A DNA stretch of 64,000 bases, taken from the NCBI GenBank assembly GCA_949752735.1, contig OX457042.1:59751211-59815210 (forward strand), read 5' to 3'. The DNA is from Lumbricus terrestris. Taxonomy: Eukaryota; Annelida; Clitellata; Crassiclitellata; Lumbricidae. Shown here one piece after another: positions 1-64,000 of this stretch. The position numbers and the translations under genes are program-made. Below the pieces are notes generated by a model. It did not search any database and was not told the origin of the DNA. It saw nothing but the letters and a program-made list of their open reading frames with translations. The stretch's first letter is position 1, and each line of letters begins with the position of its first letter.

Positions 1-195
1 TGGTGGTGGTGTTGGTGGTGTTAGTTTAGGTGGTGGATGTGGTATTGTTGTTGGAAGTGGTGGTGGCGATGGTGGAGGTGGTGGTGGTTGTGGTTGGGTG
101 GTGTTGGTAATGGTGGTGTTGGTGTTGGTGGTGGTGGTGGTGATGGTGGCGGTGGTGGCGGTGGTGGCAGTGGTGGGGATGGTGGTGGTGGAGGT
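1..195. repeat. GGT-rich microsatellite
   Basis: Imperfect (GGT)n/(GGTGTT)n tract directly abutting the left end of the palindromic element at 196. A short GGTGGTGTT-like stretch recurs at 3729-3760 between two facing element ends. Reading frames through it give Gly/Val/Trp-rich low-complexity peptides and are not genes. Confidence 0.9.
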
Positions 196-759
196 CAGTG
201 GCGGCGCCAGGATTTCAGGTTTGGGGGGGCTGAAGCCCCAAGCCTTCCTCCCTCTCAGATACGCAACTAGAACATTTTTTCCCAGTGCGGTCATATTGCA
301 ATCGCGCGAAGCTGCGAGTGCCGAATGCATGAACGAAGCACATACCGACCAAGGGTTCTACAAGAAATTGTGCACTGGCACAAACGCGTCCACATAAATA
401 TTCCATTGCAAGATGTAGTTGGAGATTGAATGGGTTATGTAAAGGAACTCAGAAATAATTGTTGAGGTTTTTTTGATTTTTGGTGTTTCTGGCCGCAATC
501 CTAGATTAAGTTCCGAATTATCATAAACAAAGGTGTCCAACTAAGGTAGCGTAAAGTCTATGCCGTGCCCGCGCTAGTACCATACCCGAAATTTCAGTCA
601 TCTGAGCCGAGTTGGTGACCGAGCTGAGCAAAGACGATACAGTATATACAGTGCGTGTGCACACAGTAGCCCGAGTAGCTATGTGGTGCAGACAGTGAGG
701 TAATGTAAAGTCCCTATAGTCTTGGACATACCGATATGCAAGCACTCAAAAACCACGTT

Positions 760-1995
760 GACTAAAGTTCCAAGTTACACAATAAGAGGCGTCCAACACC
801 GAATTAATATTCAGAAATTCCACAATACAATGGTGTGCAATTCAGTATTATTGTATAAAAATTTAACCATTGGCACAGACTCGAGATCCAAGTTGTCACA
901 ATAAAAGGTGTCCAACATAGCATTTAAATTCTGAAATTTCACAATAAAATGGTGTGCAATTCAGTATTATCGTATAAAAAGTGGGGCATGGACACGGACT
1001 CGAGTTCCAAGTTATCACAATAAAGGTGTCCAACGCAATATTATTACTCAGAAATTTTACAATAAAAACTAATCTCAATAATGGATGGATCCGCTTTGAC
1101 CAGTTTCTATGACAACAGAGGCCGTTACTCTGGACATTCAATTAAAATATTCACAAATAAAAATAAATCACAATAAAGGTGTCCAAAAGCGCATTAATAT
1201 TCAGAAATTCCACAATACAATTGTTTGCAATTCAGTATAATTATCGTATAAAAAGTCGACCATGGACACGGACTCAAGTTTCAAGTTTTCACAATAAGAG
1301 GTGTCCAACAAAAATTAATAATGAGAAATTTTACAATAAAAAGGTGTTCAATTCAGTATTATCGTATAAAAGTCGACCATGGAGATGGACTCGAGTTCCA
1401 AGTTATCACCATAAATTAAGGTGTCCAACACAGTATTAATATTTAAAAAATTACAATAAAATGGTGTTCAATTCAGTATTATTGTTCAAAAAGTCGGCCA
1501 TGGACACGGACTCGAGTTCCAAGTTATCACAATAAAGGTGTTCAACACAGTATTTGTGGGGCGCGGTGGTGTAGTCACTGTGGTGGCGTCGTTGCCTAGA
1601 AGCCGGAAGGTTCGAGTATCGAATCCACCTCGCCGCGTAGGAACCTTGGGCAAGTCCTTCACTCGCAATTGCTAAGCGCTTCGGCGTGAAACTCCGATGC
1701 AGTGTCCGCTCTGCATTCGAGAGAGCCTCTGAGTAGCGAGAGCTTGAAGGGCCGCTATAACAAGTGCGCATACAAACAAAGTATTAATACTCAGAAATTC
1801 TACAATAACAAAGTATTCACAATAATGGATGGATCCGATTTGACCATTGTCTATGACAACGGAGACCGTTACCGTGGACATTCAATTAAAATAATCACAA
1901 ATAAAACTAAATCACAATAAAGGTGTCCAACAGCATTCACAGGACACTATTTTAATTATCTGCCTGCATATTACTAATGACAGAAAACAGTTTAA
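760..1995 (+). repeat. About 120 bp tandem array, left arm
   Basis: The landmark GGTGTCCAAC recurs near 788, 908, 1025, 1178, 1300, 1420, 1537 and 1920, about 117-153 bp apart apart from the SINE-interrupted last interval. Each unit also holds CCATGGACACGGACTCGAG and a CACAATAAAATGG-like run. A diverged subunit with GGATGGATCCG appears at 1081 and 1825. The array is present inverted at 5440-6245. Confidence 0.8.
1555..1779 (+). mobile_element. tRNA-derived SINE with LINE-type 3' tail (family A)
   Basis: The 5' head GGGGCGCGGTGGTGTAGT holds an A-box-like stretch, followed by a degenerate B-box (TTCGAGTATCGAATCC). The 3' half, GCCTCTGAGTAG...GGGCCGCTATAACAA, matches the end of the LINE family at 46440. 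It is flanked by the direct repeat AGTATT at 1549-1554 and 1780-1785 and interrupts a unit of the 120 bp array. Confidence 0.8.
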
Positions 1996-2209
1996 CCCTC
2001 GGGCTCAGGGCTTTTAAAAAGGAATTTTTAGAACTGCACAACTTCCATGGGCGAAGTTTTGTTGCCGATCTTGGGGGTTAAAAAAAATTTCTCGACCAAA
2101 GCAGTTCATGACCCTTTTTGGTCATTGAGTTGAAAATCTCATAAAAACGTACAATTTTTCCGGCAGTGATAGTTCTTTTTAAAGTCCATTTTATTATATG
2201 CCCATAATT

Positions 2210-2830
2210 GCAATTATTATTTTAAAAAAGGTGTGCAATTGCAAATGAGTGCCAAAATAAAATATTTCAGTTATCTCAAAAATCTGATGGGCTACAAGAA
2301 AATCAAAAACACCACTGACTGCAATCAGCATTAATTGCAATTATAATTTTTAAAGAGGTATGCAATTGCAAATGTTTGCCAAAATTAAATATTTCAGTTT
2401 TCTCAAAAATTTGACGTGCTACAAGAAAATCAAAAACACCACTGCATTAAGTATTAATTGTAATTATAGTAAAAAAAGGTGTGCAAATGTAAATGTGTGA
2501 GAAAAGAATTAAATATTTCAGTTTTCTCAAAAACCTGACGTGCTACAAGAAAAACAAAAACACCACTGCATTCAGCATTAATTGCAATTATAGTTTTAAA
2601 AAGGTGTGCAATTCGAAATGTGCGCTAAAATTAAATATTTCAGTTTTCTCAAAAACCTGACGTGTTACAAGAAAAAAAACCCACTGCATTCAGCATTAAT
2701 TGCAATTATAGTAAAAAAAAGGTGTGCAATTCCAAATGTGTGCCAAAATTAATTATTTCATTTTTTCTCGAAAACCAGACGTGCTACAAAAACAAAGCAT
2801 TAATTGCAATTATAGTAAAAAAAGGTGTGC
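2210..2830 (+). repeat. About 124 bp tandem array inside the palindromic element
   Basis: Five to six units marked by AGGTGTGCAATTGCAAATG-like sequence at about 2228, 2352, 2476, 2602 and 2720, with a partial unit at 2824. Each unit includes CTGACGTGCTACAAGAAAA. The array is interrupted at its end by a SINE. There is no inverted partner elsewhere in the element, so it belongs to the unique core. Confidence 0.8.
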
Positions 2831-3055
2831 ATGTATGTATGTATGTATGTGCACTTGTCATAGCGCCCCTTCAAGCTCCTCTACTCAGAGGCGCTCCCGA
2901 ATGCAGAGCGGACACTGCATCGGAGTTTCACGACGAAGCGCTGAGCAACTGCGAGTGAAGGACTTGCCCAAGGTCCCTACGCGGCGAGGTGGATTCGAAC
3001 CTCGAATCTTCCGGCTTCAAGGCAACGACGCCACCACTACACCACCGCGCCCCAC
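2831..3055 (-). mobile_element. tRNA-derived SINE, family A, with (ATGT)n tail
   Basis: On the minus strand it runs from GGGGCGCGGTGGTGTAGTGG (A box) through GGTTCGAATCC (a perfect B-box match) to GGGAGCGCCTCTGAGTAG, GGGGCGCTATGACAAGTGC and a (CATA)n tail at 2831-2850. The head is the best-preserved promoter among the copies. It sits inside a unit of the 124 bp array. Confidence 0.9.
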
Positions 3056-3109
3056 AATTGCAATTGCAAATGTGTGCCAAAATTAAATATTGCCCGATTG
3101 TATATATAT

Positions 3110-4625
3110 AGTTGATTTCGATTCCATTGACCAGTGTCTAGCTTTCTTATTACCAAATAAGCCGTAATGGATATTTTCTGCTTTTTGCTTCGGGGGGCTG
3201 AGCCGCATTTGGAGGCCATAACCCCTAGCCCTCTGACGACGACACTGGCGCAAGCATCTACGCTATAACTATATAGTTGATTGCAGGTGGGAGAAAATCC
3301 TAAACATGTGACGATGATTAATTTTGTGAAATATGCGAAAAATCAAGAGAAAATACAGCTTTGCACCACTTTTTGAAGGACTAGGCAATTACGATATTTC
3401 TATACGTCTAATACTTATAAAACGGTTTCAATCTGAAACGAGGTGTCTAAGAGCCAGGTTGTTTCTTCAACAATTATGACAACCCTGTCCCGTTGTATGA
3501 TCAAAAGGTAAGGGTGCAAACTTGCCACCCGTTTTCATAGACTGAGGCCAAGAAATGAAGTCGCTAACTCACATTCTCAAAGTAGATTTCGACGCCATTG
3601 ATCATTGTTTAGTTTTCTTACTACGAAATAAGCAGTTATAGACATTTTCCGCATTTTGTTTTGGGGGGGCTGAGCCGCGTTTAGGGGGGGGCTTAGCCCC
3701 CTCCAGCCCCCCCCTGGCGCCGCCACTGGTGGAGGTGGTGTTGGTAGTGGTGGCACTAGTTTATCCACGAGCGCTTATAACGGTAAACTCTTCCAACACA
3801 CATTTGCCGCGGCACTAACTATTAATTGTGATCTAAATTATGTCTTATGGCCAGTGGCGGCGCCAGGGGGGGCTGGAGGGGGCTAAGCCCCCCCCTGAAT
3901 GCGGCTCAGCCCCCCCCCAAAGCAAAATGCGGAAAACGTCTATAATGGCTTATTTCGTAATAAGAAAACTAGACAATGATCAATGTCATCGAAACCTACT
4001 TTGATGGATGGATCCGATTTGACCAGGGTCTATGACAACAGAGGCCGTTACCCTGGACAGAAATTTGCTCGGCATATTACAGCACTTAAGAGCAAGATAC
4101 TGAATCAGTTGGGTTTTTTTAGTTTTTTTTTTAGAATGAAGTTAGCGACTTTATTTCTTGGCCTAAGTCTATGAAAACGGGTGACAAGTTTGCACCCTTA
4201 CCTTTTGACCATAATTATACAACCGGACAGGGTTGTCGAAATTGTCGAGGAAACAACATGGCTCTTAGACACCTCGTTTCAGATTTAAGCCGTTTTATAA
4301 GTATTAGACGTATAAAAATATATATCGAAATTGCCGAGTCCTTCAAAAAGTGCTGCAAAGCTGTATTTTCTCTTGATTTTTCGCATAATTTTTTCACAAA
4401 TTTAATCATCGTCACAAAAGAATGTATAGGATTTTCTCCCTCCTGCAATCAACTATATAATCATAACGTAGATGTTTGCGCCAGTGGCGTCGTCAGAGGG
4501 CTAAGGGTTATAGCCTCTAAATGCGGCTCAGCCCCACAAAGCAAAAAGCAGAAAATATCCATTACGGTTTATTTCGTAATAAGAAAGCTAGACAATGGTC
4601 AATGGCATCGAAATCGACCATATGT
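3110..4625. repeat. Nested 1.5 kb palindrome
   Basis: Arms 3110-3728 and 3852-4625 are inverted copies. Pairing can be followed at CAGTGTCTAGCTTTCTTATT / AAGAAAGCTAGACAATGG, GTGGGAGAAAATCC / GGATTTTCTCCCTCC, and TTGCACC...TTTTTGAAGGA / CTTCAAAAAGTGCTGCAAAG. The spacer 3729-3851 lies between two facing CAGTGGCGGCGCCAGG ends. The right arm has an extra block at 4003-4130 related to the outer array (GGATGGATCCGATTTGACC). A reading frame at 4171-4647 is a by-product. Confidence 0.75.
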
Positions 4626-5143
4626 ACAATATTCTATATATAAATAGATATAATATATCTATTTATATATATAATATTATATAGGTCATTTAATTCGTTG
4701 CATAGCAAATGCTACAAATTTAGTGAACCAGTTTTGTTGCATTAAGTAGCTGCCTACTGTAAGCCATTTCTTCTTTATAGAATGGAAGCTGTCAGCCCTA
4801 CCAAAAGTGAGCTGAACTATTTAGAGTACACTTACAGCTCTGCAGTACATACAATTTTTAAAGTCTTCCATAGTAGAGTTGCATCTGTACTGCATATCAT
4901 GCATGAAAATAATATTAAAGGCTGCTGGTTATCCAGAAGATTGCGTTTTATCCAGAAATGCCTTTGACACAACAATGTATAGTTGTCAGATTTGCGTCAT
5001 GTTTCTCTTACACACCTCAAATGTGTGCGCTCTTGTTATTTTCGGTTTAATAATTATTATATTCTTGTTGTGCATACCACCACTGTATGGGAATGTAGGC
5101 CTACGTTTGATATAATGGTCAACTAAGAAGTCCTGTGATCTGT

Positions 5144-5265
5144 TAAACAGATCACAAGAAGCACGGAAGATCGAAGAGAGTGGAAGAAGATTAGTCATGA
5201 TGCGGCCAACCCTCGTCACGAGTACGGCTGAGGAAGAAGACGAAGAAGAAGAAGAAGAAGAAGTC
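5144..5265 (+). mobile_element. LINE 3' end, RTE/R1-like polymerase C-terminus, (GAA)n tail
   Basis: A frame near 5159-5227 reads DRREWKKISHDAANPRHEYG and stops. This resembles the conserved C-terminal tail of many non-LTR polymerases. A (GAA)n run follows at 5237-5262. It is 5' truncated. Just upstream, TGTGATCTG-TTAAA-CAGATCACA forms a small hairpin. Confidence 0.55.
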
Positions 5266-5396
5266 CTAACTGTCCTATAGTGCTATTAGCATATACATGC
5301 AAAACATTTGTGTTCAGATAATTATATGTATATGAATATATACACAAAATAATTTTGTGCATAAATCTATGCATGCATATTTTTGTATTAAGTAAA

Positions 5397-6245
5397 CTTA
5401 AACTGTTTTCTGTCATTAGTAATATGCAGGCAAATAATTATAATAGTGTCCTGTGAATGCTGTTGAACACCTTTATTGGGATTTATTTTTGTGATTATTT
5501 TAATTGAATGACCAGGGTAACGGTCTCTGTTGTCATAGACCCTGGTCAAATCGGATCCATCCGTTATTGTGATAACTTTTTTATTGTAAAATTTCTGAGT
5601 ATCAATACTGTGTTGGACACCTTTATTGTGATAACTTCGAACTCGAGTCCGTGTCCATGGCCGACTTCTTATACGATAATACTAAATTGCACACCATTTT
5701 ATTGTAAAATATCTCAATAATTATTAATGCTGTGTTGGATACCTTTATTGTGATAACTTATAACTCGAGTCCGTGTCTATGGTTTACTTTTTATACGACA
5801 ATACTGAATTGCACACCATTTTATTGTAAAATTTCTCAATTATTATTAATGCTGTGTTGGACACCTTTTTATTGTGATAACTTGGAACTCGAGTCCGTGT
5901 CCATGGTCGACTTTTTATACGATAATACTGAATTGAACACCATTTTATTGTAAAAATTTCTCAATATTAATGCTGTGTTGGACACCTTTATTGCGATAAC
6001 TTGAAACTCGATCGTGTCCGTGTCCATGGGCGACTTTTATACTAAAATACTGAATTGCACACCAATTTATTGTAAAATTTATGAATATCAATTTGGTGTT
6101 GGACACCTTTATTGCGATAAGTTGGAAGTCGAGTCTGTGTCCATGGTCGACCTACGATAATACTGAATTGCACACCATTTTATTGTGAAATTTGTGAGTA
6201 TTAATGCGGTGTTGGACACCTCTTTTTGTGATAAGTTAGAACTCG
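5397..6245 (-). repeat. About 120 bp tandem array, right arm
   Basis: Inverted copy of the 760-1995 array. The landmark TTGGACACC or TTGAACACC recurs at about 5463, 5612, 5734, 5854, 5978, 6098 and 6217. It lacks the SINE found in the left arm, so that SINE arrived after the arms formed. Confidence 0.8.
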
Positions 6246-6492
6246 AGTCAACGTGGTTTTTGAGTGCTTGTATATCGGTATATCAAGAACAATAGGGACT
6301 GTACATTACCTCACTGTCTGCACCACATAGCTACTCGGGCTGCTGTGTGCACACGCACTGTATATACTGTATCGCCTTTGCTCAGCTCGGTCACCAACAC
6401 GGCTCAGATGACTGAAATTTGCGTCCCTGGGAGGGAGGAAGGCTTGGGGCTTCAGCCCCCCCCCCAAACCTGAAATCCTGGCGCCGCCAATG

Positions 6493-6733
6493 CTTATGGC
6501 TACAAAATATTTTCTAGATAGATTACCAAACATTCAGGTGCAACAACAAACAGGTGTTGTGCGATGATGCGTGAGAGTTGAAATAGACGTCAGTCAGTTT
6601 ACACCTGTGTGACACAGCAACGAAGTAGGAATCATATTTCTCATATTATTTTAAGTCTCTAGTTAAATCAGTTGCATAATATTTTAGACGCAGAGACTAT
6701 CGAATAATTCGGAATAAAGGGCAAACAAACGCT
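6493..6733 (+). promoter_or_regulatory. Upstream region of gene copy 1
   Basis: This stretch is homologous to 57660-57924 upstream of copy 3: both contain CAAACATTCAG, GGTGTTGTG(C/T)(G/A)ATGATGCG and GTTAAATCAGT, in the same order, and both end (A)AACGCTATG at the predicted start codon. It is therefore the likely promoter and 5' UTR. No TATA box is evident. Confidence 0.4.
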
Positions 6734-6836
6734 ATGAAAAGATGTGCTGCAGGAAAAGACGTGCAAAACGAAAGCGAAAATAATCTCGAATGTCTGAATC
6801 GTGATTTTCGACTTTCTTCCAGTTCCAGAGAAAGAG
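6734..6836 (+). CDS. Gene copy 1, candidate first coding exon
   Basis: ATG followed by 34 codons (MKRCAAGKDVQNESENN...) and a strong donor, GAAAGAG|GTGAGT. The peptide is short, polar and Ser/Arg-rich at its end, with no recognised domain. The support is homology with 57925-58023, where a related start peptide also ends in a GT donor. Here the exon ends in phase 1, whereas the copy 3 exon ends in phase 0, the phase the F-box-like exon needs. Copy 1 may therefore already be frameshifted here. Function is unknown; it would supply the N-terminus of the F-box/CARD protein. Confidence 0.4.
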
Positions 6837-7369
6837 GTGAGTGGAAAGATAGCCCTAAATTATTATTATTTTAACGGACTGCTAAGATGGACCTACTTTC
6901 CGCCAGTTCGCTTATCCTTGGTTCTACCTCGCCTCTTAATCTAGCATTACCTCTCCTTACTCCTTCTCTCATACTGATTTCCACCGTTTCCCCTTGTTGT
7001 CTTCCAGGTTTTGACCTCGCCGTATTTTGATCTGACACAGGAACGAAGAGATCAGTGTATCCATAACGCACATGAGTTCGTATTGCGCCGGAGAATAACT
7101 TGATCTCCATGTAGTGTGGTTGCTGAGAAATTCTCGAACATCAACATTACATAGGCCCAGTGCCTAATGCGCTCAATGTGTAAAGAAGTCGTACTGATGT
7201 AAGTTTTTGCAATTAATTTTTAGAACTGCACAACTACTTCTTTTCTTTTTCATCTTCCATGGTAAATTACTTCCAATCGGAGGACAATGACCGTTTTGCT
7301 AGTTTTAACTGCTTCTACAACTGCACAAATTCATTTAGGACTGGACATTTTGCGCACAACTGCACGTTT

Positions 7370-7700
7370 AAAAAAGCCCTGTAATAAGGTGGTACCGACT
7401 ACCGAGGTAAACATCACGATCAGCTTGATGGTCGCATTTTAAACGGCCTTTGACTGATTCTTTGTGCATGAACAGAGGAAGTAGGCCTATGGTACAATGG
7501 TCGAGTGATGACAATGGCCCTAAAGTCGATTGGACGTATAGGCCCATACCGGAGCAAAGATCACCAAATCCAGAGCTGGAGATGAAGGCAATGGACATTG
7601 ACGACTCAGGCATGAAAAGTGATTAAGTGACGTTTAGCTGTGTGTAAATTCTCTCTTCCAGTTTTTGCATTTTGGGAACGTATGCGTAGCCTATTATCTG
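7370..7700 (+). other. Duplicated intronic or exonic segment of gene copy 1
   Basis: Homologous to 27490-27710 plus 27940-27990: CCTTTGACTG...TTTGTGCATGAACA, GGCAATGGACATT and CATTTTGGGA are shared in order. A frame here, ending PNPELEMKAMDIDDSGMKSD, is open in this copy but broken in copy 2. No exon is assigned. Confidence 0.4.
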
Positions 7701-7769
7701 TAATCGCAACTTGCAAGTTGCCACCCAAAGCATATTCCTACGCAACATTCTTAGGCTCAGAAATCCGTC

Positions 7770-8805
7770 TAATCGGACAATTTTCCAATGTGGTCAGCAG
7801 TCTACTAAGTTAGAGACATTGCATTGGCTTAATATACGCAGCGCATTGAGCATAGAATCGTTGCTCTGGCTCGGGTGTCAGCCTTGCGTGGCCTTGGACT
7901 ACCTGGGAGAATGCCTCAGTGAGAGCGTCAAGAGCTGTGTTGATCGGTGTCACGACAACTCGTCTACCGACAACTCGTCTAACGACAAGTGGTCTCCGGA
8001 CAATTCGTCTACGACAACTGGTCTACAGACAACTGATCCAGTGCTTGAGAAATGGAAGCTGGATGAAAGTTTTTACAGGTGAAATGGAGGTTGGATTGGT
8101 GAAAAAACGCTAGAGAAATGGAATATGGATGATGGCTCTTTTACAGGTGAAATAGAAGCTGGATTGACGAAAATAACGTATGAGCAATAAAAGCTGGATG
8201 AAGGTATTTCTTGATCTTAAATAGAAGCTGGATTGATGGAAAAACGTTTAAGAAATGGAAGCTGGATGAGGGTATTTTTTATATCTGAAATAGAAGCTGG
8301 ATTGACGAAAATAACGGGTGAGAAATAGAAGCTGGATAAAGGTATTTTTAGATCTGAAGTAGAAGCTGGATGCATGTCGAAATACATGAATAAACTCATC
8401 AATCCAGCTTCCATTTAAGCTAAAAAAACATTTTCATAAATCCAGCTTCTATTTCATCAATATTATTCGTCTGTAGACCAGTTGTCGTTAGACCAATTGT
8501 CCGGAGACGAGTTGTCTGTAGACGAGTTGTCGGTAGACCAGTTGTCGTGGAACCGTGTTGATCCATGGGTGTCCTAGGACTATAATCAGCTTTGCACTTT
8601 CTAACAAACTGCAAGTTTGCAGAATCGAGACTTTACAATGTGGCCGTGGTCTTGAATGGTTCCCATAAGAGCTACGTCTGCATTTCGACTCAGAATGCTG
8701 GCTTTTTGCCGTGGTGGAATCGGAAGCGCCTCTGATATGTCCATGGACGAGGCGCTATACAAATTCTTGAATGAATGAATGAAAGAATGAATAAATGACG
8801 TCCAT
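7770..8805 (+). mobile_element. CR1/L2-like LINE 3' fragment, split by a foldback element
   Basis: 7800-7925 translates to LETLHWLNIRSALSIESLL and DYLGECLSES, resembling the LHWLP...R.....YL region after the polymerase of CR1/L2 elements (compare 46479-47792). The sequence resumes after the insertion at 8564 and ends GAGGCGCTATACAAATTC followed by (TGAA)n at 8770-8800. The orthologous fragment in copy 2 (28040-28445) shows that the LINE predates the segmental duplication. Confidence 0.65.
7946..8554. mobile_element. Foldback element FB-1 (9 bp TSD)
   Basis: 609 bp, flanked by perfect 9 bp direct repeats GTGTTGATC (7937-7945 and 8555-8563). Ends: GGTGTCACGACAACTCG, and inverted GGTTCCACGACAACTGG. 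Each end carries several 14-15 bp words of the type GACAACTCGTCTACC. The interior is built of about 35 bp units containing GAAATAGAAGCTGGAT, inverted in the right arm (ATCCAGCTTCTATTT). No protein-coding capacity, so it is non-autonomous. It interrupts a LINE fragment and is absent from copy 2. Confidence 0.88.
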
Positions 8806-8847
8806 TATCGCCTTCCAGTGTTAAAATTGCATGTTTTGTGATTTCAG

Positions 8848-9032
8848 TTGTCTAATCTTCCACTCGAAATCTTAGACATGATATTGCAGAAATCTTATCT
8901 GCATTGGATTTTGAATTCGCAAATAAAGCAGAGACGAAGATGTTATCAGATCCATTATGTTAGTCGACGTTTGCTTCGGTCAAAGAATCACCAGAAAACG
9001 GTTCAAGAGGTCAATCTGGCGTTTCTTCAAAG
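8848..9032 (+). pseudogene. Gene copy 1, F-box-like exon (frameshifted)
   Basis: Acceptor GTGATTTCAG| and donor TTCAAAG|GTATGG match the copy 2 exon at 28931-29117. It begins LSNLPLEILDMILQKSYLHW, then loses frame around 8930 (185 nt against 187 in copy 2). The remainder, VDVCFGQRITRKRFKRSIW, reads in another frame. F-box proteins bind SKP1 through a motif starting LPxEIL; that assignment is by resemblance. Both ends keep the copy 2 splice phases. Confidence 0.55.
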
Positions 9033-10218
9033 GTATGGTTCATTCCATGGATGTAACAGTTGTCCGACTTAGGTCTCTCGATATCATGGCTTTCACAGAA
9101 ATTTTGACACAAAATATAATCTTAAAACTCTCAGAGTGCCATTATCGTCCCCAAAATTATTTTGGTCATTCATCAACGGTGCGTTTTAAATATACCTACA
9201 AATGCGCAAAGTTTCTCGTGAATAGGTTTGGGCGATAACGTTAAAGTTTGGTAACTGGCTTCCGCCGTTCTTGTCCATTTGCGGCGATAACGTTAAGGTC
9301 TCTTCCAATATCTCGAGAGACCAGAAATCATTCATCGTGCGGTCTTACTGCAATGATTGCGTGTAACTGGCATTACGGCTTCCGGCAGCCATTTTGTGAG
9401 GTCGGCCATTTGCGGTGTTTGCATTGCCTGTCGGTGTCCTGTTTGACGGTCGCCGTTGTTGCGACGCTCACAGTCGAGGCCCTTCAGTAGCGCTCCCAGT
9501 GCGATAAATCCTAGAAAAAATAGGTCTTAAGAAAAGAGAGAGAGAGATGTAGATAACGATCCTGAAAGTAGAGTGACTGTGAAACTCCTAGAAATATCGG
9601 AACCCAGTTAGATGTGTAGGCTAGTCTTCTTGTAGTGTAAATGTCCTATTCTGAAAGTCCCCGAAAGTAGCGCGAAGAATTATTGCGGTTATTAGTTTTC
9701 CCCCAGAAACATGGCGACCTCGTGGTGCTTAAAAAATAATATCGTCCTGTAGCACGCAATTCCTCGCAAATGACTCTGCATTATTTACCCGATAGTATCA
9801 AAAATTATTGTTTATCAGAAAAAACTGAAGAGAATGTCACATTTCTTCAAACAAAATGCAGCCAAGCAAGAACCAGAAAAAAATTGTCCAAAAGTTGTTC
9901 TCTCTGTCACAAGGTTGCAAAGAAATTTTGAAACAAATGCAATCTTAAAACTTCCTGAGTGTCATTATCATCCTCATAGTTGTTATGGTTAGCTATCAAC
10001 GGTGCACTTTAAGTAAGCTTGCATCAAAGCGACAGCCATGTGGTTAAGTACCCCGTAAAAGCATCCCCTTCAGGCTACATGGACGATAACATTTTGCGTG
10101 GATAGGTCGTGTAACTGGCTTCCACCGTTCTTGTCCATCAAAGCCTCTTCCAATATTGCCGTGTGGGTGTGGCTCAGCTCTTGGAGCGACGCTCTGCCCC
10201 GTCCGGTGATGTCGTCTA
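9033..10218 (+). other. Intron of gene copy 1 with an internal duplication
   Basis: 9050-9400 is homologous to 29130-29420 in copy 2 (TAACTGGCTTCC, AGAAATCATTCATCGTG). A second version of part of this intron recurs at 9905-10175 (TTGAAACAAATGCAATCTTAAAAC, TGTAACTGGCTTCCACCG), so copy 1 had a local tandem duplication. 9480-9545 resembles the LINE at 36040 (GCTCCCAGTGCG, AATAGG, TTTAAGAAAAGA). No exon seen. Confidence 0.5.
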
Positions 10219-10221
10219 ACC

Positions 10222-10310
10222 CAGGGGTTCTCAACCTTTTTTCGCCCGCGACACACCTAAACTTGGAACCAAATTTCGCGACACACCGTGCAATCGTCAT
10301 GTGAATATTG
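10222..10310 (+). mobile_element. hAT-like left terminus, one-sided
   Basis: CAGGGGTTCTCAACCTTTTT followed by CGCGACACACC is typical of hAT (Charlie/SPIN-type) left ends. No matching GGTTGAGAACCCCTG end is found before the next foldback element at 10819. It is either truncated or too diverged to see. Confidence 0.45.
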
Positions 10311-10818
10311 TTAAAAAACTTAAATTAGGCCTATAAGTCTATATGGCCTATTTGAAATTGTTGCAAATTTAATGAATGAATTGTTGACACAATGCTTTCT
10401 AGTTCAAATTATTCTAAAATTCCAAATTCTACTGATCTAAATTTACGATTCTACGTCGTTTTATGACTCTGCTTTAATTGTTTAACCACAACAGATTTTT
10501 GCTCCTGGGTTTTCCTTGTATCATTATAAGTTAGATAAGAATCCACAGGCTTTGTGAGGGTGACATGAAGCCTACAATTGTGTAGCAACACAGCCAGATG
10601 AGCCTGAAGACTTTAAGCTTGGCTCCTTACCCGTTAACGAGACGAACGAATGAAAATGACCAAATAGGAGTTATATAAAACTGGCTTGGATGAAAAAAGA
10701 GCATGACATATTATAAATTATCCATAGTCCAAGTCACTCTAATAGCTCAAAGAAAAATAACATGGGATAATGGTAGCTAAACACTAAGCTTGCACCGAAA
10801 TTAAACGCCCTTCAATAC

Positions 10819-13800
10819 GGTTCCACAACTGGTTCACAGACAACTGGTTCACCGACAACTGGTTCACGGACAACTGGTTCACGACAACTGGTTCACGACA
10901 ATTGGTTCACCGACAGCTGGTTCACCGACAACTGGTTCACGACTAAATGTTCACTGCGAATTTTTACGGCATGGTCATTGCCGTTAAAAGAGAAGTTGGA
11001 TTGATGAAAATAACTCGTGATAAATCGATAACAGGTTGTTCTTGGCCTCGCTGCAAAAAGAAACCGAGGAAAAAACGTTTCCTGAACGAAGTTGCATTGA
11101 TGAAAATAATACTTGTAAAAATTTAAGCCGGATACACGAAACAATCGCGTTGCGAAATAGAAGTTGGATTGATGAAAATACTTCAATTTTAAATAGAAGT
11201 CGGACTTAGATTGACTAAAATCGTCTTGTTAAAATTGCAGCGGTTGGAGTAAAGGAAACCAGAATAAGTATTTTCATAACTGAAATAGAATCTGGATTTA
11301 TGAAAATGTCCTTGCTTAAATTGGAGCTGGAATAATGAAAATGTCTTGCCTTAAGTTGGAGCTGGATTGATTACAATCGTCTCGATAAAATCGGAGCTGG
11401 ATCGTTGAAAATAACGCGGGAGTGACGGAAACCGGAATAAATATTGTCACACATTAAATAGAAGCTGGATTGACGAAAATGTCCTGCCCTAAATTGGTAC
11501 TGGATTGATGAAAACGTCTTGCCTTAAATTGGAGCTGGAATGATTAAAATGTTCTTGCTTAAATTGGAGCTGGATGGAGTAAAATGTATTGCCTTAAATT
11601 TGAGCTGGATTGATGAAAATATTAACTGGGAGCTGGGTTCAATTAGAGCTGGATGGATGACACTTTCTTCATTAAATTGGAGCTGGATGCATGAAATGTT
11701 CTTGCTTAAAATGGAGCTGGATGGAGTAAAATGTATTGCCTTAAATTGGTGCTGGATTAATGAAAATATTAACTGGATGGTTGATTCAATTGGAGCTGGA
11801 TGGATGAAATGTTCTTGCTTCTATTTAACAAATAAATTACCTTCATCCAGCTTCTATTTCAGGTCTAGAAAACTGTCATCCAGCCTCCATTTCGTATATA
11901 AAATACCTTGATCCCGCTCCCATTTCTTAAGCGTTTTATCACTCATCCAGCTTCTATTAAATGTATAAAACACCTTCATCCAGCGTCTATTTCAGGTCTA
12001 GCAAACTTTCTTCCAGCCTCCATTTCTTAGGCATTTTATCACTCATCCAGCTTCTATTTAATATATAAAATACCTTCATCCCGCTTCCATTTCTTAAGCG
12101 TTTTACATTCATCCAGCGTCTATTTCATATATAAAATACCTTCATCTCGTTCCCATTTCTCAAGCGTTTTATCACTCATCCAGCTTCTATTTAATATATA
12201 AAATACCTTCATCCAGCTTCTATTTCAGGTCTAGAAAACTTTCATCCAGCCTCCATTTCTTAGGCATTTTATCACTCATCCAGCTTCTATTTCATATATA
12301 AAATACCTTCATCCCGCTTCCATTTCTTAAGCGTTTTACATTCATCCAGCTTCTATTTCAGATGTAGAATACCTTTGATCCCGCTCCCATTTATCAAGCA
12401 TTTTATCACTCATACAGCTTCTATTTAATATGTAAAACACCTTCATCCAGCTTCTATTTCAGGTCTAGAAAACTTTCATCCAGCCTCCATTTCTTAGGCA
12501 TTTTATCACTCATCCAGCTTCTATTTCATATATAAAATACCTTCATCCCGCTTCCATTTCTCAAGCGTTTTATCACTCATCCAGCTTCTATTTAATATAT
12601 AAAATACCTTCATCCAGCTTCTATTTCAGATAGGCTGTATGAAAACATGGATCCAGCTTCTAGTTCAGATCTATAAAACCTTCATCCAGTTTCGATTTCT
12701 CAAGCGTTTTATCATTCATTCAGCTTGTGATTGTTTTTTCTCACAGGGCATTTCGAACCAAACAAACTCTTTTGCGAAATATAAGTAAGCTAACCGCCAT
12801 AATATGAAACCTTTGAAGTGCAATCAACGTCACAAAGAATAAAACGGTATCAAGGTATTTTATATCTTAAATAGTTCATGGATGAGTGATAAAACGCTTA
12901 AGAAATGGAAGCGGGATAAAGGTTATATAGATCTTAAATAGAAGCTGGATTAATGTTATCTTAGATCTGAAATGAAGGCTGGATGAGTGATAAAACGCTC
13001 GAGAAATCGAAGCGGGATCAAGGTATTTTACATCTTAAATAGAAGCTGGATGAGTGATGAAATGCGTAAGAAATGGAAAGTTGAATGAAAGTTTTCTAGA
13101 CCTGAATAGAAGCTGGATGAAGGTAATTTATTTATTAAATAGAAGCAAGAACATTTCATTCATCCAGCTCCAATTGAATCAACCTTCCAGTTAATATTTT
13201 CATTAATCCAGCACCAATTTAAGGCAATACATTTTACTCCATCCAGCTCCATTTTAAGCAAGAGCATTTCATGCATCCAGCTCCAATTTAATGAAGAAAG
13301 TGTCATCCATCCAGCTCTAATTGAACCCAGCTCCCAGTTAATATTTTCATCAATCCAGCTCAAATTTAAGGCAATACATTTTACTCCATCCAGCTCCAAT
13401 TTAAGCAAGAACATTTTAATCATTCCAGCTCCAATTTAAGGCAAGACGTTTTCATCAATCCAGTACCAATTTAGGGCAGGACATTTTCGTCAATCCAGCT
13501 CCTATTTAATGTGTGACAATATTTATTCCGGTTTCCGTCACTCCCGCGTTATTTTCAACGATCCAGCTCCGATTTTATCGAGACGATTGTAATCAATCCA
13601 GCTCCAACTTAAGGCAAGACATTTTCATTCTTCCAGCTCCAATTTAAGCAAGGACATTTTCATAAATCCAGCTTCTATTTCAGGTATGAAAATACTTATT
13701 CTGGTTTCCTTTACTCCAACCGCTGCAATTTTAACAAGACGATTTTAGTCAATCTAAGTCCGACTTCTATTTAAAATTGAAGTATTTTCATCAATCCAAC

Positions 13801-14112
13801 TTCTATTTCGCAACGCGATTGTTTCGTGTATCCGGCTTAAATTTTTACAAGTATTATTTTCATCAATGCAACTTCGTTCAGGAAACGTTCTTTTCCTCGG
13901 TTTCTTTTTGCAGCGAGGCCAAGAACAACCTGTTTTCGATTTATCACGAGTTATTTTCATCAATCCAACTTCTCTTTTAACGGCAATGACCATGCCGTAA
14001 GTCGTGAACCAGCTGTCGGTGAACTAGTTGTCGTGAACTAGTTGTCGTGAACCAGTTGTCGTGAACCAGTTGTCGGTGAACCAGTTGTCTGTGAACCAGT
14101 TGTCGTGACACC
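10819..14112. mobile_element. Foldback element FB-2, 3.3 kb (9 bp TSD)
   Basis: Flanked by perfect 9 bp repeats CTTCAATAC (10810-10818 and 14113-14121). Each end has an array of about eight 14-15 bp words (GACAACTGGTTCACC). Outer arms 10945-11830 and 13135-13995 are near-identical inverted copies of about 35 bp units containing GGAGCTGGAT or GAAGCTGGAT. Inside lie an array of ATCCAGCTTCTATTT units (11840-12720) and a shorter opposite array (12850-13140). The arms would pair for about 1 kb. Matching reading frames at 11540-11911 and 13160-13423 are repeat by-products. No transposase. Confidence 0.9.
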
Positions 14113-14127
14113 CTTCAATACGTCGAA

Positions 14128-14406
14128 TTATTGTAATGGAAACTGGAAAACGTAGGCCAAGCTCTTCGCTTCATCATTCAGGGTCTGTGTTGCTTCCTTT
14201 AGTCTCTGCTCGTCTTCGTCTGTCAGGTCAATGTCATCGGCGAAGCAGAGAGTTTTAATTTCTACATGCATGCCACTGATTTCCACCCATGCCTCTTTTT
14301 CTCTGATCTTATCCTGGACTCTTTCCAGGACCGGCACTGGAACGTTTTTGGTTCCCTGTGGCGGAGGATTGATGCAGTTTAACGCCGTGTCCAAGACATC
14401 ATTCAA
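14128..14406 (-). pseudogene. Non-LTR reverse transcriptase fragment (FADD box)
   Basis: The minus-strand frame includes ISGMHVEIKTLCFADDIDL then EDEQRLKEATQTLNDEAKS. This resembles the polymerase motif 5 region of RTE-type elements, where F/YADD carries two catalytic aspartates and a helix follows. Only about 50 residues are recognisable; the rest of the element is missing. It lies between FB-2 and the CARD exon, so it is an intronic relic of gene copy 1. Confidence 0.5.
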
Positions 14407-14432
14407 AGGCAGCCATGGTTTAATTGTTTTAG

Positions 14433-14587
14433 ATTTCTATGAAAAAACCAAGAAAATATCTGCAATCATAAGAAACAATAGAAACTATCTCTTAGAAAAT
14501 ATTCAACCAAATGATGAATTAATCGCTTCGCTGTTGTCTCTGAACTGCATAATGCAAGAAAGAAGTCACTTCATAAAACGACAGAAT
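14433..14587 (+). pseudogene. Gene copy 1, CARD exon, 5' part (split by a transposon)
   Basis: The acceptor TTGTTTTAG| precedes a frame reading FYEKTKKISAIIRN, then NRNYLLENIQPNDELIASLL and HFIKRQN. CARDs are six-helix death-fold domains that pair with other CARDs in apoptotic and NF-kB adaptors. The exon stops at AGAAT where a 5.2 kb element begins; it resumes in frame at 19825. Copy 2 (33437-33724) has the same exon uninterrupted. Confidence 0.6.
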
Positions 14588-14807
14588 AAGCCAGTTCAGC
14601 ATTAGCAGTGCGCATGCGCAGCCAGTTTGCTTCTGCTTCCGGGGCATAGGTCAATGTTCATAACAACCGTTGATAAGTGATAACAACACTGCTAATATCG
14701 AGATTCTGTGATCTTGTCTGAAGCGCTTATAAATATTTGATTGATTAATCGATATCAGTTCGTAGTAAATTTCTCTATAGGATTATTTAACCGGTGCAAA
14801 AGTGCGT

Positions 14808-15507
14808 ATGTGTGCGGTAGTTAGTTGCGGGAGTGGAGAAAGACAATCTGCGAAGTCCATGCAACAGGGGTGTTGTTCACTATGTCCAGCGCCATTTGAA
14901 CCATTTACATCCGGAATGGACAAAATTGGTAAGATGTTAATTTTGCTTTCTTTATTTTCACTTATCTGAATTGATGTTACCGGGGGTGTGTGGGGCGTTA
15001 GCGAATCGGACAAGACACTGGCATGGAGACTGCCATGGGGAGCAAGAGGACCCGAGTTCGAGCCTCGTAGGGCAGACGTGCTTTGTAGGCTGCTATTAGC
15101 GCCGCGTATTGCAGGCTGTCTGTTCTGTTAGTACCGTAGTTAAGATTGATGTTAATCAAGACTGTTGCATAACGTAATGTACAGGGCAGTGCGGTTGCAG
15201 GTGTTTTATTAAAGAACATACAGAACGAGTTCCACGCTCTAAGCTCTCTGTTCCCACCTTAAGTCATTCCATATTATAACCTGCGACCCTGTCCAAATGG
15301 TTTTACCTTGCCGGTGAGGTACAATAAAAATTTCATCCCGTTGGAATGGTTGGGTAAGCATCATTAACACATATGCAATTATTTTAGGTTAACAGGAAAG
15401 GTGTTGATGGAGGGAACTGGAAACCATCTGCACACCATCGTATTTGTTCACAGCACTTTCCTGATGGTCACCCAACCGATGAAAATATTTTAAAATCTTA
15501 AAATGGG
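14808..15507 (+). pseudogene. THAP-domain exons of the ISL2EU-like element
   Basis: Exon 1 (14808-14928) starts MCAVVSCGSGERQ, giving the C-x4-C pair, and continues CCSLCPAPFEPFTSG to a donor, TTG|GTAAGA. Exon 2 (15387-15507, acceptor TATTTTAG|) reads VNRKGVDGGNWKPSAHHRIC then SQHFPDGHPT. This supplies the THAP tryptophan and the C-x2-H pair. An in-frame stop follows at the position where relatives continue. THAP domains bind DNA through a C2CH zinc site; here the domain would recognise the element's own ends. A further basic, proline-rich stretch near 16738-16830 may be another exon. Confidence 0.55.
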
Positions 15508-17113
15508 GTACGTATCTTGTGCTAGTGTGTATCTTGTGCTACTGTGCAATTTAATTTACTTCATTGACCTAAGTCAGTGGTGTTTTTGCATTGAGGGAAC
15601 CTTTCTCAAAGTACTCATGCGCTCGCAGATGTTTCACCCTTCAAGGATTTCAAGATAATTGGTCTAATTGTTACTTTCAATTTTGGATAATGTTTAGATT
15701 TACATTTCTAAGCTTTTGATGAAATTTATTTCTCGTTCAGACTATAATACCATGTTACAAATGCATGCTTTAGTAGAATATTGAAAAATAGTCTGTATTC
15801 TGTATCAGTGTAATGGGCATGCTGTGTTAAAGTATTTTCATCAAGCATAGCGCAAACTTTCTGCCTGGTGGCTTCAACGTATAAGAACTTCACAACGTGA
15901 CATGACTCAGAGGAATCATAGAGACTAAGAGATAGATGTAGCCCTAAACAGAATAATTTACCAAGAATAATTTACTCTCAACAGACAAGAGTCATTTTCA
16001 CTTTCTGTTTTATGGTGGTCAATGGTCATGCTAGAAATCCGACTCACATAGATAACTAGTGAAGAGCTGCTTTCGAATTTGCATATCATTCTGAGCAATA
16101 GCTGGATATTTTTTCCGAACAGATCGTGCATATGGTTCTAAACCAATGGTATAATTTCCGTGTAAGCTTACTTTGTCTAAGCAACATTTTGGAAACATAT
16201 CAAGTCATGAGTAGATTCATTCATAGGGTTATTCGTATTGTATAATCACATATAAAATGCAACAATCGGTTCACCTTATTCAGGGGGGCAAATCCGGCCA
16301 TGGCCCACCATTTAGAAATTTCTTCATTGTTCACCATCTATTCTGGCATGGAAAGTGGACGTACCTCGTGCACCCCATTGAGACTCAACAGAGAGTAAAA
16401 GGGAAAAAGTAGTGTATGACTGAAAAAGGTCATCAGCTATTTTGACGGAGAAAATGGTATGTTTTTCTGGGAAATTGTATCTTCTTGCCGGAGATTTTGG
16501 CCAAAGGACTAAAAAGTCATCAACTTTTTGGCAGATAAAACGGTATCTTTTTCCTCAGAATATGACAAATGACTAAAAAAAAGGTCATCAGATTTTTCGA
16601 CGGCCAAAGACGAAATTTTTTCCCCTGTCTGAAGACCGAAAATTTTGGCCCCCCTTCGAAATTTTCTGTATCCGTTCCTGCCCTTATTAACAATTTAATA
16701 TTAGCTTAATATTGTATAATTTTCAATGATGATTTCAGATATGCTGTGCCGGTTAAAAAGCAAAGACCTCCACCAAAACCACGACAATGCCTTCGACCAA
16801 AAAGAATGAAATTGGACGTTGAATCTGGTGTTTCATGGCAATTCAGGTTCCACCTCATGTCATGGATTCTATTGTCAGAGACGTGACAGATCATACAGCT
16901 TGTCACAGAGCTGTAACAGTACCTCAAATGAACTAAGGAATAATGATCATCAACAGAATATATGTGGCGTGTACAATTTATCAAAATAACTGTTTTCTAT
17001 ATATTTTAATTATAAGTACAATAAGACAGATAATTACCAATAGCATTAGTTAATACCTGTGGCTTAATATAAAAACTTAATTCAAGAGGCTGAAGAGTAC
17101 GAGTGATGTACGC

Positions 17114-17628
17114 CAGTGATTCCCAAAGTGGTGGTGGTATGACTGCTGGTCCGCAGAAAAGAGTTAAAATAGAATTTTTTAAACTGTATTTATTAATTTA
17201 TTTGTTTGAAATCATGAAATTATTCGAATTGTTGTCCAAAATTTATTCAAATTTCTGTCTTAATATTTAAAAATTTGAAATAAATCAACACGCCTTATTT
17301 TAATTTGCCAGATGGAGAATTCAAGCAATTTAAATTTATTCTAAATTCGCTACATCGATGACTGCAGTCAGTTTCGAGCTTATTTATGTTTATCTATGGT
17401 GAGCGAGTCCTAGTAAACGCTAGATGCAGAATTAAAAAATTGTAAAACATAATATAAAACTTTTAATTTAAAACTTTAAATATAAACAAATGTCTTTGAA
17501 TGAAAAAATGAGCAAATGTAGGCAAACAAATCTGGAAAAAAACAGCAGACGCAAATGGTTAAAAGCACCAAGGTTGGTGTTTGCGCATTGAAGGCATCTT
17601 TCCTTGCATCTCTACGCATCGCAAAGGC

Positions 17629-17664
<36 letters not shown>

Positions 17665-17926
17665 ATTGTCATTTATTTATGGCACACCTAAAAAAAGAAT
17701 CTTGCACAAATAGAGTTTAACAGCAAAGTCTACTCATAGTAAATCTTAAGCAAATAAGGCTTCAACTGCATGTAAATGTAGGCTAATTGTAAATAGCCTT
17801 AAAATTTAGTCTTTATAATTTAGGTCGCTTTTGTTTACCATCGCCATTTAGGCCTAAGTTAGCAGTCTGCGAGCTTCACCAAAAATTATTGCCACTCCGC
17901 GGCCTACTGAAGTTTGGGAACCACTG
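17114..17926. mobile_element. Non-autonomous hAT element (MITE-like, 813 bp)
   Basis: Ends CAGTGATTCCCAAAGTGG, and inverted CAGTGGTTCCCAAACTTC. Flanking octamers ATGTACGC (17106-17113) and ACGTATGC (17927-17934) agree at 6 of 8 positions, consistent with an aged 8 bp hAT duplication. An (ATT)n microsatellite lies at 17632-17662. No coding capacity. It is nested in the ISL2EU-like element. Confidence 0.65.
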
Positions 17927-18504
17927 ACGTATGCTATCCTGACATAATTACACGTCGCTCAGCAACAACGAGAGTATCAACAAATCAGTGCAAAGATAGC
18001 GTCGTAAAAAGTACAGTTTGGACAGTTGGGACAGAAGGCCAACGGAAAAAGGCATCCGAGTTGTGGAGACTGGTTCGGATGGTTGATGTTGTGAATAGAT
18101 TCGAGCCTCGAACATCGGATCAGGCAGGACAGGACGTCTTCGTGTTTGAGTTGCCGTTGTACCACACCTCCTTGATCCCGGCCTGATGAGATGCAAGATA
18201 GCTGAATGCCTTTCCTGAAAAAAATATATGTGGAAGAATTTCAGTACAATAAATCCATGTTACACTTCTATGTTATATATTATGCATGTGTAAAAATATT
18301 GTGTTTCATGCTTGAAGGCGTGTGGAGTGTGTTTTTGGTGTTTCAACACACCCACCCCAAATTAAATAATGTAAAAATGAAATAATGAATTTACTAACAC
18401 AAGATGTAAGAACTAAGAGGATTTAATTTTGAACCTCTTATTTCTATGAGAAATTTTACAATACAATAAATAACAACGATGATCCAATCATGTTTGTTTT
18501 GTTT

Positions 18505-18720
18505 TTATGTGCACTTGTTATAGCGCCCCGTCAAGCTTTCTACTCAGAGGCGCTCCCGACTACAGAGCGGACACTGCATCGGAGCTTCATGCTGAAGCGC
18601 TGAGCAATTGTGAGAGAAGGACTTGCCCAAGGTCCCATGCGGCGACTTGAGGTGTATTCGAACCTGCAGCCCTTCAGCTGCAAAGCAACAAACATACCCA
18701 CTACACCACCACGCCCCACA
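18505..18720 (-). mobile_element. tRNA-derived SINE, family A
   Basis: The minus strand starts TGTGGGGCGTGGTGGTGTAG and has the B-box-like GGTTCGAATAC. Its tail is GAGCGCCTCTGAGTAG...GGGGCGCTATAACAAGTGC. It is more diverged than the copy at 2831. It lies inside the ISL2EU-like element and was therefore inserted later. Confidence 0.8.
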
Positions 18721-19341
18721 ATGATGATGATGTGGAACTGCTCAAGTTCTGAATAATTATTTCAGCTGAGTATTTACATTGGAAGATTTGATGACGTTCT
18801 TGAACTCAAACAAACATTTTAAACATTTTTAGACAGTGGTGGAAGAGGGTTAACAAAGCTAATGTTGACTAAAGAAAAGTGTTTGAATAACTGAAAAGGC
18901 TAAAATCTGCAGACAAGTCCACATGCATAGATGAACTGCATCCTAAATTTTTACATGAAGTGACAGAAGAAATTGGAATCAGTTGATTCGGTTGCTTGTC
19001 GGCTTGCTCAAGATTGAGTAAACACACCCTGAAACAAATCCTGGCTACGGACTTGGAAAGCATGCATAATGGGCCAATACGGCCCCACACGTTATTCGGA
19101 TGTGCCACAACATGTTTAGTTGCCAACTTCTAACCAACCTAGACAGGTTTTGAGATAACTTGGCACGGGAAATTTAATATTAATGTATATCCTTATATGC
19201 TTTACTAGTCAGATATACTGTAGCATTTTTAAATGTCTGAACGTGTTGGATTTTGACTATGTAGTAAAAAAAAACAATCTGCCATCGTTGGTTTAGCGAC
19301 CTTCGTGACATAGTAGTATTTGAAATTAATAACATGCCAAC

Positions 19342-19504
19342 CTTTGTAATCATTGGCTAGTCTGGATGGCATTGCTCGTTGGTCATGATCGACGAGATAC
19401 GCAGGTCTCTTGACGTAGCTGCAAGGAGGCCAGTTCGTAACCCCTGTGGACTCGGGCAGCCAGCCATCCTGTAGATGAGTCGGATCGGGTAGCGTGTAAG
19501 TCAC
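19342..19504 (-). pseudogene. YqaJ-type nuclease exon of the ISL2EU-like element
   Basis: The minus-strand frame reads YTLPDPTHLQDGWLPESTGV then NWPP and SRLANDYK, and stops at a donor AAAG|GTTGGC. The pattern LPDP..L..GW..E......WPP......L.NDYK is one I associate with the N-terminal part of the YqaJ-bearing second protein of ISL2EU-like elements. That is recall-based. The catalytic YqaJ core is not seen. The orientation is opposite to the THAP gene. Confidence 0.5.
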
Positions 19505-19824
19505 GCCATTCGATTCAATCCTTAGGAGGTCTGGTAGTCGACATGACCTGTTCTAAGCCGTCCACGTTCGAAGCAAAAAACTGGCAATTGTTGCTGATAC
19601 AACGCAAATGCCACAGCAACGAGTTCACGTTATACTCGATAAGTCGTCTTGTGGCCTCTTTCTTTTATAAATTTCTTCAGATCGTCTACTTTCCAACGAA
19701 TAAAGTCATGCGATATTCGCAACCATTCACCAATAACAACCCCCATTATCGCTCTGATATGAACGGTGACCTATGACCTTTCCCGTCATGCCTCACCGGA
19801 AGTTCTAAGGGTGAACTAGCTTAT

Positions 19825-19957
19825 TCAACTCAAGATAAGAACTCCGAGCTCCTGTACATCGCGAAATCTTTCGACGAAACAAAGTTTTCAAACTTCGTCA
19901 AATGTCTTCGACAAACCAACCATAAAACAGTGACAAGGATCATAGAAAATGGAGGAG
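19825..19957 (+). pseudogene. Gene copy 1, CARD exon, 3' part
   Basis: Continues the 14433 exon after the transposon: TCAACTCAAGATAAG, then YIAKSFDETKFSNFVKCL and NHKTVTRIIENGGG. It ends at the donor GGAGGAG|GTGAAA in phase 1, the same phase and residue (ENGGG) as copy 2. These are the last helices of the CARD. Confidence 0.6.
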
Positions 19958-20181
19958 GTGAAACGTTTAAACTGTATTTAAACTTTATTTATTTATTTTA
20001 TTTAAATTGTCTCGGAATTCGCTGTTAAGACCCACACTCCACAATATTGTTTTTATCGTGCACACTAAACTTCATAGATTGTGTCTTCATCCTACGAATT
20101 ATTATTTTAAGATTAACTGAAGCCATCGAAACCTGTGTCTGCGCAGTTTGCTGAAAATTATTTTCAAAACATTGCTTTTAG

Positions 20182-20546
20182 GCACAACAAAAATTGAGCT
20201 CCAACTTCGAGGTGCAAAGTGTACACCGTTAATAATTGAACCAAAACTGCTTCATCAGAAAATCGAAGATCTTCGAAGCAAAACAAAACCACGGTCACAT
20301 CAAACTGACAAAATCATCAGTCAACTGAAGGACGTAGGAATAGAAATCCTCAACTCTCACTTGGACAGACAGTCTGTAATCGTTTGGATCTGGTGTCGTT
20401 CACAATCAGCCCTTCAACATATTCAGAAGTTGTATGAATCGAATGAACTGAGAGATGTTTTCGTTGAAACTTTTCAAACTCCGATTTCAATGGTAATCAG
20501 CGTCGATAGAAATCAATTCAAGAAAACCATTGGCAAGTATTTCTGA
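20182..20546 (+). CDS. Gene copy 1, last exon (TRADD-N-like)
   Basis: Acceptor GCTTTTAG|GCACAAC, in phase with the CARD exon donor (G + GC gives Gly). It encodes about 121 residues ending NQFKKTIGKYF and a stop. The stretch QSVIVWIWCRSQSALQHIQK followed by LYESNELRDVFVETF resembles the strand-helix pattern of TRADD N-terminal domains (hydrophobic strand, Cys, A..hh..Y...L...). TRADD-N recruits TRAF adaptors in vertebrates. The assignment is by pattern only. The exon is open, but the gene copy is dead upstream. Confidence 0.5.
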
Positions 20547-20594
20547 ACGCTTTCGTCATAAAGGAAAATATCTGGAACATGCAATCAACACCAC

Positions 20595-20855
20595 CAGTGG
20601 CGTAGACAAGGGGGTTTCGGGGGTTAAAACCCCCATTGGCCTAGGAAAGAAGTTTTTCAAAGTTTATTTATCCACTTAAATAAGAGAAAACGAACCAATT
20701 GTTTGTTTTAACAATTGTTTTCTTACTTTATTCCCTTTGTTACTTTTTCCCTTTTTATTTACCGTAATACTGCAGGATTGGCGTCAGAAAGGGCATCCGG
20801 CCAGACCATAACCCCCCATTAAAAGAACCATCATAAATTCCTGGGTACGCCACTG
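20595..20855. mobile_element. Short hAT-type MITE (8 bp TSD, empty site known)
   Basis: Ends CAGTGGCGTAG, and inverted CAGTGGCGTAC, flanked by perfect 8 bp repeats AACACCAC (20587-20594 and 20856-20863). The paralogous site near 35835 reads ATCAACACCACATG uninterrupted, so it is a true empty site. 261 bp, no coding capacity. A 5'-truncated relative lies at 22265-22362. Confidence 0.88.
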
Positions 20856-20992
20856 AACACCACATGTGATCTTTGATTATTAATAATTAGTAAATGATTA
20901 TGTCATCGCGGTTTCACCTGAGCAGAAGGATGGATGTTGAAGTGGACAATCCCTAAATGTAAATACATGTGAATACTGTATTTTGTTATAAG

Positions 20993-21190
20993 TGGTGAGA
21001 CACGGTGGCTGATTGAGACCTAAAGTAAGTCTTTCATTGCTCTACAACAGGCCTATACGTAATTGCAATTTGCACCGTCGAGGCGTGTGTGAGCTTTGTA
21101 AGGAGGGCGATATCAAATATCAGTTGTATTGAGATTGTTGTGTAGGGACCTAAAGCAAGTCTTTCATTGCTCTGCAATATAATTAACACG
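20993..21190 (+). mobile_element. tRNA-derived SINE, family B (rearranged)
   Basis: Starts GTGAGACACGGTGGCTGATTG and then jumps to AGACCTAAAGTAAGTC, lacking the B-box part kept at 36584. It contains the body GCAATTTGCACCGTCGAGGC and a second TAGGGACCTAAAGCAAGTC, so the copy is internally rearranged. Confidence 0.55.
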
Positions 21191-21504
21191 TCCCAAAATG
21201 GGCTATCTCGGACGCGAGGGACGTGTAGGCTATAGGCTACACGTCCCTCATGTATCGGCCGCTTATAGGCAGTTCAGCGTCACGGTAATGTTTCCTGCCG
21301 CTTATTAGTAATAAAGGACATGTTCTGCCATCTATCGAATGTATGTTAGACTATTCGTTGACCCGTTTTAGTGAAATAACCGAATGAATACGGCGTCTGC
21401 ACATATAGTATATTACAGACATATGCGAAGCTCCTCCCATTTCCTGTAATTAGGTCAAAAAAGCGCCACCTTGCGGTCGTGGAGTTAGAAAGCTCGCATG
21501 GACA

Positions 21505-22262
21505 GCGCTATAGCCGCAGCCACTGACCGTTTGGTTTTGTGTATTGTAATCGTAATCTACAAATCTCTAAAACATAACTTGAAAGCCAAGCGCAGTGCAC
21601 CAGCTTATTCACGAGTGCTGTGTCTAGTCAGAAGGGTTGTCACTTGTCAGATTAGCGCGATTACCAGAGATTACCATGGGTCGCTGCTGCGTGCGTTATA
21701 GCCGCTGCTGCTGACCGTTTGGTTTGGTGTATCGTAATCTACAAATTTCTAAAACATAACTCGAAAGCCATGGGCAGTGCACCAGTTTATTCATGAGTGC
21801 TGTGTCTAGTCAGAAGGGTTGTCTGGTTAGCTAGATTACCAGAGTTGGCAGAATACCTGCTAGGGCGTGCGTTATAGCCGCTGCTGCTGACCATTTGGTT
21901 GGTGTATTGTAATCGTAATTCCACTCGAAAGCCAAGCGCAGTGCACCGGCCAGCTTCTTCACGAGTGCTGTGTCTAGCAGGGCTTAAAGTTTGCCTGGAC
22001 GGTCATGGACGGCGTCCATGCACTTGTTTTAAAATTTGAACGCCGTCCAGCCACTTATTGGCGAGCACAGACTAGAAAGGTACGGGTCGTCCAGGCACTT
22101 CTTTTGGAGAGGTAAGGGGCGTTTGGGGCACTTATTTTTCCACACTTTAGGCACTGGTGTCTAGTCAGAAGGGTTGTCTGGTTAGCTAGATTACCAGAGG
22201 TGGCAGAATACCTGCTAAGGCGTGCGTTCTAGCTGCTGCTGCTGACCATTTGGTTGGTGTAT
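21505..22262 (+). repeat. About 180 bp tandem repeat
   Basis: Units marked by CTGACC(A/G)TTTGGTT and GTGCTGTGTCTAG begin near 21520, 21710, 21885 and 22245. Within the third unit a segment rich in GGACGGCGTCC (21978-22140) is inserted. The reading frame 21498-21701 is a repeat by-product. Confidence 0.7.
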
Positions 22263-22264
22263 TG

Positions 22265-22362
22265 TTACTAGAAGCAATTGTTTTCTCTTATTTAAGTGAA
22301 TAGCTTTTTTCCTAGGCCAATGGGGGGTTTCAACCCCCGAAAGCCCCTTGTCTAGGCCACTA
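22265..22362 (-). mobile_element. Truncated copy of the CAGTGGCGTA MITE
   Basis: Inverted relative of 20595-20855: CCTAGGCCAATGGGG and AAGCCCCTTGTCTAGGCCACT correspond to the first 60 bases of that element. The other end is missing. Confidence 0.65.
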
Positions 22363-23204
22363 CCTCTTCCTACTTCTTGCTCTTCTCACCTGTTGTCCCT
22401 ACACCTCCTGCTCTCTTCTGACCTTCAATCCCTGTTCTTTCTATACCCTCCTCCTGCACTTTTTGGTGTCTTCCTTCTTCTTCCTCTTCCCCATCCTCCT
22501 TCCACTTCTGACTTCCTACTCCTCAAGTTTTCTGGTGACTTCCTTTACTTCCTGGTATTTCTATTGAATCTATTCTTACTTAAACCAGGGTTGAAAGTGG
22601 TTTGAAAAATTTGTCAGATTTCTTTCGGTCCAGATATCAATATTTATTCAACTGCATGCCAAAAAGGAATAGGATAGAATGATGAGGATTGCAGAAAGAG
22701 GGGGAAATAGGAGGAACTCGAGAAGAGTAAGATCTGATCTGAAGACCTGATCTTTCACCTTCCAATAATGACCACTTTCAGCCCTGATTTAACCCCATTC
22801 CCCTCTTGCTCTTCCTAATTTTATAATGCACAACAAGCAGAGCAGGTATTAGGAAGTATAAGACATGGAAAATCAGAAACTGTCAAAGACATGACGAAAA
22901 TTGATCAAAAGCGCTAATGAGTTGCCAAATAAAACTCAATGTCTTTAATTTTAAATGATTTATGTTGTATATCTTTCTGTATACTCACTAGCAATAACTG
23001 ATGCATCTTGGCTGTTGGTAAGTTACTCCTAGTAAAAACACAGATTCTGGCAATCTCAATATTACATTATTCTTCTTCAGTTCTCAGCCGTCAGGCAGGT
23101 TCATAATATAAAATAATGTCAAATGACGCCAAGCGTAAATGACGCCATTACATGTTCAGAAGTATATTTTAAATGATGAAGCATAACGCATTTAATTCAA
23201 TCAA

Positions 23205-23420
23205 CACATAAATTTATATAGCGCCCCTTAAAGTTTCTCCTCAGAGGCACCCCCAAACATTGTCCAAACTCAGGCCTGGTCACTACAGAAAAGCCTTAAG
23301 AAGACGATATATAAAGAGCCAGCAGAATTACGGGGAAGCAAGTGGAAAGCCATTGGGAAACTATTCCAAATAGCTGGACCAGTCACCAAGAATGCTATTC
23401 ACTGCACAGTTGTAGTAATT
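23205..23420 (-). mobile_element. CR1/L2-like LINE 3' fragment
   Basis: On the minus strand, LVTGPAIWNSF then GCCTCTGAGGAG and GGGGCGCTATATAAATT match the end of the LINE at 46440 (VVGPVVWNALP..., GCGCCTCTGAGTAG, GGCGCTATATAAATA). Decayed, not coding. Confidence 0.65.
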
Positions 23421-23589
23421 GCAACAGACATATCAATTTTACACTTTTTACAGGACACAAAGTAAAATCACAAACCTATACAGGTTTGATCAATGTGGCA
23501 AGCAATATGACATTTTCAGAGCACTTAAGACCATGTCCATATATCAATGATGATCAGAGAACGAAAACTGCCCGGACTAATTACATAAC

Positions 23590-23810
23590 TGGGTCATCAA
23601 CTTCAATAACTCAAGACAATCCTACAAAATCGTAAACTTAAGTGTAATTGTGGTTCAGGGCTCTAAGACAATCCTACAAAAGTTGTAAACTTAAGAACCA
23701 TTAGTAAAGAAGCTAAGAAATTCTGTGGTTCACAACTCAAGACAACCTTACAAAAGCTGTAAACTTAAGCTCAACCGTAAAGCTAAGAAAGTCAGCAGTT
23801 CATAACTTTC
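23590..23810 (+). repeat. 75-95 bp tandem repeat, three units
   Basis: ACAATCCTACAAAATCGTAA, ACAATCCTACAAAAGTTGTA and ACAACCTTACAAAAGCTGTA mark three successive units, each followed by ACTTAAG and AGCTAAGAAA-like sequence. Confidence 0.75.
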
Positions 23811-23929
23811 TTAGCCTTACGATTGCACTTATCTAATAATTCGTAGGCTGTGGAACAATTCTGACAGTAAAGTCGCTTGCAGCCTTTCATCATTATCCCG
23901 CCAGTTAAGAAACTAAACTGTCATCTGTT

Positions 23930-24490
23930 GGGTTCTGGATCATGGCATTTCTTGGAGGACATTCTATACAGGTAGCAACGAAGGCGTTCCTGTCCAGGTT
24001 GTGCCACGACCTGGCATGACGAATCGCTCTCACTGGTTTGGCCCAGGGAAACGGAACTGTCACCACGATGAGGCCGGTCTGGCGGTCTGGTCTGAGATGG
24101 TTGGTGGACAGACCTCTAGATTGATCGGAGATGTGTCGTCATGTCGTCACGGGTCACGATGACATCAAGCCAGCCTCTGTGCTGGTGGGTCAGTTCTGCA
24201 ACGTGCTGGACCGGACCGAATTGCTGCAGCACTGTCCCGTGGTCACGCGTTTCCGGGCGAGTCAGGTCTTCCAGATGGAGGTTGAGATCTCCAACGAGCA
24301 CAACTTGCGTGTTGTACAAAGCAAACTGCTTCAGCATCGTCATGAGTTCGATAAAGAAAGCCTGTGATGGTGGCGTTGAACCTGGGCGGTAGACCGTCAG
24401 CAGTGTCAGAACCAGGGGGAACGGTTTCGAGATAGCCAGCGCTTCGAATGCATACAGCATGTGAATGGATGTCATCATGGAGGTTTAGTT
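23930..24490 (-). pseudogene. LINE endonuclease (APE/EEP-type) fragment
   Basis: The minus frame 24116-24478 reads LLTVYRPGSTPPSQAFFIEL, then VVLVGDLNLHLED and GWLDVIVTRDD, matching the C-terminal half of the apurinic-like endonuclease of CR1/L2-type LINEs. The GDLN motif carries the catalytic Asp and Asn. Downstream, SDHLRPD and VPFPWAKPVRAIRHARSW continue the post-endonuclease linker. There is no polymerase and no element ends, so it is a relic. Confidence 0.7.
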
Positions 24491-26399
24491 AAGTCAATGT
24501 GCACCATTTGCTGGTGAGGAACTCCAGACATCTTCCTCCCATGCTACAACTTCTCCAGTTGTAACCGAAGAGTTGACTAAACTGATGAATGTCATTTTCA
24601 CTGGATTAACTGTGTTCAAGGTTCTGCCGCTGTGGGATGTTGAAAACTGTGAGTTCTATCTGTGAAATTCATAAACATGCGATCTTCAAAGTGTTCGCCG
24701 CAGACCACGTAGTTCACATTCACTTTTTGTTGAGGTTTGCTGTGTGACAGTCGACAATCCACTGTTTGGATCTAAAGATAAAAATCAACATTCACAGTCA
24801 CAATCAATTAAAGAACTAGGCATAACACAGCAAGTCATAACTAATGAATACACTTGGGTTAATCCTGTGACTCATTCGATGGCCTTAAATTACACTCTTG
24901 TAACTGTTTTCATGTAGCCACAACAATGGTCTTTTGGTCATCCAGTGGCTACTGCTGATGATGAAAGCTTCACGAAGTTGGGCTTATGTTCATATATTGG
25001 CACAAAATTGCATAAATTTTAAATATTAGCTAGTGGCTAGGAAATTAGCATTCAAAATGCAGCAATTAACAACAGTGTTACCCGGTATAGAAATAGAGGT
25101 TATAATATAAGTAAGTAAGTATTTTCTTTATTACTCCACTTGCAAACGCACAATGGGACACAGAACATCATTATAATACATCGAAGTAATAATAGGTAAT
25201 AAAAACGTGCAAATTAAAATCATATATACCCGCTACATTTTATATAACATAGTTTCTAGTATTTCTATTGTAGCCTAATCGAGTGAACAAGTGTGGACAA
25301 TGGACATCTTATAGGGCTTGTCTTTGCAGCTAGTAGGTCACCAGAAGTAATGGCTAATAAATGTTCCCGAAACATCATTCTTCACAGGAAGTTCTTATTA
25401 TCTCTATTAGGCAGGGCAAATGGGTGAGGTCAATGGCGGAGATTGTATCGACAGTTCCTCAGCATCCATTAGAGCACATAATTTGGATATTTGATTTTAG
25501 CCTTGAATAGCACATCATCAGGCAATCCCGAAGACTTACTGCGTGCCTGTATACAAAACAATATGCTTACAAATGACTTGGTTGAAATAGAGTGCTGCGA
25601 CCTATCAGACGCATCCGTGATGCAATGCGCTCAGTAATCACTTTTGAAATCTAAGTGAAACGATCAGGTTTATAAAATTATAAATGAGTGAAAATATGAA
25701 GTAAATACAAACAAATAGAAGGTTCGAAAGTGAACACAACTGCGCTTAATAAACTGATTAGGCGCTGATGAAGTTAGAAGCTTCCGTCGGCAGAATTTCG
25801 AAATTTAATATTCACCCTTTTAAAATTTGGAGGGGAATTTTTCCTATAGCTGTACTTCAACAAAATGCTCTATTTACTTATTTAGAACACATGCTAATTT
25901 CTTGTTAATTACTTACATACTGAGCGAACTGCATGATGGGATTGAGCTTTTATAAGGCAGCAGCGCTCTATTTTAGCGATGTCTTGGGCGGTCATACCGT
26001 TTACATGAACAGCCACGCAGTTTTCGGGATTACCCATCATCTGCTTGGCTAGCCAAAATTAATAGTCGCTGTCGGGCCCTACGGTGGAAGGAAACTCATG
26101 CTCTTCGCTCACCGCACGATTCTCGTTCCTCTGCGCTCAGAATTCCTAACCATGCCGGAGACGCACACAGAAGTCTAATCATCGTGGTAGCATGCGTAAC
26201 GTTAATAGGACCCGCGCTGGCATGCCTCTCCAAGCCGGTTGATCAACTAATCTGCCGCCGTCTCACATAAACATCTGACGGTGATTTGACAATAAAATAG
26301 CTCTTACCTCTCTGGATTCTTCGGAAATCTGAAAAAACTCTATTCCTTTAGCATTATAACAAATATTGTTACAATGAACGACCGAATAGACCTTGCGAT
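24491..26399. other. No gene recognised inside the 21400-26509 element
   Basis: AT-rich sequence with scattered short frames, none with protein-like composition or repeat structure. Near the right end, CCACCGTCGCTAGGTGG (26429-26445) is an imperfect palindrome that partly matches the left end. Confidence 0.5.
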
Positions 26400-26516
26400 T
26401 AGACGCCATCTTTGTCTGTTTCGTTCCACCGTCGCTAGGTGGACTCATTACAGAATTTAGCATGGGAAGTGGGAGGAGCTTCGCATATGTCTGTAATATA
26501 ATATATGTGGCGTCTG

Positions 26517-27718
26517 TTGTTGACAACTTGTTGTGTCAGCCATTTTGTTCCTAGCGCGACTACAGCGTCTTTCGGTAAAATCAATAATATATCAATCGGA
26601 ATTACTTATAAATAACAGGTTACAGGAACTTTTGTAGATGTTGTACCAATTGGGTGATTAATCTTTGATGATAGTGACTATGCTTGGAAAAGTAATTATG
26701 AAATAGGTTCCAAGTGTTGATAGTCATACGACTGAATTGTACGACCTAATAGCCTACAAGTCCACGTGTGCACTGACGCGGCAGAAGGCGGGTCCTACTA
26801 AGGTGAACTTAGCTTCTAAGGCTGCAGTTCAAGCACCACAAGATATTTGGGAAGCAGTGGATACAACCTATACTACAATAATATTATGGGTTTTACTTTC
26901 GATGAAAAGCAGGGAGTAGCTTATTGTTTGATTATTTCACTGTGAACAGTGCACCCGTGAACTTTTCCAAATGCGTGACGAGGTCGTTGCCTTTTTTGAC
27001 TGAGGTCACAAAATAGATAAGGCGTAGGGCCTATCTATTATGTGCTGAGACAAACAGATTTGGAGAACAGTTTCTTGTCAGTGCAACTCTGATATCGAAA
27101 AGCTGAGCTCGAAAATGGATAGACCAGCCAACAAATGCCACAGAAATGCAGAAATTCTTGCCATTCAGAGCTGTACTGTGTGTAGTAGGCCTACATTATA
27201 CAATATTTCAAACTGTTTCACACTAAACTTGATTTCTAGGTGCCCATTAGTCTGACAGAAAGGCAAACACATAGAAGGAACAGTCATTTCTAATTGTTTT
27301 AAAATAATTTATTTTCAATATTTTTATTCTGAAGAAGAACATGATAGGCTGCCGAATGGAGAAATTGAACAGAATACACCTCCGTTTACAAGTCATACTG
27401 CGGTAAGATTGTGCCATTGATTTATCTAGCAAAAGTTAATATGCTAGTAACGAGGTTAATAAGACAATCAACTTGATATCATTATTGGAAACGGCCTTTG
27501 TCTTATTATATGATTTGTGTATGAACAATGGAAGTATGGCATAATGGTTGATAAATAAGAATGACCTTTAGGCCTAGACCGGTTGCACGTACTGAAGCAA
27601 TGTTCACAAAGTCCCCAGTTGACGATGAATGCAATGGACATTAATTTGACAAGTCAGACATAAGAAGAGACAAGGCCCAAGTGACATTTGATTGAGGCTA
27701 TATTTATTGTAGGCCTAC
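26517..27718 (+). other. Left part of gene copy 2, no exon assigned
   Basis: 27490-27710 aligns with 7370-7640 of copy 1. A possible small exon at 27333-27400 (acceptor TATTCTGAAG, donor ACTGCG|GTAAGA) has no counterpart in copy 1 and is not called. The copy 2 equivalent of the first exon was not found. Confidence 0.35.
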
Positions 27719-27930
27719 GTATGTGCACTTACTATAGCGTCCCTTCCAACATGCTACTCAGAAGCGCTCGCGACTACAACGCGGACACTGAATCGGAGTT
27801 TCACGCCGAAGCGTTAAGCAATTGCGAGCAAAGGTCGTGCCCAAGGTCCTACGCGATGGCTTGAGGTGAGTTCGAACCTGCAACCCTCCGGCTCCAAGGC
27901 ACCGAGCTTACCACTACACCACCGCGCCCA
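27719..27930 (-). mobile_element. tRNA-derived SINE, family A
   Basis: Minus strand: GGGCGCGGTGGTGTAGTGG (A box), GGTTCGAACTC (B-box-like), then GAGCGCTTCTGAGTAG and GGGACGCTATAGTAAGTGC. It is absent from the aligned position in copy 1 (about 7650), so it inserted after the segmental duplication. Confidence 0.8.
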
Positions 27931-28039
27931 TACTTGTGTTATGTCTTCAAGTTATGACATTTTGGGAGCATTATGACTGGCCTATTATCTGTAATCACAG
28001 CTTTAAACGTAAAGCGTGTTCCTGCTTAAAACTTTTGAT

Positions 28040-28445
28040 TAACCATGCAGTAATGGACCGAGTGACAGCCCTACGCTCTGCAACCCAACTAATGGGACAG
28101 ATTCCTAAATTTGGCCATAATCATACTGGTCACATTACATTGGGTATAGGATCGCTACTCATGGGCGGCAATGTCAAATTGTCAACACTTACTATAATAG
28201 GCGATGCCTCTGACTTCCTGCATATAGATCTGTTGTTACATGGGTATTCAGGGCTGCCGTTCCTGAGTTCTTCGCTGAAGGGAGAGCTCTTAGTTCCATT
28301 CGGTTGTACACTGAAGCATTTTTACAATTTAACTCAAAACTACTTTTTGCTCAGCTAGAATCAGACTGAAGCGCTTCTGAGTGGTGCGTTGGAAGAGGCG
28401 CTATAGAAATTGTTTTAAATCAATAAACGAATGAATGACATTCAA
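28040..28445 (+). mobile_element. CR1/L2-like LINE 3' fragment (shared with copy 1)
   Basis: The frame reads ALRSATQLMGQIPKFGH, the ARLIG.LPKFGH motif of this LINE family. The fragment ends GCGCTTCTGAGTGG, GAGGCGCTATAGAAATTG and (GAAT)n. Its counterpart in copy 1 (7770-8805) sits in the same place before the F-box-like exon, so the insertion is older than the duplication. Confidence 0.65.
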
Positions 28446-28476
28446 TATCGTCTTTCAATGTTGACGTTGCATATTT

Positions 28477-28914
28477 GTGACACAGGGGCTCAAAACCCGT
28501 CACATGTCGGATTTTGACCTTTTGATTTAGTCATATGCTACAATGACCAAGCTCGAAAATGCTTTTAACACAATGAAATTATCTTTTTTCTAACAAAAGT
28601 TGTGCTCGTTTGATTCTTTCATTAGTTTATAGTGAAAAAATAAAATAAAAAGTTACTGAATATTCGTGTCATCCAAGTCTACTGAATCCACTAAGTTATT
28701 ATTCAAAAAATTTTTTGGGCATTAGAGGCATATATTCTGAATCAGATAACCCAAACGGCATCAAAATCGGTTCACTACTTCGCAAATTAGGGCGAATTCA
28801 CAGTCATATACTGAATTGAAGAATAAACTGCATTCTTTACCCCTCTCGCCTATTTTGGCGTCTAGCGCAATATCTAGGAAGCGACAAACGACGGGTTTCG
28901 AGCCCCTGCGTCAC
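28477..28914. mobile_element. MITE with 25 bp TIRs
   Basis: GTGACACAGGGGCTCAAAAC at the left and inverted GTGACGCAGGGGCTCGAAAC at the right, continuing CCGTC. 438 bp, AT-rich interior, no coding capacity. Absent from copy 1 between the LINE end and the F-box-like exon, so it post-dates the duplication. Target duplication unclear. Confidence 0.7.
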
Positions 28915-28930
28915 ATTTTGTTTATTGCAG

Positions 28931-29117
28931 TTGGGTGATCTTCCACTAGAGATCTTGGATATTGTCTTACAAAAGTCTTATCTTCATTGGATTTTGATTT
29001 CACCAAAACAGCAAAAAGACGAAGAAGTCATCAGATCTCTCTTGTCAGTGGACGTTTGCTTTTATCGAAGAATCACCAGAAGACGGTTCAAGAGGTCAAT
29101 CTGGCGTTACTGGAATG
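28931..29117 (+). CDS. Gene copy 2, F-box-like exon (intact)
   Basis: Acceptor GTTTATTGCAG| and donor TGGAATG|GTAAAG bound 187 nt. It reads LGDLPLEILDIVLQKSYLHW, then IRSLLSVDVCFYRRITRRRF and KRSIWRYWN. LPxEIL...hL near the start and a basic-aromatic VCxxxRRI...W segment fit an F-box, which would dock SKP1 of an SCF ubiquitin ligase. The domain has an insertion of about ten residues and could instead be another small helical motif. It starts in phase 0 and ends in phase 1; the CARD exon at 33437 begins with the two bases needed (G+AG gives Glu). The intron between carries the mariner. Confidence 0.55.
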
Positions 29118-30017
29118 GTAAAGTTCCTTCCAAGGATTGTAACAGTTGTAGGCTACACTTTGTTGTCTAGATCTGAAGACTTGCACAGAAATTTTGAAAA
29201 CTTTCAGAGTGTCATTTCCCCCCATAGTTGTGGCTAGACAGTAACGGTGCATTTTGAGTACCTCATGGAAGCAACCCCTTCAGGCTCTCGTTGATGGGTA
29301 ACTGGCTTCCACCGCTATTGTCCATTTTGTTGCGAGAGCGTAAAGGTTTCTTGCAATATATCAAAGGACCGGAAATCATTCATCGTGTGGTTGTACTACG
29401 ATCATCCTGTAGCGGTATGTGTACGTTTTATGACCAGTCATTCGGTGAATGCCGTATCGGATGGTACGTGATCATAGTGAAGTACCACTGCTTTGTCTCG
29501 TGTTCCTTGATACGCAGTCGAGGCCTATGCTACTTACAGGAAAACAAGCAGTATCATAATACTGGGGTAATATAAACGGACGAAATAGTGTTCCTCGGCA
29601 TAGATTGCTAATGCCAGTTGACTGTTCAAGTCGTTGCTGGTATTCCATACACCAAACGGAATGATAGACACCAGCTGCTTAGTTTTGCTTCCACAACAAC
29701 CATTGTTTACCGTACCCTTTATGTTGGGTCACAGGAGAAGAAAAGAATACTCAGAAATATTTTTATATGAAACTACGGATTTGTGCGCTACAGTGCGTGA
29801 AAAATTCAAAGGAGACCTGTGGAATTTGCAATTAGCGGGTCAGACAGTTTGGCGTTAATGTCTTTTTTCAATTTTAATAAATTTCATCACTTAGTTCCTA
29901 TTTTGATTTTCCTTCTGTTTTCTATTCCGTTTCTATTTCACTTCGGAGTTCGGACAAATATTTAGCTAATGAGGAAGTTTTCTTATCTAGGCTAACACAA
30001 CCTACTGTGTTGTTATA
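29118..30017 (+). other. Intron of gene copy 2, left of the mariner
   Basis: 29130-29420 is homologous to the copy 1 intron (9050-9400). The rest has no recognised feature; a 74-codon frame at 29634-29858 has no counterpart in copy 1 and is not called. Confidence 0.5.
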
Positions 30018-30221
30018 CACTGTGAGCCATAAAAAACCGGGCCACTTTATTTTTAGCTATATCTCGGTCGGTATTTTAACAATTTTTATAATTTTTGTGT
30101 CGTTTGAAAGAAAAATTAAATCTCTACGATTTACTTATTTACTTGCGCGATGACGTCATATCCGTTTCGCAGCATAATGTAAATAAAGTTGATGGTTGAA
30201 AATTTGAGTTAAAATTTAAAA

Positions 30222-31146
30222 ATGTTGAGCTTTGAGGATAAAATTTTAATTAAAAATCTGCGGGAATGCAAAAATTATTCTTCTAGACGATTAATTAAGG
30301 AGTTTCCGAACAAGAATTGGAAAAGAAAAACATTAGATGACTTTCTGCGAAAGTTCAGAACTACCGGTTCAGTTGAACGCGCTGCGGGAAGTGGTCGGCC
30401 AAAATCGTCGCGAACTGAAGATAATATCGCCGCTGTCAATGAATTGGTTCAGAGCCAGGAAGACAAGCCTAAAACACATCTTTCAACCAGACAAATCGCG
30501 AGAGAGCTGAATCTTACACAAACGACGGTCAGACGCATTATTCATAACGATTTGGAACTGAAATGCTTAAAAAGACGACGGGCTCAGGAACTGACCACCG
30601 CGAATCGTCAATCTCGTTTGGTACGAGCTAGACAATTGCTGCAGCGTTTCTCAGTATCGGATGTCGGTTTCATTTTCTTCACTGATGAAAAGTTATTCAC
30701 AGTTGCTGCGCCGTCAAACACTCAAAATGATCGTCTTTATGTGCCTCGTTCAGTGTCTAAGAAACAGATTTCATCAGACCGTCTGTTGCGTACCAGGACA
30801 ACATTCAGCAAGTCGCTCATGGTTTCCGTGGGAATTTTGAAACTCGGTCGCACAGAGCTGATATGCGTTGACCCGGGAGCCAAAATTAATGGCCAATATT
30901 ATCGAGACGTGATGTTAGCACAACATTTGTTGCCACAAATGCGCCACATTGCTGGCGACATGTTCATTTTCCAACAAGATTCAGCTCCGGCGCATCGGGC
31001 TCGTGAAACAATTGAGTATCTGTCTCGCAATGCACCATACTTCATAGAGCCAGAGATATGGCCACCCAATTCGCCTGACCTAAATCCACTCGATTATTCC
31101 ATCTGGTCCATTATGGAACATCGCGTGTACCAAAAGCGCATTCAGG
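30222..31146 (+). CDS. Mariner-type transposase, N-terminal 308 codons
   Basis: ATG-initiated. Two helix-turn-helix motifs in the first 120 residues (SRRLIKEFPNKNWKRKTLDD; STRQIARELNLTQTTVRRII) bind the TIR. The catalytic core follows: FFTDEKLF (first Asp), FIFQQDSAPAHRA (second Asp) and WPPNSPDLNPLDYSIW (third Asp). I count 37 residues between the second and third, so DD37D. The frame runs into the hAT insertion at 31147. If one 8 bp duplication copy and the insert are ignored, the frame continues without shift at 33007, giving about 354 residues. No other lesion was seen, so the gene was probably intact when interrupted. Confidence 0.92.
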
Positions 31147-32998
31147 CAGTGTGTGATTTGTCAAAAAAGAAGTGCGGGGGTCGGCTTAATGTCCTTGTTT
31201 TGGGGGGGGAAATACGCCGCGGCGACTGCGGAGCATATCCGACTAGGGGGTCTGGGGGAGCGTCGTAAGCTCCCCCAGCGGGGTCCGGGGCGGAGCCCCG
31301 GCCGCTATTGATTTGGTGCAATCCAAAGCAAAATCTTCTATTGAAAGTGAATTGAATGAATTGAATAATATCACCTTTTTAAAGATCAGTTAACATGTTA
31401 TTTATGTTAAAGGGTTTGAAGTTTTTCTGTTCGTTAACCCAGTAGTTTTCAAGTTTAATTAACTTGTCATTAGCAACTTTCATTGTAAACAAACACAGTA
31501 CTGCATAAACTTGCTCTGAATTAGAAGTAAAATAATACAAAAACCACTCTCAATTGGACTTAAAATATGAGAAAAATAACAAAGTCCAATTGAAATTTTT
31601 GTTTTACTTTTTTTTTGTTTAACATGGAAAACACATAAACATGGAGCAAAGACATAATATGGGTATTCATTTATAGTGCCATAGTGGCACTATAATATTC
31701 ACTTATGTTGCACTATAGTTAGTACAACGCAAAGTGAGAATAATACTCAGCAGTCAGCAGACTCAGCACTCAAAATAATAAAACAATAGTAAGGTCCTAG
31801 GATGAACGAAGTGCTCGGAACTTCACAAGTCACAAGCTGTAACGCATCAACTAAATACTGTTCTTATAACAACTCACAAGAAATAACTTCAAATAAGAAC
31901 TTTCTTAATAAGAAGATATTTGTGTTCCTATTGAGGACTAAAAACTGAAATAATTTCAAATGACAACAGAAACAAGAATCATCAATAACGAAGTGCAAAT
32001 TATTTATGATAAACTAGTCATCATGCGAAAAATAATTATTGAAATGAAATTGTCATGTATGATGTAGCCTAATTTGTGATGAACTCTAGCTAAGTGGTAG
32101 TGACTAGTCTTTAATCATGGCAAAAAGTTTATATCTTGGTCTAAGCTCATCAACATTCCTTTTCTTCCCTGTTGGTTTGTCGTTGGCACCATGCCTGCCT
32201 TTTTGAACCAAGATAAGACATACTCGTGACACTTGAAAAATTGCACAGCAGGGCCATTAACAGCTATCATCAATAGAGCACTGACAGTTTCAGTTTTTAG
32301 CCGGTTTCTTGTGTCTGTGTGCTGCAGATTCATGGAACTAAAACCACGCTCGCAATCTGCACTGGAGATAGGATAAATGGACAGTTTTGTCAGCAATTGT
32401 TTTAGATGCATTCCTACTTTCAGATTATCTTTAAAAGTAGCAAAATCTGATAGGATTTCAACACTCGCAATAGAACTGAAACAAAGTTGCTTGCAGAGAG
32501 CAGCAACCTCTCTGCAACCATACATCGTCTTTTCTAAGTCATCTGTTAGCCAGCTTGTTGGATTCAAGACAAATGATACAATCATCTATTATCGCTCAGT
32601 TTTGTTGTTTTTGTTGTTTGTTTCTTCTTCTTTAGAGCCTCACAATCTTTGAACAGTATGCCTAAACGTTAAGGCTTCCACAGTTTCTGAAATTTGATCA
32701 TTTGGGAAATTGTGTCACTGTCACGGGAGTCGACGGGACCGGACAACGTCACAACAGTACAACTTGAAACTTTGTGTCAACTGTGACCTGTCAAGTGTTG
32801 AACGAATGAGGAAATGAAACAAATAAGTCCTACTAACTGCTTGCAGTCCCCCTCTTGTGGCACTGGCCGCCCGCACTGCCAAAAGAGGGGGTCGAAATTG
32901 GACCCCCACACCTTTTTTTTGGAGGTGGAAGTGTGGGGGTCGGGCCATAGCAAAGAGGGGGTCCGACCCCCCCAACCCCCCCGGCAAATCACACTCTG
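31147..32998 (-). mobile_element. hAT element nested in the mariner transposase
   Basis: Ends CAGTGTGTGATTTG, and inverted CAGAGTGTGATTTG (13 of 14). Flanked by perfect 8 bp duplications CATTCAGG (31139-31146, 32999-33006), diagnostic for hAT. Subterminal regions are G/C-rich (GGGGGTCGG; CCGACCCCC). The 31240-31310 stretch holds a hairpin-forming GGGGGAGC/GCTCCCCC. 1852 bp with only a C-terminal transposase piece on the minus strand, so it is internally deleted and non-autonomous. Confidence 0.95.
32115..32585 (-). pseudogene. hAT transposase, C-terminal dimerisation domain (hATC)
   Basis: 156 codons. SIYPISSADCERGFSSMNLQ followed by NRLKTETVSALLMI and NGP is the hATC signature (S...ERxFS.M......R..L......L). 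It mediates transposase multimerisation. The zinc-finger BED, RNase H core and insertion domain are absent, and a stop lies just upstream. It could also have been a last exon of a longer gene before deletion. Confidence 0.9.
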
Positions 32999-33006
32999 CA
33001 TTCAGG

Positions 33007-33146
33007 ACACTGATGAACTTCGGCAGTGTCTCGTATCCGTCTGGAATGATCTGGAACATCTTATTGACACTGCAATTGATCAGTGGCGACGTCGCTTGGC
33101 AAAATGTGTACGTGAAAAAGGAAGTCATTTTGAACACAAACTTTAA
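33007..33146 (+). CDS. Mariner-type transposase, C-terminal part
   Basis: Continues the 30222 gene after the hAT element: DTDELRQCLVSVWNDLEHLI then DQWRRRLAKCVREKGSHFEH and a stop. This is the usual C-terminal helix and tail of mariner/Tc-like transposases. The reading frame is consistent with the N-terminal part when one copy of CATTCAGG is counted. Confidence 0.9.
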
Positions 33147-33436
33147 ACAAATAAAGGCGCTGAAAAATTGTTTGCATTTAAGTAGTAAAAATGCAGCATT
33201 GATCGATTCTCACGTGTTTTTTAGTGTCTTCAGTTTCGCAAGACAAGTTTAACATACATGTAGGATGAAATCGATAATGTTTATTTCTGCTCTTTAGAGT
33301 ATTGATTCCTGTTTAAAATAATGCAAAAAGTGTAAAAATCGATAAAGAAATGACAGAGATATAGCTAAACATAAAGTGGCCCGGTTTTTTATGGCTCACA
33401 GTGTACAAAGGTTTTGATAGTTTAAATGTCGTTTAG

Positions 33437-33724
33437 AGTTCTATGGAAAAACCAAAAAAACAACTGCAATTATTAAAAACAACAGAAATTATCTCCTAGA
33501 ATATATTCAACCAAATGATGATTTAATCGCTTCGCTGTTGTCTCACAACTGCATAACGCAAGAACAAAGTCACTTCATTCAACGACAGAATTTAACACAA
33601 GATAAGAACGACAAGCTCCTGTACGTCGTGGAATCTTTCGACGAAACAAAGTTCTCAAATTTCGAGAAATGTCTTCGACAAAACAAACAACAGACAGTGG
33701 CAAGGATCATGGAAAACGGAGGAG
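33437..33724 (+). CDS. Gene copy 2, CARD exon (intact)
   Basis: 288 nt between the acceptor GTCGTTTAG| and donor GGAGGAG|GTGCAA. It encodes EFYGKTKKTTAIIKNNRNYL, LEYIQPNDDLIASLLSHNCI, FIQRQNLTQDKNDKLLYVVE and CLRQNKQQTVARIMENGG. The order of amphipathic helices and the LL..I...D.L...L....I......I pattern fit a CARD, the death-fold domain used in apoptosome and NF-kB signalling. It is uninterrupted, unlike copy 1. Phases: begins with two bases completing the F-box exon codon, ends with one base completed by the exon at 35427. Confidence 0.65.
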
Positions 33725-33789
33725 GTGCAAAGTATACACTTCATCCATAGACCTGAAATTAGCATGGTTTGCTTTATAAGAAAAGCAGT

Positions 33790-33839
33790 AGTAGTAGTAG
33801 GCTAGTAGTAGTAGTAGTAGTAAAAATAACAATAATAAC

Positions 33840-33918
<79 letters not shown>

Positions 33919-33925
33919 GTAAATA
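33790..33925. repeat. (AGT)n/(ATA)n microsatellite
   Basis: AGTAGTAGTAGG then about 90 bp of (ATA)n to 33918. Poly-Leu and poly-Ile frames here are not genes. It lies directly upstream of a non-LTR fragment. Confidence 0.95.
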
Positions 33926-33929
33926 ATAA

Positions 33930-34780
33930 GAAATATCGTTGGTGTGGTCCTCAGCGACAGATCCACTCAGCATGGCGAGGCTGCGGGCAGTAACATTCGC
34001 CCATGCAGGGATTGGATGGCAGTTTTTCCAATGGCCTCCTGTGGACTATGTCTCAGCGATGAAACCGTCAGAGTTGCGATAGGCCTTCGCCTTGGCCTGG
34101 ACCTCTGCGAGCCACACCAGTGCCAGTGCGGCTCAGTGACTGACCAGGGAGGACATCATGGACTGGTCTGTCGACTTTCTGGAGGACGCGCAAGCAGGCA
34201 TTTCGCAATAAACGATATCATCTGGAGAGCCCTTCAGCGAGCAGATGTTCCGAGTTCCAAGGAACCAGCAGGACTGTTCCGTACTGATGGCAAAGGACCG
34301 GATGGGGCAACGTTGATCCCGTGGTCAAGAGGGAAGTACATGACATGGGATGCTACGAGCGTTCACACGTGTGTTAACTCGTATATTCATCTGACCTCCG
34401 TAACACCTGGAGCAGCAGCTGAAATGGCATCCACCAAGAAGATCTGATGGCAAAATATGCAGGAATCTTCAGTACACACGATTTCATTCCAGTCGCACTT
34501 GAGACCCTGGGTCCCATCAATGCACAGGGTCGGGAGTTCTTATCAGAACTAGGGCGGCGGCTGACCATGGTGTCAGGAGACCCGCAGGAGACAGCACACC
34601 TCTTTCAGCGTCTTTCTGTTTGCACACAACGCTTCAACGCTGTTTCCTTTCGCTCTACCTTTGCACAATCGACCGGTGACGACGATCGCTAACTCCAGAA
34701 CAACACAGCTTTTACTATTTATTGATTTTAAAGCCTGAGGGATCATAAATACCTCGGGCGCTAACAAAAAATAATAATAA
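33930..34780 (+). pseudogene. Non-LTR retrotransposon polymerase C-terminus (restriction-like endonuclease region)
   Basis: A frame to 34447 reads SDETVRVAIGLRLGLDLCEP, HQCQCGSVTDQGGHHGLVCR, then KGPDGATLIPW and YMTWDATSVHT. After a one-base shift it continues KYAGIFSTHDFIPVALETLG, then EFLSELGRRLTMVSGD and LFQRLSVCTQRFNAVSFR. CxC...H...C followed by a PD...(W)D pattern recalls the zinc and PD-(D/E)XK nuclease region at the end of site-specific-type non-LTR polymerases; that interpretation is inference. The 3' end CCTCGGGCGCTAACAAAAA is followed by an (AAT)n-type tail. 5' truncated, intronic. Confidence 0.6.
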
Positions 34781-35190
34781 GAATAAGAATGATAACGAGA
34801 GTGAGAGTGATAGTGATGGCGATAATAACAGTAACAATAACAATAACAGTAATAATAATAATGATATTATTATTATTATTATTATTATTAATCATAATAA
34901 TCATAATAGTCATAATAATCATAATAATAATACAAGCAACCGGGGAGCCCGAGAGTCAAGTTTCCTATTCCAGCGTATCTCCATGACTATACAACGCTTT
35001 AACGCTGTTGCTTTCACAGGGTCTTTCATTAAGCCCTTAATTGACATGGATGAGGGTGGTTGGACTCGCTAAAATTCACACAGCTTTTGTTCTGTTTGTC
35101 TATTTGGAATATTTGTTGAAACAATAAAAATCATGAAATAATAATATAAAAAATAAATAAATAAATAATAATAATAATAATTAATAATAA
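34765..35190. repeat. AT-rich trinucleotide tracts
   Basis: (AATAAG)n, (AACAAT)n and (ATT)n tracts at 34765-34935 and a second (AAT)n/(AAAT)n at 35150-35195, tails of the preceding retroelement or independent microsatellites. Between them 34940-35130 partly repeats the upstream element's end (ACAACGCTTTAACGCTGTTG resembles 34628-34645). Confidence 0.7.
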
Positions 35191-35426
35191 TAACCTCTGA
35201 TGTGACAGAACTGGACGAAGCTTAACTGTTCCATTTGCTACCAACTGTGCTTTGAAGCATAGACTATAATATTTATTTACGAAAATGTTCAGTAGCCTAT
35301 CTGCTCAAATTAGACACAAATTCGTCCCGGTGCCTTCATCGTAAAAATTAGTTGCTTAGTTTGGCTGATGTTATTGAAACCTATGTCTGCTGGGAGTTAT
35401 TTTCAAAACACTGTTCTTCCTTTTAG

Positions 35427-35794
35427 GTACAACAAAAATTGAATTGCAAAGCCATGGTGCAAAGTGTAGGCCTACAGCGTTAATGGAAACACAGCTGCTT
35501 CTTCAGAAAATCGAAGATCTTCGAAGCAAAACAAAACCACGGTCACATGAAACTGACAAAATCATCCTTCGACTGAAGGACGTAGGAATAGAAATCCTCA
35601 ACTCTCACTTGGATAGACAGACTGTAGTCGTTTGGATCTGGTGTCGTTCACAATCAGCCCTTCAACATATTCAGAAGATGTATGAATCGAATGAGCTGAG
35701 AGATGTTTTCGTTGAAACTTTTCAAATTCCGATTTCAACGGTGATCAGCGTCGATAGAAATCAATTCAAGAAAACCATTGGCAAGTATTTCTGA
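35427..35794 (+). CDS. Gene copy 2, last exon (TRADD-N-like)
   Basis: Acceptor TTCCTTTTAG|GTACAAC; phase fits the CARD exon (G+GT gives Gly). It encodes GTTKIELQSHGAKC, KIEDLRSKTKPRSHETDKI, then QTVVVWIWCRSQSALQHIQK, MYESNELRDVFVETF and a C-terminus NQFKKTIGKYF. The strand/helix pattern around WIWCRS...Y resembles TRADD-N domains. The KIEDLRSKTKP stretch may be a short coiled coil. Very similar to copy 1 (20182-20546) but with one extra codon. Together the three intact exons give 843 nt with no stop before the end. No canonical AATAAA was seen close downstream. Confidence 0.55.
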
Positions 35795-35989
35795 ACGCTT
35801 TTGTCATAAAGGAAAATATCTGGAACATGTAATCAACACCACATGGGATCTTTGATTATTAATTAGTAAAATGATTAAGTCAGCGCGTGTTAACATGATC
35901 AGCATGATGGATGTTGAAGTAGACAATCCCTAAATGTAAATGTATGTGAATACTGTATAGTATATTTTATTGTATTGTATTGTATAAAA

Positions 35990-36573
35990 AAAACATTTAT
36001 AAAGCGTCTCTACTAGGGTGAACCGTTCAGAGGTGCTCCCAGTGCGCAAGGCCACGAGAGAAGAAATAGGTTTTAAGAAAAGAAAATGAGGAGGAGGGAT
36101 TACCTGTCAGAAGTTGAGATCGAGTAGAAGGAGAGAGCATTCCAAAGAGAGGGGCCAATTGATGTAAAGGAACGGGACTGAGCCATAGCCGTTCTAGTAG
36201 GATTTACTAGAAGTTCAAATCTGTTTAAAGAGCGGAGTGGACGATGCGAGGAGGCTAAAACTGGCCTGCGAATTCCATTGGCTAGATATTTTGGGGCAAG
36301 ACCCCGTTGTGCTTTAGAGACCAAAATAAGAATTTTGAACTTAATGCGCCCAGTTAGAGGAAGCCAATGGAGCTGCTCAAACATAAAAGTAGAGATATGA
36401 GAGTACCGTGGAAGGCGTGCAATTAATCTGGCGGCCGCGTTAAGGACCGACTGCAAAGGTGAGAGTCTAACCTTGGGAAGACCAATTAGAAGAGAATTAC
36501 AGTAGTCAATTCTGGATCAAATGAAAGCATGGACCAAAGTGGTAAAAACAGAAGGCGAAACAGAACGCCGAAC
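35990..36573 (-). pseudogene. CR1/L2-like LINE, polymerase C-terminal fragment
   Basis: The minus frame 36100-36456 reads AAARLIARLPRYSHISTFMF, EQLHWLPLTGRIKFKILILV, GLAPKYLANGI and FTSIGPSLWNALSF. This is the same C-terminal domain as the LINE at 46479 but a different subfamily. The 3' end AGCACCTCTGAACGG...AGAGACGCTTTATAAATG resembles the family A SINE tail. 5' truncated. Confidence 0.75.
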
Positions 36574-36583
36574 TGTATAAGTC

Positions 36584-36781
36584 GTGAGACACGGTGGCTG
36601 ATTGGTTAGAGTGGTCGGCCTGTAACGCGGAGAGTACGGGTTCGATACTCGTCCGAGGAAGTTGTTGTGTAGGGACCTAGAGCAAGTCTTTCATTGCTCT
36701 GCAGTATAATTGCAATTTGCGCCGTCGAGACGTGTGTGAGATTTGTAAGGATGTGGATATCAAATTTCAGTTGTTTTGTAT
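36584..36781 (+). mobile_element. tRNA-derived SINE, family B (10 bp TSD)
   Basis: Head ACGGTGGCTGATTGGTTAGA (A-box region) and GGGTTCGATACTCG (B-box-like), body GCAATTTGCGCCGTCGAGAC. Perfect direct repeats TGTATAAGTC flank it (36574-36583, 36782-36791). It is inserted at the 5' side of the LINE fragment. Confidence 0.8.
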
Positions 36782-37089
36782 TGTATAAGTCTGGGACAAT
36801 TATTGTTTGTTATATTATCTTAAGGCTACTTTATTTCTATTTTGGTGTTCTTCCTGGAGTGAAATTAGGATATTGGATGGAACCATAAAGTGGTGAAATA
36901 TACAGATAGGAAAAGTCAGATAGGCAACAAGAGACTTGCAGTGACATTAAATGTGCTTAGACAGATCGAGGAGCAAATTAAATGGATAAAAAAAGTGAGG
37001 AACATAGTTAGAAATTCCATGATCCATTCTAACTCCTATTATATCACAATAGAAATATAAGGCACGATTTAAAATAGCCAATTAATATT

Positions 37090-37370
37090 CGTGGACACGG
37101 TGGTGCAGTGTAAGTTGGGCGCCTTGTGAGTTGTGACCGAAAGGTCTCAGGTTCGAATCTACCTCAAGCCACTGAGTAGCGACCTCGGACAAGTTGCTCA
37201 TCCACATATTGTCAATGAGGAAGGCAACTGGAAACAACCTCCCTTATCTCATCCCCAAAGGGTATAAGGTCAATGAACCTGGTTTCGGGCAATGATTATC
37301 ATCATCGTAATCATCATCATCACTAATATCACATTCGTCTTCATCACCATCATTAGTATCAACAGCATTA

Positions 37371-37410
<40 letters not shown>

Positions 37411-37500
37411 ACTCCTCATCGTCATAAGCATTATCACCATCAACATCATTATCATCATCTTTATCATCATCATCATCATCATCATTCATTCATTCATTCA
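37090..37500 (+). mobile_element. tRNA-derived SINE, family C, with trinucleotide tail
   Basis: Head GGACACGGTGGTGCAGTG and GGTTCGAATCTACC (B-box match), body CAACTGGAAACAACCTCCC to about 37270, then (ATC)n/(CGT)n/(CAT)n repeats to 37500. The CGT core at 37371-37410 is CpG-rich. The acidic and poly-Ile frames in the tail are not genes. Confidence 0.6.
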
Positions 37501-37594
37501 TTTTTAAGACAAATAAAACAAGACAGCTATTAGCTAGCAGTTTATTTTTTTCGTATTAGTAATAATTTTGTTCTCTGTTGTGTTCTTTATTCTA

Positions 37595-38425
37595 GTCGTT
37601 TGTGCGTTTTCCGTCGGTTTTGTTCAGAGAATCAAGAGACAAGAAAATATAGATCTGTATGAGCGTGGAGTGACTAAACTGCGAAACGAATTCTTCGTAC
37701 TATTTGCATCGTCTCCTTCTTTAATTCATGTCTTTGATGAAAATTCATTTCAGTTGCAAAATGAAATCGAATTAACAGGGATTGTAGATCCCTATGACAT
37801 ATTATCCAATGAAATGGAAAATTGTCTCTACATCCCTGATTTGCGTGAGAAATGCGTCTGGAAGATAGCAATTGAAGACGATGACGGATACAAAATAGTC
37901 AATTGGCTTAAAATTGATTATCCACCACAAAGTCTGTCAGTGTCGACTGATGGTCAGTTATTGGCTTTCAATAATTCATCTCTGATGGTCTACGGATCAG
38001 ACGCAAAATTTATTCAATCCATTCAGTTACCAAGAGACCTCAAGGATCCTTTTCATCCAGTGGAAACAACCATCGGGAATGTCATCATAGTGAGTGAGGC
38101 GAATGAGAGAGAATGGGTCATAAGTGAATTGACCAGAGATGGACAGATACGTCGTTTTATTTCTTCAAATGAAACACATCAACTGAAATATCCTGAATCT
38201 ATCTCTATCGATTCAGAGGATCGCGTGTTTGTGGCTGACCATAACAATGGTAGTGTGATTCTCTTGGACTCCGATCTTAGTTGGAATAGAATTCTTATTC
38301 CAACAGGAGAGAAAGCAGAAACGAGGATCCACTGGCCAGACACATTGTATTATGACGAAGAAATGAAACAACTGATCGTCGTCATAGACCATCAACTTAA
38401 TGTTTACTCTATAAGCTGGAAATAA
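37595..38425 (+). CDS. Secreted-or-cytosolic six-bladed beta-propeller (NHL/SMP30-like), last exon
   Basis: A single open exon of about 277 codons ending HQLNVYSISWK and a stop. Repeated blades: PYDILSNEMENCLYIPDLRE, QSLSVSTDGQLLAF, ESISIDSEDRVFVADHNNGS and WPDTLYYDEEMKQLIVV. The D..G.h.V.D..N..h pattern is that of NHL/YVTN-type propellers, which bind protein or ligand partners. The frame extends upstream to 37568 without an ATG, and the apparent hydrophobic leader is the translation of a pyrimidine-rich acceptor (TTCTTTATTCTAG, or TTTTGTTCAG at 37626), so at least one upstream exon is missing from view. No internal stop, so probably functional. Confidence 0.65.
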   Translation, partial: VVCAFSVGFVQRIKRQENIDLYERGVTKLRNEFFVLFASSPSLIHVFDENSFQLQNEIELTGIVDPYDILSNEMENCLYIPDLREKCVWKIAIEDDDGYKIVNWLKIDYPPQSLSVSTDGQLLAFNNSSLMVYGSDAKFIQSIQLPRDLKDPFHPVETTIGNVIIVSEANEREWVISELTRDGQIRRFISSNETHQLKYPESISIDSEDRVFVADHNNGSVILLDSDLSWNRILIPTGEKAETRIHWPDTLYYDEEMKQLIVVIDHQLNVYSISWK

Positions 38426-40377
38426 ACTCACATTTTGCACAAATCTTCCCTCAATAATGAGTTACTTATTCCATTGAATAATATGAATATTCAGCAGATA
38501 ATAATAAGCACTGCCGTTTTTAAGGTTATGCGAAAGTCGGTGCAAAAAGCTACCACAGGGTGCGTGGCGGTTGAGCAGCCGTTTATTGGTCAATACTGGG
38601 CCATGTGCAATTGTGCAGCGTGCATTAGGCCTATAATTATGCATCAGTAAGAAATGTATGTCTAACACTGGTCTAGTACCTTGGTGAGTATAAAACTGGG
38701 CGTAGGCCTACCTGTAATGGCTCTATTCGTACCTGTGAAATGCGTACCCAACCCGTTCCCGACCCACAGTACGTTGACATGGGTGAACCCTCAGTCTATA
38801 GTTTTGACGTGACTTTTTGGACTTTGGTACTGAGACAAATCGTCGCATGAGAATTATCTTCACGTATCTCGACTTGTGTGAATTCCGATATAATCAAGGT
38901 TAAAGTTTTGGTGAAATTTTACGGAAAAATTAATTTAGGCCAATAATCATCAGACACAAACATCATATTAAAATATCAACATCAGGGACAATCGTGCTAA
39001 TGAGTCGTAAGCAATTCATTTAAAAATGTTAATTTTTAAAATTGTTTAGGCCTATGAGACAATTGTTTATAAAATGGACTTAAATCAATAATAGGCCTAT
39101 TGCATGTCATCCTCACGAAAAAACGCAATAATGAAAAGAAAGCAATACACAATAATTTGCGAGTCTTAATTTAATACTATACTTTTTTAATTTCTAAAAA
39201 CGTTTTTATTTAAATATCAGAGAATGCGTTTTAATATTGTGACAATGCAATAATTTATTTTTGAAAAATTTGCGGTGTTGAAAATTATTACAATAATGAT
39301 GATAGGCCTAATAATATTTTGTTTGGCGGTTTATTTTTATACCTTAGAAATTTAGAATTTATCCTCAGAAATTCAGGTATTTCTGGTTTGTCCATGAGCG
39401 AGTTTTATTACTATCTAAAAATTATAAATTTCAAGGGTATTGACACTGGTAGCAGTAACAATAATAATAATAATTATTATTATTATTATGTGTTATGACA
39501 TTAGAAGTTATAATAAGAATATTATTTCTCAGCTATAAATCTTTGGAATCATTGTGATCTTCATTATTATTATTATCCTCAACAGTTTGATCGTCATTAT
39601 TATTTTTGGCATTATTATAATTGCAATTGAATTTCAAAGTTATTATTTCATTTTATTCTTCATGATCAAGTGCGCTAATGCATTAAAATAATATGAAAGT
39701 TCAACGAAAAGTCTTGATTTCGTCTTCAAGGAAGTACGTCATCAGGTTTTTCCGCTCTTACTAATTCCTGAAAAAAGCAACAGATTAAAAGTTCACAGGA
39801 GATTTCACTAGGCAACATCAGAGACACCGGAATTTTTTAATTCATATAATTGTCGAACAAAAGAAATCGTTTCGCTACTCCTTCACCGCCACCAAAACAT
39901 CATCCCTTTCATCATCAATGTCGTCGTCGTTATCGTCATCATCATCATCAACATCGACAATAAGAACAAGAATAGCGCCATCATATTCAACACCGTCGTC
40001 GTCGTGGTTATCATCATCACCAGCATCTTGATCATAATCTTCATCATCGCCACTATCTGAGTCCCGATGAATACAAGAATAACGCTATCACTGCTTCTTC
40101 CTTGAAACGCGATGGCTTCAGGTATTGCGACTGATACAAAAATTAATGTTGACTTTTCTGTCACATTAGCTTTCTGCTTCATGATTATTTTTCATCAACG
40201 CAATTTAATCTTTGGCATAATTTTCAGCTTCCATGTAGGCAAGAATTTGTGTAATCGATCAAGCGTCTTCTTCATAGGCATCAATCACTTCTTTTCAAAC
40301 AACAGCTATTGTTCATCAGTCAAGCTGCGAGTTCAGAAAGAATCTTTTTGTCGATCCCAATTCAGTTTAACCTTTAT
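38426..40377. other. Gene-poor AT-rich region
   Basis: No gene recognised. Several TAGGCCTA palindromes, small (AAT)/(ATT) tracts at 39460-39490 and 39565-39580, and an imperfect CAT/CGT trinucleotide repeat at 39895-40075. Its frames are low-complexity. Confidence 0.6.
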
Positions 40378-40752
40378 TGACCCAACGTTCCCAAAGTGGA
40401 ACATATTATTAAAAAATTTGGAGGGACTCTAAGACCTGCTGTAGGTCATCTAATAAATATTCATTTACTCGTCCAAAGATGGGGGCATGTTTATTCACTT
40501 TTATTTCAAGTCTGTTGCTGCTAAATAAAATAATTATTTTGATGCAATTTTGTCAAAAAATGACATTTATGCTAATAAATATTTAAAATTATTTTAGGTT
40601 ACAAATGCATGATAATTAATTGCTTTTATCGTCTATTTGGGTTGAATTATGTCTATTGTGCATACTTATGGTCAAATATTTTAATGGTAGCGCCTTATGA
40701 GTGAGCGACGCAGCTGATTTTACATATGTTCCACTTTGGGAACGTTGGGTCA
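40378..40752. mobile_element. MITE with perfect 28 bp TIRs
   Basis: The left end TGACCCAACGTTCCCAAAGT continues GGAACATA; the right end is its exact reverse complement. 375 bp, AT-rich, no coding capacity. The terminal duplication is not clear. A partial end-like palindrome, CCCAACGTTCCACTTTGGGA, occurs at 42378-42397. Confidence 0.8.
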
Positions 40753-41039
40753 CTCTCGCTAGTTGCATCAATATTTTTGCGTTATACTGAAATTTGCCCT
40801 GCTAGCTCCAAAATTTACATTGATAGTAATTGTAATTCTAATATGAATATGAATTCTATTATTAATAGTAGTAGTAGTAGTAGTATTGTGCCTAATATTG
40901 TTATTATTAGGCCTATTTTTTTATTTTTTTATTATTACGATTAGTTTGTTTGGGGTTATGGCAGTTTGAACATTGCGCTTGGCTCTCTGTGGCATGATGT
41001 TTTCAACGTAAATTTAAGTTCTGATTAGCCCACATTATT

Positions 41040-42225
41040 ATTCCGTTTTTCCGCAGGGTGGGTTGTGTGGGGTCAGGGTATGGTGGGGATGAGATGGGCA
41101 TTAGTGGGATGGGGCCGGGGCAGGATGCGGTGGGACCAAGGTGAAACCAATGTGAAACATTATCTTTGTCATGACTTTCATTTGTTGAACCTTTTGCGGG
41201 GTTGGGCGGCATGGAGGGGTGGGATATGGGGGTGGAGTACGCCTGACTTGGGGTGGAGGCGGGGTGGGGTCGAACGGTTGAGTATGGGCTGAAGTGATCC
41301 GGGTGGTGCGAAGTGGGAAGGAGTGTTGGACGAAAAACCAAAATTTACTCAGACGAATGGGCTGTTTAGGATCGGTACGGAGTGGGGCGGGGTAGGGGCG
41401 TGGTTTAGGCGGGGATGGGGCGGGGTGGGGTGGTGTGGGGTGTGGTGAGGGCGGCTGGAATATGGGGTTGCAGTGCGCCGAGTGGGGTCGAAGTGGAAAG
41501 AAAGGGTAAAAGTGAAAACAAGTGAATCATTATATTTATGAATTTCACATGTTGAGCATTTTACGGAATGGGGCGGAGCGTAGAGGTGGGAATGGGGTGG
41601 CGTTGGCCGAAATTGTGTGGAGGTGGGTTAGGGTTGGACGGTAGAGGTGTGAGGTTGAAGTTTTTTGTTTTGTTTGTATGCGTACTTGTTATAGCGCCCC
41701 TTCAAGCTCTCTTCTACTCAGAGGCGCTCCCGAATGCAGAGCGTACACTGCATCGGAATTTCACGCCGAAGCGCTGAGCAATTGAGAGTGAAGGACTTGC
41801 CCAAGGTCCCTACGCGGCGAGGTGGATTCGAACCTACAACCTTCCGGCTGCAAGGCGACGACGCCACCACTACACCACCGCGCCCCGAGTGAAGCGGGTG
41901 CGTTCAAAGTGAGGAGGAGGGTTGACCGAGAAACCAGAAAATTACTTCAACAGGTGGTCTATATGAGGGGCGAATTTGGGGAAGGTTGGGTGGGGTGGCG
42001 TAGTTGGGACAGGGGACTGAAGTGGGTTTTTTGTGGGATGCGGTCGGTCAGGGTAATGGCGCGGTAGGACCAGTTTGAAAACAAATTGAAACAATAGTTT
42101 TAATAAATTTCATATCTTGAGCATTTTATGGGGTGGGTCGGGGTGGAACGGTGGGGCTGGGTGGATGAGTGGGCATGGGGTGCGGCGGGTAAAAGTTAGG
42201 GTAGAGGTGGGGTATTAACCTTTGT
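41040..42225 (+). repeat. G-rich satellite, about 350-370 bp unit
   Basis: Three units, each with a G-rich part (GGGGTGGGGCGGGGT type) and an AT-rich block with CATTAT and TTTCATxTxTTGA followed by CATTTTA/CCTTTTG. The AT-rich blocks lie at 41140-41205, 41510-41570 and 42068-42130. The third interval is expanded by a SINE. The G runs offer G-quadruplex potential on the plus strand. Confidence 0.7.
41671..41886 (-). mobile_element. tRNA-derived SINE, family A
   Basis: Minus strand GGGGCGCGGTGGTGTAGTGG, B box GGTTCGAATCC intact, tail GGGAGCGCCTCTGAGTAG and GGGGCGCTATAACAAGTACGC. Inserted in the G-rich satellite. Confidence 0.88.
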
Positions 42226-42265
42226 GAATCACAGCTTTTACAAAATTGCATATCTGCATTTGTTT

Positions 42266-42316
42266 GTATGTATGTATGTATGTATGTGCACTTGCTATAG
42301 CGCCCCTTCAAGCATC
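42266..42316 (-). mobile_element. SINE/LINE tail remnant with (ATGT)n
   Basis: Only GCTTGAAGGGGCGCTATAGC followed by AAGTGC and (ATAC)n on the minus strand. It is a severely 5'-truncated family A SINE or related LINE tail. Confidence 0.75.
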
Positions 42317-42837
42317 ATTTAGATAAAGTTATATTTTTACATAATTATGAATGATGCTTATACTAGTCAAAGTGGCCCAACGTTCCACTTTGGGAACATA
42401 TGCATAATTTTTACAACAACTAAATTTTTTAAATTTTTTTCACAAATATTTTCATCAGTCCGACTTCTATTTAGGCTACAAAAAATCGTTTCCTCAATCC
42501 AACCACCTTACATGTATGTGCCACCAACTCTAAGGCTAGAAATAATTTGGAACGCTAAAGCGATAGATCATTCAAATACTGTTGCTACTATTACCATCAC
42601 AACAGTATAATATTATATTCGTCGTCAAAAAACATGAATATATACATATTCAGACATATGTAGTGAAATTACTTTTCTATTGCAAATGCAAATGGATCGC
42701 GATGTAACTTGATGTAATTCCATGCACATCAATTAAAATTATTTCTTTATAAAGTAGCCTACCTTCAATTGGATCAAACCAATATACCACACCAGCTTAC
42801 CTCAGTCCGCGATACGCTTCAATGGCCAAAGTAGGCC

Positions 42838-43059
42838 TAACCACCGTCATAATGAGTGACGCCGTAACCAAAGCGACCGTAGCCATGGTCACCGTAAGTA
42901 ACCATGTCCATCGTAGAAACGATGTGCATAGCTATAGGCCTACGACGGATACATGAACCACGGTCATCGACGCCATCTTTCTTTTTTGTGGAAGGTTCCG
43001 GCAATTGCACCGGAAATGGCCAACGAGAGAAGAAGGATAAGAGTTGTTTGACGTCGCAT
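42838..43059 (-). pseudogene. Small secreted Gly/Tyr-rich peptide gene, frameshifted
   Basis: From the ATG at 43059 (minus) the frame gives MRRQTTLILLLSLAISGAIA, a typical signal peptide with an AIAG-like cleavage site, then GTFHKK and an early stop. A one-base shift in the A-rich stretch near 42983 gives KDGVDDRGSCIRRRPIAMHI and a tail YGDHGYGRFGYGVTHYDGG before a stop. That resembles short secreted Gly/Tyr-rich peptides; no family is recognised. FB-3 lies immediately upstream of the start codon. The shift may be a real lesion or a sequencing error. Confidence 0.4.
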
Positions 43060-43069
43060 TGTTTCAAAC

Positions 43070-43643
43070 GGTGTGACGACAACTGGTCCAACGAAAATTC
43101 GTCCACAAAATATTGAATCATCGACAAATGGTTAACGACAAAAGGTTCCCTGGGAATTCTTTTGTCGATGGTTTTGCAGCTGAAATAGAAGCTGGATTGA
43201 TGAGAAACGGTTTCCAACGGTTGAGAAATGGAAGATGGATGAGGTTCTTTTACAGGAGAAATAGAAGCTGGACTTATGAACAGAACGCTTGGGAAACAGA
43301 AGCTGGATGAAGGTTCTTTTACATGTGAAATAGGAGCTGGATTGATGAAAAAACGTTTAAGAAATGGAAGCTGGATCAAGGTGTTTTTAGATCTGAAATA
43401 GAAGCTGGGTGCAAGTTGAAGTGCATGAACGAAAATCATCAATTCAGCTTCCAATTAGGCTAGAAAGCCATGAAAGTCTTTTAATAAATCCAGCTTCTAT
43501 TTCATAAATGAAGAGCCTTCATCCACCTTCCATTTCTCAAGCGCTTTCTCATTAATCCGGCTTCTATTTCGGTGGACGAGTTGTCTTGGGACCAGTACTG
43601 TTGTCGTTGGACCAGTTGTCGGTGGACGAGTTGTCGTGTAACC
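43070..43643. mobile_element. Foldback element FB-3 (imperfect 9 bp TSD)
   Basis: Ends GGTGTGACGACAACTGG, and inverted GGTTACACGACAACTCG. Flanks GTTTCAAAC (43061-43069) and GCCTCAAAC (43644-43652) agree at 7 of 9. End words are GACAACTGGTCCAACG-like, and the inner units are GAAATAGAAGCTGGATTGAT in the left arm with AATCCAGCTTCTATTT in the right. 574 bp. Confidence 0.85.
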
Positions 43644-43652
43644 GCCTCAAAC

Positions 43653-45386
43653 GAGATGATCATCAACTTTGTAAAACGTTTTGCGCCAACTGAGAAACTC
43701 TGTGAAGTTAGACGTTTACATTTATTGATACACAATCATGCTCGTTAAGGAACATAAAAATCATGGAGACCCCTCAGACATTTTTGCAGGAGTAGCATGT
43801 CACAATGGACACGTTAAAAATTGGTAGCAACAACTTGAAGAATCAACACCTAAAATTATGAACTTTGGCATTTAACGGAGAGAATTCTCTGGTGGTAAAT
43901 TCAATTGCTTGCCATTAGTGTAAATTGTAACTAGCTACATACAGTGCAAGACAATCAGTTGTAGATTTAGAAACAAAAGCCAACCACACCACGCTGACCA
44001 CGGTAATCTCCATTGAAAAGCGTGGTCTAGCCTAGCCTACATCTCAGCGGCTGACAGACATCCTGAAACCTTGATCTGAAAGAATCCTAACTCCAGACGG
44101 TTCAACTGCATCAAAAGCTTCTTCGATATTTCTAAACACTATTATACATTACTCCTCTAATTACAATTTATATAGGCTACTAACCGTTGGGCAGATGCTG
44201 GCCTCAGCTCCGAACAATCGCTGGACGTGGATCTTTGTGATGTGGCATCAAGCCATAGATCTGTCGTCAAAACAATGCATGGTTGTACAAATCAATCGAC
44301 GATTCAGATGCGTATTTTTTTACTCTCGGAGGATAACTAAAAAAATCCCATATTGGATAACCTGGGGTTTTTCACTCCTCAACATATGAGGCCTGTGATA
44401 TAAAATTAGACCATGTTTGATCAACAACGGCACTTAATTGAAGTTCAGCATGAAATTGACAAACTATGAAACCTAACTATGGTAATAATTTATATCAGCA
44501 CAATCGTCGAGTCTACGGTCATCTCTACACAAGTAACGCTTTGTTGCATGCTTTCCACATACAAAGTTGCAAGACATAGGCTAGGTCTATGACATCATCG
44601 ATTTCAACATTATCTAGCTCCGATACATCATTACAATCAGCAAACTCTTCATTATCATCATCACTATCATCATTTTCAATACATTGATATCAATTCTGGT
44701 ATCAGTTTAGCAGCAATGGCTGCAGATAACCGTTGAAACCTCTTCAACACAAATAAATTATTAATAACAATGACAATTATATGACGTCAGTCACGTGACC
44801 ATGCACTCTATTTAAAAAAATGTGGAATTAAGCAAAAATCATCTGTGAACAGATACAGAAAAGCGCATGGCATAATTTCAAAGCAGGAAAAAAGTTCATG
44901 GCAAATACTGACAGTGGGGTGAAAAAACCACCCAGGTTAACCTCCAAGGGTTAGTCGCATTGTCTGTAGGCCTACGTATTACCTGCACCTGCATACCGGT
45001 GCATCGGTCCATGTGGACCCTATGTAGTTCTGTTAGCATGTCTGAATGTGCTACGAAGGGATGCCTGTCTGTGTGTGGCTGTGGCTGTCACTATCTTATT
45101 GTCTGTCGATCTATTAAAGGTTTGTCTGTCTGCTTGTGTATCGATTTGTATGCATAATGTACCGTTGTGCACTCCAATGTGTGCTTGTGTCAAATTGAAT
45201 TATGTGTGCAAATGTAGCCTATATAAATATTCACACTCATGCATACATGCATGGGGAGTCCACATGTATAGGCCTATTGTGTACACAGACGCCTTTATGT
45301 ATACAGAGATAAAAAATTAATGTTCTCACAGACAAATAGACAGGTATTGCCAAGAACCATAGTGCGCATTCCAGCACGTCATCGAG
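43653..45386. other. No gene recognised
   Basis: AT-rich sequence without repeat structure. The short frames at 44195, 44960 and 45048 have no protein-like features. Confidence 0.5.
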
Positions 45387-45430
45387 CAATTTAATGCTCT
45401 TCAAGTCGAGAACTGAAGAGCATTAAATTG
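45387..45430. repeat. Perfect 17 bp hairpin, 10 nt loop
   Basis: CAATTTAATGCTCTTCA and its exact reverse complement are separated by AGTCGAGAAC. No poly-U run of a terminator type, and flanking pairing is weak, so a microRNA precursor is not supported beyond this stem. Confidence 0.7.
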
Positions 45431-45734
45431 TGGCTATTAAATTGAAATTAAATTTTTATTTCACATTCCGCATTGACGCACTATTGCACTCGCAAACACT
45501 ATTGTAAACACAGTTCGCCAACAGGATTTCGCTTTGAACTGTTGATGTACTAAGCCTATTATTTGAAGCTCAGTTACCCTTCCCAGCATGATATTCAAGA
45601 GTTATTCTTATTTGACCTTAGGCATATACCGAAAAGTTCAAACATAAATTCAACTTAACTGCTCACTCAATATTTACTTAATACTTGTGCATGAACAAAC
45701 TATCAGATTCTGTGTGTTTTGAACAGGTGCGTCA

Positions 45735-45737
<3 letters not shown>

Positions 45738-45765
<28 letters not shown>

Positions 45766-46219
45766 TGTATGTATGTATGTATGTATGTATGTATGTATGT
45801 ATGTATGTATGTATGTATGTATGTATGTATGTATGTATGTATGTATGTATGTATGTATGTATGTATGTATGTATGTATGTATGTATGTATGTATGTATGT
45901 ATGTATCTATGAATGTATGCATGTATGCATGTATGCATGTATGTATGTATGTATGTATATATGCATGTATGCATGTATGCATGTATGCATGTATGTATGT
46001 ATGTATGTATGTATGTATGTATGTATGTATGTATGTATGTATGTGTGTATGTATGTATGTATGTATGTATGTATGTATGTATGAACGTATGTGGCTATGT
46101 ATGTTTGTATGTGTGTATGTATGTATGTATGAATGTATGTATGCATGCATGGATCTATGTATGTATATATGTATGCATGTTTGTATGTATGTATGTATGT
46201 ATGTATGTATGTATGTATG

Positions 46220-46250
<31 letters not shown>

Positions 46251-46255
46251 GTATG

Positions 46256-46286
<31 letters not shown>

Positions 46287-46440
46287 GTATGTATGTATGT
46301 ATGTATGTATGTATGTATGTATGTATGTATGTATGTATGTATGTATGTATGTATCTATGAATGTATGTATGTATGTATGTATGTATGTATGCATGTATGC
46401 ATGTATGCATGTATGTATGTATGTATGTATGTATTCATTC
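45738..46440 (+). repeat. (ATGT)n array
   Basis: About 700 bp of (ATGT)n with scattered variants (ATGC, ATCT, AAGT). It ends in (ATTC)n at 46434-46448, next to the LINE 3' end. All long Met-Tyr-Val-Cys and Ile-His-Thr-Tyr frames here come from the repeat. Confidence 0.98.
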
Positions 46441-48282
46441 ATTCATTCGAGTATTTATATAGCGCCTCTTCAAGGAAACTACTCAGAGGCGCTCCCAACT
46501 CCAGTACGGACAAACAGAACAGTTTCTAAGTGCTTATAGAATGTGTCAGAGAGTGATCTAGGGAACAGGCGCAGCTCAAGTGGGAGGGCATTCCATACCA
46601 CTGGGCCAACCACAGAAAAAGCACGATTCTGCATGATAGAGGTACGAGCAAACGGGACAAAGAGTACTTCCCTATCAGCCGAGCGTAGGGACCGACCAGT
46701 CCGAGCACTTAACACAGGCCGACAAATATCGAGTAGGTAAGATGGAGCAAGACCTAGCTGGCATCGCCATATAAAGGAAGAGATTCTGAATTCGATGCGC
46801 TGACGGACAGGGAGCCAATGGAGAACCTCTAGCATGTAATTTGTAACATGACCAAATTTGGGCAGATGACCAATGAGGCGTGCTGCAGCGCGCAGAATAC
46901 GGTCAAGAGAAGATAATCGACCAGATGGTAAACCAGCATAAAGGGATAGGCAATAGTCAAGACGAGCTGAGACAAAGGAATGTACAAGCGTAGTTGCAGC
47001 GTCAGTTGAGAGAGAGCGAGTGACAGTGCGAAGCTGGCGCAGCTGATAGAAACAAGAGCGACTGAGACGATTAATGTGAGGTACAAAAGTAAGTTCCTGG
47101 TCTAACACAACGCCAAGGTCACGGACTGAGGTGGAGAAAGTATAGTCGGGAAATTCAGCAGAGAGGTGAATCAGATTAAGCTTAGACAGCTGCTGCCTGG
47201 AGCCCAGCCAAATGAATTTGGTTTTAGCAGGGTTTAGTTTAAGACGGTTTGATGCCATCCATGCTCTCAGGGCAATGAGCACCTGACTCATAACCCTAAC
47301 TGTAGAGGAAGCATTTGAAGAGAGGCAGTGCATGTATGCCTGAGTGTCATCAGCGTAGAGTTGGCTAAAGGCACCATGTTCTGCAAGAAGCTGGTCAAGT
47401 CCAGTGGTATAAATAATGTATAGGAGGGGACCAAGTACTGAACCCTGAGGCAGACCATATGGGGCAGGGACCCACCGAGACCTAGTCGAGCCATGGACCA
47501 CACTTATAGTGCGCCCATGCAAGAAAGAGCCAATCCACTCCAGAAAATTACCAGACAACCCAAACGAAACATTCAACCGCTTAAGTAGGATGTTATGGTC
47601 TACAGTATCAAAAGCTGCGCTGACGTCAAAAAGGGCGAGCAAGGTCAGTTCCGATCTGTCAATGGCTCCATAGATGTCGGATAGAAGTCGGGGCAACAGA
47701 GTTTCGGTTGAATGATAACTTCTGAAGCCGGATTGGAAAGGTGAAAGTAACTTGTTTCTCTCCAGGTATGCAATGAGCTGACCCGCCACCATCTTATCAA
47801 TGATATTGGATAGAAACGAGACGTTTGCAATCGGTCTGTATAGTTCACCGGGTTGGCCGGGTCCAAGTCATCGACTTTAAATACCGGGATCAAGATAGAT
47901 CGCTTTTGTGACGATGGTAGGATACCTTCTCGAATTGATCGATTGCACAGGACCGTAAGGAGTGGTAGCAAGACGTCCACAAGCTCCTGGAGCAGAAAGG
48001 TCGGTAGAGGGTCCAGTTCACATGACTTGGCAGGAGAAGCAAGAATGAGGCGACGCACTTCCTCACTGGTGACTTCGTTCAGATCTGGCAGGCAACAGTC
48101 GGTGGGAGTGTAGTGAGGAGGAGCAGCATTCTCCGTGGAGTGACGGACGTCGAGGATCTTGGTGGTGTATGATGCCAGAAAGTCGTCTGCTGTAAACGCC
48201 GTTGAAGAGTGACCAGCACGGTCACGCCGACCACCCAGAAGATCGTTGAGCGCTGCCCACAGACGCTTAGGTTCTCCGACGT
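46441..48282 (-). mobile_element. CR1/L2-like LINE, 5' truncated
   Basis: The minus-strand element keeps most of the reverse transcriptase and the full C-terminal region. The 3' end GAGGCGCTATATAAATACTC is followed by (GAAT)n and then (ATAC)n. The 5' side is cut at 48282, where an (ATGT)n array begins. The family A SINE tail copies this 3' end, which suggests that this LINE's machinery mobilises the SINE. Confidence 0.85.
46479..48280 (-). pseudogene. LINE reverse transcriptase (one frameshift)
   Basis: The 5' frame starts WAALNDLLGGRRDRAG and reaches ILIPVFKVDDLDPANPVNY near 47850. There the frame shifts by about two bases and continues RPIANVSFLSNIIDKMV into the 437-codon frame 46479-47792. 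That frame carries SPFQSGFRSYHSTETLL, LFDVSAAFDTVDH (catalytic Asp, residue 56), GLPQGSVLGPLL (113-124) and YADD (146-149), then the C-terminal LHWLPVRQRIEFR...YL and VVGPVVWNALPLELR. Catalytic residues are intact. The endonuclease is absent here; a related fragment lies at 23930-24490. The frameshift and truncation make it inactive. Confidence 0.88.
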
Positions 48283-48508
48283 GTATGTATGTATGTATGT
48301 ATGTATGTATGTATGTATGTATGTATGTATGTATGTATGTATGTATGTATGTATGTATGTATGTATGTATGTATGTATGTATGTATGTATGTATGTATGT
48401 ATGTACGTATGGATGTATGTATGTATGTATGTATGTATGTATGGATCTATGTATGTATATATGTATGTATGCATGTATGTGTGTATGTATGTATGTATGT
48501 ATGTATGT
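48283..48508 (+). repeat. (ATGT)n array
   Basis: (TGTA)n with a few GGATCTATG-type variants, between the truncated 5' side of the LINE and LTR-2. Confidence 0.97.
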
Positions 48509-48964
48509 TGTTGAGTTCAAAGGCCGTCTAATAGGTATGATTATCAAGATAAGGTCCCAATTTGATAAAATAACGTCGATTTATTCAAGAGAGCAATTAT
48601 GTACAGCAAAATTAACAACGTTACCGTCTAGTAGACACGAAGTCGAACAGAACAGCGGACTCAGTACGGACGACAGCACAGCAGACACCGGCTAACGGAG
48701 CCAAGGAAGACGGATGAACGGCCAGACCACCAACAGGGCGAAGACGGCGACGTAGAAGAAGAACCCGCAGGTCAACAAGGGAGAACCGCACACCACGAAC
48801 ACGCTCAACGAGAGACATCAACCACGCGCCTCACACACCACAACAGCCTCGTTCCCCACGGAAACAGTTCCTTAAATAGGCAACGCCCATCCCTCAACAC
48901 CCACGTGCCCCAAGTAAGATAGAGTACGGTAGAGAAGAAGGGCCGTAGACAGCTAATGGCTACA
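48509..48964 (-). repeat. LTR-2 (3' LTR of a related element)
   Basis: 456 bp, TGTTGAG...GCTACA on plus (TG...CA termini). Same layout as LTR-1: AATAA(C)GTCGATTTATTC block (AATAAA on minus), TTAAATAGGC TATA-like block, and on its right the purine tract TATCCCCCTCCC (read on minus GGGAGGGGGATA|TGTAGC). Diverged from LTR-1; closer to LTR-3 in TAAGGTCCCAATTT. A (ATGT)n array adjoins its left side. Confidence 0.85.
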
Positions 48965-49503
48965 TATCCCCCTCCCAAAAGCTTGAGGAGTCCTGAGGGA
49001 ACGACGAAACAGAGCAGTAAACGCTACGCCTACAAGTCCATAACATAAAGAATCGCTAAGCACTATATCATTACAAGTTAACGTACTAAGCAATTCATCG
49101 CACAATGCATCGCAACAACTAAAGCAGCACAAAACACTAAACAATGCATCATACTAAGCAAGCAACTGAGAGTTCATACAATTCAAGCAATTCAAAAGTT
49201 CGAATCATATACATGTACAAAACAAACAAAAATTTGGACAAACAAGGTGTATCAAAAATGAACCAAAATTGAAAGTGTCATTGGCCAAAGCCATATGAGA
49301 CTAAAGCTAACAGAGTCAACCATCTCAGACCAACACACAACTGAATCACCCCAACAAGAACCCCCAACTCTTGAACAGTTCTGGAACAAGACTTTGACGA
49401 CTCCACCACTTTTTCTGGAAAGTGTCTAACAGATGCGCGCAAGACACTCACTGAAGTGTTCATTGCAAGAATTTCCATTTACTGATGATGTCGTAAAACT
49501 GAC
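48965..49503 (-). mobile_element. 3' internal fragment of the LTR-2 element
   Basis: TTGAGGAGTCCTGAGGGAACG and GTGTATCAAAAATGAACC parallel 50117-50140 and 50490-50505 of the intact element. It is cut at 49503 by an (ATGT)n array; the rest of that element and its 5' LTR are not present. Confidence 0.75.
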
Positions 49504-49654
49504 TGTATGTATGTATGTATGTATGTATGTATGTATGTATGTATGTATGTATGTATGTATGTATGTATGTATGTATGTATGTATGTATGTATGTATGTAT
49601 GTATGTATGTATGTATGTATGTATGTATATGTATGTATGAATGTATGTATGTAT
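49504..49654 (+). repeat. (ATGT)n array left of the LTR retrotransposon
   Basis: Almost perfect (TGTA)n. The last four bases, GTAT, equal the four bases after the right LTR (55581-55584), as expected for a 4 bp duplication, though the repeat itself would give the same match. Confidence 0.97.
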
Positions 49655-50102
49655 TGTTGGGTTCACTTGCTCTAGTCTAGAAGATGATGAGTAATACTCA
49701 GGTCCGTAATGTAAAATAACATCGATTTATTCAATAACAGAGCAGTCTGACAAGAAGTAGGTTAACGTTACCCAAAGCTGACATGAAGTACGACCGATAC
49801 AGCTGATTCGACAGAGCTGACGTGAAGACACACCAGGCTAACGGAGCCCAAAGGAAGACGGATGTAGGCCAGTTCACCAACGGGGTGGGACGGCAATCGA
49901 AGAAGACAAACGTCGTAGAACACGAACCACACGCCACGCTCAACAGGAGTCGAACACACACCACAGAGTAGACCCACGACAAGAAGCAAGCCCCCACAGT
50001 GGTAGCCCTTTAAATAGGCCCTGCCCTTCCCTCAACTCCCACATAGTCAAGGAGAGTCCAAGTAAGGAAGCCCAGAGGGGTAATAGGTAGCTAACACTCA
50101 CA
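49655..50102 (-). repeat. LTR-1, 3' LTR
   Basis: TGTTGGG...ACTCACA on plus. The minus strand carries GCCTATTTAAAGG (TATA-like) and GAATAAATCGATG (polyadenylation signal, plus 49724-49731). The 88-codon frame inside it is present twice only because the LTR is. Confidence 0.93.
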
Positions 50103-50116
50103 TACCCCCCCACCAG
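50103..50116 (-). promoter_or_regulatory. Polypurine tract
   Basis: On the minus strand GGTGGGGGGGTA precedes the 3' LTR start TGTGAGTG directly. It is the usual primer site for plus-strand synthesis. The LTR-2 element has the matching GGGAGGGGGATA. Confidence 0.7.
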
Positions 50117-50594
50117 AACATGAGGAGTCCAACGGGGACGACGAACTATACGAACAAATGCTACGCCGAAATGCAAAATCACTCAGTACAAGCCATTACA
50201 CGTACTAAGCAATTCAGCAAGACTTAACTAAATAATGCAACACCTAAATGCAAAATCACCCAGTACAAGCCATTACACGTACCAAGCAATTCAGCAAGAC
50301 TTAACTAACTAATGCATCGCACTCCTAAATAACGTAAGAGTCCGATATAATCATGATCTGAATACACAAACGTCATATAACCCACATCATCAGTTCATAC
50401 GTAATCACGATATATATATATACACATCAATAGTTCAAAATGTCCAAAAAACTATATCTGAAACACAAGAAAAAATTTGGACACCAACTGGTGTATCAAA
50501 AATGAACCCAAATGTATAATGGTCATCGGCACAAGCCACCCTACACTACAGACACACTGAAGAGTTCCTTGCCGAAGAATTCCGTGCTTTCCTT

Positions 50595-53500
50595 TTATGA
50601 CAGAACGTTCCATTGAAACTGTTTCTGGACAGTGTTTGACTTTTCCTGACAATCTTTGCACATGACTGACGACTGCACTGCATCCCTACAGCACCGACGA
50701 CTGACATCCTGACACACCGTTCCTGGAAGACGACGAACGCAACAGAGAGCGTCTCTGTTACGCCCCGATGACGCCGCAGTCAGAACCACTGCCAAGACAC
50801 ATTGACGTTGCCTCGACAGGATTCCACCTACGTCACGACTGCTTCCATGAGACGATTCGCAGTCCCGCTGAAGAACTGAAGTAGCCAGATGCCACTGCTC
50901 CCAGATCACACGTCGCAACATCCAGGTATGACTTTTAACACACCCGAGTGTCATCAGCGACGAACGTCCTATCCAACGGCCCCAACGACCAGCCAGATCC
51001 TGATCATTGCCCAACGTGTCCCCGATCACCAACATCACGACACACGTCAGCAGAAGTAGTCTCAGGAACACGACCTGACGCCGTCCATGCTTCCACGATT
51101 TCACTCGGACGTAGACGCTATCCACGATCCCCGACTCCAGATCAGCGAACCACTGCAAAGAAACTTGCACACAAGTCTGAGCTTTCATGAAATCTATTAC
51201 ATGGCAACTATCCGAAGCAAAGCCATAATGTGTCAACAACACAACACAACATGCAACTGTCACACATATCACCACCGTATGACACCACACAACCATCCAT
51301 GCCACTCGAATCTCAACACAGTAACATCTGATGTGCCAAAACACCATCTTCATCAATGTGTCTCGTATCTGCCTCACCACAGAATCAACCAGCCACGACA
51401 ACACAACATCAACTTGAAGACACCTAATGAAGGTAACAATGCACTCATTCACTGCCACAACTCGATCATACATCACTGAAAATGCAACACCATAACCATG
51501 TATCAGCACCTGATCAATCATCTCTGAAGACACAATACCATAATCATGTATCAACACACAATCACACATCACTGACGATGCAACACCATAATCATGTATC
51601 AGCACACAATCAATCATCTTTGAAGACACAATACCATAATCATGTATCAACACACGATCACACATCACTGAAGAGTCCATCACACCAACCGGCTGAAACA
51701 TAACTCTCGAAGCAGTCGAGTAAACGCAACACAACTGACATGCAGATAACTCTGACGAAACATCATGCTCATTCAGACAATCATCCAAAGAATTAGTCAC
51801 AGTATTTCTCACTGCACTAACCAGACACATGTGAAAACGGACAATGTCATCCAAAAACAAATGCCCCATTCCTGCAGAATTCACATCCTTGTCAACATGA
51901 ACAATAACATCAGTCAACACAAGTTCATTCGACCCATGTTCACAAACGAAACAATGCGTAGCCAAGACACACTTGTTCACCTTAGTCATTCGTCCACACA
52001 ACTCAACATTCATTGACAACAGTGCAACCGTAGACACCGTACAACACCAACCCATCATCCATCTATTCTCGTAGACAACAGTCGTTATCATAGTCTGCAC
52101 AACCATAGTCTCATGCACACAATCCTTCAACAAGACAATAGACAACGGTGACGAATCACCCACAACAGTTGCCCCACTCAAAAGCATCACCCAAGAATCA
52201 TTCACGCTAGCAGGCGACGAATCAACAACAGTGACCTGCAACGCACTCGCCATTTCCACACCCAAGCTAGCTTGTAAGCGAGATTTCTGCAACTTCATTC
52301 TAAGTTTACAAAACAATGCCCTCGCTCTTTTCAACTGAATGGCTTTCGTTACCCCATGCGATGAACGAGCATTTTCTATGCCCTGCGACTGAATAGGCCT
52401 ATACGCAGTCAGCCCAGGCCCCCACAAAACGAAATGCTTCGTCAACCGATCCAGTGTCTTTTTAGTACCCAAATGCCCAGCCGCTGGTATATCATGGGCC
52501 ACATGCAACAACTTCTGTCTTAAGTCACGAGGCACAACTATTTGTACCACACCCATTCCTAATGGTGTACACTTCTCCGCCCATCGACGCACCAAGACCT
52601 CGTCCACCAACGCATACGGTTGTACACGCCCACCGACAGACACCGTCTCGTCGACTTGTGCATACAATGGTCTCAATTCAGGACACCGGCGCTGGCGCAA
52701 TATTAATTCCTGTCGGCTAACATATAGCTCCGATCTTTCTGTCACAACAGATTCTGTCGCTGCAAATAAACTCGATAAGTCGCCTTCATCGAAATTCATT
52801 CGTTCAACTTGTCTGTCAATTATTTCACCTGGCGTACGCTCTTCGTCGGCCGACTCCGTACTTTGACCCACTATCTCCGACTGCTCGGGCGCCGCTTCAC
52901 TGCACACCGCCGTCTCCCTCTCACTCTGTCTCAGTGCATGTGCTCTAGCCTGTGCACGAGTCGTCACCGCTACCTCCAACACCTGTCCTGCCAACGCTGT
53001 ATCATTACCCACAATGCAATGCACCCCAGCCATTGGAAGTGAATTCATTAGACAGCATAACACCTCACCTTGCACAAATGCACAATCAACATTCACTTTC
53101 ACCAAAGGACATTCCACAATAGAACCAGATATACCTCTGAGTAAGCGCGTTTCATTCATGTGTACAAACTCATGCTCATTCAACCATTCATTAGACACCA
53201 AAGACTGCAGCGCTCCACTGTCTCTCAAGAATACCGCCTCCTTTCGTGCACCCTCATCATCAATTACACATCCAATCACACAAAATGGTGCATACAGTTT
53301 ATCAACAGATTCAATTGGCTTCGGAAAACTCTGTGGTTTCACAGGCGCCGAAACAGTCTGAACCAAACCCACAGGTTGCGCACCCCTCCAATTTTCTAGT
53401 TGAGTCCCCTCCTTTCGTTTTAATTTCCAACAACTGGCCTTGGTATGACCTCGCCCTCTACAGAATGCGCACGTGACCGGTTCCCCAAAACCAGTGACGT

Positions 53501-54803
53501 CATCATTTTCCCGCACAGGCTTATTAAACCCATACGTTCCTCTTTGAGGCGAACTTCGACCCCAATTTGTATCACGACGCGTACCATCCTTGTACCCCAC
53601 GCCTTGACGCTCCCATACATCTTTCTTCTCACTATCATCAGATGAGAATCCTCGTGTACGGTCGGAAAAATCCCTGCGGAACCCCCCAGAATAATGGTTC
53701 GGCCCCTGCTTGTATAACACTGCATATTCATCCGCTAAACGTGCAGCACTTGCAACAGTATCAGGACTCTTATCTATCAGCCACCTGTGTAATTCAATAG
53801 GTAACGCTTGTACAAACTGCTCCATGAGAATTACCTCTTTAAATTTTGCTAACTCCTCCCACGAGTTGGTACCCTCAATCCATCTCTGAAAAGGACTCTG
53901 CAGTCGAAATGCATAATTCGCATACGTTTCCCTCGGTTCTTTTCGCAACCCCCGAAATTTCTTTCGATAAAATTCCGGAATACGTTCGTACGCCGTCAAT
54001 AGCGCACTCTTCACAGTATCATATTGGACGCACTCCTCCAACGATAAAGCCGCAAAAACTTTCGCCGCCTTCCCCGACAACTGTGGCTGTAGGAGGGACG
54101 ACCATTTTCCCATCGGAATTTGATGCAACGTCATTGCTTGCTCAAACGCCGCAAAATAATGTTCGATATCGGCCGAATCAAATTTTGGCACAAATTTCAG
54201 AGCTGCCCCAAAACGCAAATCCTCATTTCCATGCGCTGGTCGTTCGACAGCACCACCTCCTTCTATTCTCCGTCCGTCCATTTCTAATCTCTGCTTCTCC
54301 AATTCCATATTCATTCGTTTCTCCTCCATGTCAAATCTCCTTTTCGTCTCCTCTGCTTCAATTCTCAATTTATTCTCCTCTCTCTCTGCTTCAATCCTCC
54401 ATTTATTCTCCTCTGCTGCAATCTTCAATTTATTCTCCTCTGCTTCAATCTGCATTTTCTTCTCCTCTGCTGCAATCTGCATTTTTCTCTCCTCTCTCTC
54501 GGCTTCAATTTGCATTTTCTTCTCCTCGAATCTCATTCGCTCCTTCTCTCTCTCCCACTCTCTGTCCTCTTTTAAGTGCAAGCGCTCTAACTCGGCCTCC
54601 TCTTTCTTAGCCTGTGCCTTAAGTTTCCAAGCTGCACTACCCAATTTCGGTGACAATGGTTTCATAGCCATTCTCCTCACCTGTGCCCTAGACACATCCT
54701 CCACTTCCTCACCATATGTCTCACTCTCCAGTCGAAGTTTGTCACTTGGTATGTCTCTGACATCCCCAAATTCAGGCATTAACTCCTCCTCTAACGACGC
54801 CAT
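50595..54803 (-). CDS. Gag-protease-integrase polyprotein with a long open extension
   Basis: 1402 codons from ATG at 54803. Residues 60-180: charged coiled coil (repeats of EEKKMQIEAE type). 195-370: retrotransposon gag. 445-458: CCHC knuckle (C-x2-C-x4-H-x4-C). 525-530: FLRDSG, protease active site (Asp-Ser-Gly), flanked by LVS. 613-617: TTRAQ. About 730-797: integrase zinc region (LLHVAHDIPAAGHLGTKKTL) with both His but no C-x2-C pair. Beyond about residue 797 (52410) nothing is recognised, yet the frame stays open for about 600 codons with a tandem repeat (51480-51675) and two hydrophobic stretches near the end. Probably a deletion product moved by other copies. Confidence 0.8.
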   Translation of the reverse strand: MASLEEELMPEFGDVRDIPSDKLRLESETYGEEVEDVSRAQVRRMAMKPLSPKLGSAAWKLKAQAKKEEAELERLHLKEDREWEREKERMRFEEKKMQIEAEREERKMQIAAEEKKMQIEAEENKLKIAAEENKWRIEAEREENKLRIEAEETKRRFDMEEKRMNMELEKQRLEMDGRRIEGGGAVERPAHGNEDLRFGAALKFVPKFDSADIEHYFAAFEQAMTLHQIPMGKWSSLLQPQLSGKAAKVFAALSLEECVQYDTVKSALLTAYERIPEFYRKKFRGLRKEPRETYANYAFRLQSPFQRWIEGTNSWEELAKFKEVILMEQFVQALPIELHRWLIDKSPDTVASAARLADEYAVLYKQGPNHYSGGFRRDFSDRTRGFSSDDSEKKDVWERQGVGYKDGTRRDTNWGRSSPQRGTYGFNKPVRENDDVTGFGEPVTCAFCRGRGHTKASCWKLKRKEGTQLENWRGAQPVGLVQTVSAPVKPQSFPKPIESVDKLYAPFCVIGCVIDDEGARKEAVFLRDSGALQSLVSNEWLNEHEFVHMNETRLLRGISGSIVECPLVKVNVDCAFVQGEVLCCLMNSLPMAGVHCIVGNDTALAGQVLEVAVTTRAQARAHALRQSERETAVCSEAAPEQSEIVGQSTESADEERTPGEIIDRQVERMNFDEGDLSSLFAATESVVTERSELYVSRQELILRQRRCPELRPLYAQVDETVSVGGRVQPYALVDEVLVRRWAEKCTPLGMGVVQIVVPRDLRQKLLHVAHDIPAAGHLGTKKTLDRLTKHFVLWGPGLTAYRPIQSQGIENARSSHGVTKAIQLKRARALFCKLRMKLQKSRLQASLGVEMASALQVTVVDSSPASVNDSWVMLLSGATVVGDSSPLSIVLLKDCVHETMVVQTMITTVVYENRWMMGWCCTVSTVALLSMNVELCGRMTKVNKCVLATHCFVCEHGSNELVLTDVIVHVDKDVNSAGMGHLFLDDIVRFHMCLVSAVRNTVTNSLDDCLNEHDVSSELSACQLCCVYSTASRVMFQPVGVMDSSVMCDRVLIHDYGIVSSKMIDCVLIHDYGVASSVMCDCVLIHDYGIVSSEMIDQVLIHGYGVAFSVMYDRVVAVNECIVTFIRCLQVDVVLSWLVDSVVRQIRDTLMKMVFWHIRCYCVEIRVAWMVVWCHTVVICVTVACCVVLLTHYGFASDSCHVIDFMKAQTCVQVSLQWFADLESGIVDSVYVRVKSWKHGRRQVVFLRLLLLTCVVMLVIGDTLGNDQDLAGRWGRWIGRSSLMTLGCVKSHTWMLRRVIWEQWHLATSVLQRDCESSHGSSRDVGGILSRQRQCVLAVVLTAASSGRNRDALCCVRRLPGTVCQDVSRRCCRDAVQSSVMCKDCQEKSNTVQKQFQWNVLS
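51480..51675 (+). repeat. About 60 bp tandem repeat in the LTR element
   Basis: CATAATCATGTATCA recurs at about 51491, 51540, 51589 and 51640, each followed by CACCTGATCAATCATC or CACAATCACACATCAC. In the minus frame this gives alternating VLIHDYG motifs. Confidence 0.85.
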
Positions 54804-55115
54804 TTTACCTCTACGCCCTGTCGACTATTCGACGTGCAGACCAACGCACAGCGCAAAAATTCACCCACGACAGCTCACTTCAAAACTGTCTCGACCAAAT
54901 TTACAAAACTCGCAAAACTCAATGTCGCAAAACGTCGAAATTTCCCGCACTAATTTTCTCGACCTAATTCTCCAAAAACACAACCATTGACCTGTCTTCA
55001 CGGCCAACCACCATATAACACTTTTCCAACGGAATTACCACCGTACTATTTGCTAAATTTCACGGAAACAACGCCCCTTTTTTGACGCAAATTTCAAATT
55101 ATCGTGAAAAAAAAA

Positions 55116-55130
55116 TCCCACGAGACCCCA
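55116..55130 (-). promoter_or_regulatory. Candidate primer-binding site
   Basis: On minus, two bases after the 5' LTR, TGGGGTCTCGTGGGA begins with the TGG expected to pair with a tRNA CCA end. I could not assign the tRNA. Confidence 0.55.
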
Positions 55131-55132
55131 TC

Positions 55133-55580
55133 TGTTGGGTTCACTTGCTCTAGTCTAGAAGATGATGAGTAATACTCAGGTCCGTAATGTAAAATAACAT
55201 CGATTTATTCAATAACAGAGCAGTCTGACAAGAAGTAGGTTAACGTTACCCAAAGCTGACATGAAGTACGACCGATACAGCTGATTCGACAGAGCTGACG
55301 TGAAGACACACCAGGCTAACGGAGCCCAAAGGAAGACGGATGTAGGCCAGTTCACCAACGGGGTGGGACGGCAATCGAAGAAGACAAACGTCGTAGAACA
55401 CGAACCACACGCCACGCTCAACAGGAGTCGAACACACACCACAGAGTAGACCCACGACAAGAAGCAAGCCCCCACAGTGGTAGCCCTTTAAATAGGCCCT
55501 GCCCTTCCCTCAACTCCCACATAGTCAAGGAGAGTCCAAGTAAGGAAGCCCAGAGGGGTAATAGGTAGCTAACACTCACA
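55133..55580 (-). repeat. LTR-1, 5' LTR
   Basis: Same 448 bp as 49655-50102 by eye. It would hold the promoter of the element, reading leftward. Confidence 0.93.
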
Positions 55581-55706
55581 GTATGTATGAATCTATGTAT
55601 GTATATATGTATGTATTTATGTATGCATGTATGTATGTATGTGTGTATGAGTGTGTATATATATGTATGTATGTATGAATGTATGAATGTATGTAGGTAT
55701 GTATGT
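55581..55706 (+). repeat. (ATGT)n array between LTR-1 and LTR-3
   Basis: Degenerate (ATGT)n with ATTT, GTGT and GAGT variants. It is less regular than the array on the other side of the LTR element. Confidence 0.93.
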
Positions 55707-56175
55707 TGTTGAGATTGAGTCTCTATGGCCCTTCTTGCCTACCTTACTTTATCTGACTTGGGGGCACGTGCATGAGTCGGAGGATTGACTTCTTAGTGAA
55801 CCTGTGCTTGCCTATAAATGGAGCTAGGTGTAAGGCGGGAGAAGGCATTTTGCGTTCAGGTGTGTGCCTTGGTGGACGACTCCTGTTGAGCGTGTTCACG
55901 CTTTGGTGTTCCCTCTCTGTCATGAGAGTTGACCGTGGTGTCTTTTCCGACGTTCGTGTCTTCACCCTGTTGGTGGGTTCGTGTTTGCTGTACTGCATTT
56001 CGACGTCGTTCGGGCTCCGTTAGCCTCTTCGAACTACATCGCTTCTGAGAACGGTAATTTCTGTAAGCTTACATATCGCTGTAAATAGTCTGCTACTGAA
56101 TAAATCGATGTTATTTTTACTAAATTGGGACCTTACTTTGTAGTCATACCTCTAGACTTTCCCCGAGCCCTAACA
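55707..56175 (+). mobile_element. LTR-3, solo LTR
   Basis: 469 bp, TGTTGAG...CCCTAACA, flanked by ATGT at 55703-55706 and 56176-56179 within the repeat. Orientation opposite to LTR-1 and LTR-2: CCTATAAATGG (TATA-like, 55811) and GAATAAATCGATGTTATT (polyadenylation signal, 56099) read on plus. Related to LTR-2 (GGTCCCAATTTAGTAAAAATAA on minus). No internal sequence, so probably the product of LTR-LTR recombination. Confidence 0.85.
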
Positions 56176-57006
56176 ATGTATGTATTTGTGTATGTATGTA
56201 TGTATGTATGTATGAATGTATGTATGCATGCATGGATCTATGTATGTATATATGTATGCATGTATGTATGCATGTATGCATGTAGGTATGTATGTATGTA
56301 TGTGTGGATCTATGTATGTATATATGTATGCATGTATGTATGTATGTATGTGTGTGTGAGTGTGTATATATATATGTATGTATGTATGTAGGCCTATGTA
56401 TGTATGTATGTATGTATGTATGTATGTATGTATGTGTGGATCTATGTATGTATATATGTATGCATGTATGTATGTATGTGTGTGTGAGTGTGTATATATA
56501 TGTATGTATGTATGTAGGCCTATGTATGTATGTATGTATGTATGTATGTATGTATGTATGTATGTATGTATGTATGTATGTATGTATGTATGTATGTATG
56601 TATGTATGTATGTATGTATGTATGTATGTACGTACGTACGTACGTACGTACGTACGTACGTACGTACGTACGAATGTATGTATGTATGTATGTATGTATG
56701 TATGTATGTATGTATGTATGTATGTATGTATGTATGTATGTTTGTTTGTATGTATGTATGTATGTATGTATGTATGTATGTATGTATGTATGTATGTATG
56801 TATGTATTTATGTATGTATGTATGTATGTATGTATGTATGTATGTATGTTTGTTTGTATGTATGTATGTATGTATGTATGTATGTATGTATGTATGTATG
56901 TATGTATGTATGTATGTATGTATGTATGTATGTATGTATGTATGTATGTATGTATGTATGTATGTATGTATGTATGTATGTATGTATGCATGTATGCATG
57001 TATGTA
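56176..57006 (+). repeat. (ATGT)n array with an (ACGT)n core
   Basis: About 830 bp. Higher-order blocks with GGATCTATG, TGTGTGAGTG and TAGGCCTATG appear at 56225-56520. At 56630-56672 the unit changes to perfect TACG repeats, a self-complementary CpG-rich run, then returns to (ATGT)n. TTTGTTTG variants occur at 56740 and 56850, about 110 bp apart. Confidence 0.97.
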
Positions 57007-57118
57007 CGCAGTGATTCCGTAAAGGTCTAAATTCTTGGAGTCATGAACGCATCACATCAAAAAGTTGGATCTATCCGACGACGGTCATTACTTTTTAAGC
57101 CAGGAACGATCATAAAAA

Positions 57119-57120
57119 CG

Positions 57121-57171
<51 letters not shown>

Positions 57172-57172
57172 C
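57119..57172 (+). repeat. (AT)n(AG)n compound microsatellite
   Basis: About 14 AT units followed by about 11 AG units. Confidence 0.97.
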
Positions 57173-57179
57173 CATTGTA

Positions 57180-57924
57180 AAATGTACATGTGAGCTATGT
57201 ACGTCACTCACTTACAAAGAAATGAAATATTCATAAATAGGTCATTGCATAAATTATTCACCACCAGTCAGTGTGTGTTCCTTTTGATTCAATGTATACG
57301 CAAATACGCAATGCATAAAATGAGACAGTGACACAAATACGGACCCCGCGGTATTTTTTATTGGAGTCCCATTAATTTATCTGTGCGTCCATCCACAACT
57401 TCGGTGCGTCCATGGACGCACAACCTTTATTTTTGTTCGTCCGGCGTCAAAATTTGTGCGTCCCGGACGCACGGACGCACACTAACGAAATAACGTAACA
57501 ATAAAATTCCCTACAATGCGTCATTTGAGAGTGACCAGAGGCTAAATCTGGCTCTAATCGTTCTCGAATGAAGCAATTGTTGACCTTGTTCATTTATATT
57601 CAACTCTTACAATCTGGTCATTCTTCAACCCTAACCTAGCCTACTGCAAACGATTAACGAGAGAGAATGCAAACATTCAGTCGCAACAGCGAAGAGGTGT
57701 TGTGTAATGATGCGCAAAATTCCTTTTCTAAAAATAGCCATCAACCAATTTACATATTACCTGAGTGTCGCCGCGATATCATTATTGTGTGTCTCGTGTT
57801 AAATCAGTAGCCATATTATGTTAAACATTCTTACGAAGTCAACGTTTTTAATCATATCAGAATCGTTCAGTAAAGCAAAAACTGTTGAATAAAGGTACAA
57901 CTGGAACTTTCACAAACGAACGCT
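57180..57924 (+). other. Spacer and upstream region of gene copy 3
   Basis: 57375-57485 holds inverted GTGCGTCC/GGACGCAC motifs (GTGCGTCCATGGACGCAC is a perfect palindrome). 57660-57924 is homologous to 6530-6733 upstream of copy 1 and is the likely promoter and 5' UTR of copy 3. Confidence 0.45.
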
Positions 57925-58023
57925 ATGGGCGCAACTGCAGGAAAATGCTTGCGAAAGAAAAACGAAAGTAATCGCAAACGCTGGTGTCACGTTTTTCGAT
58001 TTTCTTCAAGATGCAAAACAAAG
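57925..58023 (+). CDS. Gene copy 3, candidate first coding exon
   Basis: ATG and 33 codons (MGATAGKCLRKKNESNRKRW, then CHVFRFSSRCKTK) ending at the donor ACAAAG|GTTAGT in phase 0. The peptide is strongly basic, with no known domain; it might be a nuclear-localising or targeting segment. It aligns with 6734-6836 (AAGK, NES, FR.SS). The phase fits the F-box-like exon seen in copies 1 and 2. The remaining exons of copy 3 would lie beyond the transposon and gap and are not in the window. Confidence 0.45.
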
Positions 58024-58030
58024 GTTAGTG

Positions 58031-58128
58031 GGAAGAATTGTCCTGGGGGTAATTGTCCAGGGGTAATTGTCGGGGGTAATTGTCCGGGGGTAATTGCCCA
58101 GGGGGTAATTGCCCTAGAACCATTTGCA
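58031..58128 (+). repeat. Array of 13-15 bp words GGGGTAATTGTCC
   Basis: Six to seven copies of GGGGGTAATTG(T/C)CC just inside the first intron of copy 3. Inverted, each word begins GACAATTACCCC, echoing the GACAA start of the foldback end words. No inner GAAGCTGGAT units or second arm follow. Confidence 0.7.
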
Positions 58129-58341
58129 CAGTGAATCTGCGTAAACGTTTTTCAGCAGTTACAACATGTTTTTCCCCGTTTTGACTGTACATAAAACAGA
58201 CGTATTACTAGTTTTTATAGTTAAACATTGGACTTTTTTATATGTAAACTATTCTTGTCTATATAAATCATGTTTAAAACACACAGAATCTAATATTTTG
58301 CTTATGCGTGAGTACGCGTTTTGTGGAATCGACGGATACCC

Positions 58342-61299
58342 ATTAGGGTGGAGTGTCGGTCAATGCGAAAAAAAATATTTCAACTGAAACACTAGTAATA
58401 GGTGGCAAAAGTTGTCATTTGTTATACTGATTCATAATATGTAAGGGTTATTTGCATTATTTTTAAGTTTTGATGCTCCCCAGAGGGTTTGAATGTTCAC
58501 AAATATAGAATCGCATTTTGCAAAATCGTGCTTTGTATCATATTTGACACAATTAATTATGACCATCCATAACTACCAGTGCGATTATATTTAATCCACT
58601 CATACACACCAAGATATTAATGTATAATTAGCATTTGTAATGGTTCAACATTTCTTAATTTTTTTTTATCTGCATCTGAAAGTTGCAGAAAATGCAATTT
58701 TATAACACGGCAGAAAGAATTGAAATAGGCCCTACAAAGCCATTGACCTGCTAATGCTAGGGGTTTTTAAAAGCAATACTTATTGCTTTGACTGACAAAG
58801 TAGTGTTAGGCTGAAATTCTAACAGCAATTATAGTCAGCTTTTGTATTGAAATATGGCATTTTTTCACGTGATTCCAGCCGGACATGTATAAATCCGTCT
58901 CTTGACTTTGCACCGCAAACTGCAGAAGAAGCTTCCGTAACTAGTTTTACGCAACGTTCCACTGCCTGTGTGTGGCATGGATTCTTTGGAAAGTCGATCA
59001 CAGGGGCAGCACCAATGGCAACGAACATCTTAATGTCATTTTCTGAAATGTCTGTGGGAACAGGTGGTTCAGTAATTACAGTTTTTTGCCAGTCTGTGAG
59101 ATCAAAGTAGTCTTCCGCATTGAAATTCAAGTCTGGAACAATGAATTGCCGTACACCTTTACCTCCAGAATTCTGTGATCTTGCTTTCAATATGCGACGC
59201 AAGCCAAGCTCACGAATGTGTTTTCTGTGATCCGTGACCATGCACAACAGTATGTTTTCTGGATGTGCAAAGAAAGCATTACGAGATATGACTGGATCAA
59301 CGATGGCTTTGTGTTCCTGTGACAGATAACGTGACTTCATAATGGTGTGTAAAACGTGTTTTGCACCATCTTTGCAAGAGCAATTGATCTTTTTGGCAAA
59401 CCACATTGGATCATATACTTTGATGATGTAAGTCACAATGGTTGTCAAATTCACTGAAGGTTCCTTGGTTGAGACATAAAGTCGAAGAAACCGGTTAGCT
59501 GTTGTGAGCCATCTAGCATGAGATATTGCACCTGGATCTTTTCGTGACAACTCCATTGAACATTTACCTAGAATCACAGCCTGACACAATGTCGTACAGA
59601 TACCTTTGGTCAGTACTAAGATCCACATCATTTAATTCTGGCAATTCACCATCAATGGCTTGAAATACAGCTACGGGCAGTTTTTCACAAGATACCAGTT
59701 GCCTGCCTAATGGACCTGAAAATGCTCGTGGTCCAGATGTTGCCCCATCTATATACTTCAGGAGATGTCTTAAAGGCAACTCATTTGCATGAAGCTGGCA
59801 AACCAGCCACTGCAGCGGTTTCTCTAGTTCTTGCTCGAGCAACCGTATTGTACCGCCAATTCTCCCAGTATTAGCATTTGTTCCATCACAACCAATGGCT
59901 ACTAGTTTATCCAAAGATTTGTATCTGTCTTTCAAGAAGGTGATTATGCTGAGTTTCGCATCTTTTGCTGTTCCTGATAAGGGAGCAACATGTCCGATAC
60001 ACTTAGATCCGGGTTCCTCAACCAACGACAAATGTTCTTCCATTATCTTCCTTTTGTACCACCGAGAACCATGTTTCATTATTGTTATTGTGCTGTCCTT
60101 TCTTCCATCAAAATACAAACTTCGTACAACGCCATCGAGATCGGTTTTTTGGATTGATTGTCGTTTGGCTTGACGTGCTCTTCTAACTTTGCTGCGATCG
60201 ATAACACTTGATGTTTCTTCTTAATTGTGTTATTACACCGAAATCTTGCAAGACTGCTGATGCGATAGCTGCAGCAGCTCTATCGGAGACTTGGTGACGA
60301 TCGCAAGCTCTTGCAAGTGTCGGAAGATGTACTTTCAACCTTTTTTTCTTCGGTTTCAGACTATTAGGTGTTTGATTTGATTTTCTATTATGGTTGCCTC
60401 GGACTTCGCTTAGGCCTAACGGAATATCATCATCTGAATCTGATATTGTGATGTGCTTATCTTTCAGTTCTGATAATGTTATGTTATCATCAGCCTCTGG
60501 ATCCGATTCAGGTTGAGAATCGCAGTTTTGCTTGGTGGCTTCACAACTATCGGCAAACATGATATGCCTCTCTGCTCGTTCCTTTTCTGCCCTTTTTCGC
60601 TTCAGATTTCTGTTTATCTTCTTTGTTGTAGCAATGTCAACTCTGCCAATGAACATTATTCTTAAATTCCGCTGATCATTGAGAAAAATCTGCTCACCAG
60701 CAGGAACCTTACGGAGCTTGTCGCATTTGCAAAGGTCGAATTTGCACTTGCATGCCGCAATGTCAAACAAACTGGTTTTCCCTTCTTCTCTAAAACGATT
60801 TAGCTTCTCCGTGTATTTTCCATCTTGCTGTCGTCCTTTGAAAGGTTTCAGAAGTTTCATATATTTCCCTCGATACCGGCATAGAAGTTGCAGCACTCGT
60901 TTACGCGATACAATTGGAATTGATGCTCGGTGCCAGATTTCTTCTATTTTTTCACAAACTGTTTTTTTCTCGTTATTCATAGATTTGAAGTTTTAAAAGT
61001 TTGGCTCCTACCATTATGAACTATACATTTTCAGAAACTACATGAAAAAGACTTCAAAAATTCAAATTCTGAAGTTTGAGAGATTTGCCAAATCTTTGGT
61101 TGCCCCCTTCAAATATGTGACCAAACACCAATTTTCATGTCCGCTAAAAAGTGGTCCTGAACTTCAAAGCGTTTGGGGAGCATCAAAACCAAGAACAATA
61201 TCATTTAAAAATTTTCACACCACTACTGATATCCAATGTCAAGTTTCTCAACCTATTACTTGTGGAAATTTTAAAAAAAATTGACGCTCCAGCCTAATA
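58342..61299 (-). mobile_element. DNA element with long diverged TIRs and a broken transposase-like gene
   Basis: Left ATTAGGGTGGAGTGTC and inverted right ATTAGGCTGGAGCGTC. Further inverted matches: TAGTAATAGGT / AAGTAATAGGT and TTTTGATGCTCCCCA (58468-58482; inverse at 61184-61198), so the TIRs extend about 150 bp. The gap starts one base after the right end, so the target duplication cannot be read. It sits downstream of the copy 3 first exon. Confidence 0.75.
58819..60980 (-). pseudogene. RNase H-like, hAT-reminiscent transposase candidate of an uncharacterised family
   Basis: Three minus frames in order: 60980-60183, 60118-59564 and 59631-58819, joined by shifts near 60200 and 59600. The N-terminus has a Cys-rich CKCKFDLCKCDKLRKVP (probable zinc site), followed by a basic and acidic linker. 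The middle reads LVAIGCDGTNANTGRIGG and LQWLVCQLHANELPLRHLL; then SHARWLTTANRFLRLY and a C-terminus CHTQAVERCVKLVTEASSAV CGAKSRDGFI. CDG.....G and RW.....R are placed as in hAT RNase H-fold transposases, but no hATC is seen. I recall similar uncharacterised proteins in cnidarians and aphids. TIRs around it support a transposase role. Confidence 0.6.
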
Positions 61300-61300
61300 C

Positions 61301-61500
61301 NNNNNNNNNNNNNNNNNNNNNNNNNNNNNNNNNNNNNNNNNNNNNNNNNNNNNNNNNNNNNNNNNNNNNNNNNNNNNNNNNNNNNNNNNNNNNNNNNNNN
61401 NNNNNNNNNNNNNNNNNNNNNNNNNNNNNNNNNNNNNNNNNNNNNNNNNNNNNNNNNNNNNNNNNNNNNNNNNNNNNNNNNNNNNNNNNNNNNNNNNNNN
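61301..61500. other. Assembly gap
   Basis: 200 N. Real length is unknown. It begins right after the TIR element's end, so the join may hide its flank or a repeat. Confidence 0.99.
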
Positions 61501-61936
61501 CGATGTAGCTAAGCGAGTCAGTTCAAAGGGGAGCCGCTCGATCGCGTCAAATGTTCCCACGTTCTCGGTCTTAGCCGAGCTTGATAGGACGGAAGGTAGG
61601 AAGGAGCCGTACATCTAGCCGGGCAAGCGATTGTCACGAAAGATACATGGTTAGGTATATTGAGACGGGCAGGAGAAGGACAGGCCAATACGTTATTGTC
61701 TCTTCAAACACAGGCGGTCACGACGTGGGCGATCTTCACACAAATGCCAGGTGACGCTTCGAGTGAGGGGTCATGCACGTGTGACAGCTGTAGTCCACCT
61801 GTGTGCTGTTCTTCCCGCGTAGGAGTGACGTCACAGGACGCCGCTCGAACTGTACGATTTAACTATGAGCAGACGTGAAGAGAGCGTAGTTGCCGTCCGA
61901 ACTTCAAGGCGAGAAGACGTGTCGCTCTTAGTTCTA
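61501..61936. other. No gene recognised
   Basis: GC-richer sequence than its surroundings. The 72-codon frame at 61660-61878 lacks any recognisable feature. Confidence 0.5.
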
Positions 61937-62475
61937 GGACAAAATGGTACGGACAAAATGGTACGGACAAAATGGTACGGACAAAACGGTATGTTTAAAT
62001 TGAAGCTGGATGAGGGTATTTTATTGCTGAAATAGAGCGTGGATGGCTTTTTTGTTGCTGAAGTAGAGCTCTAGTGAAGAAAAAAGCTTGAAAAAAGGAG
62101 ACTGGATTGGCGAAAAAATGCTTCAGAAATGGAAGTTGAATTGGTGTCTTTCGTTCATGTGTTTCATGATGTATCCAGCTTCAATTTCAGCCATAGGATT
62201 CCTTTAATCAACCTCCATTTGTAATGCATCTTTCACTAATCCAGCTTCTATTTAAGCTATGAAAATACCCTGATAGCCTACAGCTTCTATATTTAAAGCG
62301 TGATTTTCATCAATCCAACTTCCATTACATATATAAAAATATTCATGCAGAGTCTTCATCTAGCTTCCATTACACGTGCGTCTTTTCATCAATATATATA
62401 TAAAAATTCACTAATCCAGCTTTCATTTCATCCATACCATTTTGTCCGTTCCATTTTGGCCGTACCATTTTGTCC
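61937..62475. mobile_element. Foldback element FB-4 (different end word)
   Basis: Left array of four GGACAAAATGGTAC words (61937-61990); right inverted array with CCATACCATTTTGTCC, CGTTCCATTTTGGCC and CGTACCATTTTGTCC. Inner units AAATTGAAGCTGGATGAGGG, GAAATGGAAG and inverted ATCCAGCTTCAATTTC. 539 bp. No target duplication was found at the array borders, so the true ends may lie slightly outside. Confidence 0.75.
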
Positions 62476-63424
62476 GGTCACATTCGCGGTTGATAAAAGT
62501 GTCTGAGTCCGATGCTTGAGTATTAGTGAAACGAGGCCAGGATACAAGCGTTCGTTTGCGCTACGGTCGTGTTGAGCCGTTGATCGGTTCTGAATTAAAC
62601 AGGAATCTGCTTGGTAGCCTAATTCATTCGACATGGAGTCGATTAAGATTCTGATCTAAGCCGATATAAAATAAGCTTACGCATTGATGTGAGTTCTGTT
62701 CTGTGCTTATTGGCGTCGGCCATCTGCTGGAAATATCGTGTGGGGCCTTCGTTCTTCTTTCACGTGGAGTGAATATTCATAATCGTCCAGAAATATATTG
62801 TGAGGCGGTTCTTTTCTTAAATCGGCCTAAGTGGTGTCAACCTCTATAGTCGCGCTTGATTGTCGTCGGAATTAGCCAATCGCTTCCGGGCTGTTTTTCG
62901 TCCGTGCGATTCCATGATATATATTAAGACTTTACAAATCGTCACGCTACCCTCCGCAGGAGCTACACAAATTTGAGGTATACTCTCAAGCTAAACTTAA
63001 AGGCGATCGGTCAAAGATTTAATTTGGACTACAAAATAAATTGGACGCGGGGAGCGAGGGAAACAATCTCTTCAACCAGACATGATATCACTTCTGTGAA
63101 ATGCAGTGTTATGAAAGCGTTGACACGCTTGGAAAAATTATGTGGATAACCCTCAAACATCATAATGATATTCTGAAATATTTCTGAAATATTGAGGGGA
63201 TATAAGGATTTCCGACTCCAACCACGCACTTTGGGGTACCGTGCCCTGGCCTCGATGACTCCGCCCATAAGTGTTGCTGCTAATTGAACACCTCATTTCC
63301 CAATGTAGTTGCATGGGACTACCGGCGTAGCCGGCTGGTGGGTAGCACGTGGTGCACATAACTTCATCACGGGTAATATTTGATGTGTATTCTTTTTGGA
63401 TGAGCACTCAACGCTATGATAATA
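62476..63424. other. No gene recognised
   Basis: Unique sequence with several short frames, none convincing. Confidence 0.5.
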
Positions 63425-63575
63425 CAGTTGATTAGGTTGCCGTTTCTCACTGTCTATTTTTTATTACGAATAATTACGCAGTGGTGGAGATTTCCCGCTC
63501 TTTGCTTTGAGGGAGGGGCTGAGCCACATTTGTGGGTCCAAGCCCCTAAACCACTGGCGCAGCCACTGTGTATGA
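63425..63575 (+). mobile_element. Fragment of the CAGTGGCG palindromic family
   Basis: GTTGATTAGGTTGCC...TTGCTTTGAGGGAGGGGCTGAGCCACA...CACTGGCGCAGCCACTG parallels 3111-3250 (TTTTTGCTTCGGGGGGCTGAGCCGCA...ACACTGGCGC) and the inverted arm 4478-4620. One-sided. Confidence 0.6.
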
Positions 63576-64000
63576 AACAGCAACATGCTTGTAATAAACA
63601 GCTTTGTTCTGTCACCTTAAATGCTCTTGTTCTGGCACATACGATGATCGCACGGTTGTCCGCCAAACATAACCACTGCATAGATGCAATATACTACCTC
63701 TAATTACATTTTAAATGTCTTTCATTATACTGCTGCATAAATGACACTGACAATATAACTTGCTGAATCAATATAGACATTTTGTCCATTTCACTTTTTA
63801 TGATTAAGGAACATGTATCTTGTAAAAACGTTTTTCTATTTCCGGAAAAGTTTTGGTTTTTGCGCATGCGAGGTTTGTGATGCTGACCATCGGTTTGCCA
63901 AACAGTTAATTTTTCTCATAGATTTTTAAGCATGCATATTACATAGTAAGATGAGAATCCACAAGTTTTCAGAGTGCAATACCTACTACTTAGCACTGCT
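63576..64000. other. No gene recognised
   Basis: AT-rich; nothing identified to the window end. Confidence 0.5.

Follow-up and report, generated by a model that had tools for sequence, protein, structure and literature searches.

A duplicated Lumbricus terrestris locus predicted to encode a small adaptor with an F-box-like piece, a CARD and a TRADD-N-type domain

Described TRADD-N adaptors and the Lumbricus locus

Proteins in which a Death-like domain is paired with a TRADD-N domain and combined with variable partners have been described by Kaur et al. (2021; PMC8195603). In the sections of that paper drawn on here, these pairs are reported to be expanded in marine invertebrates, the Death-like part of the core is usually a DED, retrotransposons are found near the TRADD-N genes of the DEDD2 clade, and TRADD-N is proposed to act across the superfamily as a bridge or switch between its flanking domains. 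The same sections present vertebrate TRADD as an adaptor leading to a ubiquitin ligase. The term F-box has no occurrence in the main text of the paper, and no protein combining an F-box with either a CARD or a TRADD-N domain is named in the titles and abstract openings that we found.

Here we analyze a 64,000-nt stretch of contig OX457042.1 of the earthworm L. terrestris (the window, to which all coordinates refer), in which a first-pass annotation had proposed a gene for an adaptor joining an F-box, a CARD and a TRADD-N-like domain. The exons and the CARD of that proposal were confirmed and its TRADD-N domain is favoured by matches below threshold, whereas its F-box found no such backing. Our preferred reading, to which we assign a probability of about 0.58, is that these exons form the 3' portion of a genuine animal gene, present in duplicate, for a small, putatively immune or cell-death adaptor composed of an F-box-like piece, a CARD and a TRADD-N-type domain.

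The locus resembles the DEDD2-clade TRADD-N proteins, as far as the cited sections describe them (PMC8195603), in its core of a Death-like domain followed by TRADD-N, its variable flank, its occurrence in several copies and the retrotransposons nearby; it differs from them in having a CARD in place of the usual DED, an F-box-like flank and a TRADD-N domain at the extreme C-terminus. Like vertebrate TRADD, as presented in the same sections, it combines TRADD-N with a Death-fold domain, although in TRADD the TRADD-N domain comes first and is followed by a Death domain, so that the type of Death fold differs as well. By sequence, the nearest natural CARDs of known structure are those of NOD1 and CARD8 (E 0.19-0.57) and, unlike in those proteins, no NACHT, LRR or FIIND was detected in the frames scanned. 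The first exon shares with the F-box proteins SKP2 and FBXW7 the LPxE of helix 1 followed by the VC of helix 2; compared with the F-box consensus, the spacing between LP and VC is 15 residues longer and no Trp directly follows VC. A CARD taking the place of the DED, together with an F-box-like flank, would amount to a variant of the known Death-like/TRADD-N core; an F-box as a partner of TRADD-N or CARD, if confirmed, would be new.

Exon structure and divergence of the two copies

The gene is represented twice in the window. The more complete representative, copy 2, consists of three exons.

28931..29117, forward strand: copy 2 exon 1, 187 nt, phase 0 to 1; 62-aa F-box-like peptide, not the start exon
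33437..33724, forward strand: copy 2 exon 2, 288 nt, phase 1 to 1; CARD
35427..35794, forward strand: copy 2 exon 3, 368 nt, phase 1 to stop; C-terminus, with a probable TRADD-N-type domain

When joined, these exons give an 843-nt frame that is open up to its terminal TGA. Their borders (marked by a slash) are TTGCAG/TTG...ATG/GTAAAG for exon 1 and GTTTAG/AGT...GAG/GTGCAA for exon 2, and exon 3 runs from the acceptor CTTTTAG/GTA to its TGA; recomputation thus returned the same AG and GT borders, phases (0-1, 1-1, 1-stop) and 843 open nucleotides that had been claimed for the locus. Given the absence of an in-frame ATG from exon 1, the gene model is incomplete at its 5' end and lacks one or more upstream exons.

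Copy 1, at 8848-20546, has counterparts of all three exons, co-linear and on the same strand, and its five AG/GT borders align with those of copy 2.

8848..9032, forward strand: copy 1 exon 1, frame shifted by a net 2-nt deletion
14433..14587, forward strand: copy 1 exon 2, first part (CARD); alone it matches no Pfam family
14588..19822, no strand assigned: 5.2-kb insert interrupting exon 2 (CARD) of copy 1
19823..19957, forward strand: copy 1 exon 2, second part (CARD)
20182..20546, forward strand: copy 1 exon 3, with 86% protein identity to copy 2

Copy 1 is broken, both by the frameshift in exon 1 and by the insert in the CARD exon. Selection was tested on 268 of the 280 codons; the 12 omitted codons lie beside indels or the insert and include two split codons. 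Across the 268 codons, the copies show 98 nucleotide differences and 52 amino-acid changes, compared with 67.7 changes expected under neutral simulation, in which 52 or fewer were obtained in none of 2000 runs. The overall dN/dS between the copies is 0.39, with values of 0.26 for exon 1 (P 0.006), 0.44 for exon 2 (P 0.11) and 0.48 for exon 3 (P 0.016). Taken together, dN/dS and the simulation indicate that selection acted on these frames during much of the period after the duplication, with exon 2 giving the least clear signal. Judging from the sequence, the three exons are genuine coding exons, given their identical order, the five conserved borders and the purifying selection between the copies; we infer that exons 1, 2 and 3 of copy 2 would be spliced into one transcript.

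The synonymous divergence between the copies decreases along the gene, with dS of 0.59, 0.27 and 0.14 for exons 1, 2 and 3, respectively, and from 35486 to 31 nt past the exon 3 stop the copies agree at 30 to 34 bases in each of ten 34-nt bins. This drop could plausibly reflect partial gene conversion of the 3' end. The variation of dS by exon would also agree with two neighbouring genes, one containing exon 1 and the other exons 2 and 3, as would the length of intron 1 in both copies and the continuation of the likeness between the copies into the intron after exon 1 (8834-9399 versus 28916-29448, 70%). Against such a division, the order, the strand and the places of the borders are equal in both copies, intron 1 of copy 2 shrinks to about 0.9 kb once the transposon is removed, and conversion of the 3' end would account for the dS gradient; we consider it improbable that two genes are involved.

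Three mobile elements lie in or next to copy 2.

28483..28908, no strand assigned: 426-bp inverted-end element, 22 nt upstream of copy 2 exon 1
30018..33403, forward strand: Tc1/mariner-like element in intron 1 of copy 2, with TA on both sides, 33 nt before exon 2
31147..32998, reverse strand: hAT element nested in the mariner-like element, with the 8-bp target duplication CATTCAGG

The transposase match of the Tc1/mariner-like element (DDE_3, E 0.00022) is below the cut-off of that family, the hAT element carries a minus-strand transposase fragment that matches PF05699 above cut-off, and the 426-bp element is missing at the matching place in copy 1. Accordingly, two acceptors of copy 2 have transposon ends in their vicinity, at 22 nt (exon 1) and 33 nt (exon 2). 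This proximity, the broken state of copy 1 and the lack of a detected start exon for copy 2 would all fit a history in which both copies are now pseudogenes, copy 1 through its frameshift and insertion and copy 2 through loss of its start exon or its splicing to transposon insertions. We regard this history as unlikely, albeit a serious contender, given that copy 2 keeps all of its borders and 280 open codons and that the 98 differences in the aligned codons gave no stop, an outcome reached in 0.65% of simulations (the stop of copy 1 in the shifted frame at the exon 1 deletion falls outside the 268 aligned codons).

An upstream start exon was sought by comparing the stop-to-stop frames of the regions around both copies. 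Before exon 1, the frames alike in both copies were repeats and one weak short match (7542-7598 versus 27555-27641, E 6e-4), with no start exon among them; a frame that in copy 1 is open from around 7469 was rejected on account of a stop in copy 2. A scan of ten frames (eight within 22300-28355, one at 4135-4644 and one at 14131-14436) for an upstream sensor domain returned retroelement fragments, weak matches and a single near-threshold match, that of frame 23315-23632 to NuBaID_C (E 0.00082; 19.9 bits, cut-off 20.2), a domain that we take to be BIR-like. This frame also resembles zf-C3HC weakly (E 0.031), carries C-x2-C and H-x3-C, and has no PDB matches. It was not counted as part of the gene because it is without a counterpart at copy 1; it may belong to copy 2 alone.

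Several other features were observed in the window. Intron 1 of copy 1 contains an inverted repeat (11055-13908) with 804-nt arms at 98%, within which direct repeats are spaced at 33 to 35 nt and multiples thereof, and the frame at 14131-14436, beside the CARD exon of copy 1, contains a reverse transcriptase fragment (RVT_1, E 0.0066, below cut-off). On the minus strand, a 1409-aa frame at 50598-54824 combines SCAN with an integrase zinc-binding domain and is a retroelement, and a frame at 46482-47867 encodes a reverse transcriptase (RVT_1, E 6.4e-27). Downstream of copy 2, the frame at 37538-38425 (295 aa) matches an NHL repeat at 22.1 bits (cut-off 20) and possibly represents a beta-propeller gene, probably a separate one since both versions of exon 3 terminate in a stop codon. 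No NCBIfam family was found for the four proteins searched, and two weak PADLOC matches (E 0.0062 and 0.008) were judged to be due to chance.

Domains encoded by the three exons

Exon 2 encodes a CARD, in agreement with the first-pass annotation: taken alone, it matches PF00619 above the curated cut-off (E 2.2e-7; 31.2 bits, cut-off 23.9) over profile positions 3-84 of 85, and the joined copy 2 protein matches the same family at 28.3 bits. Below cut-off, exon 2 also matches TopBP1_BRCT0 (E 0.015) and CARD_2 (E 0.16). Among the PDB sequence matches listed for exon 2, eight of nine are the CARDs of NOD1 and CARD8, in the E-value range given above, and the ninth is a designed protein; the joined protein has five PDB matches (four to NOD1 and one to a designed protein, E 0.44-1.1).

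Exon 3 probably encodes a TRADD-N-type domain, an assignment made from a profile match, a predicted structure and one motif. In copy 1, this exon matches TRADD-like_N (PF20694) with E 0.053 and 0.029 (13.8 and 14.6 bits, both below the cut-off of 23.7), the match at E 0.029 spanning positions 4-67 of the 69 in the profile; exon 3 of copy 2 has no TRADD-like_N match in the Pfam profile searches, and PF09034 was matched in Pfam by exon 3 of neither copy. The structure model of exon 3, which is of low confidence, places the elements in the order alpha-beta-beta-alpha-beta (H40-51, E55-62, E65-71, H75-86, E93-96); the TRADD-N superfamily has an RRM-like two-layer alpha/beta fold with a four-stranded sheet. 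As described in the cited sections of PMC8195603, the turn between strands beta2 and beta3 of TRADD-N carries the uS motif, a tiny residue followed by a conserved Ser, sometimes Cys; the corresponding turn reads Gln-Ser in copy 1 and Gln-Thr in copy 2. The TRADD-N-like character proposed at first pass is thus favoured by the weak copy 1 match, the order of elements and the Ser/Thr, with the profile scores remaining below threshold. Exon 3 could instead encode a different small alpha/beta domain that shares this broad fold, which we consider unlikely without being far-fetched, as the exon comes immediately after the CARD, carries Ser or Thr in the expected turn and keeps the order of elements.

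No TRADD chain is present among the PDB matches of exon 3. A fimbrial subunit matched by an exon 3 profile (E 0.0012) was attributed to chance, the match consisting of three identical repeats of 6 bits each, and so was the bacterial protein Lpg2149 (E 0.43), the best of seven PDB matches to exon 3 of copy 1. A tblastn search for relatives of exon 3 gave none that were confirmed among 100 viral-contig and 126 genome-contig stretches from viruses, bacteria and archaea.

The first exon contains, in this order, LPLEIL, VC and IW. Among 200000 shuffles, the pattern LPxE[IL][IL] ... VC ... [IL]W was found in 2, and two less strict patterns in 37 and 271, respectively; all three had been picked after the exon was read. 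Its structure model consists of three helices at low confidence (pLDDT 60.5, pTM 0.33). In Pfam at E up to 10, no F-box family was found for exon 1, its upstream-extended frame or the two copy 1 pieces, a negative result limited by the HMMER filters, which discard most weak matches. Furthermore, no F-box chain is present among the three PDB sequence matches of the exon, the single Foldseek match of its model is unrelated and is not an F-box, and neither of the two chains aligned to the model by VIA is an F-box. A profile built from three F-box sequences scores exon 1 at -1.5 bits, a value equalled or exceeded by 2145 of 5000 shuffles.

Accordingly, the identification of exon 1 as an F-box, made at first pass, is unsupported by every profile or fold search performed, and the structural check yielded the three helices at low confidence but no match to an F-box fold. 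From the motif order and the predicted helices, "F-box-like" seems a fair description, short of establishing an F-box. The proposed SCF ubiquitination link thus depends on the exon with the weakest support, as the F-box comes from a post hoc motif and a low-confidence model, and an F-box link to protein destruction is possible. Given the negative Pfam, PDB sequence and Foldseek results and the profile score within the range of shuffles, we see about an even chance that the protein is an adaptor of CARD and TRADD-N only, in which exon 1 forms a helical N-terminal extension of the CARD with no link to an SCF ligase. The rarity of the motif order in shuffles (with the patterns chosen post hoc) and the three helices predicted at low confidence speak against that simpler architecture.

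Predicted function and significance

Under the preferred reading, in which an F-box-like piece, a CARD and a TRADD-N-type domain make up one small adaptor, CARD-CARD contact would bring the protein to caspases or NLR-type receptors that bear a CARD. The TRADD-N domain would serve as a switch or bridge that keeps its neighbours inactive until a signal arrives, and the N-terminal piece would provide the variable output, possibly by binding Skp1. A more specific version, in which the protein contains a divergent F-box along with the CARD and TRADD-N, such that CARD assembly would recruit an SCF ligase directly with TRADD-N as the switch, appears to us doubtful and rather unlikely.

If exon 1 does not encode an F-box, the locus would represent one more CARD and TRADD-N adaptor akin to the known expansion. 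If the domains are joined in one transcript, CARD signalling would be linked to the recruitment of a ubiquitin ligase by a single step. Such shortcuts have been reported for the immune networks of invertebrates, and an SCF-type output, if true, would be added to the described partners of TRADD-N.
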